Origin: Rhizophagus irregularis
Taxonomy: Eukaryota > Glomeromycota > Glomeromycetes > Glomerales > Glomeraceae
NCBI RefSeq assembly: GCF_026210795.1
Contig: NC_089435.1
Location: 1,736,001-1,800,000 of the forward strand
Length of the DNA: 64,000 nucleotides
Direction of reading: 5' to 3'
The translations under genes and the position numbers were made by a program. This document shows, piece after piece, positions 1 through 64,000 of this stretch. A model generated the notes under the pieces. That model had not been told where the DNA came from. It saw only the letters and a program-made list of their open reading frames with translations, and searched no databases. Within the stretch, counting starts at the first letter, position 1. Every line of letters begins with the position of its first letter.

Positions 1-606
1 CAAAGATAATATGTAAAAAGAACATAAAAGATAGTATATAGATAGAATAGAAAGTAGCGTAAAATTTGTATAAATAGAGAACAGAATTCAAAGTAATTCC
101 ATAGTTCTCATCCACAGAACTCAATAAAAATATAAGTTTTATTTAATTATTTGTTAATGAAGTTTAATGTTAATTAAAGGTAATAGGTTCGCCCTAAACT
201 TTAATTAATGTTCGCTTAATTAATTTTAATTAAACAAATGAAAATTTTAAGATGAATTAAATATATGTTTTTGAAAAGTAATAATTCGTAGCGAGAGCTA
301 TCGAAGTTTGAAATTAAAGGTAAAAGTGGATATAATTTGGGGAAAATTTAGAGAAGTTAATTTTATTTTATATCGTTCAACGTTTTATATTACTAACGCT
401 ATTTATTTTGTGAACCAAGAATGTTGTTGTATGTTGTTCGTTAATTTTGTTGTTTGTTAATTATGTTGTTGAGTAATCGCTTGTTCGTTTATTTGTTTGT
501 TTGTTTGTTTGTTTGTTTGTTTGTTTGTTTGTTCGTTCGACCATGAGAAAGCCCGTTCGATGTGGTAACTCTGTAAATTGATGACAGGGGGAATTGGGAG
601 ATCTCA
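1..606 (+). repeat. Gypsy-1 5' LTR, 3' part only
   Basis: Positions 1-606 repeat 9590-10194 with a handful of substitutions and small differences in a TTTG/TTCG microsatellite near 490-540. Identity stops right after GATCTCA at 606, which gives the usual CA end. The first part of this LTR lies outside the window. Confidence 0.92.
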
Positions 607-608
607 TA

Positions 609-622
609 TGGTGCATGCTCGC
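609..622 (+). other. Gypsy-1 putative primer-binding site
   Basis: TGGTGCATGCTCGC begins two bases after the LTR. It starts with TGG, complementary to a tRNA CCA end. I cannot name the tRNA from memory. Confidence 0.55.
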
Positions 623-2074
623 AAGAAAGGAAATGATCATCATCACATGATTATTATTATAATGAATATGAAAATTTAATTTCGTTAGTAAGTCACTGAT
701 AGGTATTATTAATCAATATTTTATTTTAGAATTTATTTTTAGATTTCAGGTTTTGACGAGTTCAAAAGGAACCAATAAATCAATGAGGATTTAACGTGTT
801 AAAAACTTGAAAAGGTGAAAGATTGGGGTTTGAAGTTGTGCAAGTAATCATTTAATCGATAGAAAGCACAAGAATATTTCTTTCGGGAATAAAGTACCTG
901 AGAAATTTCATAAGGAGATGGGGAAGCGAAAGATGAATTTTAGAATAAAGATTAATAATGGGAGAACACCAATGTATTATCTGGGGTTCATCTGTGTGGT
1001 ATGGGTTATCTCTGAGTTTGAATTTTGGATAAATGCTCGAGATTGGAAAACTTTTATTCTTCGACATTAAAGATTATAACGTATGGGTTACATCAAATCT
1101 GGATACCCAGCTCAATAATGCGCAAATTGCTTTGGGGACAGGGAATGAAAATTGTAAAGACACCTACTATCAAGAAATATTGAAAGAATAAAATAGGACA
1201 AACCTGTAAACTATCATGCTTTTACCCAATGGGAAAAAGATAGAGATAAGCCCAGTATAGGTCCACCAATTTGAGGAAAGATAAGTTGGTTTAGATGAGT
1301 TTTATGGATAGCTGATGACTTTTGAAACTGGATTTTGGAAGGTTAGATTCACCCGTTAAGAGACGAGTCGGCCAACGAAGGAGGAGAAGACGGATACGTT
1401 GTATTGTTACAGGTCCTAGGCTACATTTCAGATGAGGGTTCCTGGTGTAGTGTGCTAGGTCACGTTCTCATTACAATGTTCTGTTAAAAGAAGATAACAT
1501 AGAAGGATATTTACACATTAACGAGCCGTATAATGAACATTACGTGCAGTATTTAATAATAGAGTAAAATCCGAAAAGAAGGACATTTATTTAAAAGAAG
1601 AACATTTGTTTGAAAAAGAATATTTATTTGAAAAGGAACATTTATTTGAAAAGAAGGATATTTATCTGAAAAGAACGACATTTTGTGTGTTATAGATTAA
1701 TTTATATAATATAGAATATATAGTAAGAAGGATTTATGTGGACGATAAGAAAGATTGAAAATTTGCAAACTTTAAAAGTTATGAAAATTTTGGAGTTTGT
1801 GATATGTGATATGTGAAATTATGAATCTCGGTGATAGAAGATAAATTTTAGAATGTGATATTATAGATCTCGGTGACAAAAGATAAACTTTGTGGAGCAG
1901 TAAAAATTAATAGTAAAATATGGCATAGTAAATATATAGAACCGAAAGATGGAATCTAAAGATTGAAAGAAGCAATCTACTTAAAGATAAAAGAATGTTT
2001 AGAAGATTGAAAGTAGAAACGATAAGAGTGAAATATATATATATAAGAGGAGGTGAGATTTTAGTTAAGATTCT
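623..2074 (+). other. Gypsy-1 leader, no gene seen
   Basis: About 1.4 kb between the primer-binding site and the gag reading frame with no convincing ORF. At about 1570-1685 there is a degenerate array of roughly 20-bp units of the type GAACATTTATTTGAAAAG. This could hold the packaging signal and the 5' UTR, possibly with an intron, since the gag frame has no ATG at its start. Confidence 0.6.
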
Positions 2075-4024
2075 GGATGAACGATTGCAACGATAAAATG
2101 GTACGAAACTTGGAGAGTTGATTACGAAAATCACAAATTAAGACACGATGAAAATATCAGGAATGTAGATATAAACGAATTAAGAGGAGAAAATATAACA
2201 TGTGAAATATGTTATCCAATAGGAGATACACCAGAAGTTTTCAAGAAATTTTGGAAAATATTGCAAAAATTTGAATATACGATAAAAGATTATAACGCAG
2301 AAACTATAAGAGCGTTATTAAATTTATTGAGTATAGATAGTGAAGAAAGAAATAATTATACAAAAGGAAGGACTAGAGATGCATTGGATGTAATGGTCGA
2401 ATCGATAAGATACTTGAAACAACCAGTATTAAGAGAAAAAGGATTAAAGATAATAATAATAGTAATCGTGAGAGATTGTATAGAAAATGATAAAGAAGAT
2501 GAAACAATGGACAGATTGATAGGGAATGAAGAATTAATAAGATATGGTTATATTTTGGAAGATTGGGATGTAAATATAAGATTTAGGGAATTTTATGAGT
2601 GGTATAAAGAAGCTATAACAGATTTTATAGAATGTAAAGATAGCACTATTAGAAGATACAAAAATATATTATATGAAGAGGCTGAATTAAAAGAAGATGA
2701 GTCAACAGAAAAGATAGAAGCGTTCAAACAAAAAATTAGATTAATGTTGCACACAATGCACATAAGAGTTCGTGAACATGGTTGGGAAATTAGCAAGGAA
2801 ATAGTTGGAAAAGTTTATGATAAGATTAGGGGGTTTGAGCAATTAAATATAGATGAAACAGATAGTGATGACACACCAAGAAGTTATACTATAACAGAAA
2901 CAGACGATGGGGAAGAAGAAAATTTACCAATTAGTAAGAATGAAGAAATGTCAGATGAGGAATCTGATGAATCTAGTGAATCTAATAATGTTGAAGAAAC
3001 AGAAACAACAAAGATATTCGAAGAAATAATTAGAATGGATTTAAAAAGAATGGGATATGATGTAGAAATAACAGAAATTGAAAGAATAAGAAAATTTGGA
3101 GTAACCGCAAAGATAATAACAACGTACGAATTTATGAAGAAATATTTAACAATATGGAATCTTGAAGATGAAGAATTAGATGAGCGAATATTACAATGGA
3201 GAGTTGAAAACACAAAAGAATGCGAAAGATGTGAAATTGAAAGATTAAAGAAAGAATTTAAAATCGGAAAAGAAACTTGCATAGAATGTGAAAAAGATAT
3301 TGAAGAAGAAAATCCAACAGATGATGAAGATGAAGTGGAAGAGGATATAAAAGGACCCGAAATTGGCTCAAGTAAAAAATCAAAAAGCAAAAAGGAAAAC
3401 AAAGAATTGAAGAAAACACCTATAATACCAATAATACCAGTACCACCAATAAAACCAAAGATAACAATGGCAGCAACAAGAGATGAAGTCAGGGCAGATC
3501 TAAGAGCAGTAACAAGTACTATGTATGGTCATGATATTGGGCCAGATTGGAACAATTTAGCAGTACCACCAATAACATTGACAGGATTACAAGGAGAAAT
3601 TCAAGCGAATACTAATGCGATAGGAAATTTAAACGCAAATAGGGGAGCTATTGTGGAATTACCAGCATTTTATGGTACCAGTGGAGAAGATCCAGAAGAA
3701 TGGGCAGATAAATTTGAGGAGGCGTTTACAGCGAATGGTTTAGGGAATGATGATGCACAGAGATTTATAATAGCAAAAGCGAGATTAATGGGAGGAGCAG
3801 CAGATTGGTTAAAAACTGAAGGAGTAAATATTGCCGATTGGAATGTTAATGGGGATCATAATTTAAGATTAAGAAGAAGAATAATTGGAAAGTATGCGAG
3901 TGATGAAATTAAAGATAGATGGCTAGAACAATTAGAAAAGATTAGACAGAGAGACGAGAATGTAACTCAATACCTTACGAGATTTAAATATATGTTAAAG
4001 AGAGTGGGAGGTGATGCAGAGTAG
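2075..4024 (+). CDS. Gypsy-1 Gag, N-terminal part with long acidic extension (frameshifted at its end)
   Basis: The frame opens after a TGA near 2072. It has no ATG until the Val-Met-Val about 45 codons past a TTG at 2261, so the true start is upstream by splicing or is non-AUG. The region before 2261 already reads as protein and holds a Cys-x2-Cys pair. The first roughly 400 residues are an unusual acidic, Lys/Glu-rich extension with another CxxC...CxxC cluster (near 3220-3290). The last 120 residues match the retrotransposon Gag core: LPAFYGTSGEDPEEW, a buried Ala/Trp helix, and a QRDENVTQYLTRF segment. It stops at 4024 one base out of frame with the continuing Gag at 4015, which is best read as a frameshift mutation. 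Gag forms the intracellular particle. Confidence 0.8.
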
Positions 4025-5103
4025 CAGCAAATCAGCAAAAGAGGATTTTTATTAGAGGATTAAAACCGGATTTTACTAAGGACGTAGTAATGGGAAATCC
4101 AGCAGATTTAAATGCAACATTTCAGATAGCAAAAAACGTAGAAAGAGGTTTAGAAGCATTAACAGATAAAGTACAACCAAAAGAAATTAATGATGAACAA
4201 AGAAGACAAGAACCTATTGTTCAAGGGAATGTAAGGAATAATAAAGAGGTAAATGTAGATGAATTAGCAAGCAGTTTTGCGAAGTTACAAATTAAGATGT
4301 TAGAAGATGAGAATGAAAGATTAAGAAATTTAGCGAGTCAGAGTCATAGGCGATTGCCACAAAGAAACCAACCAATACAAAGAAATCAACCAATTCAAAG
4401 AAATCAGTCATTCCAAAAAAGAGTACCGACATGCTATACATGTGGTAGAGTTGGTCATTATTCAAGAGAGTGTCCGGAGAAAAGAAGGAATGCAAAAGTG
4501 AATATGATGGACGAATATGATGACCAAGAAAAATATGATTATGATGAATATGGATACGAGGAACCACAATATAACGAAATGTATTATACACAAGGTTATT
4601 ACGATGATTATGAAGATAGGGAATTAAATTATCATAATGAATTGTACGCAAAAGATAACGCGGTAAAAACAAGAAGACAAACAAGAAGGACGGATCCAAC
4701 AGTGGGATATAAAAATAATAATGAAGAAGGAAATTTACAAGAAGAATTAAGAGAAGCAGGAAATAGAATGGATGATAGAGAAATACCAATTGGTACAACG
4801 GCACCAAATTATATACCTGAACGAACTGAACAGAATGGGGATAGAACGATAGGATCAAGAAAAATGAAATGGAGCAATAAAAGACAAGATTATTACGACC
4901 CAACTGAAGGACTAAGAAAATGGAGAGAAGCAGGAAGACCAACAAAACCCAGAGAGTATGGACCAAAATTAACTGACGGAATACCACCTTACGACATCGT
5001 GGGAGACGTGAAAAATTGTAGAGCGAATATAACATATGGACAATTAATAAGCGAGAATCCTAAGTATCATAAGCGATTGAGACATATAGACCAAGAAGTA
5101 TAG
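4015..5103 (+). CDS. Gypsy-1 Gag, C-terminal part with CCHC zinc knuckle
   Basis: This frame continues the Gag core without an ATG until 4090; the residues just before it (IFIRGLKPDFTKDVV) are typical of the end of the Gag core domain, so the two parts were one protein. A nucleic-acid-binding CCHC knuckle follows (CYTCGRVGHYSREC, near 4432-4473). A Tyr/Asp/Glu-rich linker and a conserved-looking C-terminus with YDIVGDVKNCRANITYGQL come next, a segment seen just before the protease in many fungal gypsy elements. Stop TAG at 5101-5103. Confidence 0.82.
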   Translation, partial: CRVAANQQKRIFIRGLKPDFTKDVVMGNPADLNATFQIAKNVERGLEALTDKVQPKEINDEQRRQEPIVQGNVRNNKEVNVDELASSFAKLQIKMLEDENERLRNLASQSHRRLPQRNQPIQRNQPIQRNQSFQKRVPTCYTCGRVGHYSRECPEKRRNAKVNMMDEYDDQEKYDYDEYGYEEPQYNEMYYTQGYYDDYEDRELNYHNELYAKDNAVKTRRQTRRTDPTVGYKNNNEEGNLQEELREAGNRMDDREIPIGTTAPNYIPERTEQNGDRTIGSRKMKWSNKRQDYYDPTEGLRKWREAGRPTKPREYGPKLTDGIPPYDIVGDVKNCRANITYGQLISENPKYHKRLRHIDQEV

Positions 5104-5126
5104 ACGAGAAAAATTGACTACACTCG

Positions 5127-5630
5127 GTGGGAACTATGAAAAATGAGGAAAAAAGAACTACAGCAATGAGAACGGAATTAGAAGTTGAAGATCAATTAGT
5201 GAATGTAATAATAGATACTGGAGCAGCAGTAAGTGTGATAACAGATAAATTAAGAAGAAGATTGAATATACCTATATTTGGAAAAAGTAAATTTAGATGT
5301 ACAATAGCAAATGGACAAAAGATAGCAGCATTAGGAAAAGCAAATATAACTTTGAGGTACAAAGACGAATTAGAGATATTAAAAGAAGTTGAAGTGATCA
5401 ATTCAGAAGAAGAAGATCTAATTTTGGGAAATGATATATGGAAGTTGTATAATGCAAAAATAAATTTTGAAGATCATACCTTAAGAATAGAAGAACAGGG
5501 AGAAATAATAATGATTCCAGTAGGATATGAAAGAGAAGTAGCATATGAAAGTGAGGAGAGCGAGGACGATGAAGAATACGAAAGTAACGATGAAGGAGAG
5601 GTATTCAGAATGCACCAGAATTTTAAATAG
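5127..5630 (+). CDS. Gypsy-1 aspartic protease (retropepsin)
   Basis: A protein of 167 aa with the retropepsin signature VNVIIDTGAAVSVI, holding the catalytic Asp-Thr-Gly, and a second conserved block EEEDLILGNDIWK where the family usually has ILG.D.L. It would cut the Gag-Pol polyprotein as a homodimer. It lies 23 bp after the Gag stop in a different frame, and the RT frame starts 35 bp later in a third frame, so either the element uses recoding or the frames have drifted apart. An acidic tail (ESEESEDDEEYES) precedes the stop. Confidence 0.85.
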   Translation: MGTMKNEEKRTTAMRTELEVEDQLVNVIIDTGAAVSVITDKLRRRLNIPIFGKSKFRCTIANGQKIAALGKANITLRYKDELEILKEVEVINSEEEDLILGNDIWKLYNAKINFEDHTLRIEEQGEIIMIPVGYEREVAYESEESEDDEEYESNDEGEVFRMHQNFK

Positions 5631-5665
5631 AAAGTCTTGGCTCTGAAGAGAGAGAGACGGAAAAG

Positions 5666-7747
5666 ATGCTCGAACCAAGTGAAAAATTTATGCAAAAACT
5701 AAGTATAGAAAAAGTAGAAGAACCGATTTGGGAAAATATGGTAAAATTACTATTAGAATACCAAGATATCTTAGAGTACGACGAGGAAATAGAAGAAAGA
5801 ACAAAAGCAGCGCAACATGAGATAAAAATAAAAGATGGGATAGAACCAATAAAGCAGAGAAGATATAAAGAAACAGATGAAAAGGCAAAATTTATAAGCG
5901 AAGAAGTAGATAAATTGTTAAAACAAGGAAGGATAAGGAAATCAAAAAGTCCATGGAGTTCACCGGTTACATTAGCAGGAAAGAAAACGGGAAAATATAG
6001 ATTCTGTATTGATTACAGAAAGTTAAACAAGATAACTATAATGGATAGTTTTCCTTTACCAAGAATGGATGAATTACTAGATAAATACAGGAAAGCAAAA
6101 TGGTTTTCAAGTATAGATTTAGCGGCAGGATTTAATCAAGTAGAAATGAAAGAAGAAGATAAAGAAAAAACAGCATTTGTATGTTCAAAAGGATTATTTG
6201 AGTATAATGTAATGCCGTTCGGTTTAACGAATGCACCAGCAACATTTCAAAGATTAATGGATGAAATATTAGAAGAATACATAAACGATTTTGTAGTAGT
6301 ATATATCGATGATATTATGATATATTCAGAAAATTTAAAAGACCATATGGAACATGTGGAAAAAGTATTAAAGAAGTTACAGGAGAATAATTTAATAATA
6401 AAATTAAAGAAATGTAGATTTTTGGAAAGAAACATAGAATTTTTAGGACATATAGTAGGAAATGATGGATTAAGGCCAGACGATAAAAAGATAGAAAAGA
6501 TAAAAGAAATGAAAGCACCAACAACAGTGAAAGAAGTAAGATCATTTTTAGGACTTTGTTCATATTACAGAAAATTTGTGAAGAATTTTTCAAAGATAGC
6601 AAGACCAATAAGCAATTTGAGAAAGAAGGGAATACCTTTTATCTGGGGAAAAGAACAACAAGAAGCGTTTGAAAGATTGAAAGAAAAGTTAATACAATAT
6701 CCAATATTACGACATCCAGATTGGAAGAAAGAATTTTTATTAATAACAGATGCATCAGGAAAAGGACTAGGTGCAGTATTAAGTCAAAAAGATGAAAAGG
6801 GAAAAGAAGTAGTAATAGCATATGCGAGTAGAAGCTTATTACCAGCAGAAGAAAATTATCCGATAACAGAATTGGAATGTTTAGGAATAGTTTGGGGAAT
6901 TCAACATTTTCATAAATATTTAATCGATAGAAAATTTAAAGTAATAACAGATCACAGTGCATTGAAAGGATTAATGAATGCAAAGATACCAAAAGGAAAA
7001 AGAGCAAGATGGGTAATGGAATTACAGCAATATAATTTTGAAGTAATACATAGGTCAGGAAAAGAAAATACGAATGCCGACGCATTAAGTAGGTTATTAA
7101 AGATAGTAGAGGATCAACCAGAAATAGTAATAATTGATGGAGTAGATGGATTAGGAAAAACAAGTATAGTACAAAATTTAATTAAAGAATGGGAAAAACA
7201 AGGATTAAAAGTAAGATTCAATACTTATAAAAGAAGAAGAAAAGATAAAGATGAATTTCACGAATCAAAGATGAATACAGAATGGAAATTCAGAAAAGAA
7301 GTAGTGGAACAAATAAATAGAAGAATGTTAGAATATGATGAAGATACAGATATAATAATTTTAGACAAATCACCATATTGTGAATATTATTATCAAAAGA
7401 CGAAAAGCTTTGACAGAGGATTAATTACTCCGCATGGAAATCATGAGATGGAAAAAGAAATATTCAGATTGAAAGAAACGATAGATAAATCAATAGTGAT
7501 ATTTTTAGAAAAAGATGGCGACGTATGTTGGAAAAATTACATCGGAAGAGAAACAAAGAAAACGGAAAAATCATCATATCCAACATTAAAGAAGGATGAA
7601 TATTTGGACATGGTTAGAATGTTTGAAGAAAATCAGAGCGTGTACAAAGATACCGAAAGATACAGTCGAGTAAAAGTTAAAAATGACAATAGTAGTTGGA
7701 GAAAAGTATTTAAAGAGGTGGAGAAATGGAGAAGAGCACAGAACTAA
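5666..7747 (+). CDS. Gypsy-1 reverse transcriptase, RNase H and fused P-loop nucleotide kinase
   Basis: A protein of 693 aa starting at ATG. RT is at about residues 70-260, with the fingers motif YRFCIDYRKLN, the MPFGLTNAPATFQ block and the catalytic YIDD at 213-216. RNase H is at about 355-475, with acidic residues D362, E404, D429 and D472 (NADALSR). Instead of leading into the integrase zinc finger, the frame continues into about 210 residues resembling thymidylate or deoxynucleoside kinase: Walker A GVDGLGKT at 492-499, a LDKSPYCEYYYQ block at 566-577 in place of the family's DRY/DRS motif, and a basic lid-like segment near 625-637. Two in-frame TAA stops separate it from the integrase frame, which is the same frame. 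RT copies element RNA into DNA, RNase H removes the RNA, and the kinase may feed dNTP synthesis (inference). Confidence 0.9.
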   Translation: MLEPSEKFMQKLSIEKVEEPIWENMVKLLLEYQDILEYDEEIEERTKAAQHEIKIKDGIEPIKQRRYKETDEKAKFISEEVDKLLKQGRIRKSKSPWSSPVTLAGKKTGKYRFCIDYRKLNKITIMDSFPLPRMDELLDKYRKAKWFSSIDLAAGFNQVEMKEEDKEKTAFVCSKGLFEYNVMPFGLTNAPATFQRLMDEILEEYINDFVVVYIDDIMIYSENLKDHMEHVEKVLKKLQENNLIIKLKKCRFLERNIEFLGHIVGNDGLRPDDKKIEKIKEMKAPTTVKEVRSFLGLCSYYRKFVKNFSKIARPISNLRKKGIPFIWGKEQQEAFERLKEKLIQYPILRHPDWKKEFLLITDASGKGLGAVLSQKDEKGKEVVIAYASRSLLPAEENYPITELECLGIVWGIQHFHKYLIDRKFKVITDHSALKGLMNAKIPKGKRARWVMELQQYNFEVIHRSGKENTNADALSRLLKIVEDQPEIVIIDGVDGLGKTSIVQNLIKEWEKQGLKVRFNTYKRRRKDKDEFHESKMNTEWKFRKEVVEQINRRMLEYDEDTDIIILDKSPYCEYYYQKTKSFDRGLITPHGNHEMEKEIFRLKETIDKSIVIFLEKDGDVCWKNYIGRETKKTEKSSYPTLKKDEYLDMVRMFEENQSVYKDTERYSRVKVKNDNSSWRKVFKEVEKWRRAQN
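7118..7744 (+). other. Thymidylate-kinase-like domain captured in Gypsy-1 pol
   Basis: This marks the foreign domain inside the pol reading frame. Seen: beta strand EIVIID followed by GVDGLGKTS (Walker A), a helix, strand RFNTYKR, strand DIIILDKSPY (equivalent to the DRY/DRS segment of dTMP kinases), strand SIVIFLEKDGD, and a lid-like GRETKKTEK. Spacing and order fit the thymidylate/deoxynucleoside kinase fold. Base and codon use match the rest of the element, so the capture is not fresh. The substrate cannot be read from the sequence; other small-molecule kinases of the same fold are possible. Confidence 0.75.
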
Positions 7748-7807
7748 AAATACAGAACACATAACGAAAATAACAAATTTAGAAGCGAAATCAACTAAAG
7801 AAGTATT

Positions 7808-9034
7808 ATGGAAGAAAATAATTACAAGAGAATAATTAACAATATCGAAAAGGAGAATAAATATGAATTGAAAGAGGGAATTCTATATAGAGTGAAAGGA
7901 CAAAACAAATTTAGAGTAATTAGAGATTATGAATACGAGGGATTGATGTACATGATGCATGATAATGAATTATCAGGACATTTTGGGATAGAAGCGACAT
8001 TAGATAGAATAAAAGAAAATTATTGGTGGAAAAATATGAAAGAAGATGTAGAAGAATACGTAAGAACGTGTTGGAATTGTCAAATGAGAGGAAAACCAAG
8101 AGGAAAGAACGAATTGACATCAATAAAGATAAATGAACCATTCGAAATGATTGGGATAAATATAGTTGGACCATTAAAAGAGACAGAAAAGGGAAATAAG
8201 TATATTGTAGTAGTAATGGATTATTTTACGAAATGGCCCGAAGCCGCACCACTAAAAGAAGCTACAGCGAAAGAGGTAGTAGAATTTATTTGGAGAGACA
8301 TAATTTGTAGACATGGATGTCCAAAGAAAATAATTAGCGATAGAGGGACTCATTTTAACAATAAAATGATGGAAGAATTAGTAGAAAGATGTGGAATAAA
8401 TCATAGATTAAGTACACCATATAGGCCACAAACAAATGGTTTGGTCGAAAGATTCAATAAAACTTTATGCGAGGGATTAGCCAAATTAGGAGAAGAAAAT
8501 TGGGATAAACATATACCATCTGTATTATTTGCATATAGAACAAGAAAGCAATCATCAACAAAAATTAAACCTTTTTATGCGACATACGGAAGGAGAGCAA
8601 AACTACCATTAGATAAAGATGAAAACAAGATAACATTAGCTGACAGAGTAAAGGTATTAATTGAAGAGCTACCGGTAATAAGAAGGAAAATAAAAGAAAA
8701 TGTGAAAGAAGCTCAAGAGAGACAGAAACAACAACACGACAAAAGGGGAATTAGAAAACCTAAATTTGAAATAGGAGAAAAAGTATTATTATATGAAGCA
8801 TGGAGAGAGAAACAATGGTCTGGAAAATTACAGAACAAATGGAAAGGACCATATTTAATTCACGAAGAATTTGGAAATGGAGCGTATAAACTCAAAGAAT
8901 TAGACGGAAGAATACTAAAAACACCACAAAATGGAGAATGGTTAAAGAAATTTTATGATCGAGAGAGATTTACACCAAAAATAGTAATTAAAGGAAAAGA
9001 GGTATTCAATAAGACCCGAGTTCGATTCGATTAG
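7808..9034 (+). CDS. Gypsy-1 integrase (first catalytic Asp replaced by Asn)
   Basis: A protein of 408 aa. The H2C2 zinc domain is visible (HDNELSGHFG ... CWNCQMRG). The rve catalytic core has the second Asp in IISDRGTHF and the Glu in NGLVERFNKTL. The first Asp, normally in a G-[IM]-D-I-V-G-P stretch, is Asn here (GINIVGPL, AAT at about 8159), one G-to-A change from Asp. Strand transfer should therefore be dead in this copy. A GPY-like C-terminal part (WKGPYLIHEEF) follows; no chromodomain is visible. The frame is that of the RT ORF, separated by two stops. Confidence 0.88.
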   Translation: MEENNYKRIINNIEKENKYELKEGILYRVKGQNKFRVIRDYEYEGLMYMMHDNELSGHFGIEATLDRIKENYWWKNMKEDVEEYVRTCWNCQMRGKPRGKNELTSIKINEPFEMIGINIVGPLKETEKGNKYIVVVMDYFTKWPEAAPLKEATAKEVVEFIWRDIICRHGCPKKIISDRGTHFNNKMMEELVERCGINHRLSTPYRPQTNGLVERFNKTLCEGLAKLGEENWDKHIPSVLFAYRTRKQSSTKIKPFYATYGRRAKLPLDKDENKITLADRVKVLIEELPVIRRKIKENVKEAQERQKQQHDKRGIRKPKFEIGEKVLLYEAWREKQWSGKLQNKWKGPYLIHEEFGNGAYKLKELDGRILKTPQNGEWLKKFYDRERFTPKIVIKGKEVFNKTRVRFD

Positions 9035-9097
9035 AATTATTATGAATAAGACACGAGTTTGATTCTATTAAAGTTATTTGTGAGGTCACAAATAGCG

Positions 9098-9110
9098 AAG
9101 GGGGGGATAA
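9098..9110 (+). other. Gypsy-1 polypurine tract
   Basis: GAAGGGGGGGATAA directly before the 3' LTR start TGTAAAC at 9111. It is the expected plus-strand primer. Confidence 0.8.
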
Positions 9111-10194
9111 TGTAAACGGTCGAATATCAAGCATGAGAATATGATAAAATTCAATCACCAAATGTAATTGTCAAATATTAAGAACGAACAAACTAATTAT
9201 GAATTGGCGTGGATGGATAAATAATTAGCCGAAAAGGATAAACATTTAGAAAGAGTAATGATCTGCATGATGTAATATTTATTGAATGATTGACAAAGAA
9301 CCAATAGGATAAATAGAGTCGATCAATTGGGCTTAGCAATCTTTAACAATAAGAACGATAAGAAAGAATAATTATAAGCCACAAAAGATAGATTATAAGT
9401 AAAACACATAAAGCGGATTGAAAGAACATATAAAATAATGTCAGAAAGATTAAAGAACGTAAAATAATATAAAAGATAATATAAAAAGATAATACAAAGA
9501 TATTATAAAAGATAATATATATATATATAAGATAGCATATTAAAAGATAGCGTATTTAAAATATAGATAGTATATTAGGAAGATAGTTCAAAGATAATAT
9601 GTAAAAAGAACATAAAAGATAGTATATAGATAGAATAGAAAGTAGCGTAAAATTTGTATAAATAGAAAACGGAATTCAAAGTAATTCCATAGTTCTCATC
9701 CACAGAACTCAATAAAAATATAAGTTTTATTTAATTATTTGTTAATGAAGTTTAATGTTAATTAAAGGTAATAGGTTCGCCCTAAACTTTAATTAATGTT
9801 CGCTTAATTAATTTTAATTAAACAAATGAAAATTTTAAGATGAATTAAATATATGTTTTTGAAAAGTAATAATTCGTAGCGAGAGCTATCGAAGTTTGAA
9901 ATTAAAGGTAAAAGTGGATATAATTTGGGGACAATTTAGAGAAGTTAATTTTATTTTATATCGTTCAACGTTTTATATTACTAACGCTATTTATTTTGTG
10001 AACCAAGAATGTTGTTGTATGTTGTTCGTTAATTTTGTTGTTTGTTAATTATGTTGTTGAGTAATCGCTTGTTCATTTATTTGTTTGTTCGTTTGTTCGT
10101 TTGTTCATTTGTTCGTTCGTTCGTTCGACCATGAGAAAGCCCGTTCGATGTGGCAACTCTGTAAATTGATGACAGGGGGAATTGGGGGATCTCA
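9111..10194 (+). repeat. Gypsy-1 3' LTR (complete, about 1084 bp)
   Basis: Starts with TG after the polypurine tract and ends with CTCA at 10194, where identity with the 5' copy stops. It contains an AT-rich microsatellite near 9520, a TATAAATAG box-like stretch near 9657 and a TTTG/TTCG microsatellite near 10080-10130. Confidence 0.9.
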
Positions 10195-11731
10195 ACGTGG
10201 AGGAATAGCTATGGCTGGACACCGTTTTCTAAAAGCCAATAACCCTAAGATGGGTGACTCTTTTAATCCCTCTAAACCTACTACCTGGATTTCCTATGTA
10301 GATGCAAACAATCTGTATGGATGGGCTATGAGCCAGTACTTACCTATTGGTAATTACAGATGGGAAGCATCTCCAGAATATTTCAAACAGAATCCAGATA
10401 AGCAGAAGCAGATACTTAATGTAATTCTTAATACAAAACCAGATGCTGCCCGTGGTTACTTCCTAAATATCAAAGCGCACTACCCCCTTAGGACTCATGA
10501 TTATCTACAAGATTTACCTCCTGCAGTTGATAGTATAGCTGTAAAAAAGGATAGGTTAAGCCCATATATAACCAAACTTGTTGATAACTTAGATGGAGGG
10601 CGATTTCCTGAAACAGAGAAGTTAGTTCCACATCTTGGTAAACATGAAGATTATGTCATACATTACCAAGAGCTCCAGTATTACATTAAGTTAGGCATGG
10701 TTGTAGATGAGATTACACAAGTCCTATCATTTGATCAAGATAACTGGTTAGCTCCTTATATTGCAAAAAATACAAATTTACGTCAACAATCCAAGAATTC
10801 ATTTGAGAAAGACTTCTTTAAACTCATGAATAACTCAGTCTATGGCAAGACTATGGAGAATGTACGTAAGTATCAGGATGTCAAGCTTATGAGAATGATC
10901 AATGAAAATGATGAGAAGAAATTCCTTAAGAAAGTTCGCAAGCCCTCCTTCAAGTATGCTCGTCAACTTGGCAACACACTTGTAGGAGCACATATGGGTA
11001 AGGCTAGTGTTATTCTCAATAAACCTATCATTATCGGTGCATCTGTCCTTGGTCTCAGTAAACTCTTAATGTACTGCTTCTGGTATGGTTTTGTCAAAGA
11101 GAAGTATGGAAACAAAGTACGACTTGGATATATGGATACTGACTCCTTTATCTACCATGTCGAGACAGAAGATATTTACAAGGATATGGCAGAGCGTCCA
11201 GATCTCTTTGACCTTAATGATACCAAGACTATCGGGCTTTTCAAGGATGAGACTCCTGGAAATGTAATTACTGAATCTTACCACATCCGTGCAAAATCCT
11301 ACCACTATGTCTTGGCAGACAAGTCTACAAAGTCCAAACATAAAGGAGTAAGCAAGAAGGGTATGAGTGATATGGCTAAGGACACATATTTCCCATCTTT
11401 AGGTGGAACTTTATTAGATGATACAGTAGAAAAAGATGAAATCTTCGATCCTATGACTCAAGTATATCGGGACTGTCTGTTTGAAAATAATATCTTCTAT
11501 GCCAAGAATGTGGGAATGTGTACAAAAAATCATGTAATATTCCTAATCGAGTCAGAGAAGAAGGCATTATCCCCAATCGATACAAAACGCTGGATTTGGT
11601 CAGATGGTATATCCTCCTTACCATTCGGACACTGGCGTATTCAAGTATATAAGAAACTTCTTGAGCGTGGCACAAGTCATGAGGCAGCAGAAAAAATAGC
11701 TATAGGAACCAGATTACCAGAGAAATATTAG
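10195..11731 (+). pseudogene. Element A family B DNA polymerase, C-terminal part, cut by Gypsy-1
   Basis: The open frame begins inside the Gypsy-1 LTR (TTG at 10085), but only the residues after about 10195 belong to the polymerase. Palm motif A is YVDANNLYGWAMSQ, motif B is FFKLMNNSVYGKTMEN, motif C is GYMDTDSF; all key residues are present. These forms fit the protein-primed DNA_pol_B_2 type of Polintons and adintovirus-like elements. The exonuclease and any terminal-protein domain are missing here. The Gypsy-1 insertion must have ended function of this copy. The downstream part is undamaged, so the insertion is recent relative to decay. Confidence 0.88.
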
Positions 11732-11804
11732 AATGATATAGAATAGTTTAGTGATACTTAGGTATATATTAATAATAAATTATATTTTTTTCTCAGTAGT
11801 TAAA

Positions 11805-12074
11805 ATGGAAGACGATCCAATCTATGATATACATAGTAAAGAATATATCGATGACCTAGTGCATGTTACAATTCAGAGAGGTCTCTTTAAAGATGTAGAG
11901 GATGCAATAAAAAGTATAAAGGCATTAGCTAAAATGGTCATAAGTTCTAAGACTAGTATTGATGCATTTATGAAATGCCCTGTACCAAACATTCCAAATG
12001 CCTTTTATGACTTAGTAGAGGCATTTTATTATTCAATACTAAGAGAAAGACAATCATTAGCACATGACATCTAA
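11805..12074 (+). CDS. Element A small unrecognised protein (89 aa)
   Basis: Starts at the first ATG of its frame, 73 bp after the polymerase stop, behind a T-rich stretch. The protein is helical-looking and acidic at its N-terminus (MEDDPIYDIHSKEYIDDL), with no cysteines forming a site and no membrane segment. I do not recognise it. Same strand as the polymerase, so probably co-expressed. It could be a structural or DNA-binding accessory protein; nothing in the sequence decides. Confidence 0.5.
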   Translation: MEDDPIYDIHSKEYIDDLVHVTIQRGLFKDVEDAIKSIKALAKMVISSKTSIDAFMKCPVPNIPNAFYDLVEAFYYSILRERQSLAHDI

Positions 12075-12166
12075 CAGATTTCTGGGAGGTGTCATATGAT
12101 AAGATATTCTATGGAATTCTTCAGAATTCTTTGGAATTCCAAATTTTTTTTTCGTAATAAGAACTA

Positions 12167-12604
12167 ATGTCTTTCAACCAGGTATACACTGAACTACTAG
12201 TTATATTACCAGCTTCTGTAATACATGAGGCATGGATTCGTCTCACAACAAGGAAGCGCAGTCCACTATCTGTGTCTGATGCCAGTGGAGTAAATTCCAT
12301 GGTAGAGTTATTTTTGAAACATGAAGTAGAAAGATACCAGAAAAAATTAGCACGTCAGAGACTAACTGTTAAACAGACATATATGCCAAGAAACAGAATG
12401 ACACAAGACATGATTAGTGAAGAGGTTTCCATACTTCAGAAGCACTTGCTTGAATATAATAAAGTTACTTTTGGCCGATTCATGCAGAACCTTACTAAAG
12501 AACATGAGAAATTGATCAAGACAAATCATCAGATACGACATGAAATTGATACCATGAAGAAGCAAGTACGAGAAATAGAAAAAAAACTTGCTTCCATGTC
12601 GTAG
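12167..12604 (+). CDS. Element A coiled-coil protein (145 aa), unrecognised
   Basis: ATG start at 12167. The N-terminal 40 residues look globular; the rest is a long charged helix with heptad-like hydrophobic spacing (from about residue 50 to the end, closing with HQIRHEIDTMKKQVREIEKK). No enzyme motif. Third gene on the polymerase strand, 92 bp after the previous one. A scaffold or structural role is possible but is only inference. Confidence 0.55.
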   Translation: MSFNQVYTELLVILPASVIHEAWIRLTTRKRSPLSVSDASGVNSMVELFLKHEVERYQKKLARQRLTVKQTYMPRNRMTQDMISEEVSILQKHLLEYNKVTFGRFMQNLTKEHEKLIKTNHQIRHEIDTMKKQVREIEKKLASMS

Positions 12605-12858
12605 TTCCCATTATTCATCAAGAAATAGACGAATGGGTACTGTTGCTTCACTCAAATTTTGTGTGGACTGCGCATGGGATTTTTTTACTGTGCATAGACT
12701 TTGCATGGACTTTGCATGGGAAATTTTAACTGCACATGGGCTTTGCATGGGCTTTGCATGGGACTTTTTTACTGCACATGGATTTTTTTGTAAAAAATGT
12801 TGTCTAAGATTAGAAGGATATGGGAATTCCTTCCCACAATGCTGACAGGTACGATCAG
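12605..12858. repeat. Element A intergenic spacer with short tandem repeats
   Basis: Between the convergent coiled-coil gene and protease. It holds repeated TTTGCATGGACTTT/TTTGCATGGGCTTT units and ACTGCACATGG blocks between about 12660 and 12785. No gene. It may serve as a bidirectional 3' end. Confidence 0.6.
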
Positions 12859-13796
12859 CTAGTTTTTTTTTATAGGCTGGCTATCTACTGCAAAAACATT
12901 ACGTTGTGCCTTATGTACAGAGAGAGGAATTGAGACAACCTGTCCATTTACATTTGCTTTGAACTCACCCTTTACTACAGGTTCCCAACCTGCACGATAC
13001 TGCCACTGTGTACCAAGTATTAGCAATGATTTGTCCTTACCATTTCGATCCTTCTCGGTAGGTATAACAGAGAATTCGTCTGATATAGTGACTGTATTTG
13101 TACCTTCACCAATAGTTATAGGAATTTCATTGATAGTGCCAAGAGTTTTGGTTGATCCAGCTACACCATTAAGTGCATGTATATTCTTTCGATCTATTTT
13201 GAGACCTAGATGCTTAGCTACATTCTCAGAGATTACTGAAGAGTCAGACCCTGTATCGATCATAGCATAGGGTATGCATACATTTTTGATTTTACAGGAA
13301 ATGGTCGCTACATCATTGGGATCATCTAACTGGAGAAAGTTGATTTCTAAGGGTCTTGACCAGTATAGGTTTTTCTGCTGATAGGCACGTATTGCATGGT
13401 TCAGTGTTTTGTCTTCTTTCTGTTCTACTTCAGATGGTACATCTGCAGGAGAAGTTGGTAATAGTGGAGTTGCTGTATTTACAGCATGAGCTAGAGGAGA
13501 TAAAATGTCTTGCATATTTGCTGAAAAAACATCCCAGAGTTTCTTTCTTTCACTAACTGGATAGTCACTAACAAAATGGTTTAAAAGCGGGTCTTTCAGA
13601 TTCTCATATGCTTAATTGGTATAAGCATTAATCTGTAGGAGGATTTCTTTAGAACATTGTGCTGCTAGTGAAGCAATTATAGACTTCAGTGCTGCATGAA
13701 AGACTTCATCAGTTTTCTTGAGAATAGGTTCTCTTTTAGATTTGGAAGTACGGGATTTTTTCCCTTTGGTTTTTACCGAAACTCCACGTTGATGAG
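12859..13796 (-). pseudogene. Element A retropepsin-like protease domain, entered by -1 frameshift from Gag
   Basis: Read leftward from the A10 run, this frame continues Gag at -1 through a Lys/Ser/Arg-rich linker, crosses one in-frame TAA (13612-13614), and runs to the stop at 12859. The protease part is about 200 aa. The active site is YAMIDTGSDSSVI, a canonical Asp-Thr-Gly. A downstream block LGLKIDRKNIHALNGVAGS matches element B's protease in spacing and residues. Expected role: maturation cleavage of the Gag-like particle protein. The single TAA could be a CAA-to-TAA decay mutation; the rest is open. Confidence 0.8.
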
Positions 13797-15815
13797 TTTT
13801 TTTTTTACACTAAAGCAATTCTGAGGTTCATCCTCCTCCTCTTCTTCTTCAGCTAACTCTTCCTCAGTTTCTTCATCAGTTTCCTCATCACTTTCAGATT
13901 CTTCATAGTCAACTATGTGAGTATTGTTAACTTTCTTAGCACGTCTACTCTGTGGACACTTGTTCTTGGAATGACCTGTTCTACCACAGTTTGAGCAATG
14001 ACATTTAGGAGAAGATTTGGTTGTCTTTGTCACCTTTTTAACCTGACCAGTTCCGAAGTGATCTCTTCTTAGATGTTGTGTTTGTCCACCTAACTTTCTG
14101 GTAAGATCACTCTCAATGAAAGTATGTATTGCTACAGGATTTGTTATGTCACCAGTATAGCCAAGACGTACTGCTATATCTGCAAACTTTTCTAATGCAG
14201 TTCTATTCTGTGGTTGTTCTACTATAGTGGTTGGATTTTTTCACCCTCCACTTTCATACCATTTATTACGCAACTCATTAAAGAAAGCATCAAGATCAGC
14301 AGGAGCAGCAATTCTAATTCTCATTTCTAAAGCATCAGGCAAATGATTATATAGATAAGGTAAAATTTCAGCATATACTTGTCCTTGTGCTAATGATCGA
14401 ATTCTTTTTGCATATGTATCTGGTGTATCTATAGGAGAAAATGATTCATTCATGAGTGCTATTATAGCACCTTGATTTGTTCCAACCATCACATCTCTAT
14501 ATTTTCCTTGCAGCCAGTTTAGAAACTCTAGTTCTGTATTAATAGCAGCATTGCCATTATATGGATTATTTACTGGAACAGGAATAAATCTACCAGACAT
14601 TTTATTTTTCATGACATTGCACCTCATAGCAGCATTAAAACCAGCAAAAGCTAGTGGACGAGCCATCTCATTGACAGCTCTAAGCTTTTGATAATAAGAG
14701 TCTGGCGGCTCTTGTCCATCATAAAATGGTAACTGTGCAAGACCTGGTGATATAGTATGCATGACATCTTGTATTGTAGCCATGTTTGAAGGATTGTTTT
14801 GTAACGCTAATATTTGTTGTTGTAAATTTAAAATATTTTGGGCCTGTGCTTGTACCTGGGTCTGTGAAATCCTATATTGTCTTTGCCAGTTTTGTGCCTG
14901 ACGTATACAACCTGCATGCCTTCTTCTCCAACGTTCTGTATCAGCATTATAACGTAACATCAGCCTGTGTGCATTCCTTCGATGCTCAGCTATCTGATTC
15001 TGTTGGTTTGCCAGTTGTGCATCTTTGCGTCTATTTAGAAAACGTATACCTAGATTGGCTATTTGTATTCCTGCAATACGTGCTTGATTCTGTTGTGCAA
15101 CAGTTTCCCAGTGTCTACGAGCATTTCTCTCATATGTAAAATCATCACGTACTCTTATTAAGTCTTGATTAAGAGCATTTGTACGATCTAAAGATTCTCC
15201 AAGTAATGTCTGCAATCCTTCTATCTGATTTAGTTAGTCTACACCAATTTCTTGCATTAGAGCAGCTTGACGAATAATTTCATCAAGACTTTGAGTGGTA
15301 GCATTAAAGACATCATCTATGTCTTGTGGAATTGGAATCCTATTCCGATCAAAAAATAGTCTAATCTCAGACACACAATCTGCAACTGCCCATCGGCGGT
15401 CTAGTATTCTTAGAATAGGATTGAATAATTCATTATCTTCATCCATTTCTATCTTTCCTTTACATAAAGATAATTCTTGAATGCGTTTTTTGAGTTTATC
15501 CACTGTGTCTTCAAGCTGAATGATACGTTCATCCTGGGCAACAAGTGCCTCTTCCTTTAACTCTAAGTGATCTCGATACTTTCCAAGTTCAACTAAAGTG
15601 GACTGACACTCTGCCTTTAACTGATCGATCTCATCCTCACGTGAAACAAGATTTTTTTCAAGATAGAAGATATATCGTTCACATGCCTCTATCTCCTTTG
15701 TGAGTTTACGGATTTTCTCCTTATTGGAAATATTATTTGTTTCCTCTAATATCAGCTCTTTACGTAAAGCAAAGTTGCTATTTAGCAGATCAAGATATGC
15801 CGATTCAATACCCAT
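13773..15815 (-). pseudogene. Element A Gag-like protein: coiled coil, Gag core, CCHC knuckle (two in-frame stops)
   Basis: One minus-strand reading frame from the ATG at 15815 to 13773, interrupted only by TAA at 15236-15234 and TGA at 14243-14241. The intervening stretches are open and read as protein, so this was one polypeptide of about 680 aa. Order: about 190 residues of coiled coil (KEEALVAQDERIIQLEDTVD), a Gln/Arg-rich helical region, a Gag-core-like domain starting at LAQLPFYDGQEPPDSYY, and a CCHC knuckle CSNCGRTGHSKNKC followed by a Glu-rich stretch. This is retroelement Gag architecture inside a DNA element. The LPFYDG start resembles Gypsy-1 (LPAFYG) and Gypsy-2 (LPHFYG). Expected role: particle shell and nucleic-acid binding. 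Confidence 0.8.
13797..13806 (-). promoter_or_regulatory. Element A predicted -1 ribosomal frameshift site (A10)
   Basis: On the minus strand GTA followed by AAA AAA AAA CTC forms a run of ten A near the end of the Gag frame, which stops 21 bases on. The protease frame is exactly -1 relative to Gag and is open across this run. Element B has the same arrangement with nine A. Confidence 0.65.
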
Positions 15816-15862
15816 CAATTCCTATTATTAAAATAGATTCTGATGAAGCATGAAATGTAGAG

Positions 15863-16906
15863 GTGACTTCGACTTTATGTAGAATATTTTATCAACCATC
15901 TGGATATCAGAGGACTGCCAAAAAATTGTATGAGACATCACAAAATGCTGGATATGATTTCACCTTAGATGAAGTGCAGGATTGGCTTGAAAGACAGGCA
16001 GTACATCAAGTTCACAAACCTCATCCCCGATTTATCCCTCGTGTAAGTTTTAGTTCTATACAAGTTCCCAATGAAGTTCATCAAGCTGACATTTTGTATA
16101 TGCCATATGACAAGGTTGGACATGTGACTTATCTTTTCTGTCTCAATATAGTTGATATAGCATCGAGGTATAAAGAAAGTGTCCCTATAGGTTCAACCAG
16201 TGTTAAAGATCGACAGGGAATCCTAACTTCTCATACTATTGCTTGGGCTTTTGAAAAGGTATATGATGATACAACATGTCCGCTCACTTGGCCAAAATTA
16301 TTGATTACAGATAGGGGTTCAGAGTTTAAAGGTGAGTGTGAAAAGTTGATGACTTCCCATGGTGTAAAGATTCAGAAGGCCAAGTCTAAGCGTACTGTTG
16401 GCATTGTGGAGCGATATAACCGTACCTTGGTTGAGAAACTATTTCCCTCTCAAGATGCATCTGACTTACTAACTTTAGGTAAAACGAGATCTCGAATCTG
16501 GGTAAAAAACTTGCCTATTGCTGTAGAAAGTATAAATAACTCAGTGACCCAACAACTTGGTATATCTTCTGTTGTAGCTATAAAAAAATCACGAGTGTCT
16601 TCCAGATCTTCTTATCCTCGTGATGGACCTGTTGGGTATGAAAAGGAGAAACTACCACCTGATATAAGTGTAAGGTACTTACTTGAACCAAATGATCTGG
16701 AAGGTGGAAGACGTCGAGCAGGAGATATGAATTGGTCACCTAAGATTTATTATATCCATATGTCTTTAACACAGAAAAATCAACCAGTTTTGTACTGGCT
16801 TATTGATGATGATGGTAAAGAATCAGAGAGATCCTTTGTGAGGGAAGAACTTTTGGTTATACCAGATGATACAGAACTTCCACCACAATGGGTACTTATG
16901 AATTAA
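15863..16906 (+). CDS. Element A rve-family integrase
   Basis: A protein of about 347 aa. There is no ATG in frame; the frame opens after a TGA at 15851-15853 and the first possible start is GTG at 15863, so the start has been lost or lies in an unseen exon. The N-terminus looks like the Polinton integrase arm (IFYQPSGYQ ... DEVQDWLERQAVHQVHKP). The catalytic triad is D76 (VHQADILYMP), D150 (LITDRGSEF) and E183 (GIVERYNRT). The C-terminus (GDMNWSPKIYYI ... REELLVIPDD) matches element B's integrase but has no chromodomain. Divergent from Gag with 47 bp between them, so the two share a promoter region. Confidence 0.88.
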   Translation: MTSTLCRIFYQPSGYQRTAKKLYETSQNAGYDFTLDEVQDWLERQAVHQVHKPHPRFIPRVSFSSIQVPNEVHQADILYMPYDKVGHVTYLFCLNIVDIASRYKESVPIGSTSVKDRQGILTSHTIAWAFEKVYDDTTCPLTWPKLLITDRGSEFKGECEKLMTSHGVKIQKAKSKRTVGIVERYNRTLVEKLFPSQDASDLLTLGKTRSRIWVKNLPIAVESINNSVTQQLGISSVVAIKKSRVSSRSSYPRDGPVGYEKEKLPPDISVRYLLEPNDLEGGRRRAGDMNWSPKIYYIHMSLTQKNQPVLYWLIDDDGKESERSFVREELLVIPDDTELPPQWVLMN

Positions 16907-17273
16907 GATAGTCTTCTACCTCATCATCTGCTTGGGAGTCTGTGAGGAAGTAGTCTTTTGCCAATTCATAGTATAACCTGTATAGCTTATTAATAGCAGA
17001 CAAAAGTTTTGGCTCTCTGCTATACCAGGTCTTATAATTTTCCAAGATTTGCTGATACTTTGTCTCATTAGGTAGAATAGATTGTGCTGTTTCAAGAACA
17101 AAATTTTCTGGTTCTTCTGCTTGACGCAATTTGATTATCCTTTGTTTGTAACATAACATGAATTTACCATCCTTTGGTTTTTTGTAAAGGATGCCTGCTT
17201 TAATTACAGCAATTAGAGCTGATTCAATTTCACGGTATGTTGGCTTAGCTGGTATAGCTTGGGTAGACATCAT
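16896..17273 (-). CDS. Small protein conserved between elements A and B (A copy, 125 aa)
   Basis: ATG start at 17273; a second ATG follows at once. Converges on the integrase with an 11-bp overlap. No known domain recognised. It is helical, with a core pattern ALIAVIKAGIL ... KQRIIKLRQAEEPENFV ... LLSAINKLYRLYYELAKD. Element B's 156-aa protein at 26473 shows the same pattern (IVIALVSGF ... VKYIKRIQTANSPVSYV ... LLDKLEALFELYYNATKD), so I read them as homologues. Conservation in two otherwise divergent elements argues for an essential role, perhaps structural or in DNA handling; function unknown. Confidence 0.65.
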   Translation of the reverse strand: MMSTQAIPAKPTYREIESALIAVIKAGILYKKPKDGKFMLCYKQRIIKLRQAEEPENFVLETAQSILPNETKYQQILENYKTWYSREPKLLSAINKLYRLYYELAKDYFLTDSQADDEVEDYLNS

Positions 17274-17325
17274 TTTTATATCATGTAAAGTTTTTTTTAA
17301 TTTAACTTATTTATACTTAATAAAA

Positions 17326-17562
17326 ATGATTGGAGAATATACTTGTGAATATTTACATAACACAGGAAAGCCTTGTGGTCGTCCTTGTGTGAGGCCAGAA
17401 GGTTGTCGCATTCATTGGAAGACAAAATCACGCTTTCCTTGTGCTGTATGTGGTAAACCTACAGGTTCATCTAGTGGTCGATGTCAATCTCATATTGGGA
17501 GTTACTATCAAAATCGGTATGAAAATAGGCTTCGTCAAAGAATCAGAGCAATTTATGATTAG
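17326..17562 (+). CDS. Element A small cysteine/histidine-rich protein (78 aa)
   Basis: Starts at ATG 17326, 52 bp divergent from the 125-aa gene. It has two similar zinc-binding-like units, YTCEYLHNTGKPCGRPC ... GCRIH and FPCAVCGKPTG ... GRCQSH, so one or two zinc ions are likely. The C-terminus is basic (NRLRQRIRAIYD). I do not know the family. Likely a nucleic-acid-binding or adaptor protein (inference). No homologue is visible in element B. Confidence 0.55.
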   Translation: MIGEYTCEYLHNTGKPCGRPCVRPEGCRIHWKTKSRFPCAVCGKPTGSSSGRCQSHIGSYYQNRYENRLRQRIRAIYD

Positions 17563-17569
17563 GGTTAAA

Positions 17570-17990
17570 TTTTGGTTAGACTTCATTGTCTCAGATTTTT
17601 TCATATTGCAGGGGAAGCTTTACAATATGTCTAGTTGTCTTCCTGCTGTATATTTTTTGGTTAGACCTTGGACGGATTTTTGGTTAGACTTTTGGTTAGA
17701 CCTGTTGTCCCAGATTTTTTCGTATTGCAGAAAAAGCTTTACAATATATCTAGTTACCTTCCTGCTATACATTTTTTGGTTAGACCTGGGTTGGATTTTT
17801 GGTCAGACTTCGCTGTCCCAGATTTTTTCGTATAGGAGGAAAAGCTTTAAAACATATCTAGTTGCCTTCCTGCTATACATTTTTGGTTAGACCTGGGTTA
17901 GATTTTTGGTTAGACTTCGCTGTCCCAGATTTTTTCGTATAGCAGGAAAAGCTTTACAATATGTCTAGTTGCCTTCCTGTTAAAAATTTT
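17570..17990. repeat. Tandem repeat array with embedded inverted repeats, element A tail
   Basis: Four copies of a unit of about 107-119 bp centred on AAGCTTTACAATATGTCTAG at about 17612, 17731, 17839 and 17946. Units contain TAGCAGGAA and, about 25 bp on, TTCCTGCTA, so each can fold into a hairpin; between them comes TTTTTGGTTAGAC. It lies at the end of the gene block where the right terminus of the element should be. Confidence 0.75.
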
Positions 17991-18954
17991 TGGTTAGAGC
18001 ATAAATGGCTTAAATCATCGAATGAATCCATTTTAGAGTATCATAAAAATAGTATGCCACAATGGATTGCTGAATCGTGCCATCGGTATTACAGACACTT
18101 CGTGTCCTTCATACCTTTGGCACTTATAAAGGCAATCTGATATAGCATAAAATTATAATACCCTGGAATGGATCCATGCGTGGTAATAATGCCTAGGAAT
18201 ATATGATTTTAATCTTATCTACAACACTTGGGGGTTCTTTTTTAGCTATCAAGTATTAACATATCGGGAATCAAGGTTAGGTGGTCTGGGGATAGAAAAA
18301 CAGGTATAGTGTTATCATATCAGAAAACAAGGCTAGGTGGTCTGGGGGTACACTAAATTATGGTTAGACCTATGTGATAGCCGCTGTCCCAGAACCCCCA
18401 AGTTTGCCCTACTACTGATATTACTTCTAATGTACAGGATTAAAGAAGATTTATACTTCACAAATTTTTATAATTGTAAAGAATAATTGTAAAATAAAGG
18501 TATCATAATAGATTCTGCATTCCAAAGCTTTAACTTCATCTGTCAATATAATATGTAGTTAATGAAATAACAAAGCAAAGCCATATTTACTGGCTAGTAT
18601 TATAGTATGTTATTATTCTAATTAATGGACAAATAAATATTTTTCTATCTTGTTTGGGGAATAAAAAATTCAGAAGGAGCAATAAAATAATAGTATATTT
18701 TTTTATATATACTATGACTATCTTAACTTTAGTTATTGATGTTGAAATATTGTGGATAAGCAAATAAAAAAGGAATATGTTGTTTAAAAGAAGTAATTGT
18801 CCAATTATATTAAAAAGAAGTAAATATTTATTTAGTTTGAAATTTCAATCATAACATCAAAATTTGTTTTATATGATTAGTTAAATAATTACTGGATCGA
18901 GTTGTAAATCTTTTTAAAGTTGAGGTTTGAATTGGGTAAATAGTTGCCTAATTA
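17991..18954. other. Element A tail and AT-rich spacer, no gene
   Basis: Up to about 18450 the sequence is of element type, with CTTGGGGGTTCT at 18228-18239 and its inverse AGAACCCCCAAG at about 18391-18402. It also has two GGTCTGGGG blocks. From 18450 on it is plain AT-rich DNA. No ORF of note and no identifiable terminal repeat. Confidence 0.5.
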
Positions 18955-19153
18955 CACACGTCAAATGATCAAAAATAGGCAAAAAAATGGCGCAAATCGC
19001 ATAAACTATTCGCAAATTTGTATAAACTATTTACAAATAGTATAGGTTAATTCGTAAATAGCCAAAAACAGCCAAGAATAGCCAAGAATAGCCAAGAATA
19101 GCTACTGCTTTTCGCGCCATTTTTTTTGCCAATTTTTAGCATTTCGACCTGTG
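18955..19153. mobile_element. Short inverted-repeat element (MITE-like, 199 bp, TTA flanks)
   Basis: The two ends are imperfect inverted repeats of about 45 bp: left CACACGTC-AAATG then GGCAAAAAAATGGCGC; right the inverse of CACAGGTCGAAATG with GGCAAAAAAAATGGCGC. TTA stands at both borders (18952-18954, 19154-19156), which would fit a PIF/Harbinger-type 3-bp duplication. A 10-bp tandem GCCAAGAATA lies near 19070-19100. No coding capacity. Confidence 0.6.
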
Positions 19154-19160
19154 TTAGTAT

Positions 19161-19780
19161 TGTTACAATGAAAAACAATGCGACGAAGTCACGTGATATA
19201 ACCGATGATCAATGGTAATTACCGGGATAATTGGTATTACCAATGTGTGATTGTATGATCAACGTCATATAGCGGGAAGATTAATGTTCGAAATGTTTAT
19301 ATTAAATATATTGCACATATTGCACATATGGTATATATGGCATATATTAAACATTTTAAACATTTTTAGTTTAGTGTTTTTGCTTATAAATAGACGCGAT
19401 GTTTTTCGATGTAATTAGATAGGTATCCAAGTCAATAAGATATTTACCGATATTAAATAAAAACATATTTTATTATTTATAATATCTTTGGTTATCTCAT
19501 TGTTTATTTTATAGTTTGTTATAATTGTGAGTCAATATTGCGTCTGAGTGTATATGCCTGTGTGTGCAATACCGTATTCGAATTTGACTGAAATTTTATT
19601 TTGTTTTATTGTGTAACCTTCGTAAATCGATTGACAGTGATACATTTACTAATATTTACATATAGTTATTTTCACTTTGCGTTCATTAATATTATTTAAC
19701 ATTTATTTTATTCAATTATCCTTCTGCTTACCATACACCCATACGCTTATTTTTATAAGCATACAAGAACTGGCTTAACA
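19161..19780 (+). repeat. Gypsy-2 5' LTR (620 bp)
   Basis: Matches 41430-42061 with a few substitutions and one small length difference in an ATATTAAATAT stretch near 19305-19330. It contains a TATAAATAG box near 19384. Confidence 0.92.
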
Positions 19781-19783
19781 AAT

Positions 19784-19801
19784 TGGTGCCTTCTGCCAGA
19801 A
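19784..19801 (+). other. Gypsy-2 putative primer-binding site
   Basis: TGGTGCCTTCTGCCAGAA begins 3 bp after the LTR and starts with the TGG expected for pairing to a tRNA CCA end. The tRNA is not identified. Confidence 0.5.
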
Positions 19802-19835
19802 ATCATCTGAATCCCTATTTTAATCCTTTCTTTTT

Positions 19836-20621
19836 ATGTTCCAAAACCATTTTAATCGCAACGCTATACACGACGCTATACATAGACAATTAGGGCTAAA
19901 TAATATAGCTGCTTATCATCGTGATCTATCGTGTAATAATTGTTACCCATCTGAGATTCCCTTAATCCCCACTTTTCAACACTTTTTGGATTGGATTTCT
20001 TCTAATTATCCGGTTATAGAATATACCCGATACACTCAACAATACTTTAAAGAGGTTGCTTATTCGATTACTAACGCGGATATTGACAACGCCATACATA
20101 ACCTATTGTTCAATATCCAATACACTGATATAGAACCAATAGATTATACCCTTTTGCGTCAGGATCTTATTAACGCCTATAATCTAACTAACGGATTTCA
20201 GCAAGATCCTAACGAAGTCCTTTATCAAGTCAGCGAAACTACTACCTCACCAGAACCTGAAGTTTTAAGTGACACTACGTCAGAAAACTCTGAGAAAGAT
20301 ATTCCCCAATTGCATATTCTCTTACCATCTATATATAATACCCCGAATAACCCAGCTCCAGTAATCCTACCTTTGAATAATATGGCCCAACCTAATCAAC
20401 AGGACTTTCAACAACTGCGAGTTGCCATTGCTGCTTTAACCCAAGCGTTGCCTAATACTAACAATGCTTTGGTTGGAAATACCCAAGCGATTAATAACTC
20501 TCTACGTCGAGAAGGTAAAGTAGCTGATTTACCCCATTTTTACGGTAGTAATCAGGACCCGGTCGCATGGTTAGAAGACTTTACTAGATCTTGTAATGCG
20601 AATGGTATCACAAACGGATGA
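19836..20621 (+). pseudogene. Gypsy-2 gag, 5' part
   Basis: ATG at 19836. 261 codons to a TGA. The start of the Gag core is clear (VADLPHFYGSNQDPVAWLEDF). The protein homology runs on past the stop (VPAYLKGAASTWWNTNQA), so the TGA is a lesion. More stops follow between 20622 and 20865. Confidence 0.82.
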
Positions 20622-21006
20622 AAATTAGAAGTTGTACCAGCCTATCTAAAGGGTGCCGCCTCCACATGGTGGAATACTAACCAAGCATTATAACCTGAAT
20701 AGGATTATTGCATGGACCGGTAATAATAATAATACCAATTTTGTTCAGAACTTCCCTACGGCATTTCGAACCCAAACGTTAGTCGAAACCTGGACCACCG
20801 AATTGGAACAAAGGCGTTAGCAACCTGGCGAAGACGTCAACACTTATGCCGCTGCGTTACAAGAATTGTATAGAAGAGTTGAGACGAATGCCTTTGTTTA
20901 TCCTGACGCTATAAAGGTACGAAAGTTTGTCAACGGTTTATTACCGGACTTATATGTAACTGTCAAACCACACAATGACCAGACGTGGAATGGCGCCGTG
21001 GATAGG
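20622..21006 (+). pseudogene. Gypsy-2 gag, middle part up to the element B insertion
   Basis: Continues the Gag core with several stops (for instance near 20690-20700 and at 20818). After 20821 the frame reads QPGEDVNTYAAALQELYRRV and on to TWNGAVDR, where element B is inserted after 21006. The Gag reading frame resumes at 35939 exactly in phase. Confidence 0.8.
21002..21006 (+). repeat. Target-site duplication of element B, left copy (ATAGG)
   Basis: ATAGG here and at 35934-35938. Removing element B plus one copy joins GATAGG to GCAAAAGC and keeps the gag codons in phase. Confidence 0.9.
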
Positions 21007-21488
21007 GTCGTCGGGCTGGTAGTGTGCCTCGCTAGCGCTCACCCCACCTCGGCCAGAGCCTCGCAGTACCTACATCCCCCTCCGTGGGGCAGGGAACCCC
21101 CCATAGATCCTCCACAATTCTCCACATAGATCCTCCACAAAAATATATAACAAAAAAGGATAAAATAAGGGAAAAGAGAGGAAAATAAGAGGGAATCGGA
21201 GAAGTGTGGAGGATGTGGAGGATGTGGAGGACGTTTTAAAAAAATCGGGAGAGGGATCCCCCCAGAAAAAAGTTTTGATTTTACCCCCCAGATCCTCCAC
21301 ATCTTCCACATCTTCCACACGTACAGGATTCCATTCATTTTCCTATTGGAAGCAATGAGATAGCAAACCAGGTAAGTTATTAGCAGGTAAGTCCCTAGAA
21401 GGCCTGTAGAGCCATAGAGATATAACCGGGTAGGAGCGCGGATCTTTGGAAAAAATATATTCGGCAATTGAAGATTAGGTAACTATAA
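21007..21488. repeat. Element B left terminal inverted repeat (482 bp)
   Basis: Inverse of 35452-35933. Reading both, I find only three differences: one T/C transition near the outer end and two compensating single-G length changes in G runs. It contains GTGGAGGAT/GTGGAAGAT 9-bp tandem blocks. The inner end carries AATTGAAGAT pointing inward. ORF-like frames in the repeats (about 140 codons, facing outward on the left) are low-complexity Pro/His/Trp strings and not genes. Confidence 0.95.
21466..21475 (+). promoter_or_regulatory. Element B promoter-like box, helicase gene
   Basis: AATTGAAGAT, 42 bp before the helicase ATG, within the left terminal repeat. Same box at the inner end of the right repeat and before several other genes of the element. 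Confidence 0.6.
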
Positions 21489-21517
21489 ATTAGTACTCGA
21501 TTTGATAGAACGAAAAA

Positions 21518-23863
21518 ATGACCACTCAAGCTCAAGTTATCCCTAAGTTCGGTGAACAAAAGAAAGCCTTCAGTATCGATGAGCTTAAACGGCTTATTGT
21601 CGCTGCAAAGAGTATGAGTGACCTCGATCAAGCCAAGAGGTATCTTTGCAGTTATTTCATTCCCTGTGCAGATCCTCATGGGGTTTTCTGGTGGGACCCG
21701 GATAGTAAAAGTTTGAAACACGTTATTGACAAAAATATTGGTAAACTTATCCGTCCAATCACGAAGGCATTCTACACACAACCTGAACAAGGACCCTCTC
21801 AAAAGACCGAGTTCAACATCTACAAGTGGTTTATGGTCGAGAATACCGATGTATGTAATGCAACCTGTGATCCCCATAAACAGCGAATCTTCAGATCCTT
21901 AACTGGCCAACTCTATCTAAATATCTTCCCGGGATTCCTCCACGTCTTGCGTCCAATATCCACCTTTGAGTCTACAATCCACCTCGCGGTTAAATTTATC
22001 TTTTCTCATATTCGGGATATCTGGTGTTCAGGCGATTGGAATCTTACTGAGTATATCATTAAGTGGTTGGCCGGTGTATCTGCTGGAAGGAAGATGTACT
22101 CGATTCTTTACCTGAAATCTGGACAGGGTTGGGGCAAAGGTATTATAACAGATTTCATTCAGCGCAGCGTCCTAGGCACTCAACTCGTTTATAAGACCAG
22201 CGATCCTCGGACGATTCTTGGAAGTTTTAATGGGCAATTACAGGGTAAGGTTCTTCTTCTTCTCGAGGAAATGCCCACGGAAAAAAGCCAGTGGAATAAT
22301 CTGTATCGCTCTTTGAAGGATAAGGTAACGAGTGACATAATGGAAATCCATGAAAAATACAAGACACCAACACATTATAAAAACTTTATGTCCACTATCG
22401 TCCTAACCAACGAAAATGCTCTCAGAGTGGAGAATGACGATAGGCGCACAGTGTTCTTGGATGTGTCACCATCCCGCAAGGGAGACCTCAACTACTTCAA
22501 AAGACTCAGTGACGCTATGAAATACCCAGGCGCCAGTGAGGCGTTCTATGCTTACTTGAGAGCCATCGCAGACACTTACCCGGACTTCAATGGAAATCCA
22601 CCACCTATGACAACATCCAAACAGGAACATATCATCTCGACTCTTCCACCCCTATTTCAGTTTATAAAGGATACATACCTCGTAATGAAAAATTATATGA
22701 CCGACCTACCTATTCAAGAATTTTATAGGGTATATACTTCATACTGTGAAACTCATGGCATTACACCCTTATCAAAGATAAACGCTTCTAGAATCCTATC
22801 AAATGAGCTAAGTATAAAAAGTAAAAAAATGCGTATAGGTAAAACAACACCACAAGTTTACAGTATATCCAGGGAGGATCTATACAAGAAGTTTCTCGGC
22901 AAAAACTGGATCCACGAAACAGACGAGATAGACATAGAAGGAATTGATATAGAGACTTCTAAGAAACCCGCATCAGACCCCAAAGCCTTGGAAAAGTTCT
23001 TGGCAAATATATATAATCCAGCTAACAATCCACAAGACGTACAAGAGAAACCCACTGAGAAAAAACCCGAACCCGCTGAGGAAAAACCCACTGAGAAAAA
23101 ACCCGAACCCGCTGAGGAAAAACCCGCTGAGAAAAAACCCGAGCCAGATAACTACGACGTTTTAGATGACTTGCTATCTGACTCAGATTTTACAACTGTG
23201 AACCCAGCTCCTGAACAACAACCCGAGTCTCCCGCAGAATCTTCTGCATCTGTCACTAAGCCTGACCCAGAACCGGCTTCTGAAGAGCAATTTATCCCAG
23301 AACCCGACACAGAACCAGAAGTTGACCGGGATCCTGAACCAAAGGAAGGCACTCGAGCGCACTGGGCTTGGCAAGAAAGACACCGATGGGATCGCAAACC
23401 ATGGGTTAAAAATTTAAAGGACCAGGTCTTCAATGATCTCTACAATACAGGTAAGGAATTATGGGCCAAGTACCAAGATGCGTCAGACGAATATGACTGG
23501 GAAATACTCGCGTTTGAAATAGAGGAATGTCCCACAACGCGTATTGAGGACGAGTACCAGTACTACCTTATGGAGGTAGTAGACCGCTTCAAGGACTGGA
23601 TTGAATATAATGGATACTTACCTAAAATACCTAGCCGTAAAGAACTCGCAGATTTAATAAGAATATACAAGGAGAATCGTAATGCCGAGATTATTCCCAC
23701 CCCCTCTGGTTATGAAACTATGAGGGCAGATAAGGGTAAAGCGCGAGAGATCCCCGAGGAACGTCCAAAAACTGATATGGAACGTGAATGGGAGGCCGCC
23801 AATGGAATCATCGATGACTGGGACGAAGAGGATACTGAGGGCGCTATCAACGACATATTGTAA
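21518..23863 (+). CDS. Element B superfamily 3 helicase (D5-like)
   Basis: A protein of 781 aa, ATG at 21518. The N-terminal part (about 40-150, with GVFWWDPDSKSL) resembles the region ahead of viral D5-type SF3 helicases; no archaeo-eukaryotic primase motif is visible. The helicase core has Walker A SGQGWGKG at 201-208, Walker B KVLLLLEE at 244-251, motif C FMSTIVLTNEN at 290-300 and an arginine stretch DDRRTVFLD near 307-315. A disordered segment with three near-perfect KPTEKKPEPAEE repeats (about 513-545) links to a charged C-terminal domain that I do not recognise. It should unwind the element DNA during replication. First gene from the left end; the promoter sits in the terminal repeat; 85 bp ahead of the polymerase on the same strand. 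Confidence 0.88.
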   Translation: MTTQAQVIPKFGEQKKAFSIDELKRLIVAAKSMSDLDQAKRYLCSYFIPCADPHGVFWWDPDSKSLKHVIDKNIGKLIRPITKAFYTQPEQGPSQKTEFNIYKWFMVENTDVCNATCDPHKQRIFRSLTGQLYLNIFPGFLHVLRPISTFESTIHLAVKFIFSHIRDIWCSGDWNLTEYIIKWLAGVSAGRKMYSILYLKSGQGWGKGIITDFIQRSVLGTQLVYKTSDPRTILGSFNGQLQGKVLLLLEEMPTEKSQWNNLYRSLKDKVTSDIMEIHEKYKTPTHYKNFMSTIVLTNENALRVENDDRRTVFLDVSPSRKGDLNYFKRLSDAMKYPGASEAFYAYLRAIADTYPDFNGNPPPMTTSKQEHIISTLPPLFQFIKDTYLVMKNYMTDLPIQEFYRVYTSYCETHGITPLSKINASRILSNELSIKSKKMRIGKTTPQVYSISREDLYKKFLGKNWIHETDEIDIEGIDIETSKKPASDPKALEKFLANIYNPANNPQDVQEKPTEKKPEPAEEKPTEKKPEPAEEKPAEKKPEPDNYDVLDDLLSDSDFTTVNPAPEQQPESPAESSASVTKPDPEPASEEQFIPEPDTEPEVDRDPEPKEGTRAHWAWQERHRWDRKPWVKNLKDQVFNDLYNTGKELWAKYQDASDEYDWEILAFEIEECPTTRIEDEYQYYLMEVVDRFKDWIEYNGYLPKIPSRKELADLIRIYKENRNAEIIPTPSGYETMRADKGKAREIPEERPKTDMEREWEAANGIIDDWDEEDTEGAINDIL

Positions 23864-23921
23864 GCGCTATTTGAGATTATTTCTTTTTTTTTTCGTATAT
23901 ATATAGAAAGATATTATTTAT

Positions 23922-23931
23922 AGTTGAAGAC
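23922..23931 (+). promoter_or_regulatory. Element B promoter-like box, polymerase gene (variant)
   Basis: AGTTGAAGAC, 17 bp before the polymerase ATG, after an ATATATATAG stretch. It differs from AATTGAAGAT at two positions. Confidence 0.4.
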
Positions 23932-23948
23932 AAATCATATACATAAAA

Positions 23949-25802
23949 ATGCAATACTCAAGAATTGCCCGCACTTTACCAACACGACCTGACATCAAGG
24001 AACTTCAGTATTCCGGTGCTCGCTTTTCCAGAGGAGCTATCGCCAGACTCGGTCAGACTCTCCAGACGCGATTTCCAGATAGAAAGTTCCAGATCCTACT
24101 TCCCTATGAAAACTGGAAACCCGGTGGATGGACATCAGGAAACCAACCAGCCAGCCTCTTTTCACTATTAGACCATTATGATGAAGCACAACTACCGGAT
24201 GACGCAGACCCTGATTATTTTGAACGATTCATAATTTATGCAAGAGATAGTCCACCGGCCGCAGGAGGATGCAATGGGGAGCTAAATGATTGCCTGTATG
24301 AATGCCTAAAAAATATTTACGGCACATTCTCTAAAATGCCAAAGTCAATCGAAAAGCCCGAGTATATCAAAAAGGCATTAGGTCTCAATCGCGATGCTCC
24401 CATCCCAGTTTCATGCATGGACAAGGTTGAACAACTCGCAGGAAGTCTCGCAATTAATATTGTGGGGGACATTACCCGAATCTCTAAGAGTAAGTCCGAT
24501 AGACGTGCGACTCTCATCCTATCAGAAGGCCATTACTCCCTCACGTTAAATCCTGGAAGACTCCACCCCAGTAAAATAGATAAAAAGCGTAATTTACCCA
24601 TTGTATACCATGAAGATGGGACCAATAATGTAGTCACAATATACAACGGCAAAACAGTTAAGTCTTGCACAATTGCGCAGTTTCAAAAAACTAAGAATTC
24701 CAAAAGTTCTTTCATCCCCGTCGAGAAAAACCGTAAGACTGGAGTATATGAAACTCTTGAAGAAGCATATCAGAGAATCCACGAGGAGCGGAATTCCTTT
24801 CTACAGGAGACAAAGAAGTTCGGTTTAGGAATCGACTTATCATACCATAACTGGTCTTACAAAAGAACGGCTCTCTGGTTATTCGAACGATTAAGTGTAG
24901 GAATTCCAGCCAATGATCCTCTTGACCCGATAGAAGCGGAGTGGTTAAGTGATGCAATGATGGGAGGATTAATCTGGGCAGATAACGAGTGGAAAGGCTA
25001 TGGAAGACAGTATGACGCAACAAGTTTATACCCGAGTATCCAACAATCAAACGTGAACTTTCCAATCAGACGGGGTAAATTCCAGACACTTAATGACTTT
25101 GTCGACCACAGGGGTTATGCCTTGTATGGATTATTCCGTGCCAAAATAAGTGGGAATAATATTCTCTTCCGACAGAATAAAAGGGGAATCTATACATTCA
25201 TCGACTTACAACGAGCAAAAAAACTTGGTCTCAATATACAGTTAATACAGGATGGGAAGCCAAATGCATTGATATATGATAGAGAAGCGAGAATCCCTGG
25301 AACTGTAATATTCGGTGAGTATGTACACTTCCTCTTCAAAATTAAAAACCAGGGTGGCATAGCTGGCCGCGTGGCAAAGCGAGTCCTCAACACATTATGG
25401 GGAGCATTATGCCAGAGGAAGCGTAATTACAAGACACTCACCACAGATCAAACAGACCCATTTACATTTCCAGAGGGCCATACACTCGACTCTATCATAC
25501 CAGTAGGATCTGACCAGTGGCGATTCCAGTTTACAAACCCGGGTAATCCCTTCAAAGGTGAGTATCCCAGGATCGCCCCATTCTTATTAGCACGTGGTCG
25601 CAAAATCACATCTGAGGCAATTCAACCATACAAGGATAAAGTACGACGTATCCATACAGACGGATTTATTTTAGAAGAACAGCCAGATAGCCCCGCGCTT
25701 TTCACTTGTTCAGAGAATGCAGATACGACTCTAAAGACTTTCAAGTTTGAAACCGCGGGATACTGCCATGTGAAAAATGCGAACAAGGTTATCTGGACAT
25801 GA
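23949..25802 (+). CDS. Element B family B DNA polymerase with unusual N-terminal domain
   Basis: A protein of 617 aa. Motif A is QYDATSLYPS (Asp356), motif B is KRVLNTLWGALCQR (478-490), motif C is IHTDGF (Asp571). These are the palm motifs of the protein-primed/DNA_pol_B_2 type. No 3'-5' exonuclease Asp/Glu motif is visible. Instead residues 100-200 hold GGCNGELNDCLYECL (Asp114-Cys115) and, 80 residues on, LSEGHYSLT (His195). That pattern is reminiscent of OTU/papain-like cysteine proteases. The protein is short for a family with exonuclease and terminal-protein domains. It replicates the element DNA. It is quite different from element A's polymerase (YVDANNLYG, YMDTDSF), so the two elements are not close relatives in this gene. 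Confidence 0.88.
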   Translation: MQYSRIARTLPTRPDIKELQYSGARFSRGAIARLGQTLQTRFPDRKFQILLPYENWKPGGWTSGNQPASLFSLLDHYDEAQLPDDADPDYFERFIIYARDSPPAAGGCNGELNDCLYECLKNIYGTFSKMPKSIEKPEYIKKALGLNRDAPIPVSCMDKVEQLAGSLAINIVGDITRISKSKSDRRATLILSEGHYSLTLNPGRLHPSKIDKKRNLPIVYHEDGTNNVVTIYNGKTVKSCTIAQFQKTKNSKSSFIPVEKNRKTGVYETLEEAYQRIHEERNSFLQETKKFGLGIDLSYHNWSYKRTALWLFERLSVGIPANDPLDPIEAEWLSDAMMGGLIWADNEWKGYGRQYDATSLYPSIQQSNVNFPIRRGKFQTLNDFVDHRGYALYGLFRAKISGNNILFRQNKRGIYTFIDLQRAKKLGLNIQLIQDGKPNALIYDREARIPGTVIFGEYVHFLFKIKNQGGIAGRVAKRVLNTLWGALCQRKRNYKTLTTDQTDPFTFPEGHTLDSIIPVGSDQWRFQFTNPGNPFKGEYPRIAPFLLARGRKITSEAIQPYKDKVRRIHTDGFILEEQPDSPALFTCSENADTTLKTFKFETAGYCHVKNANKVIWT

Positions 25803-25865
25803 TTGCTAGGGACCGGTATGTATATTTTTTACTGACATATCGTGATGGCATAATTGAATAAACCT

Positions 25866-26390
25866 ATGGGATATGTAATCTTACGAGATACCCAAATGCA
25901 AAACACCGACGGATTAGGTAGACAAGACGACGAAAGTTTCCACGTGTGGGCTAAGCGCATTCAGAATGCTGTGCAATATTATGAGACTTGTAGTAGAATA
26001 GGTTTTCATAGGCGGCTACCTTATCCAAGGTCTCGTCAAGCTGTATATGCTTATATTGTGCACATTAGGAGAATAGTATCACGACTACCAAATAGGTGGT
26101 ACTGTACCTACTGTAAATCTTTTATTGATCGCGGATGGGGAGCTGACGCTTTCATGGATCAAGCGGTGCGACTACATTTATATAGTTGCCCAAAGCATTT
26201 TAATTTCGACTATTATACTCATCATGCTGAAATGATCCAGAATGCCTTTAGGAGATATATAGAAAGAAGGAACAATAAAGCGGCTAGGATAATCCAGAAA
26301 GTCGCTATCCCCTGGTTATATAGACCAGGCTCTCCATTGATGCAAAAGGCCGAGCGACGCTTCTACTGTCTTGCAGTATCCCAAGTGTAA
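25866..26390 (+). CDS. Element B protein with zinc-finger-like site and IQ-like motifs (174 aa)
   Basis: The frame is open from a TTG at 25854; the first ATG is 25866, which I take as the start. Central YCTYCKSF and HLYSCPKH provide two Cys-Cys/His pairs that could bind zinc. The C-terminal half has two IQ-like blocks, EMIQNAFRRYIERR and ARIIQKV, the type of basic helix that binds calmodulin in other proteins. Such IQ blocks also occur in some large-DNA-virus proteins. Function not known. It follows the polymerase by 63 bp on the same strand. Confidence 0.6.
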   Translation: MGYVILRDTQMQNTDGLGRQDDESFHVWAKRIQNAVQYYETCSRIGFHRRLPYPRSRQAVYAYIVHIRRIVSRLPNRWYCTYCKSFIDRGWGADAFMDQAVRLHLYSCPKHFNFDYYTHHAEMIQNAFRRYIERRNNKAARIIQKVAIPWLYRPGSPLMQKAERRFYCLAVSQV

Positions 26391-26434
26391 ACCCCGAGGT
26401 TCATATTTATTTTTTCTCATTCGAATGAACAGGT

Positions 26435-26444
26435 AACTGAAGAT
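26435..26444 (+). promoter_or_regulatory. Element B promoter-like box, 156-aa gene
   Basis: AACTGAAGAT, one change from the consensus, 28 bp before the ATG, followed by TTATATTTTTTAC. Confidence 0.5.
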
Positions 26445-26472
26445 TTATATTTTTTACAAAGTACAAAGAATC

Positions 26473-26943
26473 ATGTCAACATATACCGAATTCGCAAGCA
26501 TTGTTAACAGCACTGACAGCACTAGTGAGGAGGTTATTTACGAGGCATCGCGCATTCAGCCTAATGTTGTCTCTGACGAAACTGTCCCCAAGATTATCCG
26601 CGCATTAAAAGATACTATAGTAATCGCATTAGTATCTGGGTTTAGCAAAACCAGTTACCTCGTCCAGGACCACGTGAAGTATATCAAGCGAATCCAAACG
26701 GCAAATTCTCCTGTATCATATGTGAAGTTCGTGGCCAGAAAACTCTTCCCAGATAATGCGGCATATACTGCTAAAATAGCAAAAATCCGCGAATCATACA
26801 AGAATAAACAAGCTCTCCTAGATAAGCTTGAGGCCCTCTTCGAATTGTATTATAATGCGACTAAGGACTCATCAACCGGTCCCCCAAAGCGAGCTATTAC
26901 TAAAAACGAGGCTGAGAAAACCTTAACAGAACTTCTTGCATAA
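26473..26943 (+). CDS. Small protein conserved between elements A and B (B copy, 156 aa)
   Basis: ATG at 26473. All-helical-looking protein without cysteines. Its central and C-terminal parts (VKYIKRIQTANSPVSYV ... LLDKLEALFELYYNATKD) align by eye with element A's 125-aa protein. The C-terminal 25 residues are Lys-rich and may be a tail. No known domain. It has its own promoter-like box, which suggests independent expression. Confidence 0.65.
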   Translation: MSTYTEFASIVNSTDSTSEEVIYEASRIQPNVVSDETVPKIIRALKDTIVIALVSGFSKTSYLVQDHVKYIKRIQTANSPVSYVKFVARKLFPDNAAYTAKIAKIRESYKNKQALLDKLEALFELYYNATKDSSTGPPKRAITKNEAEKTLTELLA

Positions 26944-27016
26944 GCGGCTCCTGTGGTCCTACGATTCTGTACGAATTTAGTCTATATTTTTTATCCATGT
27001 GTAATAGGCATACAGT

Positions 27017-27026
27017 AATTGAAGAT
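27017..27026 (+). promoter_or_regulatory. Element B promoter-like box, F-box gene
   Basis: AATTGAAGAT, 26 bp before the ATG at 27053; a TATATTTTTTAT stretch lies about 30 bp further upstream. Confidence 0.6.
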
Positions 27027-27052
27027 AGCTATAGTATAAGTAACATAACATC

Positions 27053-27457
27053 ATGTTGGACCGATTACCAGTAGAAATAGTCGAACGCATTGTCGCAAAG
27101 ATCCCGGATACTGACCTTATTGCAGCGAGTAAGGTAGATAGAGTGTGGTGGCAGGAAGTTCGTCGAGAGGCATATAAGAGGTGGAAAAATTATGCCACTA
27201 CGATCGGGGATGTGTACTGTGAAATCCGAGCTCTCGGAAAGCATTATATAAAGAGGGAAATTGACTGGATAACGTTTGAAGATGTAAACGACTTCTATAA
27301 AAGATGGATAGACCGCCTCACCGAGGATCAGCTTTATATTATGGAGAAAATGCTTAGGAATGGGATGGTCGTGGACCCCCAAGAGAGGGAAACCATAGAG
27401 CATGCATTAAGTGAACAAAGATGGGGAGGCGATCCTTGGAGACTGGGAGTGGTATGA
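27053..27457 (+). CDS. Element B F-box protein (134 aa)
   Basis: The N-terminal 45 residues are a good F-box: LDRLPVEIVERIV followed by DLIAASKVDRVWWQEV, with the Leu-Pro start and the Val/Trp end of the motif. The rest (46-134) has no repeat domain and ends with WGGDPWRLGVV. F-box proteins bind Skp1 and bring targets to the SCF ubiquitin ligase. In viruses they are used to degrade host factors, so a host-directed role is likely (inference). Short for a cellular F-box protein but usual for a viral one. Confidence 0.8.
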   Translation: MLDRLPVEIVERIVAKIPDTDLIAASKVDRVWWQEVRREAYKRWKNYATTIGDVYCEIRALGKHYIKREIDWITFEDVNDFYKRWIDRLTEDQLYIMEKMLRNGMVVDPQERETIEHALSEQRWGGDPWRLGVV

Positions 27458-27796
27458 ATGGACTCAACAGGAGTAAGCATTTTGTACTTGACTTTCGTAG
27501 GAATTACCCTGCAGAGTCATATTTTTTAGATCCGGCCGGCATTACCGCGTAATCCCGAATTACCGAAAAAGGAAATTTATGTTACACAAGATTCCAAACG
27601 CATTTTTACCAAAATCGATTTTTTGTGGAACGGGTATCGCCCAAAAAGGAAATGATCTACGTACCACATGAAGTCACGTGACACTCTACACATTTGTTCA
27701 GGGTATCACGTGACATGAACTCCGTTCACATTTTCTGTAATATAATCCATAGTTTTTTCATGAATGCTTTTTAGGCCAATAATCCAATAACTTATT

Positions 27797-27952
27797 CATC
27801 AGGTATCCTCGTGTTTTGCGACAAGGACTGATGACCATGTAACCTCATCATCAGGCATCCTCACATTTTTTGACAAGGACTGATGACCATGTAACCTCAT
27901 CATCAGGCATCCTCGCATTTTTTGACAAGGACTGATGACGATGTCACTTGGT
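27797..27952. repeat. Three 52-bp tandem repeats (iteron-like) in element B
   Basis: Unit starts CATCAGGCATCCTC and ends GACTGATGACCATGTAACCTCAT; three copies with few changes. Each unit holds CATCAG and CTGATG about 26 bp apart, so it can form a small stem. Intergenic, near the middle of the element. Confidence 0.8.
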
Positions 27953-27959
27953 TATTGTA

Positions 27960-27969
27960 AATTGAAGAT
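27960..27969 (+). promoter_or_regulatory. Element B promoter-like box, 194-aa gene
   Basis: AATTGAAGAT, 36 bp before the ATG at 28006, immediately after the 52-bp repeats. Confidence 0.6.
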
Positions 27970-28005
27970 AACAATTAGGTATGTAGACACGTACAGAAAA
28001 AAGAC

Positions 28006-28590
28006 ATGTCATACCCTTATATAACTAATCCTATAACCGGACGTCCAATCCGTGTTGGTGGAGATACCTTTAATCGAATAGTTATGGAATCCCATGATTA
28101 TATCGATGGAAGGCTTGTCCGTAGACAAACCGTACCGCCTCCACCCCAGGAACAACCTGTATATTTAAATACAGATACAGGACGCTATATTCAACACGGT
28201 ACTAGAACGTATCATAGACTGGTTGAGAGTGACTACGAGGTAGTTGAGGACTACTACCTTGTTCATTCTGAAGAGGAGGAGCTTATAGAGGAAATCATCA
28301 ATGAAACACGCTATAATGAGGAAAATCTTGATGGCCAGCGGTTAACTTTCAATAATGTACAACAAATCAGAGCCGCTATTCAAGCTGACCAAGATGAATA
28401 TGATGATTTTATCTTACAGCAGAATACGACTAACGGGACACCTTCCTCCGGTCCTTCCGGTCGTCCACGAACTTTGGAGGACCATGCCCCGAGACTTGCA
28501 GAGCTTAATATTGAGTTGTGTAGGGAATGTCTCATGCCTGTAAGCCCAAGTGACTTAACGGACAAGTTGTGCAAGGACTGCGCTTCCTAA
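28006..28590 (+). CDS. Element B protein with two 2-cysteine-adaptor-like motifs (194 aa)
   Basis: Residues 6-29 read YITNPITGRPIRVGGDTFNRIV, and about 51-72 repeat it as VYLNTDTGRYIQHGTRTYHRLV. The NP-x-TGR-x-I-x-x-GG-x-T-[YF] pattern is the core of the short adaptor-like motif common in nucleocytoplasmic large DNA virus proteins (2-cysteine adaptor family, though the cysteines are not seen here). A middle acidic part (SEEEELIEEII) is followed by a C-terminal CREC ... CKDC zinc-binding pair. Function unknown; the motif is a strong sign of viral ancestry. Confidence 0.7.
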   Translation: MSYPYITNPITGRPIRVGGDTFNRIVMESHDYIDGRLVRRQTVPPPPQEQPVYLNTDTGRYIQHGTRTYHRLVESDYEVVEDYYLVHSEEEELIEEIINETRYNEENLDGQRLTFNNVQQIRAAIQADQDEYDDFILQQNTTNGTPSSGPSGRPRTLEDHAPRLAELNIELCRECLMPVSPSDLTDKLCKDCAS

Positions 28591-28750
28591 TGGTCAGTCC
28601 TCCGGTCCTCTGGTCTTCCGGTCTTTCCAACGGTTGATCCCTTAATGCCAGTTATTTTTTTTTATACAAATGACAGGTATTTAAAGATAACAATATATAA
28701 AAAAGATTGTGAAGGATACTAAGTGAGCGAATAATCAAAGAAAGATAGCC

Positions 28751-29302
28751 ATGTCAACATCAATCGTAATAAACCAGTGTCAGAACTGTGGAGTATTCTC
28801 TGCAAAAGCGGCATATAGAGGATTATCCAGCGTGTTGTATAGACAGATTATAAAGAAGATTGGTGACGAGAGTGAACCTTTACAAGCCTTGGGACTTGCC
28901 AGGGATAAGTTGGTCCAGATTATCCGTCGGGCAAGTAATGCGGATTTTACACAATTATTCACACAAAGACTAGATATGAAAATTATGGACGGAGATTCAT
29001 ACGAGGATACTAGGAAGTGGCTTCTTGAACAGCTTATAGCCATTGGATGTGACAGTGGGGAAATTGCCTTATATCAGTTCTTACGGAATACATACCCGGA
29101 TGGTATTGACGAACCCTTTACTACATTCTATGAGAACTATGTAAATCATGTAAGAAATCCGATGACTAAGAACTTTGCTTCTCGAGCCTTAGGAGCTATT
29201 GGATTAAAAGCTAGGATGCTACGGATTGACTTCGAAGGACGTAAAAAAAGCGCCATGATTCTTAGGGCTTCTGCGGAAGAACTTCGCGAGATGGGTTGCT
29301 AA
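28751..29302 (+). CDS. Element B unrecognised protein (183 aa)
   Basis: ATG at 28751. N-terminal CQNCG pair, then a largely helical protein (LYRQIIKKIGDESEPLQALGLARDKLVQII) with a basic Lys/Arg patch near the end (FEGRKKSAMIL). It stops 14 bp short of the convergent ATPase stop. A GATTGTGAAGGAT sequence about 40 bp upstream is a weak match to the promoter box. No family recognised; could be structural. Confidence 0.55.
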   Translation: MSTSIVINQCQNCGVFSAKAAYRGLSSVLYRQIIKKIGDESEPLQALGLARDKLVQIIRRASNADFTQLFTQRLDMKIMDGDSYEDTRKWLLEQLIAIGCDSGEIALYQFLRNTYPDGIDEPFTTFYENYVNHVRNPMTKNFASRALGAIGLKARMLRIDFEGRKKSAMILRASAEELREMGC

Positions 29303-29315
29303 AGCAACCAGATTC

Positions 29316-30506
29316 TTACAAAATACTATTGATCCCTACTCGTAATGCTCGACGGTCCATATGACCCTTAGAAAAGATCTGTAAAAGGACCCCGATGCCT
29401 TCTATTAATTTTTTATTATCCAAAGGGTGACTAGACTTCAGGACTTCATATCGGGAGAATAACTCCTTTACGGTCTCAGATTTTGGAATTTCAGTCTTTG
29501 CGGTCCTATCCCGTACTTTTGCTAAGAATTTTTGGAAGTCCGATCCCAGGGTTTTACCAGATAGTCCGTAGGCTTCCCGAAAGACGTACTTAATCCAGGT
29601 ATCTGCGTTCTTAGCTATAATACCAGATACGAGGAGGTGTTTTCTCTCTTTAGGCGATGGATATTCCCGAGCAAACTCAATTAGCTGGGAGGACTTTTTT
29701 GCTTCAGCTACAGCTTTCTGGCCATAAGGACTAAACTTTGATCGAACTGGGTTCAAACTCGGATCGAACGGGGATTGAACTGAGTTCGAACTAGGATCGA
29801 ACTGAGATTGATCAGTGATCGAACTGAGACTAGTATCCCATCTAACCCGAATGGATAACGGATCGCTCTTGGATCTTCTAAGATCAAATACTATAAATTC
29901 GCGTTGCAGAGTAAGGTCATCGATTACTGGAGCTAGTGACTCCGATTCTTCTGTATACTGGCGGATGATCCTCTTAGTATCAGTCAAACTTCCGTGACCT
30001 CCATGTAGGGAAATATAATTCACATTTTCACGAATAGCCTTGGGAATGGTAAAGAATCTTTGGGCCACATAAATACATGAAATATTTTTGTGTTGTCCGT
30101 GTGTAAAAAATCCAGTGATGAGATCCTGGGTTTTTTTAGGCGCATCCATCAAATCCTCGAAGATTACCACAGTAGCCTGGGTGGAGTTGAAGTCCTTAAC
30201 ATTTGGAATCTCACTATGGGATACTGCGGTAAACGGAATTTCTTCTTCTTTGAAAAAATCACGTACGATTGCCCACTTCGGTTCATCGAGGTATCTGCCA
30301 ACTAGAATTACCGCATCACATAATATGTACCTTTCGCCATCCTCCTTTGCCTTCTTGTCTCCCATTAACAAATTAATGATCATAGTTGTCTTACCCGAGT
30401 CAGAACTTCCTGCTACGGCAAGACAGAAAGGCCATGATGGGGCAAACTCATTACCCTGTCTCGAGTCGGTCGTGTACTCGTCCAAATTGTATACATAAAG
30501 ATCCAT
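29316..30506 (-). CDS. Element B A32-like (FtsK/HerA) DNA-packaging ATPase
   Basis: A protein of 396 aa, ATG at 30506. Walker A GSSDSGKT at 33-40, Walker B ATVVIFEDL at 111-119, and a conserved TGFFTHGQHKNIS-type block after it, where family members have a His-Lys stretch followed by QR (YVAQRFF). This is the vaccinia A32-type genome packaging ATPase found in Polintons, virophages and large DNA viruses. It should pump DNA into a preformed shell. Four near-repeats of SSNSVQSPFDPS type (about 237-255) form a linker ahead of the C-terminal domain. Divergent from the coiled-coil gene with only 28 bp between. Confidence 0.85.
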   Translation of the reverse strand: MDLYVYNLDEYTTDSRQGNEFAPSWPFCLAVAGSSDSGKTTMIINLLMGDKKAKEDGERYILCDAVILVGRYLDEPKWAIVRDFFKEEEIPFTAVSHSEIPNVKDFNSTQATVVIFEDLMDAPKKTQDLITGFFTHGQHKNISCIYVAQRFFTIPKAIRENVNYISLHGGHGSLTDTKRIIRQYTEESESLAPVIDDLTLQREFIVFDLRRSKSDPLSIRVRWDTSLSSITDQSQFDPSSNSVQSPFDPSLNPVRSKFSPYGQKAVAEAKKSSQLIEFAREYPSPKERKHLLVSGIIAKNADTWIKYVFREAYGLSGKTLGSDFQKFLAKVRDRTAKTEIPKSETVKELFSRYEVLKSSHPLDNKKLIEGIGVLLQIFSKGHMDRRALRVGINSIL

Positions 30507-30534
30507 TTGAATTTTATTCTAATTTAGTTTAAAT

Positions 30535-31248
30535 ATGATGTCGACATCGACACCAATTGCAATTTATACTCCTTCAGAGCCTACTGGACCGCCTCCTAGG
30601 GATTTGCGTGATATGAATAATATACCATTAGTTGCGGTAATTAAGGATCTAACAGATTTTTTAACTGTCAGTGATCGCATGGTTGTTAATCGAGATGTAC
30701 AAAATGCAAACCATCGTCTTAAACATGCTCTTAATTTATTAATTCATCGCTGTAGAGAAACATACGAAGAACGTGATATATTAAAAGCGGAACGCGATCG
30801 ATCTCGAAAAGAACGCGATGAATTACAAGACGAACTCGAGGTTCAAACAGGTTTGTTAGGTCTTACACAAGATGAGCTAAATAACGTACAAGATACTATT
30901 ACTAGTTTAGAAGCTAATTTGGCTGAATTGGAACGGGAGTTTGGTGGTATGCGGACGACTAATCGTCGTCTTCAGCAGCAATATAATCTTATGAGAGGAG
31001 AACGTAATAGAGCTATAGGTGAACGTAATAGAGCTATAGGCGAGCGTGATGTGGCACGAAATCGGCTTGTATATGCCAATAATCGGGTTCTTTTTGGAAT
31101 TCGGACATTGGGACGTCTTAGGAATCGACTTTTCCAACAAATAGCCGCTCTGCGTATCCAAGTACAATGGTTTCGGATTAGACAATTGAACCCTCCTCCA
31201 CATCCTCTCAACCATCCACAAAATACGATATGGCTGCCGTTGGTATAG
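30535..31248 (+). CDS. Element B coiled-coil protein upstream of Gag (237 aa)
   Basis: Starts MMSTS at 30535. After a Pro-rich start the protein is a long charged coiled coil (about 85-190) with repeats ERNRAIGERNRAIGERD. It overlaps the Gag ATG by 19 bp in the -1 relation. Its place and nature match the coiled-coil part fused to Gag in element A, so it is probably a Gag partner or an N-terminal Gag module split off. Confidence 0.7.
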   Translation: MMSTSTPIAIYTPSEPTGPPPRDLRDMNNIPLVAVIKDLTDFLTVSDRMVVNRDVQNANHRLKHALNLLIHRCRETYEERDILKAERDRSRKERDELQDELEVQTGLLGLTQDELNNVQDTITSLEANLAELEREFGGMRTTNRRLQQQYNLMRGERNRAIGERNRAIGERDVARNRLVYANNRVLFGIRTLGRLRNRLFQQIAALRIQVQWFRIRQLNPPPHPLNHPQNTIWLPLV

Positions 31249-32726
31249 CTGCCCCCATATTTCATGGTCGGGAAGATGAAGATCTTAATCTTTTTATTGA
31301 TAACTTTTTAGGGTATATTAATACCGTTGGTATTGATCCATTGGACGATGCCGGTGCGCCTCCTGGTCGGGTGCGAGCGATGGGGGTTCTTCGTAGCTGT
31401 ATGAGAGATGAAGCGGCGAGGTGGTTTGATGCAGAACTTACTGGAAAAAATTGGGAACTCTCGAATATTCGGTTAGTGGCTGCTGCAAATGGTGGAGCCG
31501 GTGCTACTCGCCGAGCGTTCAGAGCTTTAGCTGTTCCTGAGGTTGCTAATGGATTACATGTTGGTACTTACTTACCCGGGTCTGATGCTGATGTATATTC
31601 AAGGGTTGCAGGTAATGCGGCGGTAACCGTTGGAGATGCATTTTTCCCATCACGCGCTGATATCGTTAGAACGAATTTTAAAGTTGAAGAGCAGTGGAGG
31701 CGTGCGGGCGGACGTCCTACTCATCAACCCGTTAATGGGTTGGGAAATCATGGAGGTCCATTTAATGCTGCTGTCCAGAATCAACCAATAGTCTTACAGG
31801 GGATTCTCCTGGATCAAGCATTTATGCATATGCGTACAAATTTTCCAACCGTCGTGGAAGAAAGACTTCAGATACGATTTAGTAATCTTTACCAGGAACA
31901 AGGTGAACCTGTTCGATCTTACTATAAGCGAGTTGAGAGGGCTGGGGATATTGTAGGATATAATCGAATTATGGTTACTGACCAGTTCTATAGAGGACTT
32001 TTGCCGGAAAACGTTATTGAAGCTTCCAGAATCGGGGCGGCACCTCTTAATACATTAATCGATAGATTGAGTGATCTTGAGCGACGAAAGGGCGAAATGT
32101 TCTATGGATTACAAAGGCGTCAGGGTATTGAAAAGGCTAAAAAAGAGGAATTGGCTGGCTATACTCATCCCGTGACTCCACACGAAGGTGCTGTAATACA
32201 AAGGTCGACAGACGTTATTACTCAAGAACGATTACAAGAATTGCTCAAGGCACAAGCCGAGGAACTTACCAAGAATTTCCAGGCACAATTTAAACAATTA
32301 CAAGCATCTAAGCCAGTTCGTAAACCACCGGTCTATAGACAACAGATTAAACCTGTTCGACCAAAACCACAGAGACGTGTCATTCAGGATCCTCAGGATC
32401 CTGATTGGGATGATGGTTATGTAGATCATAATTTTGGTGATGACCCTGGTGACCCTGATGCTCCTGAGTGGACTAGTGAGGATGATCAACATGTTATTGA
32501 TCTTATTATGGGATATGAGACGTCTAAAAGATTTCCAAAGAGACTTCAGAAGGCTAAAGATAGACGCGATGATCTGGAATTAGCCCGAGCAATGAGAAAC
32601 CTCGATCTTAATGATGATGCTATGGATATTGATACTAATACCACGAGTTTTGATGACTTGAAAATTGTTCCCGATGAGGAAGGTGGTTTTCGGATTTGTG
32701 TGGTTCGAAGTACAAAAAAAAAGTAA
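31230..32726 (+). CDS. Element B Gag-like capsid protein (498 aa)
   Basis: ATG at 31230. It opens IAAPIFHGREDEDLNLFIDNF, the form of the first helix of Ty3-type Gag, followed by RSCMRDEAARWFDAEL (the Ala-rich helix with the WF/WW pair). Near residue 200-270 comes LQIRFSNLYQEQGEPVRSYYKRVERAGDIVGY, matching the Gag pattern Q...E.V..Y..RF. A Lys/Pro linker and an acidic C-terminus follow; there is no CCHC knuckle. A long insertion (about 85-185) separates the two Gag halves. It ends at TAA directly after the A9 run used to enter the protease frame. I infer that it forms the particle shell in place of the usual double jelly-roll protein. Confidence 0.72.
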   Translation: MAAVGIAAPIFHGREDEDLNLFIDNFLGYINTVGIDPLDDAGAPPGRVRAMGVLRSCMRDEAARWFDAELTGKNWELSNIRLVAAANGGAGATRRAFRALAVPEVANGLHVGTYLPGSDADVYSRVAGNAAVTVGDAFFPSRADIVRTNFKVEEQWRRAGGRPTHQPVNGLGNHGGPFNAAVQNQPIVLQGILLDQAFMHMRTNFPTVVEERLQIRFSNLYQEQGEPVRSYYKRVERAGDIVGYNRIMVTDQFYRGLLPENVIEASRIGAAPLNTLIDRLSDLERRKGEMFYGLQRRQGIEKAKKEELAGYTHPVTPHEGAVIQRSTDVITQERLQELLKAQAEELTKNFQAQFKQLQASKPVRKPPVYRQQIKPVRPKPQRRVIQDPQDPDWDDGYVDHNFGDDPGDPDAPEWTSEDDQHVIDLIMGYETSKRFPKRLQKAKDRRDDLELARAMRNLDLNDDAMDIDTNTTSFDDLKIVPDEEGGFRICVVRSTKKK

Positions 32727-33445
32727 ACTCGGATAAGGGTGTAAGTATCTCGAAACTTCTTAAATCTGTTCCAAAAAAATCAGTTAAAATGACTCCTATT
32801 AAGATTCCTGTGAAGGTTACTAGTAGTAAGCCCACACTTATAAAAGCCGTCACCAAAAATGATTCATTAAGTTTATTAAGGTCTGCAGATTTTAGGAAAT
32901 TACTCCGCGAGATTCTTCGGGAAGAATTAAAGTCTGCTCGTAAAAGTACGGAGATTCCGGAAGACCTAGTTGAGGAAAAACAAGAAGAGGATATCAGGGA
33001 AGATGACCCGATGGATATTGACATAGCTCGTTTGGAGAATACTAAAGATCTTTTAGCGCTGGATGGGGAGGTCAATGGGATAGCAATTCAGTGTTTAGCA
33101 GACACTTGTGCTAACGCGTCTTTTATTCAGAGGGAAGCCGCTGAAGAATTAGGGTTGGATATCGACAAGAGTATTACACATAACATATCCGGCGCTCCGG
33201 GTTCTGGTAGGACATTCGGCATGGTAAAAGGTGTGTCAATCAAACTAACCCCTGATTGTGTAATCACTGAGAATCTCGCGGTTTTAAGCGATTACAAGCA
33301 TAGGGAGATTGGATTGAGCCGGACGTGTCTGAAACGTTACAATTATGATGTCCATGAATCACGTGAACATATCGCCCTTACTTGTAATGAGAAGAATGTT
33401 TTTATCCCGATAGTTTCTGATGTGAATCGAGGAGACAAAAAATAG
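32696..33445 (+). CDS. Element B retropepsin-like protease (active site DTC instead of DTG)
   Basis: The open frame begins with TTG at 32696 inside gag and is most likely reached by -1 frameshift at the A9 run. A Lys-rich linker with FRKLLREILREEL helices leads into the protease part at about 115-249. The active-site region IQCLADTCANASFI aligns with retropepsin DTG[AS]; the Gly is Cys here. The following LGLDIDKSITHNISGAPGS and GMVKGVSIKL align with element A's intact protease. With Gly replaced, activity is doubtful, yet the frame is fully open. It ends 14 bp from the convergent integrase stop. Confidence 0.75.
   Translation: MCGSKYKKKVNSDKGVSISKLLKSVPKKSVKMTPIKIPVKVTSSKPTLIKAVTKNDSLSLLRSADFRKLLREILREELKSARKSTEIPEDLVEEKQEEDIREDDPMDIDIARLENTKDLLALDGEVNGIAIQCLADTCANASFIQREAAEELGLDIDKSITHNISGAPGSGRTFGMVKGVSIKLTPDCVITENLAVLSDYKHREIGLSRTCLKRYNYDVHESREHIALTCNEKNVFIPIVSDVNRGDKK
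32711..32726 (+). promoter_or_regulatory. Element B predicted -1 ribosomal frameshift site (A9)
   Basis: TAC followed by nine A and GTAA. Gag reads ACA AAA AAA AAG TAA; the -1 frame reads TAC AAA AAA AAA GTA and opens into the protease. Same arrangement as A10 in element A. Confidence 0.7.
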
Positions 33446-33459
33446 GGAATATTTATTTT

Positions 33460-34551
33460 TTATTCCCAAAACTTGCGGATTAAGGCAGGGACATCCTCCT
33501 CCAACCGGTCAGTGGGTTCCCAAGTGGCTTCGGTATCTGGGTATCGTTCCCACTTGACTAGATACTGGTCTTGACCCTTCCTGATGCGATGCCGGAGTAT
33601 CCGCTCAGGTACAAATCTTTCGGGTTGCCCTCTTATCATGGAGTCAGGTGGGGGATGTTCATTTTCTGGAACAATCTGCAACTCTTTTCGGGTGTACGCA
33701 CATCTGGATACACCTAGACGCCCGTGTGGTCCATCAAGAAGATACGTAGGAGGCTGTTCGGGTGAGAGGATCATTTTTTTGATGACACGGATATTGGGAT
33801 TCCATCTTATGTCACCTGTACGAAATTTTCCATGGAGTTTATTCCCGAGTACTGAAATAGGTTCGTCTAACTTGACTCGGACATGTGTTCCTTCAGAGAG
33901 AAGTTCCGTCTTTTTTGACACTTTGGGTGACCCTGTCGGAATGTCTGGGGGATTTCTCTGCCAGATTTCATCTATTTTATTAACTACATCACGGAAATCT
34001 TCTGACCATTCCACGGATGTCACCCCGGTCTTCAACTCCTGTGCCACCATTCGTTTTAGGAGAGGCTCCTGGATCGCTTGGATAGCTCGTTCAGCGTATG
34101 ATTGCTGTTTGTGTCTTCCTGGCTCTCCAAACCTCATCATCACCCCTAGGCTGTTCAGGAAAAAATCACGTACCTGATCATTGGTGAATTCTGATCCGGA
34201 GTCTGTCTCCATTCGATGTGTTGGTGGTTTAATGCGATTTCTTCTGTAGATTTTAACAAATCCATTGAGAACCCTATTTGCAGTCTTATCCTTTAGGAGT
34301 TCTGCATCAACTCGTTTACCCGCGACTTCCACCACTATGAGAAAATAGTGGAATCCTTTGGGGTCGACTGGCATCTCTGCGAGATCTGCCTGATGCGTCG
34401 CATTTGGTTTCCATACAACTACTCGTGGACGCTCTGATGACTTTTCCTTTAGGGGCTTTTTGTATAGGTTGTAGTGCTCCTCACCTTTTAGAATTCGTGC
34501 TGGTACTCTGGAGAGATTGTAGTATTTGTAGTAATTCTCTAAATGCGACAT
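33460..34551 (-). CDS. Element B integrase (rve) with C-terminal chromodomain
   Basis: Start taken at the ATG at 34551; the open frame goes on upstream to a TTG at 34587. 363 aa. Triad: D56 (THQADLAEMP), D117 (METDSGSEF), E154 (QSYAERAIQ). The C-terminal GDIRWNPNIRVIKKM ... RKELQIVPENEHPPP block matches element A. It ends in a clear chromodomain (about 308-363: ERILRHRIRKGQDQYLVKW, then WEPTDRL). Chromodomains read methylated histone tails and steer integration. Inserts the element DNA; makes the 5-bp duplications seen. 44 bp divergent from the zinc-ribbon gene. Confidence 0.9.
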   Translation of the reverse strand: MSHLENYYKYYNLSRVPARILKGEEHYNLYKKPLKEKSSERPRVVVWKPNATHQADLAEMPVDPKGFHYFLIVVEVAGKRVDAELLKDKTANRVLNGFVKIYRRNRIKPPTHRMETDSGSEFTNDQVRDFFLNSLGVMMRFGEPGRHKQQSYAERAIQAIQEPLLKRMVAQELKTGVTSVEWSEDFRDVVNKIDEIWQRNPPDIPTGSPKVSKKTELLSEGTHVRVKLDEPISVLGNKLHGKFRTGDIRWNPNIRVIKKMILSPEQPPTYLLDGPHGRLGVSRCAYTRKELQIVPENEHPPPDSMIRGQPERFVPERILRHRIRKGQDQYLVKWERYPDTEATWEPTDRLEEDVPALIRKFWE

Positions 34552-34595
34552 ATTACGACAAATTAAAGGAAAGATTTCGGACTTCAAATCTTAAA

Positions 34596-34916
34596 ATGAC
34601 ACGATTTTACTGCCTAAAGTGTAAGAAGGAAACCGAGACTGCTAGTGAAATACAAGATATGACCACAAATGGCCGCTATCGTTTACATGGTGATTGCACA
34701 GTTTGTGGTATGCATAAGAATACTTTTACTGGGATAGACTGGGTTATCAAAAAGAAAACCAAGGAGAAGAAAAAAGAAACTGCGGCTAAAAGACATCAGA
34801 CGGCGTACAATCGGCAATGCAAAAAACTCGGGCAGAAAATCTTAGAGGCTGATGACGCGTGTAAACAGTGTATTGATAAATGCCTTAAGGAGGCAAAAAA
34901 GAGGAAGACGGATTAG
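34596..34916 (+). CDS. Element B zinc-ribbon protein, DUF5679-like (106 aa)
   Basis: The open frame begins further upstream antisense to the integrase, but the ATG at 34596 fits the start of the conserved domain: FYCLKCKKETET ... NGRYRLHGDCTVCGMHKNTF. Four zinc ligands, C6, C9, C34, C37. The 'YC.KC...NGR..L.G.C..CG..K' pattern is that of DUF5679-type viral zinc ribbons. A Lys-rich tail with four more cysteines (C..C...C) follows. Such proteins are common in virus-like elements, function unsettled; nucleic-acid binding is probable. Confidence 0.72.
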   Translation: MTRFYCLKCKKETETASEIQDMTTNGRYRLHGDCTVCGMHKNTFTGIDWVIKKKTKEKKKETAAKRHQTAYNRQCKKLGQKILEADDACKQCIDKCLKEAKKRKTD

Positions 34917-34925
34917 TACCGCCTT

Positions 34926-35441
34926 CTAAAAGTATTCCTCATCATCTGAGTCATCGAGAGATACCTCTCCATCATCTGATTCATCATCCGAGTCGTCAGG
35001 AGTGCGACCTTCCTTAAGCAATTGGATGTTGTACGTTATTTGAGTCCATTTCTCCCAGTCGGACTCTTGCGTTATAAAGCCGCATCTGAGGAGTGCTCTT
35101 TCTATTACTACCATCCCTGCAAACCTGGTGTATTTTTTCTGATCGGCTTCATTGAAATTGTCAATAGCTTCTTTGTAGTAGTCTACTGCTTGTTTGTATA
35201 CCTCTTCGGCTTCTTTATGCCGCTTCCACAACTCGGCTTTACAACAGTTATACCAGAGTCTGTTAATCTTGAGATGTTTTCCGAATTCTTTAACCGGAAG
35301 GTTTCTGACCATCTCTGCTACTATGTCCGGGTCATTGAGGGGTGATGCCTGAATTTGGATCCATTTACGGATTCCATAGATGTCTACAAGATCAAGCCCG
35401 AGGTCTTCGGCAAGAGAAGTGGCGGCGTGTAAGTTTATCAT
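34926..35441 (-). CDS. Element B F-box-like protein (171 aa)
   Basis: ATG at 35441, directly inside the right terminal repeat. Residues 38-75 (PDIVAEMVRNLPVKEFGKHLKINRLWYNCC) resemble an F-box; weaker than the one at 27053 but with the Leu-Pro and the terminal Trp. The rest is helical, with a Asp/Glu/Ser-rich C-terminus. The promoter box in the terminal repeat is the same as that of the helicase gene, so both ends fire inward. Could be a second host-directed adaptor; could also be unrelated. Confidence 0.6.
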   Translation of the reverse strand: MINLHAATSLAEDLGLDLVDIYGIRKWIQIQASPLNDPDIVAEMVRNLPVKEFGKHLKINRLWYNCCKAELWKRHKEAEEVYKQAVDYYKEAIDNFNEADQKKYTRFAGMVVIERALLRCGFITQESDWEKWTQITYNIQLLKEGRTPDDSDDESDDGEVSLDDSDDEEYF

Positions 35442-35451
35442 TGTATGTTAC

Positions 35452-35933
35452 TTATAGTTACCTAATCTTCAATTGCCGAATATATTTTTTCCAAAGATCC
35501 GCGCTCCTACCCGGTTATATCTCTATGGCTCTACAGGCCTTCTAGGGACTTACCTGCTAATAACTTACCTGGTTTGCTATCTCATTGCTTCCAATAGGAA
35601 AATGAATGGAATCCTGTACGTGTGGAAGATGTGGAAGATGTGGAGGATCTGGGGGGTAAAATCAAAACTTTTTTCTGGGGGGATCCCTCTCCCGATTTTT
35701 TTAAAACGTCCTCCACATCCTCCACATCCTCCACACTTCTCCGATTCCCTCTTATTTTCCTCTCTTTTCCCTTATTTTATCCTTTTTTGTTATATATTTT
35801 TGTGGAGGATCTATGTGGAGAATTGTGGAGGATCTATGGGGGTTCCCTGCCCCACGGAGGGGGGATGTAGGTACTGCGAGGCCCTGGCCGAGGTGGGGTG
35901 AGCGCTAGCGAGGCACACTACCAGCCCGACGAC
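35452..35933. repeat. Element B right terminal inverted repeat (482 bp)
   Basis: Inverse of 21007-21488 with three differences. Ends CCAGCCCGACGAC. Confidence 0.95.
35465..35474 (-). promoter_or_regulatory. Element B promoter-like box, 171-aa gene
   Basis: AATTGAAGAT on the minus strand, 23 bp before the ATG of the F-box-like gene; mirror of the box at 21466. Confidence 0.6.
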
Positions 35934-35938
35934 ATAGG
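35934..35938 (+). repeat. Target-site duplication of element B, right copy (ATAGG)
   Basis: Matches 21002-21006. Confidence 0.9.
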
Positions 35939-36415
35939 GCAAAAGCTTATGAGTTGACTCATAAAGATCAACATGCCGTCAATGCTTATCTAAATAAATT
36001 TGCGCCGTCTGGCACCGGCAATCAATCAGATGACCTTCTTAAGGCAATCAACGAGTTGACTAAACAAGTTCAAAACCTAAGTACTGGAAATCGTGGTAAT
36101 AGAGGTTATAATAATAGTAGTGATTTTAGAAATACGAGTCAATCAACGACATATACACCAAACCGTCAAAACCAAATCGTGTGTTATTCATGTGGTCAAT
36201 CCGGACATATTGTTAGATATTGTCTGAATGGTAATAATAATGATATCCCTAATAATCGACCACCACCACCTATTAATAATAATGGTAATACTAGTAATAA
36301 CAATACGACCGTCCCTCAACCAGCTAATGATAGTGGACAACAACTGGCACAAATTCAGCAGATGTTAGCCCAATTATTACCTCAAGATAATACTAGCGAC
36401 CAATCTTTAAACTAA
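35939..36415 (+). pseudogene. Gypsy-2 gag, 3' part with CCHC knuckle
   Basis: Resumes the Gag frame after element B (AKAYELTHKDQHAVNAY). Zinc knuckle CYSCGQSGHIVRYC, then a long Asn/Pro-rich tail to a stop at 36415. With element B removed the frame from 20821 to 36415 has no stop in the parts I read. Confidence 0.85.
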
Positions 36416-36513
36416 ATGGCGTACCTTCGGAGGGTAAGCGTACATGCCAAAAGACAATCCCCTCAAACCTTACATTATTGGAAACGTATTCCGCTACTAG
36501 GACAACCTGTAGC

Positions 36514-37092
36514 ATGTCGAGATTAAACCCGTTAGAAGGAACATTAAAGGAGAATCCTACTGAAGAGGAAAATGTATTACGGGCTACGCAGCAAGTGAAT
36601 AAAAGTAAACGACCGATAAAGATATCGGATGTAAGACAAACCGAAGCTAAAAGGATAGTACAAAAAGGAACCAAAAAGAAATTGGTTACTGTAGCCCCAA
36701 TTAACAAAATGGTTGAGCCGTATACTCCTCAACAATTTTTTGACCAAAAGGCTGATATCACCAATGGTCAATTGTTGGCTATGAACCCGAAATTTGGATT
36801 GACAATTGCCAAACAATTACGAAAACCTGTAGTTAGAAAAAGGGACGATGACCAGGACAAGAAAACAATTAAGATGGTAATCGACGAAGTGACCCAAGAA
36901 AATGGAAATACGCCTGAAGTCAATGATTTACTACAAGTAAATCTTTCAAAACCAAACGATGATAAAACTTCAGCGTTATATTGTGAAGCCTTGATAAATC
37001 ATATCAAGTTTCCACTAATAGTCGATTCAGGGTCAGCTGGAAGTATTATATTCTTATCGTTATTAAAGGATTTAGAAATGGAAATAACCTAA
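36514..37092 (+). pseudogene. Gypsy-2 protease region, 5' part
   Basis: ATG at 36514. Contains the YTPQQFFDQKADITNGQLL stretch that precedes the protease and the active site FPLIVDSGSAGSIIF (Asp-Ser-Gly). It stops at 37092 shortly after the active site; the rest of the protease (VNGKRQRPLGAV...) goes on with stops. Confidence 0.75.
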
Positions 37093-39035
37093 GCGTCAAA
37101 AACTGTTATGGTCAACGTAAACGGTAAAAGACAAAGGCCGTTAGGGGCAGTAACCAATCTGCTACTAAAAATACATGGTTGTATTATCCTTATAGACGCC
37201 ATCGTTACAGACGCTAACTCATATTCCGCAATTGTTGGTAACGACTAGTTACGAAAGACTAAGGCTATCTTAAATTATGATAGCAATATAATGGTCATTA
37301 AGTGGCAAGACGAAACGTTTGAAGTCGCCACTGAGTGTAGGGAGATGCCTCAACACATTGTAAGTATTGAAGTGCCTGACTTGGAGGTAGATGAAAATGA
37401 AGAGGAAGCCGCTAACGAATCTGAAGAAGAAGAGTACGAAAGCGATGACGAAGAAACGCAAGATCAATTATTTTGCAATGCTCAATTTATAACTAAAGAA
37501 CAAGCGCAAGAAATCGAAGATGATTTAAAAGACAATAAACTTGTCAAAAATGAGTTTTATTATCAATATGAAGAAATAGAGAAGGGCAATTTTCATACAG
37601 GAAAACTGAGTAAAGAACAACATCAGAAATTCCGAAAGTTTATGGAGCGACATCAGAATTTGTTTGCCTGGAATCCTAATGATTTCGGACAAACATCGGT
37701 AATCACCCATAGTATCGATACCGGAACTGCCACTCCAGTTAAACAAAGGTTTTACCAAACTTCATATCAAAACTAATTGTTTATAAAGGATGAAATACAA
37801 TGACTTTTAGAAGCGGGACTAATTATACCATCAAAAAGCCAGTGGACTTCACCAGTAGTAGTTGTAAAGAAGAGAAATGGTAAAAAACGCCTTTGTGTAG
37901 ATTACCGAAAGCTGAACAAAATTACGAAAAGAGACAATTACCTGTTGCCAAGAGTAGATGATATGCTGGAAACCTTGTCAGAATCTCAATGGTTTTCATT
38001 CTTGGACCTTGCCAGCAGTTTTTGGCAAGTTGAATTGGACTCAAAAGACAGAGAAAAATCGACCTTTATCACCAGGTTCAGAACATATGAATTTACGGTG
38101 ATGCCCTTCGGTCTTTGTAACGCTCCTGCCACTTTTCAGCGTTTAATGGACACAGTATTGCGGGATATACTATGGCAATTCATCATAGTATACATAGACG
38201 ATATCAATATAGGTTCCAAAACATTCGATGAACATCTTCATCATTTGGAACAGGTTTTTTATCGATTGGAACAGGCTGGTCTCAAATTAAGCCTGGAAAA
38301 ATGTTTCTTCTTTAAAGAAGAAATCCCATTCTTAGAACATATTGTAAGCCGGAATGGCATACAAACCGATCCAGAAAAATTGCAAACTATCAAGGAGTTT
38401 CCTATACCACAGGACTTAACGCAACTAAGGGGATTCATCGCCCTAGCATCTTATTACCGAAAATTCGTAAAGAATTTTTCGTTTATCGTTGAACTGTTAA
38501 ACCGTTTATTAAAAAAAATGTCCCGTATGTTTGGGGTGAAGAACAACACGATACTTTTGAACGATTAAAGTGTTGTTTAATGACGCCACCAATATTGGCG
38601 TATCCTAATTTTACCAAACCTTTTATTCTTTATACGGACGCTTCCACTTTCACCCTTGGAGCTATACTATCGCAAAAGGACGAAGAAAGGAAGGAACGAG
38701 TAATTGCTTATGCGAGCAGGACTCTCAATAAGCATGAGTGAAATTATGGCGTTACTGAATTAGAGTGTCTTGCCGTCGTATGGGTAGTAAGACACTTTCA
38801 CCATTACCTTCACGGTCAAAAATTTCTTGTTATAACTGATCATGCAGCGTTGAGGTATTTGATGAATATGACTAACCCGATCGGCAAATTCGGCAGATGG
38901 ATAATGACTTTAAACGGATATGAATTGGAAATTATAAATCGCCCAGAAAAATTACACTCCAACGTAGATTCATTAAGCCGAATAAGAGTTAATAAAACTG
39001 ATATATTATATTTTTCTTTACACACACTGGATTAA
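37093..39035 (+). pseudogene. Gypsy-2 protease end, reverse transcriptase and RNase H
   Basis: An acidic linker frame at 37291-37776, then RT from about 37790 (LLEAGLIIPSKSQWTSPVV), with KRLCVDYRKLNKI, MPFGLCNAPATFQ and YIDDI near 38200. The RT frame ends at 38568 by a frameshift in an A7 run. RNase H follows in another frame (ILYTDASTFTLGAILS, then ITDHAALRYL and the NVDSLSRI end) with at least one stop (TGA near 38739). Homologous in layout to Gypsy-1 up to the end of RNase H, but with no kinase domain: the RNase H frame ends at 39035. Confidence 0.85.
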
Positions 39036-39118
39036 CATTTTTGACACCTCTTTAACGGATTTCCCATCTTTAGATTAACAGAATGGATTTAACAACGTAT
39101 TACTTACTCATCTGATAT

Positions 39119-40790
39119 TTGACAGATTTTTCAATGCTGACTAATATCTCAAAAGAGCAGCAGGCTGCTATAAAAAAAAAGTCTCGATATTTTATAATTT
39201 TAAATAATCAGTTATACAAAAAGAATAAAGACAACCCTAACAGGCCAATTAGAGTAGCTAAAGAAAGTGAAATAGAGGAAATTTTATATCATACACATTC
39301 GGATCCTTTAGCTGGACACTTCTCGATTGACGAAACCTATTGAAGGGTAAAAATCTGCTATTACTGGCCGCAAATGTTTAAGGATGTTCGTAGATATGTA
39401 CGAACATGTGACGAGTGCCAACGTAGAGGTAAAAATCGACGCATTGAACTTCTACATCCAATCAAGGTCAGACAACCTTTTGACAGAATAGGTATGGACA
39501 TTGGCACGTCTGAAATGTGTGCCAGGTTGACGGCGCAGTGTGGCACAGTAATTTTAAAAAGATTTAAGTTAAAGATTTTCATTTTAATGTAAAGCTTTCA
39601 AATTTACACATTAGATGTATTTTCATCTGTTTTACAAAATTCACTTATAAATGGAAGGAGGTTTTGGAAGTAGATTTTGACTTTAGTATATAACAACCAA
39701 TTTTATCGTCTTTGCCGATCATTTCCAAAATTGGATTTGTCGAAAGAACAGTTTTTGTTAAATAACTCGAAAATGGCCTTCTAAACCACCTGTATATGCT
39801 TTAAGTAAATTTGCAGAGTGAACAAAAATACTCCTAATGCAGGAATTTAAAGGTTTTATTTTAAATAAAAAAAATTGCAATTTAATTTTTTTGGAAAAAA
39901 TCGCTGCACCACATTGCGCCATCAACCTGGCACACATTTCAGACATACTGGACATTGTTAGACCGCTCCCTGAAATGAAAGATGGCAACAAGTATATAGT
40001 GGTTGCCACTGAATATCTAACAAAATGGCCTGAAGCAAAAGCCATCCCTGATGCAAAGGCATCTTCAGTAGTCACATTTTTCTATAATGATATTATATGC
40101 CGTTATGGCTGTCCCAAGGAAATATTAACAGACCGTGGAAGCCATTTTGTGAACGAAATGCTGAATTCCCTATGTGATAATCTCGGTACTAAACATAGAT
40201 TATCAACGGCATACCACCCTCAGACTAATGGATTGGTGGAGTGTTTTAACCGAACGCTGTGTGAAGCATTGGCTAAATATGCCAATGAAAACAAGGATAA
40301 TTAGGACGCATATATACCATCTGTCCTGTTTGCTTATAGAACCAAATGGCATAATACTACACGTCATGAGCCTTTTTATCTCATGTATGGTCGGGATGCA
40401 GTATTGCCAATAGAATTTGTGATAGAAACTTCTCAAGTTAATTATCCTGAAGATAACTGGCAAGATGATCTTACTAAGCGCATACATACATTAACTGGTA
40501 AAGTAATAGGTGATAGACTTGAGACACAGGATATGATATACAAATCGCAGCAAAAGCAGAAACAACGTCATGATGCTGATCTTAAGGAAATTATCTTCAA
40601 GATAGGTGACCTTGTTCTATTATACCAAAGTCAATTCTGAGGAAAACAGAAGCTACAAGAACGTTGGAAAGGACCATATTATGTTCATGAAATTATAGGA
40701 GATAGGGCATACAAACTTAGGACTATGGAAGGAAAAATTTTAAAGGTCCCAGTGAATGCTGATCGCCTGAAATATTATCACCAATGGTGA
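39119..40790 (+). pseudogene. Gypsy-2 integrase, split by a Mutator-like insertion
   Basis: H2C2 domain HTHSDPLAGHFSIDETY ... CDECQRRGKNRR (one stop at about 39342). The core begins FDRIGMDI, is broken by the insert at 39504-39948, and continues VRPLPEMKDGNKY. The second Asp is in ILTDRGSHF and the Glu in NGLVECFNRTL. Further stops at about 40303 and 40640. The end WKGPYYVHEIIG ... LKYYHQW is at 40790. Unlike Gypsy-1, the first catalytic Asp is kept. Confidence 0.88.
39504..39948. mobile_element. Non-autonomous Mutator-like element (445 bp) in the Gypsy-2 integrase
   Basis: Nearly perfect inverted ends: G[CT]A[CT]GTCTGAAATGTGTGCC and on to about 40 bp, right end inverse at 39909-39948. Flanked by the 9-bp direct repeat TGGACATTG (39495-39503 and 39949-39957). 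Removing the insert and one copy restores the integrase frame across GMDIVRPL. 9-bp duplications are typical of MULEs. No transposase inside. Confidence 0.85.
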
Positions 40791-40980
40791 TGACTTAATT
40801 AGTTTATATTGCATGAATGACATAATCATAAAATGAAATGCATATACATGCATAAATTAGGTTGTTTATTAAAAAAAAAAAAAAAAATATATTTTTTTTA
40901 TATATATATATATGTGTGAATTTTTTTTATTTTTATAGGTTATATTATTGTTTATTTAAGTTTATTATCGATATTTATCT
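40791..40980. other. AT-rich spacer in Gypsy-2, no gene
   Basis: Contains an A16 run, T runs and a TATATATATATG stretch before the extra ORF. Confidence 0.7.
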
Positions 40981-41418
40981 ATGGCAAATACAGTGAATGC
41001 ACACCAAAAGATTCTTGAAGACCTTTATCAAATCTTCCCAATTGAAGTTGCGCCAATAATGCCACCTTATAATGAAGAAGCAACTATGGATAGTAAATTC
41101 GAAACATTAAAGGAGGCTATTAGACGCTTGAAAAGACTGGGTGACCGACGATTGCATTTGGTAAATGCATTCTTTTTAGGACAATTCTTGGAAAAGAAAG
41201 TAAAAACTAATGCTTTACGAAGTCATTACACGCAACAACTGACGCCACATTATCGTATCACATCTCAACAGGTGTATTATTTATTCGAAGCCTTCGGTGT
41301 AAGTCAAGTTATGAGGACTGTTAATACCACATTAACCTTGGTCAGAAAATTAAACCAAGAAGAATATCAAGATCTGGTCATGAGGTCTATGGAGATTTTC
41401 AACGGGGTTGAAAATTAG
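40981..41418 (+). CDS. Gypsy-2 extra 3' ORF (145 aa), intact and unrecognised
   Basis: ATG start, stop 11 bp before the LTR, within the element after the integrase. It is fully open although every pol frame of the element is broken. No transmembrane segment, so not env-like. Helical protein: LKEAIRRLKRLGDRRLHLVNAFFLGQFLEKK, then HYTQQLTPHYRITSQQVYYLFEAFGVSQVMRTV, perhaps with a helix-turn-helix look in the second half. Function not known. It could be an element accessory protein or a captured host gene. Confidence 0.65.
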   Translation: MANTVNAHQKILEDLYQIFPIEVAPIMPPYNEEATMDSKFETLKEAIRRLKRLGDRRLHLVNAFFLGQFLEKKVKTNALRSHYTQQLTPHYRITSQQVYYLFEAFGVSQVMRTVNTTLTLVRKLNQEEYQDLVMRSMEIFNGVEN

Positions 41419-41429
41419 GAGGAGAGTGA
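41417..41429 (+). other. Gypsy-2 polypurine tract
   Basis: AGGAGGAGAGTGA-type purine run directly before the 3' LTR (TGTTACG at 41430). Confidence 0.7.
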
Positions 41430-42061
41430 TGTTACGATGAAAAACAATGCGACGAAGTCACGTGATATAACCGATGATCAATGGTAATTACCGGGACGAT
41501 TGGTATTACCAATGTGTGATTGTATGATCAATGTCATATAGCGGGAAGATTAATGTTCAAAATGTTTAATATATCAAATATATTAAATATATTGCATATA
41601 TTGCACATATGGTATATATGGCATATATTAAACATTTTAAACATTTTTAGTTTAGTGTTTTTGCTTATAAATAGACGCGATGTTTTTCGATGTAATTAGA
41701 TAGGTATCCAAGTCAATAAGATATTTACTGATATTAAATAAAAACATATTTTATTATTTATAATATCTTTGGTTATCTCATTGTTTATTTTATAGTTTGT
41801 TATAATTGTGAGTCAATATTGCGTCTGAGTGTATATGCCTGTGTGTGCAATACCGTATTCGCATTTGACTGAAATTTTATTTTGTTTTATTGTGTAACCT
41901 TCGTAAATCGATCGACAGTGATACATTTACTAATATTTACATATAGTTATTTTCACTTTGCGTTCATTAATATTATTTAACATTTATTTTATTCAATTAT
42001 CCTTCTGCTTAGCATACACCCATACGCTTATTTTTATAAGCATACAAGAACTGGCTTAACA
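41430..42061 (+). repeat. Gypsy-2 3' LTR (632 bp)
   Basis: Repeat of 19161-19780, ends GGCTTAACA. Followed by GTAT, the same four bases that precede the 5' LTR. Confidence 0.92.
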
Positions 42062-42284
42062 GTATTAACTAAATAATTTAGTTTCGCCCTAATGTTGCTT
42101 TAAATTCTTTCGAAATAAAAACTGTTATTGTAAACTTTTGTACGTAATAATGTTTTAATCAAATATTTTAAGAAAAAGAAATTTGTCAAGTTCATTTTAA
42201 CACTTATAATATTTGCATCGATCTTCATTAAAATTTAATATAAAGCATATATAGCGGAAGATACAAATTACAAAGCGTAGTGGA

Positions 42285-42656
42285 TAGGGATGGCAACGGT
42301 CACGGTCATTAACCGGTTATGACCGGTCATGACCGTGACCGATATTGGTCGGTCAAAGACCTCTGACTGACCATTTGACCGACCGTTTGACCAACCGTTT
42401 AACTGATCCTGAAAATGTTTGCGAAATGTAATTTAATAAAAAAATGTTTTGCAAACGTTTTTTTAATTATTTTAATAGAAAACGTTGCGAAAACGTTTTT
42501 TATTAAGTATTTCAAACGTTTTTTTATTAAATTACATTTTGCAAATGTTTTCAGGATGGGTTAAATGGTCAGTCAAACGGTCGGTCGGTCGGTCAAAGGT
42601 TCTTGACCGGTTATGACCAACCGATGACTGACCATGACCGACCGTTGCCATCCCTA
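42285..42656. mobile_element. hAT-type inverted-repeat element (372 bp)
   Basis: Ends TAGGGATGGCAACGGTC and the inverse. 8-bp direct repeat GTAGTGGA on both sides (42277-42284, 42657-42664), as hAT transposases make. The whole element is nearly self-complementary, with GACCGGTCA-rich arms and a centre rich in AAACGTTTTT. No coding capacity. Confidence 0.85.
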
Positions 42657-42664
42657 GTAGTGGA

Positions 42665-44890
42665 GGATACATGATGTAGCGGAAGACATTTCTGTTCTAC
42701 TTCTGTACTTAGGAGTATATAAATGTCTGTTTATACGCACATATATGAAAAACAACTTTTTGTTAAACTATAAATCGCATCTTGAGATTCATAAAAGTCC
42801 AATTTAAAAATAATAATAATAAATCATGAATCTATCTAATGATTTTAAAAGTTCCTGTTTGTCATAATTAATTTAAATATAGTAATAAAAAAATCATTAC
42901 TTCACTGAAGGGTAATTTTTATCTGCGATCAATATGATCAATATTATTTATTTTTTAATTAAAATATATTTATGATTTTAAAATCTTCAAATATTCAAAA
43001 ATTAAGATGTTACAATTCATTACTTGAAAATGTTTTAGGGTTTGTTGCATAATTTTGTAATAATTTGATCATTATTCGTTATGTACCATACAGAAATTCA
43101 GTACATTTATAAAGAGAGTGACGTAAAGAATATATATTCACTTTACGTCCTACGATAACTCTCAATTACCTTTAAATGGTATACCAAATACTAAACCTTA
43201 AAAAGAAAATATATGAACGGATTTTGAAAGAATTACTATTAATTTTATGGACTCTATATCCCGTCACCCTAAATTCCGACACTCAAAATCTGACAAAATC
43301 TTAATCCAGATGTCATAATCCCAAAATAAATGTCATAATCTCGTAACCCCCATAATACCGATTTCAAGATTTTTCATTTCTGTATTTTGAATTTCGGGCT
43401 TATAAAGTATCGTGATTATAACATTCCGATATTTTGATTTTTCGGGAAGAAACTACAGGTGAATTTCGGGATATTATGATGGAAATGTAATTGGATTACA
43501 AATGTATTATATCGAGGAATACTATAGACTCAGCCAAAAATAAAGAATTATTCCGTTTCACAACCCTACTTTAAAATATTTTCCAAAAGTAAAAACTTTG
43601 GTTTAAATTTATTTCTTTTTTTTCTTATAATATTTTAAAGAAATTTAAGTGATTATAATTTTATTATTGATTTTAAAGTTAGGCGAATTTTACTATTCAA
43701 ATTTTAATGAAATTTTTTATTAGCTCCTTATTAATAATAACTTTTTTTTTTTTAATATCATTAATTATAGTTTCGGCTTGACCAAATTTCACCTAATTAG
43801 TTACGAGTATATAAAAAATTCTGTATTACTATACTCTTATTTGATATTTTAATAAACACATCAGAGAAATTTTATATGAAATTACGATCTATCAATATAA
43901 ATAACTTAATTCTCAAATTACGTATTTTTTTTTGCCTGTACAAAGCACATTCGTTTCCAAATTATCTGAATCGGCATCATTTTAATTTTTTATTATAGTA
44001 AACATTTACAAAAAGATATTTATAATGAGAATTTTGCTAAATTTTCTATTCTTTAATTAAATTTAATTCAAGCTAATATATACTGTTGAAAGTTAACATA
44101 TTGTCTTCCGGACTATAGTTTCTCCGATTTTTTTTTAAGTAAACATCGTAGAAAGAGAATTTGCCAAGCAATGATACTTAAAGAAAACATTAATATATTT
44201 ATATATATGGATTTTTTTTTAAACATATTATATGATTTAAAGCATATTAATATAGTTGTTAAAATTTATTTATTACCCTTAATTAGCAATAAAAGAATAA
44301 AATCTAGATAATAATTTTATAGTATTGTGAGAGTTTAACAAATTCTTTCTTTTTGACGAGAGTATTGATAATGTCCCAACCTAGGTTAAATCATATATTT
44401 AAATTGTATACCATATTCCTATAAATTACAGTATCAATTTTTTGCATTCCGTCTTGATAAGTATTGTCACAATATTTTCATAATCTAATCTTTAATAAAG
44501 AGACACACTATGCTTATCTGTAATTAAGTAATTAAGTGTATAATAATTTTGATATGCGAAATATAACCGCACAATAGGAAAAATTTTATTATTTTGAAAG
44601 AAAATGTTAGCAATAAATCCACTATTGAAGCAATTATTAGTAATAATTCGCCAATAATAGGCTTAAAAAAATTGATAATTACTAGTATATTTATATTTAT
44701 TATTAATTTATTTCTTAATTTTAATCAACAATAAAATTAACAGTTAATGATATTTTCAAATCCTATATTGTATTTGTTCAATTACAAACTAATTTTTTAT
44801 TAATATAAAAAAAAATTACATATACTCTATAATTAGTGTTACTGTAAATAAAATACAATGATATCAACAAAAAAAAATAATAATATCCTA
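42665..44890. other. AT-rich intergenic DNA, no gene seen
   Basis: No convincing ORF, RNA gene or terminal repeat. Near 43255-43480 there is a less AT-biased block with repeated CATAATCCC/CATAATCTC phrases that may be an old element remnant. Confidence 0.5.
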
Positions 44891-44909
44891 ATTATAAAAT
44901 CGTGTTAAT

Positions 44910-46260
44910 AGTTGGTTAGATGGTTCAATAAATGATAAAGTTAATTATTCAAAATTGGGAGAGAGAGAAGAAATAATGAAACTATCATATTAAAAAATTT
45001 AATGATTCTCAAGGTGTTAGCAAATATTTTTTGAATGAGGTAAATTACATTATATTTTATACTATTTATCATATGTTTAATTAATTTTTAATTTTTAATC
45101 TGAAAATTTATAGTTAAAATCAAATCAACATTGTTACGTATTTAATCGTCATATTATTAGCACTTATGGCTTTACAAAAGATGATTATATATTAGTTATG
45201 CAATATGCGTCAGGAGGAGATTTACATAATTTTTTACGAGAGAAATTTACTGAAATTACATGGAATAAATAAAAAATAAGTATTTTGTGGCAAATTGTGA
45301 AAGGGTATTTATAATTTTATATTTGTTATGTTTACTAATATTAATTTCTAATTAGTTGATTTTTTCCTTTTTCTCTAGGCTCGAAATTATACATAATGCA
45401 AAATTTACACATCGAGATTTTCATAGTGGGAAAATGTTGATTGAATTTATCATATGATAAAGAACATCAATGGCAAATTAGAGACTTAGGACTATCTAGC
45501 CTGTAAATAACGTATCACCAAATAATGATCTATATGGAGTGATACCATACATCGCACCAGAAATATTTAGAGGATCTAAATTTTCTAAAGAATCTGATGT
45601 CTATTGTGGGCATGATTATGTGGGAACTTACAACAGGTTGTAAACCTTTTGCTAATGTTGAACATGATACTCACCTTGTTTATAAAATTTTTGATGGAGA
45701 ACGTCCTGAAATTACAGAAGATACATCAGAATGCTATGCTAATTTAATGAAAAGATGTTGGGATGCTAATCCCAAAAAAAAGACCTCTTATAACAGAAAT
45801 TCGTAAGATTTTAAATAAGTGGTATTATGGAAATAAGAATTTAAAACAATTCAAAAAAGCTGAAATAAAAAGAAAGAGTTAATAAATTTAAAAAAACTTG
45901 GTCCCGAGTTAGTAAAAAACCTTATCCAAGTGCTATATATACAAGTAGACCGTTAAGAATGTTCATTAAATTCTTCAAAAGGTATGCAGTAAAAATAGGC
46001 AATATAAATATGATTAAGTCTTTAAGTCTTTGGATTTTAAATACCAAATTTTTTTATAGATTACACTTCAATAGAACTAGAGCTCAATATAGATATTAAA
46101 AGGTATTTAAAGTTTAACATTTTAATTCATTTTTACGTAAACTTATATTCAAACAATAATTCGTATATTATTAGCCCAAAAATTCTTGGAACTAAGCGAA
46201 ATATTGAAGAATTAGATATTAATTCTTATGGAAATAGTGGTATATACTAATTTGAATAAT
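44910..46260 (+). pseudogene. Protein kinase pseudogene (TKL-like fungal kinase)
   Basis: In order: WLDGSINDKVNYSK, then KFNDSQGVSKYFLNE ahead of a GT intron near 45039, YGFTKDDYILVMQYASGGDLHNFLREKF, an intron-like gap near 45305-45378, HRDFHSGKM, DLGLSSL, LYGVIPYIAPEIFRGSKFSKESDVY, MWELTTGCKPFANVEHD, CWDANP, and the tail PSAIYTSRPLR. Several frameshifts and stops (for example TAA after TEITWNK and in the activation segment). The Lys region and N-terminal cysteine knuckle are not found. Same family as the intact kinase at 49039. Confidence 0.85.
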
Positions 46261-47723
46261 ATTGAGTTTATATTTATTAATTCATTTGTATTTTTAATTT
46301 AAAATAGGAAAACATTAAAATTAAGTCAATTTAGTCAAAGACTTCTTTCACAGACCGATGAGATATGAATCTGGGAAAAAAAATCCCGAATTGATAGAAT
46401 AAATATTCTTAATATATAATTTAATTTTAGCATTCTTCATATATACGAGATATCATTAAACGTGTATAATTGGACAATAATATTATTTTAGGGATCAAAT
46501 TGAGTTTATTAAACAAAATATGGTTATTAGGCAGCGCGTATATGTTGTACTAACAGTATTTTCATAGCGCAGCCAACTGCAAGCGTAAAAAATGTCCAAA
46601 ATGGCCGGCATTATGTACGTAATTTAACTGAAATTAAGTATGGCACACATGTAATAGTTAGTGCGTTGTCGAATAGGATTTTGCACATAAAACTGATAGG
46701 TGTGGTGAAAAAAGACACGTGTAAAAATCAGTTTTCAAAATACATGTTTTACATATGTAAATAATAATTTAATATTTAATCGTCTAACGCTACGCCTTAT
46801 ACGAAAATTTTTATTAAAATATATTAAAACTTCTGATGTAATATTGATATGCGCAAATCTCTTTTTTTTTTGTTAGACATTAGGTGGCTAGACAATATTT
46901 ATTTATAATTTATATTATGCTCTATTTAATAGAGATGTGCCATGCACAGTATGCGAAGCATGATGTGATGTTCATAATCCGCCCATATGTTCAACCAGTA
47001 TTTATATATATTATTTTTTTTTTTTACTCTTTCTCCGTTTTCACCAAAATTCATAGTATGGCGCAGTAAAGATTTTTATAAACTTCAAGTTTTCAAAAAC
47101 TGTTATACAAAGTTTTTATAACACCGCTTATAACCAAACACAAGTGCGGATATATCTAACGATAATACCACTCTATATCTTATAGTATATACATATGGTA
47201 AAGGTTTCGACCTTTAAAAGACATATACAGCCTTTCTAAGGGTAAAGTTTTTATTCAAACTTTTTTTTTTTACATCTACTTTAACACATATTTTACAATA
47301 CGAAGAGTTTAACACTTTCCTGCGACATAAAAATATAAAAAAAAAACCTATCACTTTTCCTTCGGGAAAAAATTCTCTCTTCCGCCGCTCAAAAAGTTTT
47401 TTTTTTTTAGGTTGCTGATCGCCAATGATATTCATTTGAAAATTCATACTAAGATAAACACAACTCCTATTACAAATTACATTATTATAAATTTATAATT
47501 ATAGATCCACTGTAGATGTAATTTGTATTGTTCTAATTATAATAAATTATATTGTAAATATAATTTAAGTTATTCTGATATAATCATATTATAAATACAA
47601 TTAACCTGCATATTATTTTATTTAAATTAATTTATACTTTATTACTCTCATAATCTAATTATTAATTATAGTGAACTTCTAATTGTAACTAAAAATTTAA
47701 TATTATATAGTAATACTACTGTT
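46261..47723. other. Intergenic region, possible body of a Helitron-like element
   Basis: No gene. An AATGGCCGGCATT ... CTGAAATTAAGT block at about 46600-46640 resembles one at 52322-52360. The 5' end of the Helitron-like element ending at 47752 should be in or before this stretch, but I could not place it. Confidence 0.45.
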
Positions 47724-47752
47724 CCCGGTGCGAAGCAACGGGCAACTGCTAG
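47724..47752 (+). mobile_element. Helitron-like 3' terminus (hairpin plus CTAG)
   Basis: CCCGGTGCGAAGCAACGGG folds into a short GC stem, followed six bases later by CTAG and then T. A GC hairpin a few bases before CTRR with a T following is the Helitron 3' end. It stands out sharply in AT-only surroundings. Confidence 0.65.
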
Positions 47753-49038
47753 TAATTATTAAAAATATTATATATTATTAAAAAAAAATCATGACAAATA
47801 AATTTTTCACAAAGAAACTGGTGGTATATAGCAATTTTGAAGAGTTAAATTGCATGATTTCCATTAACCTTAATTATTATTTTCATTAAAAAAAAAGTAT
47901 AAGTAACTAATAAAAATTATTATGTACACAGTGTATAATATATAAATTAAATCTTACGATTATAATTTTTTTATAATTTATTATGCACCTTTTTTTTATT
48001 ATATCAAAATTGATAATAATTTTCTAGTTACTCTTGCTTATTTTTTTCTATTTAGCTTGTTAGAAAATCAATATATTATTTGTTTTCTAAAACGTAATAC
48101 TACTGTCTTACTAGTTACTAGTATAAATAAATGTTCATGTAATTTGATAATATAGCGCAAATAATAACTAGAGCAGTGAGCTTAATAAATAATTATTCGT
48201 TTTCTTCAGGGATTCGCATATGATATAGAAGTAACCCAGAATTTTTACCTTCTTTTTTTTTAGCAATAATTGATTACTAATCAATTTATCTTTCAATTAA
48301 TACTTTAAATTTGTTTTTTTCAGAACATTAAATCTAGTTGTTAAAGCTTACTGTCATATTTTACAGTATCTTTGAGTGTAACTACTTTTGGACGTTATTA
48401 AATTATTATATTTTTGAATTTTAAGAAAATATTTAGTAAGTCATTAAATACCCAAATTTGTTTTAATAATAATATTTCATGTTATTATTAAAATGATGTT
48501 AAAATAGATGGAAATTTTAATAATTTATTGTTTTGTCATAATAATTATTTTTTTTTATTTACAAGCAGATTGAAATTTTTTATAAATATTACCTACTCTA
48601 ATGATGAATTATATTATTCATTAATACGAATTTCCTTCATATAATATTTCTTTTAGTTTTATATAGATTTGAAGCAATTAAACTAATTGGATAATACATT
48701 TTTTAAAATTTTTTTTAATCTAACAATTTTAAACACGATTTTAATTATAGTAATTTTGACTGTACTGTATTTTTCAACGTTAAATGATCGACACAGATTT
48801 TTTTTCTGTGAAACAAGTATTTTGGTCGGGAGTTTATGAAAAAGGAAATTTCTTACTTTAATAATCTGTGATTTTCTGCTGACTTCTTGAATGATTTCAT
48901 TGTATTGCCTAAATTTTGTCAATCGCTGCTGTGCAACTGTTATACGTTTTAAAAGGTCGCCCTTTTTTTTTTAAAAAAAAAAAGAAATTTTTTTACTCCG
49001 TTTAGATATAAAATTGAAGTCACATTTATTAATCCAAT
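47753..49038. other. AT-rich intergenic DNA ahead of the kinase gene
   Basis: Nothing coding seen. Directly before the kinase ATG there is a T10/A11 run at about 48964-48985, a common feature of promoters in such genomes. Confidence 0.5.
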
Positions 49039-50699
49039 ATGGAAGAATTTATACTCAATGATGATGTATATGAGCAAATAAAAGATTTTAACTATCTGAA
49101 CCTAACTAAAGAACAAAGTTCGTTAATTGATAAGTTAATATTAAATGAAGAATTAAAAGAACGTTATAAACAAAATGGTTTATGCAAAGAATGTAAGCAG
49201 CCTAATACTGGTGGTAGTTGGTGTAATTCATGTAATGCTAAGAATTTTCAACAAAATTTCAAAAATTGGACCAGTGGAAATCATGAAGTTGACAAGTTTA
49301 TTCAAAAAACACAACTTAAAGCTAAAGGATATTGTGAGGTTTTAGAATGGATTGAATATGATAGATTTGAAAATGTTGAATACTTGGCAAAAGGAGGATT
49401 TGGAACTATTTATAAAGCAATTTGGAAAGATGGATATATTTTGGATTTTGAGAATAATGAATGTATAAGAAGTAAATTTTGGTTTAGGAAATATGAGAAT
49501 TTTCCAGTTGTTTTAAAATGTTTACATAATTCTCAAGATATTACGTCTGATTTTTTAAGAGAAGTAAGTTACTTATTTGTATATAGTAATTTCAAGATAT
49601 TGTTATTAATATGGATTTTTTTTTAGATTGGAACCCATAATATGATTCCAGGTACAGGTAATATAACACACTGTTTTGGCATTACTAAAGATCCAGAATC
49701 TAGAAATTTTATGATAGTAATGGGATATGTAATAAATGGTAGTTTAAGACAACATTTAAATAATAGTTTTAATTCAACAAAATGGTATGAAAAGTTGAAT
49801 ATTTTACAAAATATTGCAGATGGCCTCAATTATATTCATGAAAATGGGTTAATTCATCGTGATTTTCATTGTGGTAATATATTAAAAGAAGATATTACTA
49901 CTTTAATTACCGATTTAGGATTATGTCGACTAGCGAATGTAAACCCATCCCAAAATGAATGTAAAGAACTATATGGGGTATTACCCTATGTAGCACCAGA
50001 AGTTTTAAGAGGAAAAGAATATACTCAAGAAAGTGATATATATGGATATGGAATTATTGCATATGAAGTCTGTACAGGGCTTCCTCCTTATCATGATATT
50101 GTTCATGATAACTTCTTAGCTATTAGCATTTGTCAAGGACTTAGGCCAAAATCGAATTATAAAATTCCTCAATTAATTCTAAACATAATTAAACAATGTT
50201 GGGATGCTGATCCTTTAAAACGACCTAAAGCAAATGAATTGCAAATGTTATTATTCAATTTATGGTATGAATCAAATGCTGATGATGAAACTGAAATCAA
50301 AAAGCAATTTGAAGAAGCAGAAAAAGTTAATGAGAAGTTAACTTCCTCTTCATTGATATATACTGGTCCTACTCTTTCATATACTACAAATCCCCAAGCA
50401 GTTTACACGAGTAGACTTTTAAATTTTAAAAATCTTCCAGAACCAAAAAATGCTATTGGTAACAAGGATGATGATAATTCATTTGGAGAATATTCAGGTA
50501 ATTAATTTCCTACAAAAGTATTCTATAAATATTTTATTTGATGTATATAATTATTTTTTTTTTACATTTAGAATCAATAGAAGCAATAGATTTTACTAAA
50601 CTAGATCTAGGTACTTATATACATTAACTTGTATATGATTTATTTTATTAATAATATTATTTAATAATTTATTTTTCACTTATAGATAAAAGCAGCTGA
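49039..50699 (+). CDS. TKL-like protein kinase, four exons, intact (482 aa)
   Basis: Exons 49039-49563, 49627-50497, 50572-50610 and 50686-50699; introns all GT-AG, and the joined length is 483 codons. Residues 49-65 carry a four-Cys knuckle (CKEC ... CNSC). Gly loop LAKGGFGTIY (116-125), VVLK lysine at 160, HRDFHCGN (252-259), DLG in place of DFG (271-273), GVLPYVAPEVLRG, and CWDADPLKRP near the kinase end. The C-terminus SESIEAIDFTKLDLDKSS matches the tail I associate with the expanded Rhizophagus kinase family. Cytosolic signalling kinase; substrate unknown. All catalytic residues are present. Confidence 0.9.
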
Positions 50700-52540
50700 A
50701 TAAAAGAAAGGAAGGTTATAAATTTCTTTTATTATTTACTATTTATTTTTTTTAACATTACTACAGATATGATATTTTTATTGGAATGTATTTTTTATAA
50801 TTAAATAAAGTATTATTATATATAAAATTATATGAAAAATAAATAGAATGAATTATATGTAATATGCTATAAAATTGCAACAAAGTAAAAAATTACATAG
50901 TATTTTATGTTAATCTTTAAATATTGTAAAGTTATCCAACTCAAAAGGAGGTCAAAAACTTATTATGACCCAGTCCAGATTTTTAGTTCGGGTTGGATCA
51001 ATAAACAAATCTTTTAGTGGTGTAAATATTTTGAAAGAGTAATATTATAAGAATTATATATACATTGTAAATAGTAAAAAAAAAAAATTATTAAAATTAT
51101 TGGTTTTATATTGAGATATTCTTCTGTCTAATAATGTTTATAAAATTTATCAAACGAAAAGTTATATAAGAATTTGAACTTTTATGTCTTTATGTAAAAA
51201 ATTTAAAATAAAATATTCTACTTTTAATATTAAAGATGAAAAAACGGAATGGGATATATAATATATAGTATGTATAACGAATTATCAATAATGATTACAT
51301 TTATTTAAAATGAAAGAGGGTGTAGCAGTTTCTGAAACATATATCTGTATGTGGTAAATCGAGATATAACAAATCAGAAATTACAAAATATCGTTATGCG
51401 TTATTAATTTCCATTGACTGTGTTAATGAAACAAATTATCAAATAAATTTATGGTTAAAAATCGAATTTTTCCAATTAGAAAACAACTTTTAAATACAAT
51501 GAAATATTTATAAGTGGCTTTTCGTAATATATATTGGATAAAAAATAAAAAATAATTATTTTTGCTTTAATAGTAAACATGTGAGTAAATACATTAAATA
51601 CATTGGAATGAATGAAGTGTATGTAACTTTACATAATATTTATTTAAGAGAAATTGAGTTTGAAATTGACTCGTGCGATGGGTTTCTCGTTACACGTATA
51701 ATTTACACCACGTATAGTTTGCCTTTTTTAATTATGTATTAATCCTCAAAGGTTATACTAATCAACTTGTATGTAATTTAGTCATTGACAAATAATTTAA
51801 CTATATCCGGTGAGTATATATAAAATTTTTACTATATTGTTAGTAGTCTTATGTTTTAATAAAGGAATATGCGAGTGGCAAAAAATTTACACTTATTTTA
51901 TAAAGAATTTCACAAGTATTGAAGTGGATCGCAAAATTAGTTGTTTTGAGCCAAAATTTGGTTGGTATTTACATTTATATTATTTTTTACTAATAATTAT
52001 TTGAATGATATTAAATTATACAATAATTTATTTCCTAAAATTTTTATTTATTCTACTAATTCCGATCAGAATTAAGATAATTAAAAAAGTGGACACACGA
52101 AGTTAATAAACAAATTGCCTACAAAAAAATCATAAAATGAAGTGGACAATTGAAATCAATAACAAAAAAAGAAGTGAGTTGTCTACAAGAAATCAAAAAA
52201 ATGGAGTGAATATGTAAATATAAAAGAGAAAAAATGAATGAAATTTAAAAGACACTTTTATAAAATAAGAAACTAGCAAGTTGAACCCCAAAAAATAGGT
52301 AACCACAAAAAATTTAACGAAATGGCCGGGCATTTCACATTTTGGCTGAAATTAAGTGTTGTGACAGATAATATATCTCAGATACTTATGAAATGACATT
52401 TTTCAAATTTGCTGCGATAAATTACCAAATTATCAATTAATCACCTGTTACAGTATTACTCCGATGTTCCATGAAAATATTTAAATTTTCAAGATGATTT
52501 TATGGATGATTGTATTTTTTACATTTTATAGTTATTTAAT
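50700..52540. other. AT-rich intergenic DNA, no gene
   Basis: No ORF I can support. A repeat block at 52300-52360 (AATGGCCGGGCATTTC ... CTGAAATTAAGT) resembles 46600-46640. Confidence 0.5.
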
Positions 52541-53317
52541 TGCTTTAATAAAGAAGAAATTTTACAATTGAAGAATCAACTAAAATTAAACCAGATTAAT
52601 AATATTAATTTGGATGAAGAATACAAATCATTATTTGAATATCAAAATATTTGAAAAAATCTAATTATTATTCTATAATAGATTTCGTAATTAATAGTTG
52701 TTTTGTAAGATAAGATCGTTCAGGTTTACGTATTAAAAAGATTTACTATAATTCATTGTAATAAGAAAGTGTACAATATTAAATATACTGTATCTCATTC
52801 AGGTTTATCAAAAATTGGTAAATAATTGTAACAAATTACAAGAATTTGGTTTTACAAATAGACCAATTATGACCCCTACTATTGTAATGGAATTAATTAA
52901 TTGAAATTTTATATATAAGAAGTACGGCTGATTCTAGTGTTAAAAAACCTTATCCAAAATTTGATTTAAATTTAATAAATCTTGTTCAAGATTTAACATG
53001 GTAGGATTAAGTCCTGATGTAAGTAAATTGTGATAATTGATATATATATACATACGGTATACTGTATATATATATATATTTTTATACAAGCAATACGTAA
53101 ATTTCATAAATTAGAAAAATTATAAATATTAATAATTGGTGATAAAAAATTTAAAAAAAGATCATATAATGATATAAAAGAATTAGAAACACATCATAGA
53201 TTAAAAGAAGTTAAATTTGTAGGAAATTCTGCTTTAGATCAAGATGTTAAAATTTATTTGGTTTATAGAAAAAGTAAAGAAAAATGTCAAGGTCCTTTTA
53301 TTACAATTTCTTTATAA
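52541..53317 (+). pseudogene. Remnant of an unknown gene
   Basis: Scattered coding-like stretches on the plus strand: FNKEEILQLKNQLKLNQ near 52545-52600 and, at 53126-53317, an open frame ending VKIYLVYRKSKEKCQGPFIT-ISL before TAA. Stops and AT runs separate them. I do not recognise the family; it may instead be two unrelated scraps. Confidence 0.35.
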
Positions 53318-54040
53318 TATTATAGTTGTAATATTTTGGAGGATTTAATATTTGGGGATTTTTTCTTGGTGGGAATTCGAATAATTCGAATTTTTTATTT
53401 TTTTTTTTATTACCATAGTTACATGACTTTTAATAGGTTTTGACATTTATAAAAAAAAAACACAAAATAAATAAAAAAAATATTTTTCTATATATTGTAA
53501 GCATGAACAATTTTATGTATATCTTACATATCTTTCAATATGACGTTTATTTATTAATCAATCTAACTCTGTACTCGCACATGATTACTGAATTTGTAAT
53601 CAAAAAAAAATATATTTTCATATAGAATGTAAAATTTTATAGATGTACTAGAAAATTATGCAAAAAAAGTAGATACATTCAGTAGGTAAATATAAGAAAT
53701 TGAGGAGATGAATACAATATAGTGTGATTTTAGCGCTATATTAGATGGGTTTCAAATTGGTTAGTCTTTTATAGTGTAGTTTCAAAAATTTTTTAGATAG
53801 TTACCTTATTGATATGATGCTTTTGCGTCTATGTTTTAATCATTTATATTGTATAAATTTTTATAATACTAATAAAGGGTTACAAAAAAAAAATAAAAAA
53901 AAATAAGAAATTGAAAATCACATCCGGATTTGGACGCCAAATAAAAAATCAAGCATTTATTTCAGTCGTGAAATTTTTTTTTTTTTTTTTGCTGATCGAC
54001 AAGATCTTTTTCTTCTTCATTAATAAAATTTAACTTAATT
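53318..54040. other. AT-rich intergenic DNA, no gene
   Basis: No supported feature; several A and T homopolymers, the last one T18 just before the synthetase start. Confidence 0.5.
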
Positions 54041-57000
54041 ATGTTTCATCATAATTTATTACGGAAAAGAAATTATTTTCCTATTAAATTTACATTAAAA
54101 TTTTCAAGGACATTGTTATTAAAAAAATTTTCTTCAAAAATAATTGACGAATCATCAAAAAAAAGTAAAGTAAATAATAATAATTTAAGTAAATTGTATA
54201 GTGATACTTTATTATTACCAAAAACAAACTTTCCATTAAGGGCTGATGCTGCCAATAGAGAAATTTTATTTCAAGATCGATGTTCTAAAGATTTGTACAA
54301 ATGGCAGGTATTTAAGATTTTTCTTTTTTCTTTTTTCTTTTTTTTAATACTTGTTTGTTTCTTTTTTAGATATTAAACTTGTTATTGATCACTAGATAGA
54401 AAATAATCCAAAAGAAATGTTTATATTACATGATGGACCACCTTATGCTGATGGAAGTTTACACATTGATAATTTTCATCAATTTAATTTTTAATTTTTA
54501 ATTTATTTATAAAATCTAAATATTTATAATATTTATTTAATTTTATATTAAGGTCACGCGTTAAATAAAATATTAAAAGACATTATAAATCGTTATAAAG
54601 TATTACATGGATATAAAGTAAAGTAAGTTTCATAATTAATATAGAAAACTATTTTGTATCCATATATATTTTATGTATGCTAATATTATTCAAGTTACAT
54701 TCCAGGATGGGATTGTCATGGTTTACCAATTGAATTAAAAGCATTAAAGGAATTAAGAGTAATATTATTATTATTTGCTTTATCGTTAATTATAATAAGA
54801 AAGTTCTGATACAATAATATATTTATTAGGGCGTTGATAAATCATCATTGACACCATTACAAATTCGTGATGTAGCAAAAAAAAGTGCTTTAGAAGCATT
54901 AGAAATTCAAAGAAAAGAATTTATTAGTTGGGGCATAATGGGAGATTGGGAAAATCCTTATAGAACTTTGGGTATGAAAATTTATACAACTTATTCCTAA
55001 TTTTTAGATGATATTTTCTTAATAGTAGGTTATTTTTAGACAAGGAATATGAAGTTAGACAGTTACAGGTGTTTCACAACATGATGAAGAAAGGTAATGA
55101 CCCTAAGAATTATCACTATTTTACCAAAGTTGGTTTGTTATTTACGAACTCTTTTTTTTAAGGATATATTTACAGGCAAAATAAACCTGTACATTGGTCT
55201 CCTTCTTCAAGGTAGCCGTAAAATTTAAATTAATGTTTGTAAATTAGTCTTATATAATATTTGAATTTATTCTTTTATCTTTCTATTTAGAACAGCTTTA
55301 GCTGAAGCAGAATTGGAATATCATGATGACCATCAAAGCAAATCTGTTTATGTGAAGCTCTCTGTGATAAATTCAAGTAAACATTAAGAATGTTTCATCT
55401 AAAAATTTTCATAATTTTATAATTAATTAATAATATTTTTTTTATTTATTTTCAGCCTTAAATTCGCAAGAAGGATTAAAAGATAATTTATACATACTGA
55501 TATGGACGACGACTCCATGGACTCTTCCTGCGAATCAGGTTTAAAAAATTATCTAATTACTTAATTATTTTGATCATAATTAATGAAATTTATTTAATTT
55601 AGGCTGTTGCAATAAATCCAAATATAGAATATTCAATTGTTTGTCCAAATAACGATACATTAATGACACAAAATAATTATATAATTGCAACCAAAAGGTT
55701 AGATGCATTACAAAAAATGCTTTGAACAGAATTGAACGTCAAATTTACATTTAAAGGTAATTATATATTTTATTAACTATTTTTATGTATTTTTTTTTCA
55801 TTTAATTTAACAAAATCTGATAATATTTTATTAGGTCAGCAACTTATTGGAACAACTTATATACATCCAATAAGTGAAAAGCAATGTAAGATTATCGATG
55901 CTTCTCACATTACTGAAGAATCTGGTACAGGTAGATATTAAAAAAATAATAAATATACGCGATCTATTTATAACAATTCTTAAAAGATAATAATTTTTTT
56001 AGGATTAGTTCATATAGCACCGGGTCATGGAATGGAAGATTATGAAGCTTGTAAAAAATTTGATATTCCAACATTTTGTCCAGTTGATGAATTTGGTATA
56101 TTTACTTCAGAAGTAGGTGAATCTACATTTGAAGGTAAATTGGTGCTAACAGATGGAACGTTGGCAGTAATAGAATATTTGAAAAAAAGGAATAGTTTAA
56201 TTAAAGAAGAAAATTTTAAGCATAAATATCCTTATGATTGGAGAACAAAGAAGCCAATTATATTAAGAGCTACACCTCAATGGTTCGCCAATGTTGAAGC
56301 TATTAAACAACAAGCCATTAAATTACTTGAGGATGTTAAAATGGTACCTAAATCTGGTAAGATACTTTATATATTTATATATATTTTTTACTTTAAAATA
56401 AAATTCACTTTTATTTTTTTATTATAGCACGATATCGATCACTTTATCACGAAGTGAATGGTGTATTTCATGTCAAAGATCTTAGGGAGTTCCTATTCCT
56501 GTTTTTTATGAATCAGAAACAGATGTTCCTCTGTTAACAGATTCTTCTGTAGAACATATTAATGAAATCTTTAAAAAACATGGATCAGATGGATGGTGGG
56601 AACTTGATGATCAAGAATTACTTGCACCTGAATATAAAAATAATGGTAGTTATAATTAAATTCAGATTATTATAGTTTTAAAAATAATTTCATTTTAATT
56701 TATAAATAAATAAATGTTTGATTTTCATTTTATTAAAATTATTTTAGGTAAAACATATAGAAAGGGAAATGATACAATGGATGTATGGTTTGATAGTGGA
56801 GTTTCATGGAATTTTATTTTGGAACAAACTAAAAAGTGAATAAATTTAATTTTACAACGTATTTGTATATTTCAATTTTTATTTACTGAAAATTTATTAA
56901 TTTTTATAGAAAGGATTTCAAGGCAATTGCAGATTTATATTTGGAAGGAAGTGATCAGCATCGTGGGTGGTTCCAATTTTCATTATTGACATCAGGTAAA

Positions 57001-58653
57001 CAATTAATTTTAAAATTTTATTTTTATTTATTTAGATCAAACTCAATTAAAATTTTTTTTTCATTTAGTGGCTGTTAATGATAAAGCTCCATATTCAACA
57101 TTAATTACACATGGATTTGTTATGGGTGAACAAGATCAAAAAATGTCAAAATCATTAGGAAATGTTATAAATCCTAGTACTATAATTAAAGGTGGGAAGG
57201 TAAGTATAATTAGCAACATATTATAATAATATATATTTTTTATTAATTAGTTTATTATAATAGAACGAGCCAGCATATGGAGTAAATGTATTAAGATTGT
57301 GAGTTGCATCATCAGAATATGTTAATGATATTGGTATAGGAAAAAATATCATGAGTCAAGTTGGAGAAAATATTCGAAAATATCGTAATACAGCAAGATT
57401 TATGTTAGGTAATTTAAATAATTTTAAATATAATCAATTAGTTGAATATAAGGAACTTGATTTGGTTAGTAAATTTATTTAATATAGTCATGATTAAAAG
57501 CTAATTTGATTATTTTTTTCATTAATAGATTGATAAATATATGTTACATGAAACCTATAATTTTGGGAAAAATACTAAGATCTTCTATGATGAATATGCA
57601 TTTAATAAAGGTATTTTAAAAACCTTGTTTTTTAACGTTCTATATTAATAAAACCTATTAATCATAATATTATTTTCCTAATAAATATAAAAAAATAGTC
57701 GTTCAGGCATTAAATAATCTCTCAAATGTGTTGTTATCAGCATTTTATTTTGATATTGTAAAAGATAGATTATATGCTGATCATATAACAAGTCAAAGTA
57801 GAAGAAATGTTTTAACTGTTCTTTATCATTCATTAATTGTATTTTTATTTATATAAAAATTACTAATCGGAATTTATTTTTTTATAGATTTTAAATATAT
57901 ATACTATATTATTATCACCAATAGTTCCATATCTTGCAGAAGAAATTTATGATAATTATAAAAACATTAGGCATAAGGAAAATGATAGTGTATTCAAATT
58001 AGGGTGGTATGATTTGGTACATAATTTATTTTAATTTTGCTAATTCTTTTTTTTTTAAAAAAAAAAATTAATTATATTCACTAATTATAGGATGAAAAAT
58101 GGAATAATCAACTTTTGCAACAAGAGTGGAATACTTTAAAGCATTTAAGAAGTGAATTAAATCAGTTGCTGGAAGTTGCAAGAAAAGACAAGTATGCTTT
58201 AATATTTTGATTTTTATTTATTTGATTATCCATTTTTTTTTAAAAAAAATGACGTTTAAAATTTTATTTATATAGATTTATTAAAAGTTCTTTAGAGGGT
58301 AATGTAGAATTATATGTAAATTCTTCAGAATTATTACATTTATTACAAAATCATGGTAATGTAATACATATTATTGCTCATTAAAAGAATTTTAATTTAT
58401 TTTTCTAATCATCCTTTTTGTATTAAATTATTAGATTTAAAATCTATTTTTATAAACAATCTCTTCATCTCCGGAAATGATTGAAAATTGTTCAAATAAT
58501 ACTTCGATATATACTAATGAAGTTGATTTATCTGATGGGATTTGTAAGATTATAATTAAAAGGGCTTCCTTATTTAAATGTCCTAGATGTTGGAATTATA
58601 ATGCACAAACAGAAGGTGAATTATGTAAAAGATGCGAAAATGTTTTAGAATAA
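54041..58653 (+). pseudogene. Isoleucyl-tRNA synthetase, mitochondrial type, with many introns and several lesions
   Basis: Class I synthetase; charges tRNA-Ile. N-terminus MFHHNLLRKRNYF is basic and could be a mitochondrial presequence. Signature blocks in order: FILHDGPPYADGSLHI plus HALNKILKDIINRY (HIGH split by an intron), [101 protein letters not shown], and a C-terminal zinc site CPRCWNYNAQTEGELCKRC. Lesions: the donor of the HIGH intron is AT instead of GT (54469-54470); in-frame TGA at 55723-55725; a 1-base frameshift near 56435; TAG where Trp is expected in QRSWGVP (56483-56485); TGA where Trp is expected in LRLWVAS (57300-57302). At least three of these are G-to-A changes. Most likely a decaying copy. 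Confidence 0.85.
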
Positions 58654-58909
58654 GTAATTTATATTATTTGACTTATCATATTAATACTTAAATTAATATA
58701 TTTTACAAATCATATGAAGTTCACATAATATTTTGTAGTATATATAATAAATTTGTAAATATTTTTATTTAATAAATGAATAAGTTTAATATAAAAAAAA
58801 AGAATTATTTAAATTACATTTAAAATTTAAAATATTGATTAGTAAATATTTTATATATTTTATATAATATTCATTTTATTATTTTTTAAAATTATAAAAT
58901 TAATAAATT
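58654..58909. other. Intergenic DNA, no gene
   Basis: AT-rich spacer between convergent genes; no feature. Confidence 0.5.
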
Positions 58910-59944
58910 ACCTTCAATAATACTGTTCATTTTTGATGTATTCTGATTACTTGATTTGTCAAAATCATCAACTAAAAATAAAAACAATTATTTTTAAGCG
59001 ATACATATATTTAATATAACTTTAATAATTACTTACTATTATAAGGAACACTAAAACCATATGATGATGATTTAACATGAAATGTTATTAAATAAAAATG
59101 GTTTTTAATTAAAGATTTTATAAATAAGGCTAAAAAAATCAATTCTATATTACCTTCTTGTTGTTCTGTTATTTCACAAATTAGAAGTGATGATATTATT
59201 AAAAATAGAAATGAAAATATTAAATGGCAAAAATTATTAAAATAATTTACCTTCTGTTGCATTTTTTTGCTTAATGTAGGTTTTCAAATTTATTATTATT
59301 TGTTAAATTATTCGTTTTTATTTTTAGTTGAGGTAATTCATTTGGATTGTTTTGACAATGTGACTCATCTTAATTGATCAGAAATTCGGCATCCCAACAT
59401 TATTCCATTAAACTTTGTATTCTGAACGAATTTCTGATATAACTTTTGGTCTCATATCATTAATAATATTAATTGCAAGATTACAATCATGTTCATAATT
59501 TATAAATGGTGGTTGTCCAGATGAAATTTCCCACATAAGCATTGCAATACTATATATATCCGATTTTAAAGTATATTCTTTTTCATTAATAACTTCGGGT
59601 GCTATGTAAGGAAGATTTCCATATATGCATGTTGATTTATTTGCAGGACCACAAAATCCAAAATCACTAATACACCAAGTATTATAAACTGTGAATATAA
59701 TATTATTTCCAGAATGAAAATCTCTATGAATTGAATTTTCTTTATGAATTTTATAAAGTGCATCAATTGTTAAAAAAGTAATTTTCATTCTTTCTTTCCA
59801 TTTAAGTTGATTATGATTTTGTTGTAAATATTCTCTTAAATTTGCATCCATTCTTCTCATTATAAGCATATAATTTCCATCTGATTGATCTTGTGTTAAA
59901 CCAAAACATTGAACAATCTCTGCATATTTGTTACTTATAGTCAA
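58910..59944 (-). pseudogene. Protein kinase pseudogene, minus strand
   Basis: The open part 59408-59944 starts in the N-lobe (KYAEIVQCFGLTQDQSDGNYMLIMRRMD) and includes IHRDFHSGNN, SDFGFCG, NLPYIAPEVINEKEY and MLMWEISSGQPPF. It then breaks: a frameshift after SEIRSEYK and a TAA in the ME-Q-CWDA block. Tail fragments continue leftwards (VDDFDKSSNQNTSKM near 58930-58980), typical of this family's C-terminus. The Gly loop and Lys exon are missing or lie in decayed DNA to the right. Confidence 0.8.
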
Positions 59945-60159
59945 ATGTGATTTAGCCTATAAAAAATGATTTTAAATTTTAGTTTCTTATAAATAAAAAA
60001 ATATATCTTAAATTATTTTAGATTACAAACCTCTTCAAACCAACTTTGACTTGAGCGTACGCTTTTTTTTATTTGCTACGTTTTTATTTTCCTCTTGGAA
60101 TAAGAAATTTATTTCATTATATTATTATTATTTATTATTTTTAAGATGTTGGATATAAC

Positions 60160-60745
60160 AGAAATGATGTATGAGAGCCTTGATGCTCTAACCAATAATC
60201 CTTCTATTCCAACAACTCTGACAACCCAAATACTCCAATAACTCCCATGACTCTTTTGACTCCCTTGACTCCATTAACTCCAATCATTCCAATACATTAT
60301 AAAGCATCAATAACGTCTCCATCATATAATATTCCATCTTCTCCGTTACATGAAATGGAAATATTACAACCAAATGATAATTGGAATCATAGACATTTTA
60401 AAATAATTGGTGACAGTAATGATCATTCAAAACGACATTTATCAAGAATTTTCATCATCAACTTTATCATCATCAGAATTCTCAATTTTAACAACAAACA
60501 CTTTAAATTCAACTATATCATCATCACCATATCTTACTCTTCATAATGGTGATTCTTATTTGGATGATTCAGATTTTGAAAATTAATTAATTTTGATGAT
60601 ATTAATATTGATAATTCCAATAACACAAATTTTGATGTAATTATTAATATTGGAGAAGAACCACATGTTAAAAAATTTAGAAGTAATTCAATTATTTTAA
60701 GTAAAAGATCTTCATATTTTTGTACCACTTCTTCTCAATGTTGAG
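60160..60745 (+). pseudogene. Ser/Thr/Pro-rich decayed coding region, unknown
   Basis: TPLTPLTPLTPII and SSPLHEMEILQPNDNWNHRHF in one frame, then a shift near 60430 into a Ser-rich frame (QEFSSSTLSSSEFSILTTNT ... YLDDSDFEN) ending at a TAA near 60586. Low-complexity and frameshifted; family not recognised. It lies just upstream of nothing clear. Confidence 0.4.
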
Positions 60746-60932
60746 TGAAAAAACATGCTTGTTTGATAAACCAAATATGTCGCCAAAAGTATTTACCGCA
60801 ATATTAAGGTAATTATTAAATTTTTTTTGTCATGTGTACATTCAAGATACTGTATATAACAAACATTTTTTTCCTTCACCCAGGTATCTTCATTTTAGAA
60901 ATATTAAATTAGAGAGATTGGATATAAATGAC

Positions 60933-61510
60933 CTATAACGGGACAAAATGTCCTTGACGAAAAACTCTCGGAGCGTTCGTCGGAGGTGTATGTTGTGTAA
61001 CCCAACCTGAGTAATAATTAGGTTGGGCGTCGTTAGTTAAGTTATTGTGACGTGACTGTTTTTGCCTCGCTGAAGAGGTATTTATATTTGAAAAGTTTCG
61101 TGAATATCGAGTCTTTTTCAGTTTAGTGACCTTGACACCTTTTTCCCAAGCTTTCGAGGCGTCGTTATTTACATGCCAAATCGCTTTAGTTAGGTGTCCA
61201 TGAGTGGTCATAAAAGTGATAGTTGCTTGCCGCGTCTTGTTCGAATGTTGTGTATATTTATGGATCAGATCTGTGAGTTCTGTCGGGATAAGTTGATGGA
61301 CGAGTAATGACTGGAGTGCGATCCAGGGTTAATCAGAGGAGTAAGACAATCTAAAGAATCTATGTCATCTTTTAGATAGTACAAAATAATTTCTTCCTTA
61401 GCGTAATTTTTAGTATCATCTAAGTATCTTACTAGAACGGTATTGGAAGTGATATCACGGTCTTGTTCACGATTATGGATATTTGTGATTTTGGTCATGT
61501 TCAAAGTCAA
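60933..61510 (-). pseudogene. Unrecognised minus-strand coding-like fragments
   Basis: Two frames, 61510-61265 and 61211-60933, out of phase by a small shift, reading TKITNIHNREQDRDITS and TTHGHLTKAIWHVNN. Base composition is less AT-biased than the surroundings, so this block may be part of a mobile element. A perfect 8-bp hairpin CCCAACCT/AGGTTGGG lies at 61001-61027. No family recognised. Confidence 0.3.
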
Positions 61511-61884
61511 ATGACGGTCGTGTAAAGCGTCAATTCGTTGTATTATAAAAGCACTTATATTAATTTATCATGTGATATGTCGTCGCACTAAGTGTGACAC
61601 GTGATGTTAAATGATTTCCATGAATATTTTCACTCCAGTGACCCGTCCGGGATATGAGGATCAATTTTTTTGTGTCGCCTTATTATTCTTATTTGGAACT
61701 ATTTAGAAGTTAGAACTCATGTTTATATAAAACAAGACTGCTAGTTGCAGTGAGGTTTTTATACTATAGTTTAAGATAAATAAAAATACGCTTTTCCAAA
61801 AATGGCACTTCTGTTTATTTTAAATTATTTATTTGAAATTTCCTTATAGTATATGTACAGCCACAGCCACACAAAAAAAAAAAA
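61511..61884. other. Spacer, no gene
   Basis: Non-coding. Contains GTGTGACACGTGATGTT and CCCGTCCGGGATATGAGG phrases, continuing the less AT-biased block of 60930-61510. Confidence 0.4.
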
Positions 61885-62690
61885 AAAAAATACTTAAATT
61901 TGATTCACAATGAAAAATTTTTATGTCGAAAGTTGATCATTGCTCAATTAACTTTTCATAAAAAATTTTTTTTTTATGCAAGAGGCGAAATTTTACGTAC
62001 AGACATGCATATTTATATGTGTTTCAAATAAAAAAGCTCAATTAACTTTTCACAATAAAAAAAATTTTTTTTTTTCATGCAAGAGGCGAAATTTTGCGTA
62101 ATGTATACAACCATGCCTATTTAATTTGTGTTTCAAATAAAAAATCTCAGTTAACTTTTCATAATAAAAAAAATTTTTTTTTTTTTATGCAGGAGACGAA
62201 ATTTTACGTACGGCAATGAATATTCGACTTGTGTTTCAATATAAAAACTTAATTAGCTTATACAATAAAAAAAAAAATTCTTTTTTTATGTATGAAGCGA
62301 AATTTACACACAGATTTATACGAGTGCTACGAAAAGGTGTAGAGTAGTGCCCCCGTGGTGAGTAGAGTATAGCGAGGATGTGACATTATACTCAAGTGAT
62401 AAACAAACATCTCGGCCCAAGCTCGGCCCAGCGGTTTGGCCGGGTGTCTATTCATCACTTGAGTATGTTTCACACCCTTTATGTTACACACTGCCAAATG
62501 TCACCATACTCTACTCACCACAGGGGCCCTACTCTACACCTTTTCGTCTTACCGGATTTTATACACGTGTTTCAATAAAAAACTTAATTAGTTTTTACAA
62601 TTAAAAAAAAATCTTTTTTTATGTACGTATAAGTCGTATAACCATGCATATTTACACGTGTTTCAAATGAAAAAAAAAACTATATAATCG
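61885..62690. repeat. Tandem array of about 100-bp units
   Basis: Five or so copies of a unit: AATTAACTTTTCA, A/T homopolymers, ATGCAAGAGGCGAAATTTTACG, CATGCATATTTA, GTGTTTCAAATAAAAA. The fourth copy is interrupted by the element at 62330-62546. Confidence 0.8.
62330..62546. mobile_element. Short inverted-repeat element (MITE-like, 217 bp)
   Basis: Ends CGAAAAGGTGTAGAGTAG and inverse, extending about 40 bp (through GTGGTGAGTAGAGTAT) with few mismatches; inner part CTCAAGTGAT ... ATCACTTGAG is also inverted. GC-richer than the array it interrupts. No clear target duplication read. Confidence 0.7.
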
Positions 62691-62758
62691 CAAATGGATG
62701 ATATAAAAAAAAATAATTTCTTTGGTAAGAAATTTATATATTTATAAGCGATTTCCAG

Positions 62759-64000
62759 ATGAGTGACAATTCAGTAATCGAAGTTAACGATAATGTTAAC
62801 AAAATCGAAATCGAAGTTGATAAAATTGATGATAAAATCGAAGTTGATAAAATTGATGATAAAATCGATGTTGATAAAAATGTTGTTGATAAGTTTTTTA
62901 CCTTCGATGATGAACGACATAATGGTAAATCTATTACTATGGTAGAAATATCACCAAATGAAAAATACCTTATTACTTATAGTGAAGAAGATGGTTCAAT
63001 TGTCGGTTGGAATGTTGAAGATATAGATAAGGTACAACTTGAATTTCATCAAGCTGTTAAAACTAATGGAGATAATAAAGATAAGAAATATGGAATCAAC
63101 CGTTTATGCGTTTCCGATGATAAGAAACTTGCTTATATTACTTATACTATTACTGGTAAGTAATAAATTAGTTGATTATGTAGTTATTAAATTATGGTAG
63201 ATATTTATTTTAATATTTTTTTAGTAATCGATATGAATAATAAAAAAGATATTGCGTTATATTTAAATAAAAAACGTTATCGTCGATACTATTTATATTA
63301 TTGTACCTTTAATTTAAAAGGTGAATTTATTTTATATGGTGAAGTTTATGCTGTTTCTGGAAAACATAAAATTATTTATATTTACTCCACACAAACTAAA
63401 AATAACAAATGGGAATATAAGAGATTTTACGAGATACCTGAAGATTATGAATTAATTAGTATATCAAAATATGATAAAGTTTACCTGTTTTCAAATAATC
63501 ACATTTATGAATGGAATATTAATACTGAAAGAGTTGTAAAAATATTTGGTAATAATAAGGATAAGAATAAGGTAATAAATATTATAAAATTTATTTTCCA
63601 ATCAATATTAAATTATAATTAAATATATAAATATTAATTATTTTTTAGTTTGAAACAAAAAATATCGGAATATTCAGTAATGATGAAAAATTTATTTTTC
63701 TAAATATCAATGATAAAATCATCGTTTATTCAATCGAATTGGGAATTTTTATTGCTTCTTTGGATATAAATGATGGTAACCATTTTTAAAAAATTTTATT
63801 TATACTTTAATTATTACTCATATTAAATCATTATTTTTTATTTAGATATTCAACTATATAATTTTATGTATCATACTGGTTTATTTCTTTTACCTTCTTT
63901 ATTCTATTTTACTTCGGATGAAGAAATCAAATATTGCTGGAACAATAAATACGAAAATATGTTTAATCAAATAAAACCAACTGATGAATCAACTGATGAT
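62759..64000 (+). CDS. WD-like N-terminal part of a large fungal gene, cut by window end
   Basis: Exons 62759-63155, 63225-63571, 63649-63775 and 63846-beyond 64000; all introns GT-AG and phases agree. After an Asp/Lys-rich repeated start (VDKIDDKIEVDKIDDKIDVDK), blocks such as SITMVEISPNEKYLITYSEEDGSIVGWNVED, YCTFNLKGEFILYGE, ELISISKYDKVYLFSNNHIYEWN look like beta-propeller blades. I recall similar Rhizophagus proteins continuing into an ion-transport domain, but that part is outside the window, so the membrane role is only a suggestion. No lesion seen. Confidence 0.75.

Follow-up and report, generated by a model that had tools for sequence, protein, structure and literature searches.

The root-symbiotic fungus Rhizophagus irregularis carries a virus-like DNA element, here called element B, for which our analysis supports a composite gene content: a Maverick/Polinton-like replication, ATPase and integration set combined with a Gag–protease cassette. 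Element B lies in the window, the 64,000-nucleotide stretch of DNA that we analyzed. Our working interpretation, which we hold with about even confidence, is that it is a DNA-replicating Polinton-like element with a retroelement-type structural module and that a Gag particle most likely holds its DNA.

Gene content and ends of element B

The original prediction of a Polinton/Maverick-like gene set was confirmed: element B has an SF3 helicase, a family B DNA polymerase (PolB), an A32-like ATPase, an rve integrase and long terminal inverted repeats (TIRs). Its features, by position in the window, are as follows.

21007..35933, unstranded: element B, whole, 14,927 bp, bounded on each side by the 5-bp target-site duplication (TSD) ATAGG
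21007..21488, +: left TIR, starting GTCGTCGGGC
21518..23863, +: SF3/D5-like primase-helicase, 781 aa (DUF5906, 5.9e-17)
23949..25802, +: PolB, 617 aa, unbroken (PF03175, 6.7e-6)
25854..26390, +: ORF, 178 aa, no assignment
26473..26943, +: ORF, 156 aa, no assignment
27053..27457, +: ORF, 134 aa, weak F-box match (PF00646, 0.0078, below cut-off)
28006..28590, +: ORF, 194 aa, weak 2-cysteine adaptor match (PF08793, 0.00094, below cut-off)
28751..29302, +: ORF, 183 aa, no assignment
29316..30506, −: A32-like packaging ATPase, 396 aa (PF04665, 1.4e-8, above cut-off)
30535..31248, +: coiled-coil protein, an ORF of its own
31230..32726, +: Gag-like protein, 498 aa, predicted capsid (CA) C-terminal domain (CTD) at residues ~214–285
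32696..33445, +: retropepsin-like protease, −1 frame, motif DTC (PF13650, 4.2e-8)
32714..32722, +: putative slippery run of nine A, immediately upstream of the Gag stop codon
33460..34587, −: rve integrase with C-terminal chromodomain (PF00665, 7.2e-8, above cut-off; PF00385, 4e-17)
34404..34916, +: ORF with DUF5679 domain (PF18930, 1.1e-17)
34926..35441, −: ORF, 171 aa, no assignment
35452..35933, −: right TIR, 11 mismatches in 482 to the left copy

The TIRs are 482 nt long, 98% alike and begin with GTCGTC. Element B is inserted into one of the window's two LTR retrotransposons, within its Gag gene. The TSD measures 5 bp, unlike the 6 bp stated for this integrase type in the text consulted of PMC12220804. 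The same length was found in 7 of 10 other copies retrieved, with no TSD in two and three bases in one.

Below the cut-off, the helicase also matches Pox_D5 (0.0022) and TIGR01613 (2.2e-6). The PolB in the window scores 0.1 bit under the PF03175 cut-off, and this model matches 13 of 19 aligned relatives; the relatives (best 120 of 162) are close to it in length. A PDB sequence search with PolB gave no match. By eye, its N-terminal part bears a likeness to OTU-type cysteine proteases. The ATPase has the Walker A motif GSSDSGKTT (by eye), matches the terminase phrog_2666 (1.8e-5) and occurs at 104 loci in the R. irregularis genome; its PDB search returned a single unrelated match (0.17). We considered that ATPase copies might be split across two frames and dropped the idea: the seven partial-match pairs checked were in-frame, differing only by a repeat stretch. 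The integrase retains its D, D and E residues (by eye), and its PDB matches are chromodomains and, weakly, integrases. Pfam found no reverse transcriptase or RNase H among 14 element B ORFs, in NCBIfam, searched with eight element B ORFs, no model covered PolB, ATPase or Gag, and neither the viral contig scans nor a genome contig scan recovered relatives.

Capsid families likewise had no match in the 14 ORFs searched with Pfam or in the eight searched with NCBIfam, and Pfam gave no adenain/Ulp1-type cysteine protease in those 14. Element B holds no unassigned ORF longer than 200 aa counted from a start codon; by profiles and size, no penton (single jelly-roll) gene was found, the unassigned ORFs measuring 156–194 aa. 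Between the TIRs, 92% of the sequence is taken up by ORFs, and the largest gap, 548 nt, leaves no room for a double jelly-roll capsid gene. The predicted lack of jelly-roll genes is supported in part, by profiles and size for the other ORFs, structural modeling having covered Gag. One capsid profile searched against the genome itself was silent, as were its control searches, and for the small ORFs a crude Chou–Fasman count gave no information. Could a jelly-roll capsid have been overlooked, or be supplied by another element or virus, with Gag as an extra? For five ORFs of 156–194 aa the fold is not firmly assigned, and Mavericks are numerous in R. irregularis, where they are among the recently expanded families according to the text consulted of PMC8647823. 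We nevertheless consider this improbable, given the dense ORF coverage, the small gaps and the lack of capsid family matches in the ORFs searched.

The Gag–protease cassette and its recurrence

Structure prediction supports a CA-CTD fold in the Gag-like protein of element B (Gag-B), and the outcome named as adverse to the original prediction, no Gag capsid fold in the 498-aa protein, did not appear. PEG10 is the best solved match to the predicted CTD in Foldseek, followed by retroviral CAs, with no match at E 0.001 or better. The model as a whole is poor (mean pLDDT 40.8), with values of 60–79 in the CTD and low confidence in the N-terminal half. A CCHC zinc knuckle occurs in none of 120 Gag-B proteins (best 120 of 190), every one of which is labeled R. 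irregularis. PDB searches gave only weak UBA-domain/ubiquitin-family matches, both for the Gag–protease profile (E 0.09) and for the protease alone (E 0.013). A frameshift had been proposed between the coiled coil and Gag; it found no support, and the coiled coil is a separate ORF. A spliced coiled-coil/Gag join as the sole reading was rejected as well.

The −1 frameshift layout proposed for Gag and protease was borne out as an arrangement, with the slippage itself putative: in 20 of 24 Gag-B copies, representing two subfamilies, the protease sits in the −1 frame behind a run of nine A. Three of the remaining copies have eight A and a +1 frame, and one has a stretch without protease. The A-run and −1 protease also occur in 8 of 18 copies of the second Gag described below (Gag-A), at identities down to 38%. 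No RNA structure or stem was detected downstream of the A-run (z 0.16). A spliced Gag–protease join was set aside: NCBI models disagree on the junctions, and the A-run with its −1 protease recurs across diverged lineages. The protease motif reads DTC in place of DTG/DSG in all 103 protease models that reach it, with 17 of 120 proteins (best 120 of 190) lacking the stretch; protease activity may therefore be weakened or abolished.

Gag-B is present at 84 loci in the genome, in the same layout with the ATPase at 75, the integrase at 80, both at 72 and PolB at 58. In a control of 200 shifts, the corresponding means were 0.36, 0.42, 0.29 and 1.23. At least one other element gene stands near Gag in fixed orientation at all 84 loci, one of which has PolB only. 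Conversely, 15 of the 71 loci with PolB and 29 of the 104 with the ATPase show no Gag match in place. In other assemblies, 23 of 58 Gag contigs equal PolB contigs in size, which is a hint, not proof, of a shared contig. The element is present in many copies, a good number of them with an open Gag frame; dN/dS of open frames was 0.30 (10 open Gag-B copies), 0.42 and 0.40, which supports purifying selection on them. Because it recurs in most copies examined, the cassette is a real, fixed part of the element B family and no accident. These data bear on chance nesting, the insertion of an LTR retrotransposon fragment into a single copy of the element. With two LTR elements in the window and element B itself inside one of them, such an event is conceivable locally, but the 84 linked loci refute it and purifying selection also speaks against it, leaving it a negligible probability.

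A second Gag lineage and the origin of the unit

The Gag trait is wider than element B. A second, divergent Gag–protease–integrase lineage (element A) lies at 12859–16906 of the window, with a probable polymerase beside it.

10085..11731, +: probable family B polymerase, motifs only
12859..13515, −: retropepsin, DTG motif (PF13650, 2.9e-7)
13956..13997, −: CCHC zinc knuckle CSNCGRTGHSKNKC
14241..15818, −: coiled coil and predicted Gag CA domain, two ORFs here (AF2 pLDDT 89.4)
15863..16906, +: integrase (PF00665, 1.5e-6, below cut-off)

In the predicted structure, Gag-A residues 145–324 align to two-domain CAs, and the model supports a CA-CTD fold. Ty1 p22 is among the folds listed for Gag-A and aligns to its N-terminal part. 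The CCHC motif occurs in 24 of 94 Gag-A relatives by pattern and in 5 of 51 by Pfam zf-CCHC (E up to 0.1), and the DTG motif in the element A protease of the window and two relatives. Profile comparison gave no significant similarity between Gag-A and Gag-B, or between either of them and an LTR Gag from the window. The element A polymerase had no Pfam support and no match in phage tblastn; its five weak PDB matches are all labeled TNA polymerase (best E 0.18).

The two elements share homologous integrases (26% over 286 aa, 6e-13) and retropepsins (25%, 4e-12), and their polymerases have no detectable similarity. This pattern speaks for a retroelement origin, in which Gag, protease and integrase derive together from an LTR element that lost reverse transcriptase and gained a DNA-virus polymerase and helicase, as opposed to a Polinton that lost its capsid. 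An integrase adjoins Gag-A at 60 of 67 loci, and the 5-bp TSD points the same way, this length being typical of LTR retrotransposons. Against it, rve integrases occur in Polintons themselves, the element A integrase core also matches those of both window LTR elements, and the element A polymerase is recognized by motif only. We regard such an origin as rather unlikely; it concerns origin only and fits either a shell or a non-shell function of Gag.

Known systems and possible functions of Gag

Element B resembles Polintons/Mavericks (polintoviruses) in its PolB, A32-type packaging ATPase, rve integrase, long TIRs and 15-kb size. It differs in having Gag and a retropepsin instead of a detected double jelly-roll major capsid protein (MCP), penton and Ulp1/adenain-type protease, in its 5-bp rather than 6-bp TSD and TIR start, and in its 617-aa PolB, in which no exonuclease part was recognized by eye. 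A survey states, in the text consulted, that the double jelly-roll MCP is intact or split in >80% of the Polintons covered (PMC4028283). Glomus intraradices Polintons without MCP have already been published (PMC7805220), and the relevant passages of PMC7805220 and PMC10120064 interpret MCP-less Polintons as having given up the shell for transposon life. Our literature search found no report of Gag in MCP-less R. irregularis Polintons. The MCP-less Polinton-like elements described here keep a different shell-type gene under selection, together with a protease.

With Ty3/gypsy and Ty1/copia (Metaviridae, Pseudoviridae), element B shares a predicted Gag CA fold, a retropepsin out of the Gag frame, an rve–chromodomain integrase and a 5-bp TSD. 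Unlike LTR retrotransposons, it has TIRs rather than LTRs, its ORFs match neither reverse transcriptase nor RNase H, and it has a DNA polymerase and helicase. PEG10 and Arc are among the closest solved CA-CTD folds, and PEG10 likewise uses a Gag/Gag–protease frameshift, as described in the text consulted of PMC7212762. Both are host genes, whereas element B Gag is part of a DNA element. Caulimoviridae enclose their DNA genome in a shell related to Gag and have a knuckle and aspartic protease; they are reverse-transcribing and, unlike element B, are not known to encode PolB, a helicase or a packaging ATPase. Ginger-type DNA transposons carry a retrotransposon-like integrase, as element B does, and we know of no replication genes, ATPase or Gag in them. 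Such transposons are named in PMC6431247.

Under our working interpretation, element B would be replicated as DNA by its own helicase and polymerase, and its rve integrase would insert it, leaving 5-bp duplications. Gag would be the main product, with slippage on the nine A near its stop codon yielding a minority Gag–protease. Gag would assemble into a Ty3/Copia-like particle, which most likely would contain element DNA, perhaps loaded with the help of the A32-like ATPase. The particle could then carry DNA between nuclei in the shared mycelial cytoplasm, and movement of this kind would make an infectious virion unnecessary.

A Gag shell is favored by the predicted CA fold, by the second lineage with its predicted two-domain CA and CCHC knuckle, and by retention of a packaging-type ATPase in element B despite the absent MCP. 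The linkage counts, the dN/dS values of open Gag frames and the recurrent A-run with its −1 protease count in its favor too. For comparison, the text consulted of a survey of 72 Polintons describes nine without MCP that also lack ATPase and protease (PMC4028283). The DTC motif and the missing zinc knuckle count against DNA packaging by Gag-B, and the ATPase could serve some other role. The low-confidence Gag-B model, the lack of an RNA stem after the A-run and the PolB and ATPase loci with no Gag match in place also weigh against the shell reading. The fuller proposal is a capsid swap between the jelly-roll and Gag shell types. Double-stranded DNA copied by the lineage's own PolB would be enclosed in a retrovirus-type Gag particle, served by an A32-type ATPase and a −1 frameshifted protease, and the Gag–protease–integrase module would be spread over at least two Glomeromycotina element lineages. 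We advance it tentatively, at somewhat less than even confidence.

A less probable but still substantial alternative is that Gag and protease belong to the element and are under selection but form no DNA shell. Gag would act instead, for example, in guiding the integrase and DNA to chromatin, in RNA binding or in blocking rival Gags. Blocking has a precedent in the Ty1 p22 fragment, whose fold is among those listed for Gag-A, aligned to its N-terminal part. The same two features of Gag-B, DTC and the lack of a knuckle, suit this alternative, and a chromodomain integrase with self-replicating DNA may be enough for transposition. It fits less well with preservation of the Gag–protease layout and A-run in several lineages and of a packaging-type ATPase beside Gag-B.

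If Gag packages element DNA, shell type and replication type would be exchangeable across the deepest division among viruses. Even without DNA cargo, our literature search found no report of Gag being used in this way, as a conserved Gag–protease inside a DNA element. Direct testing is feasible because copies are numerous and many of their Gag frames are open.

Structure of element B and linkage of its Gag gene

Element B, a Polinton/Maverick-like DNA unit at window positions 21007–35933, is bounded by terminal inverted repeats (TIRs) of 482 nt with 98% identity. The interval that they enclose holds fourteen ORFs, which take up 92% of it (largest gap, 548 nt). Among these are a D5-like SF3 helicase, a family B polymerase (PolB), an A32-like ATPase and an rve-chromo integrase; each of these genes named in the original prediction, as well as the long TIRs, was found. 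Judged from its sequence, element B would replicate and integrate as a Maverick does. Its Gag ORF (Gag-B) is a 100% match to an NCBI R. irregularis protein. The element has inserted into an LTR retrotransposon, within its Gag gene, and excising element B in silico together with one 5-bp repeat restores that Gag frame. The target site duplication (TSD) of the window copy is 5 bp; among 10 copies selected from a further 14 TIR-end pairs, seven have a 5-bp TSD, two have none and one has three bases. This is shorter than the 6 bp that excerpts from PMC12220804 state for integrases of this kind.

Minor features of element B include the following:
23949–24600: N-terminal part of PolB, with a conserved NDCLY...GHYSL pattern and with C115 and H195 unchanged across an alignment of 19 sequences
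27053–27457: ORF with a weak F-box match
27796–27944: a 52-bp unit repeated in tandem about three times, within the largest non-coding gap
29740–29826: tandem repeat inside the ATPase gene

By eye, PolB seems to carry at its N-terminus a fused cysteine protease of the OTU type; Pfam gave no match backing such a protease in this part. The ATPase ORF is longer (411 aa) in many copies and stays in one frame in 7/7 checked, so the protein varies in its number of repeats.

In R. irregularis's own genome (146.7 Mb, 32 contigs), Gag-B has at least 89 matches, which merge into 84 loci. We compared their surroundings with a control in which Gag positions were moved by 60–400 kb, 200 times. Counted from gene matches that are lower bounds, 75 of the 84 loci have an ATPase upstream, antisense to Gag (control mean 0.36, maximum 2), 80 have an integrase downstream, also antisense (0.42, 3), 72 have both (0.29, 2) and 58 have PolB no more than 30 kb upstream on the Gag strand (1.23, 6). 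All 84 loci have at least one of the three in place, one of them PolB alone. In the reverse view, Gag is in place at 56 of 71 PolB loci (15 without) and 75 of 104 ATPase loci (29 without). The first lead came from NCBI contigs, where, among the matches listed, 23 of 58 Gag contig sizes recur for PolB (four <60 kb), as do 2 of 33 for Gag-A, the Gag of a second, divergent unit (element A); an equal size is a hint of one contig rather than proof. Gag and protease are almost certainly an integral, selected part of DNA element B.

Gag–protease junction and the coiled-coil protein

In 20 of 24 Gag-B copies, the protease lies at −1 to Gag, with overlapping frames and nine A before the Gag end, consistent with the predicted −1 arrangement of these two genes. 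Three copies have eight A and a +1 relation, and one has no protease within the stretch examined. The nine-A run (window 32714–32722, just before the Gag stop) is kept between B1 and B2, the two subfamilies of Gag-B copies, while flanking sequence differs. The putative slippage there may be by either ribosome or RNA polymerase; no RNA structure stands out downstream of the run (z 0.16). NCBI gene models join Gag to protease by splicing, at several differing junctions.

The coiled coil had likewise been predicted to join Gag by frameshift. The supposed 95-nt intron of the coiled-coil/Gag stretch was compared in a B1 and a B2 copy: of its 31 codons, taken in the frame of the coiled coil, 13 differ only synonymously and 2 change an amino acid, and 12 of the 19 base differences fall at third positions; because changes are mostly synonymous or at third positions, the stretch looks coding. 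The coiled-coil frame of the B2 copy stops just ahead of the opening of the Gag frame. From these two features, we read the coiled coil instead as a probable separate protein. Among the best 120 of 190 Gag-B proteins, 64 NCBI models fuse it to Gag, 7 begin at Gag and the other 49 show neither arrangement; dual use of the coiled-coil/Gag stretch by splicing is possible.

Selection, possible shell function and classification

Selection was assessed in 24 distinct Gag-B copies, of which 20 with an open Gag frame were compared and 4 were left out for an internal stop or no start-pattern match. Mean dN/dS is 0.30 within B1 (45 pairs), 0.42 within B2 (45) and 0.40 between them (100), values biased towards constraint by open-frame-only sampling. 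B1 and B2 Gags are 53–56% identical. Because their proteases (87–89%) and integrases (about 90–92%) are far closer, Gag either evolves much faster or moves between elements.

Among the best 120 of 190 models, none has a zinc knuckle in Gag-B, and the protease motif is DTC, not DTG, in all 103 containing that stretch (17/120 are without it). Because DTC is fixed across B1 and B2, it does not reflect decay of the window copy; the protease may have altered or lost activity. The missing zinc knuckle and the DTC motif speak against a working Gag shell. We hold only tentatively, at even confidence or somewhat less, that Gag forms a particle carrying element B DNA.

A canonical Polinton has a 6-bp TSD and a double jelly-roll major capsid protein (MCP). 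Tested for both, element B shows a 5-bp TSD and no MCP match among its 14 ORFs, so we do not file it as a canonical Polinton; the second result agrees with the predicted absence of the MCP. Excerpts from published work mention MCP-less Polintons of Glomus intraradices (PMC7805220), see MCP loss as a shift to transposon life (PMC7805220, PMC10120064) and describe nine Polintons jointly without MCP, protease and ATPase (PMC4028283). R. irregularis transposable-element papers name Mavericks and, in the excerpts at hand, make no mention of a capsid or Gag in them (PMC8647823, PMC11075540). Searches of open-licence full texts, judged at the level of listings and selected passages, brought up no paper that describes a Polinton with Gag; one of the papers listed, PMC12455990, brings Polinton, Gag and Rhizophagus together.

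Other elements in the window

Element A (10085–16906) is a decayed Gag-protease-integrase unit that carries a polymerase-like ORF of its own; a search for long TIRs around it found none. At 1–9888 lies an LTR retrotransposon whose Pol ORF (5666–7747) ends, past the reverse-transcriptase part, in the stretch IVIIDGVDGLGKTS..., which by eye looks like a thymidylate-kinase-type P-loop domain.
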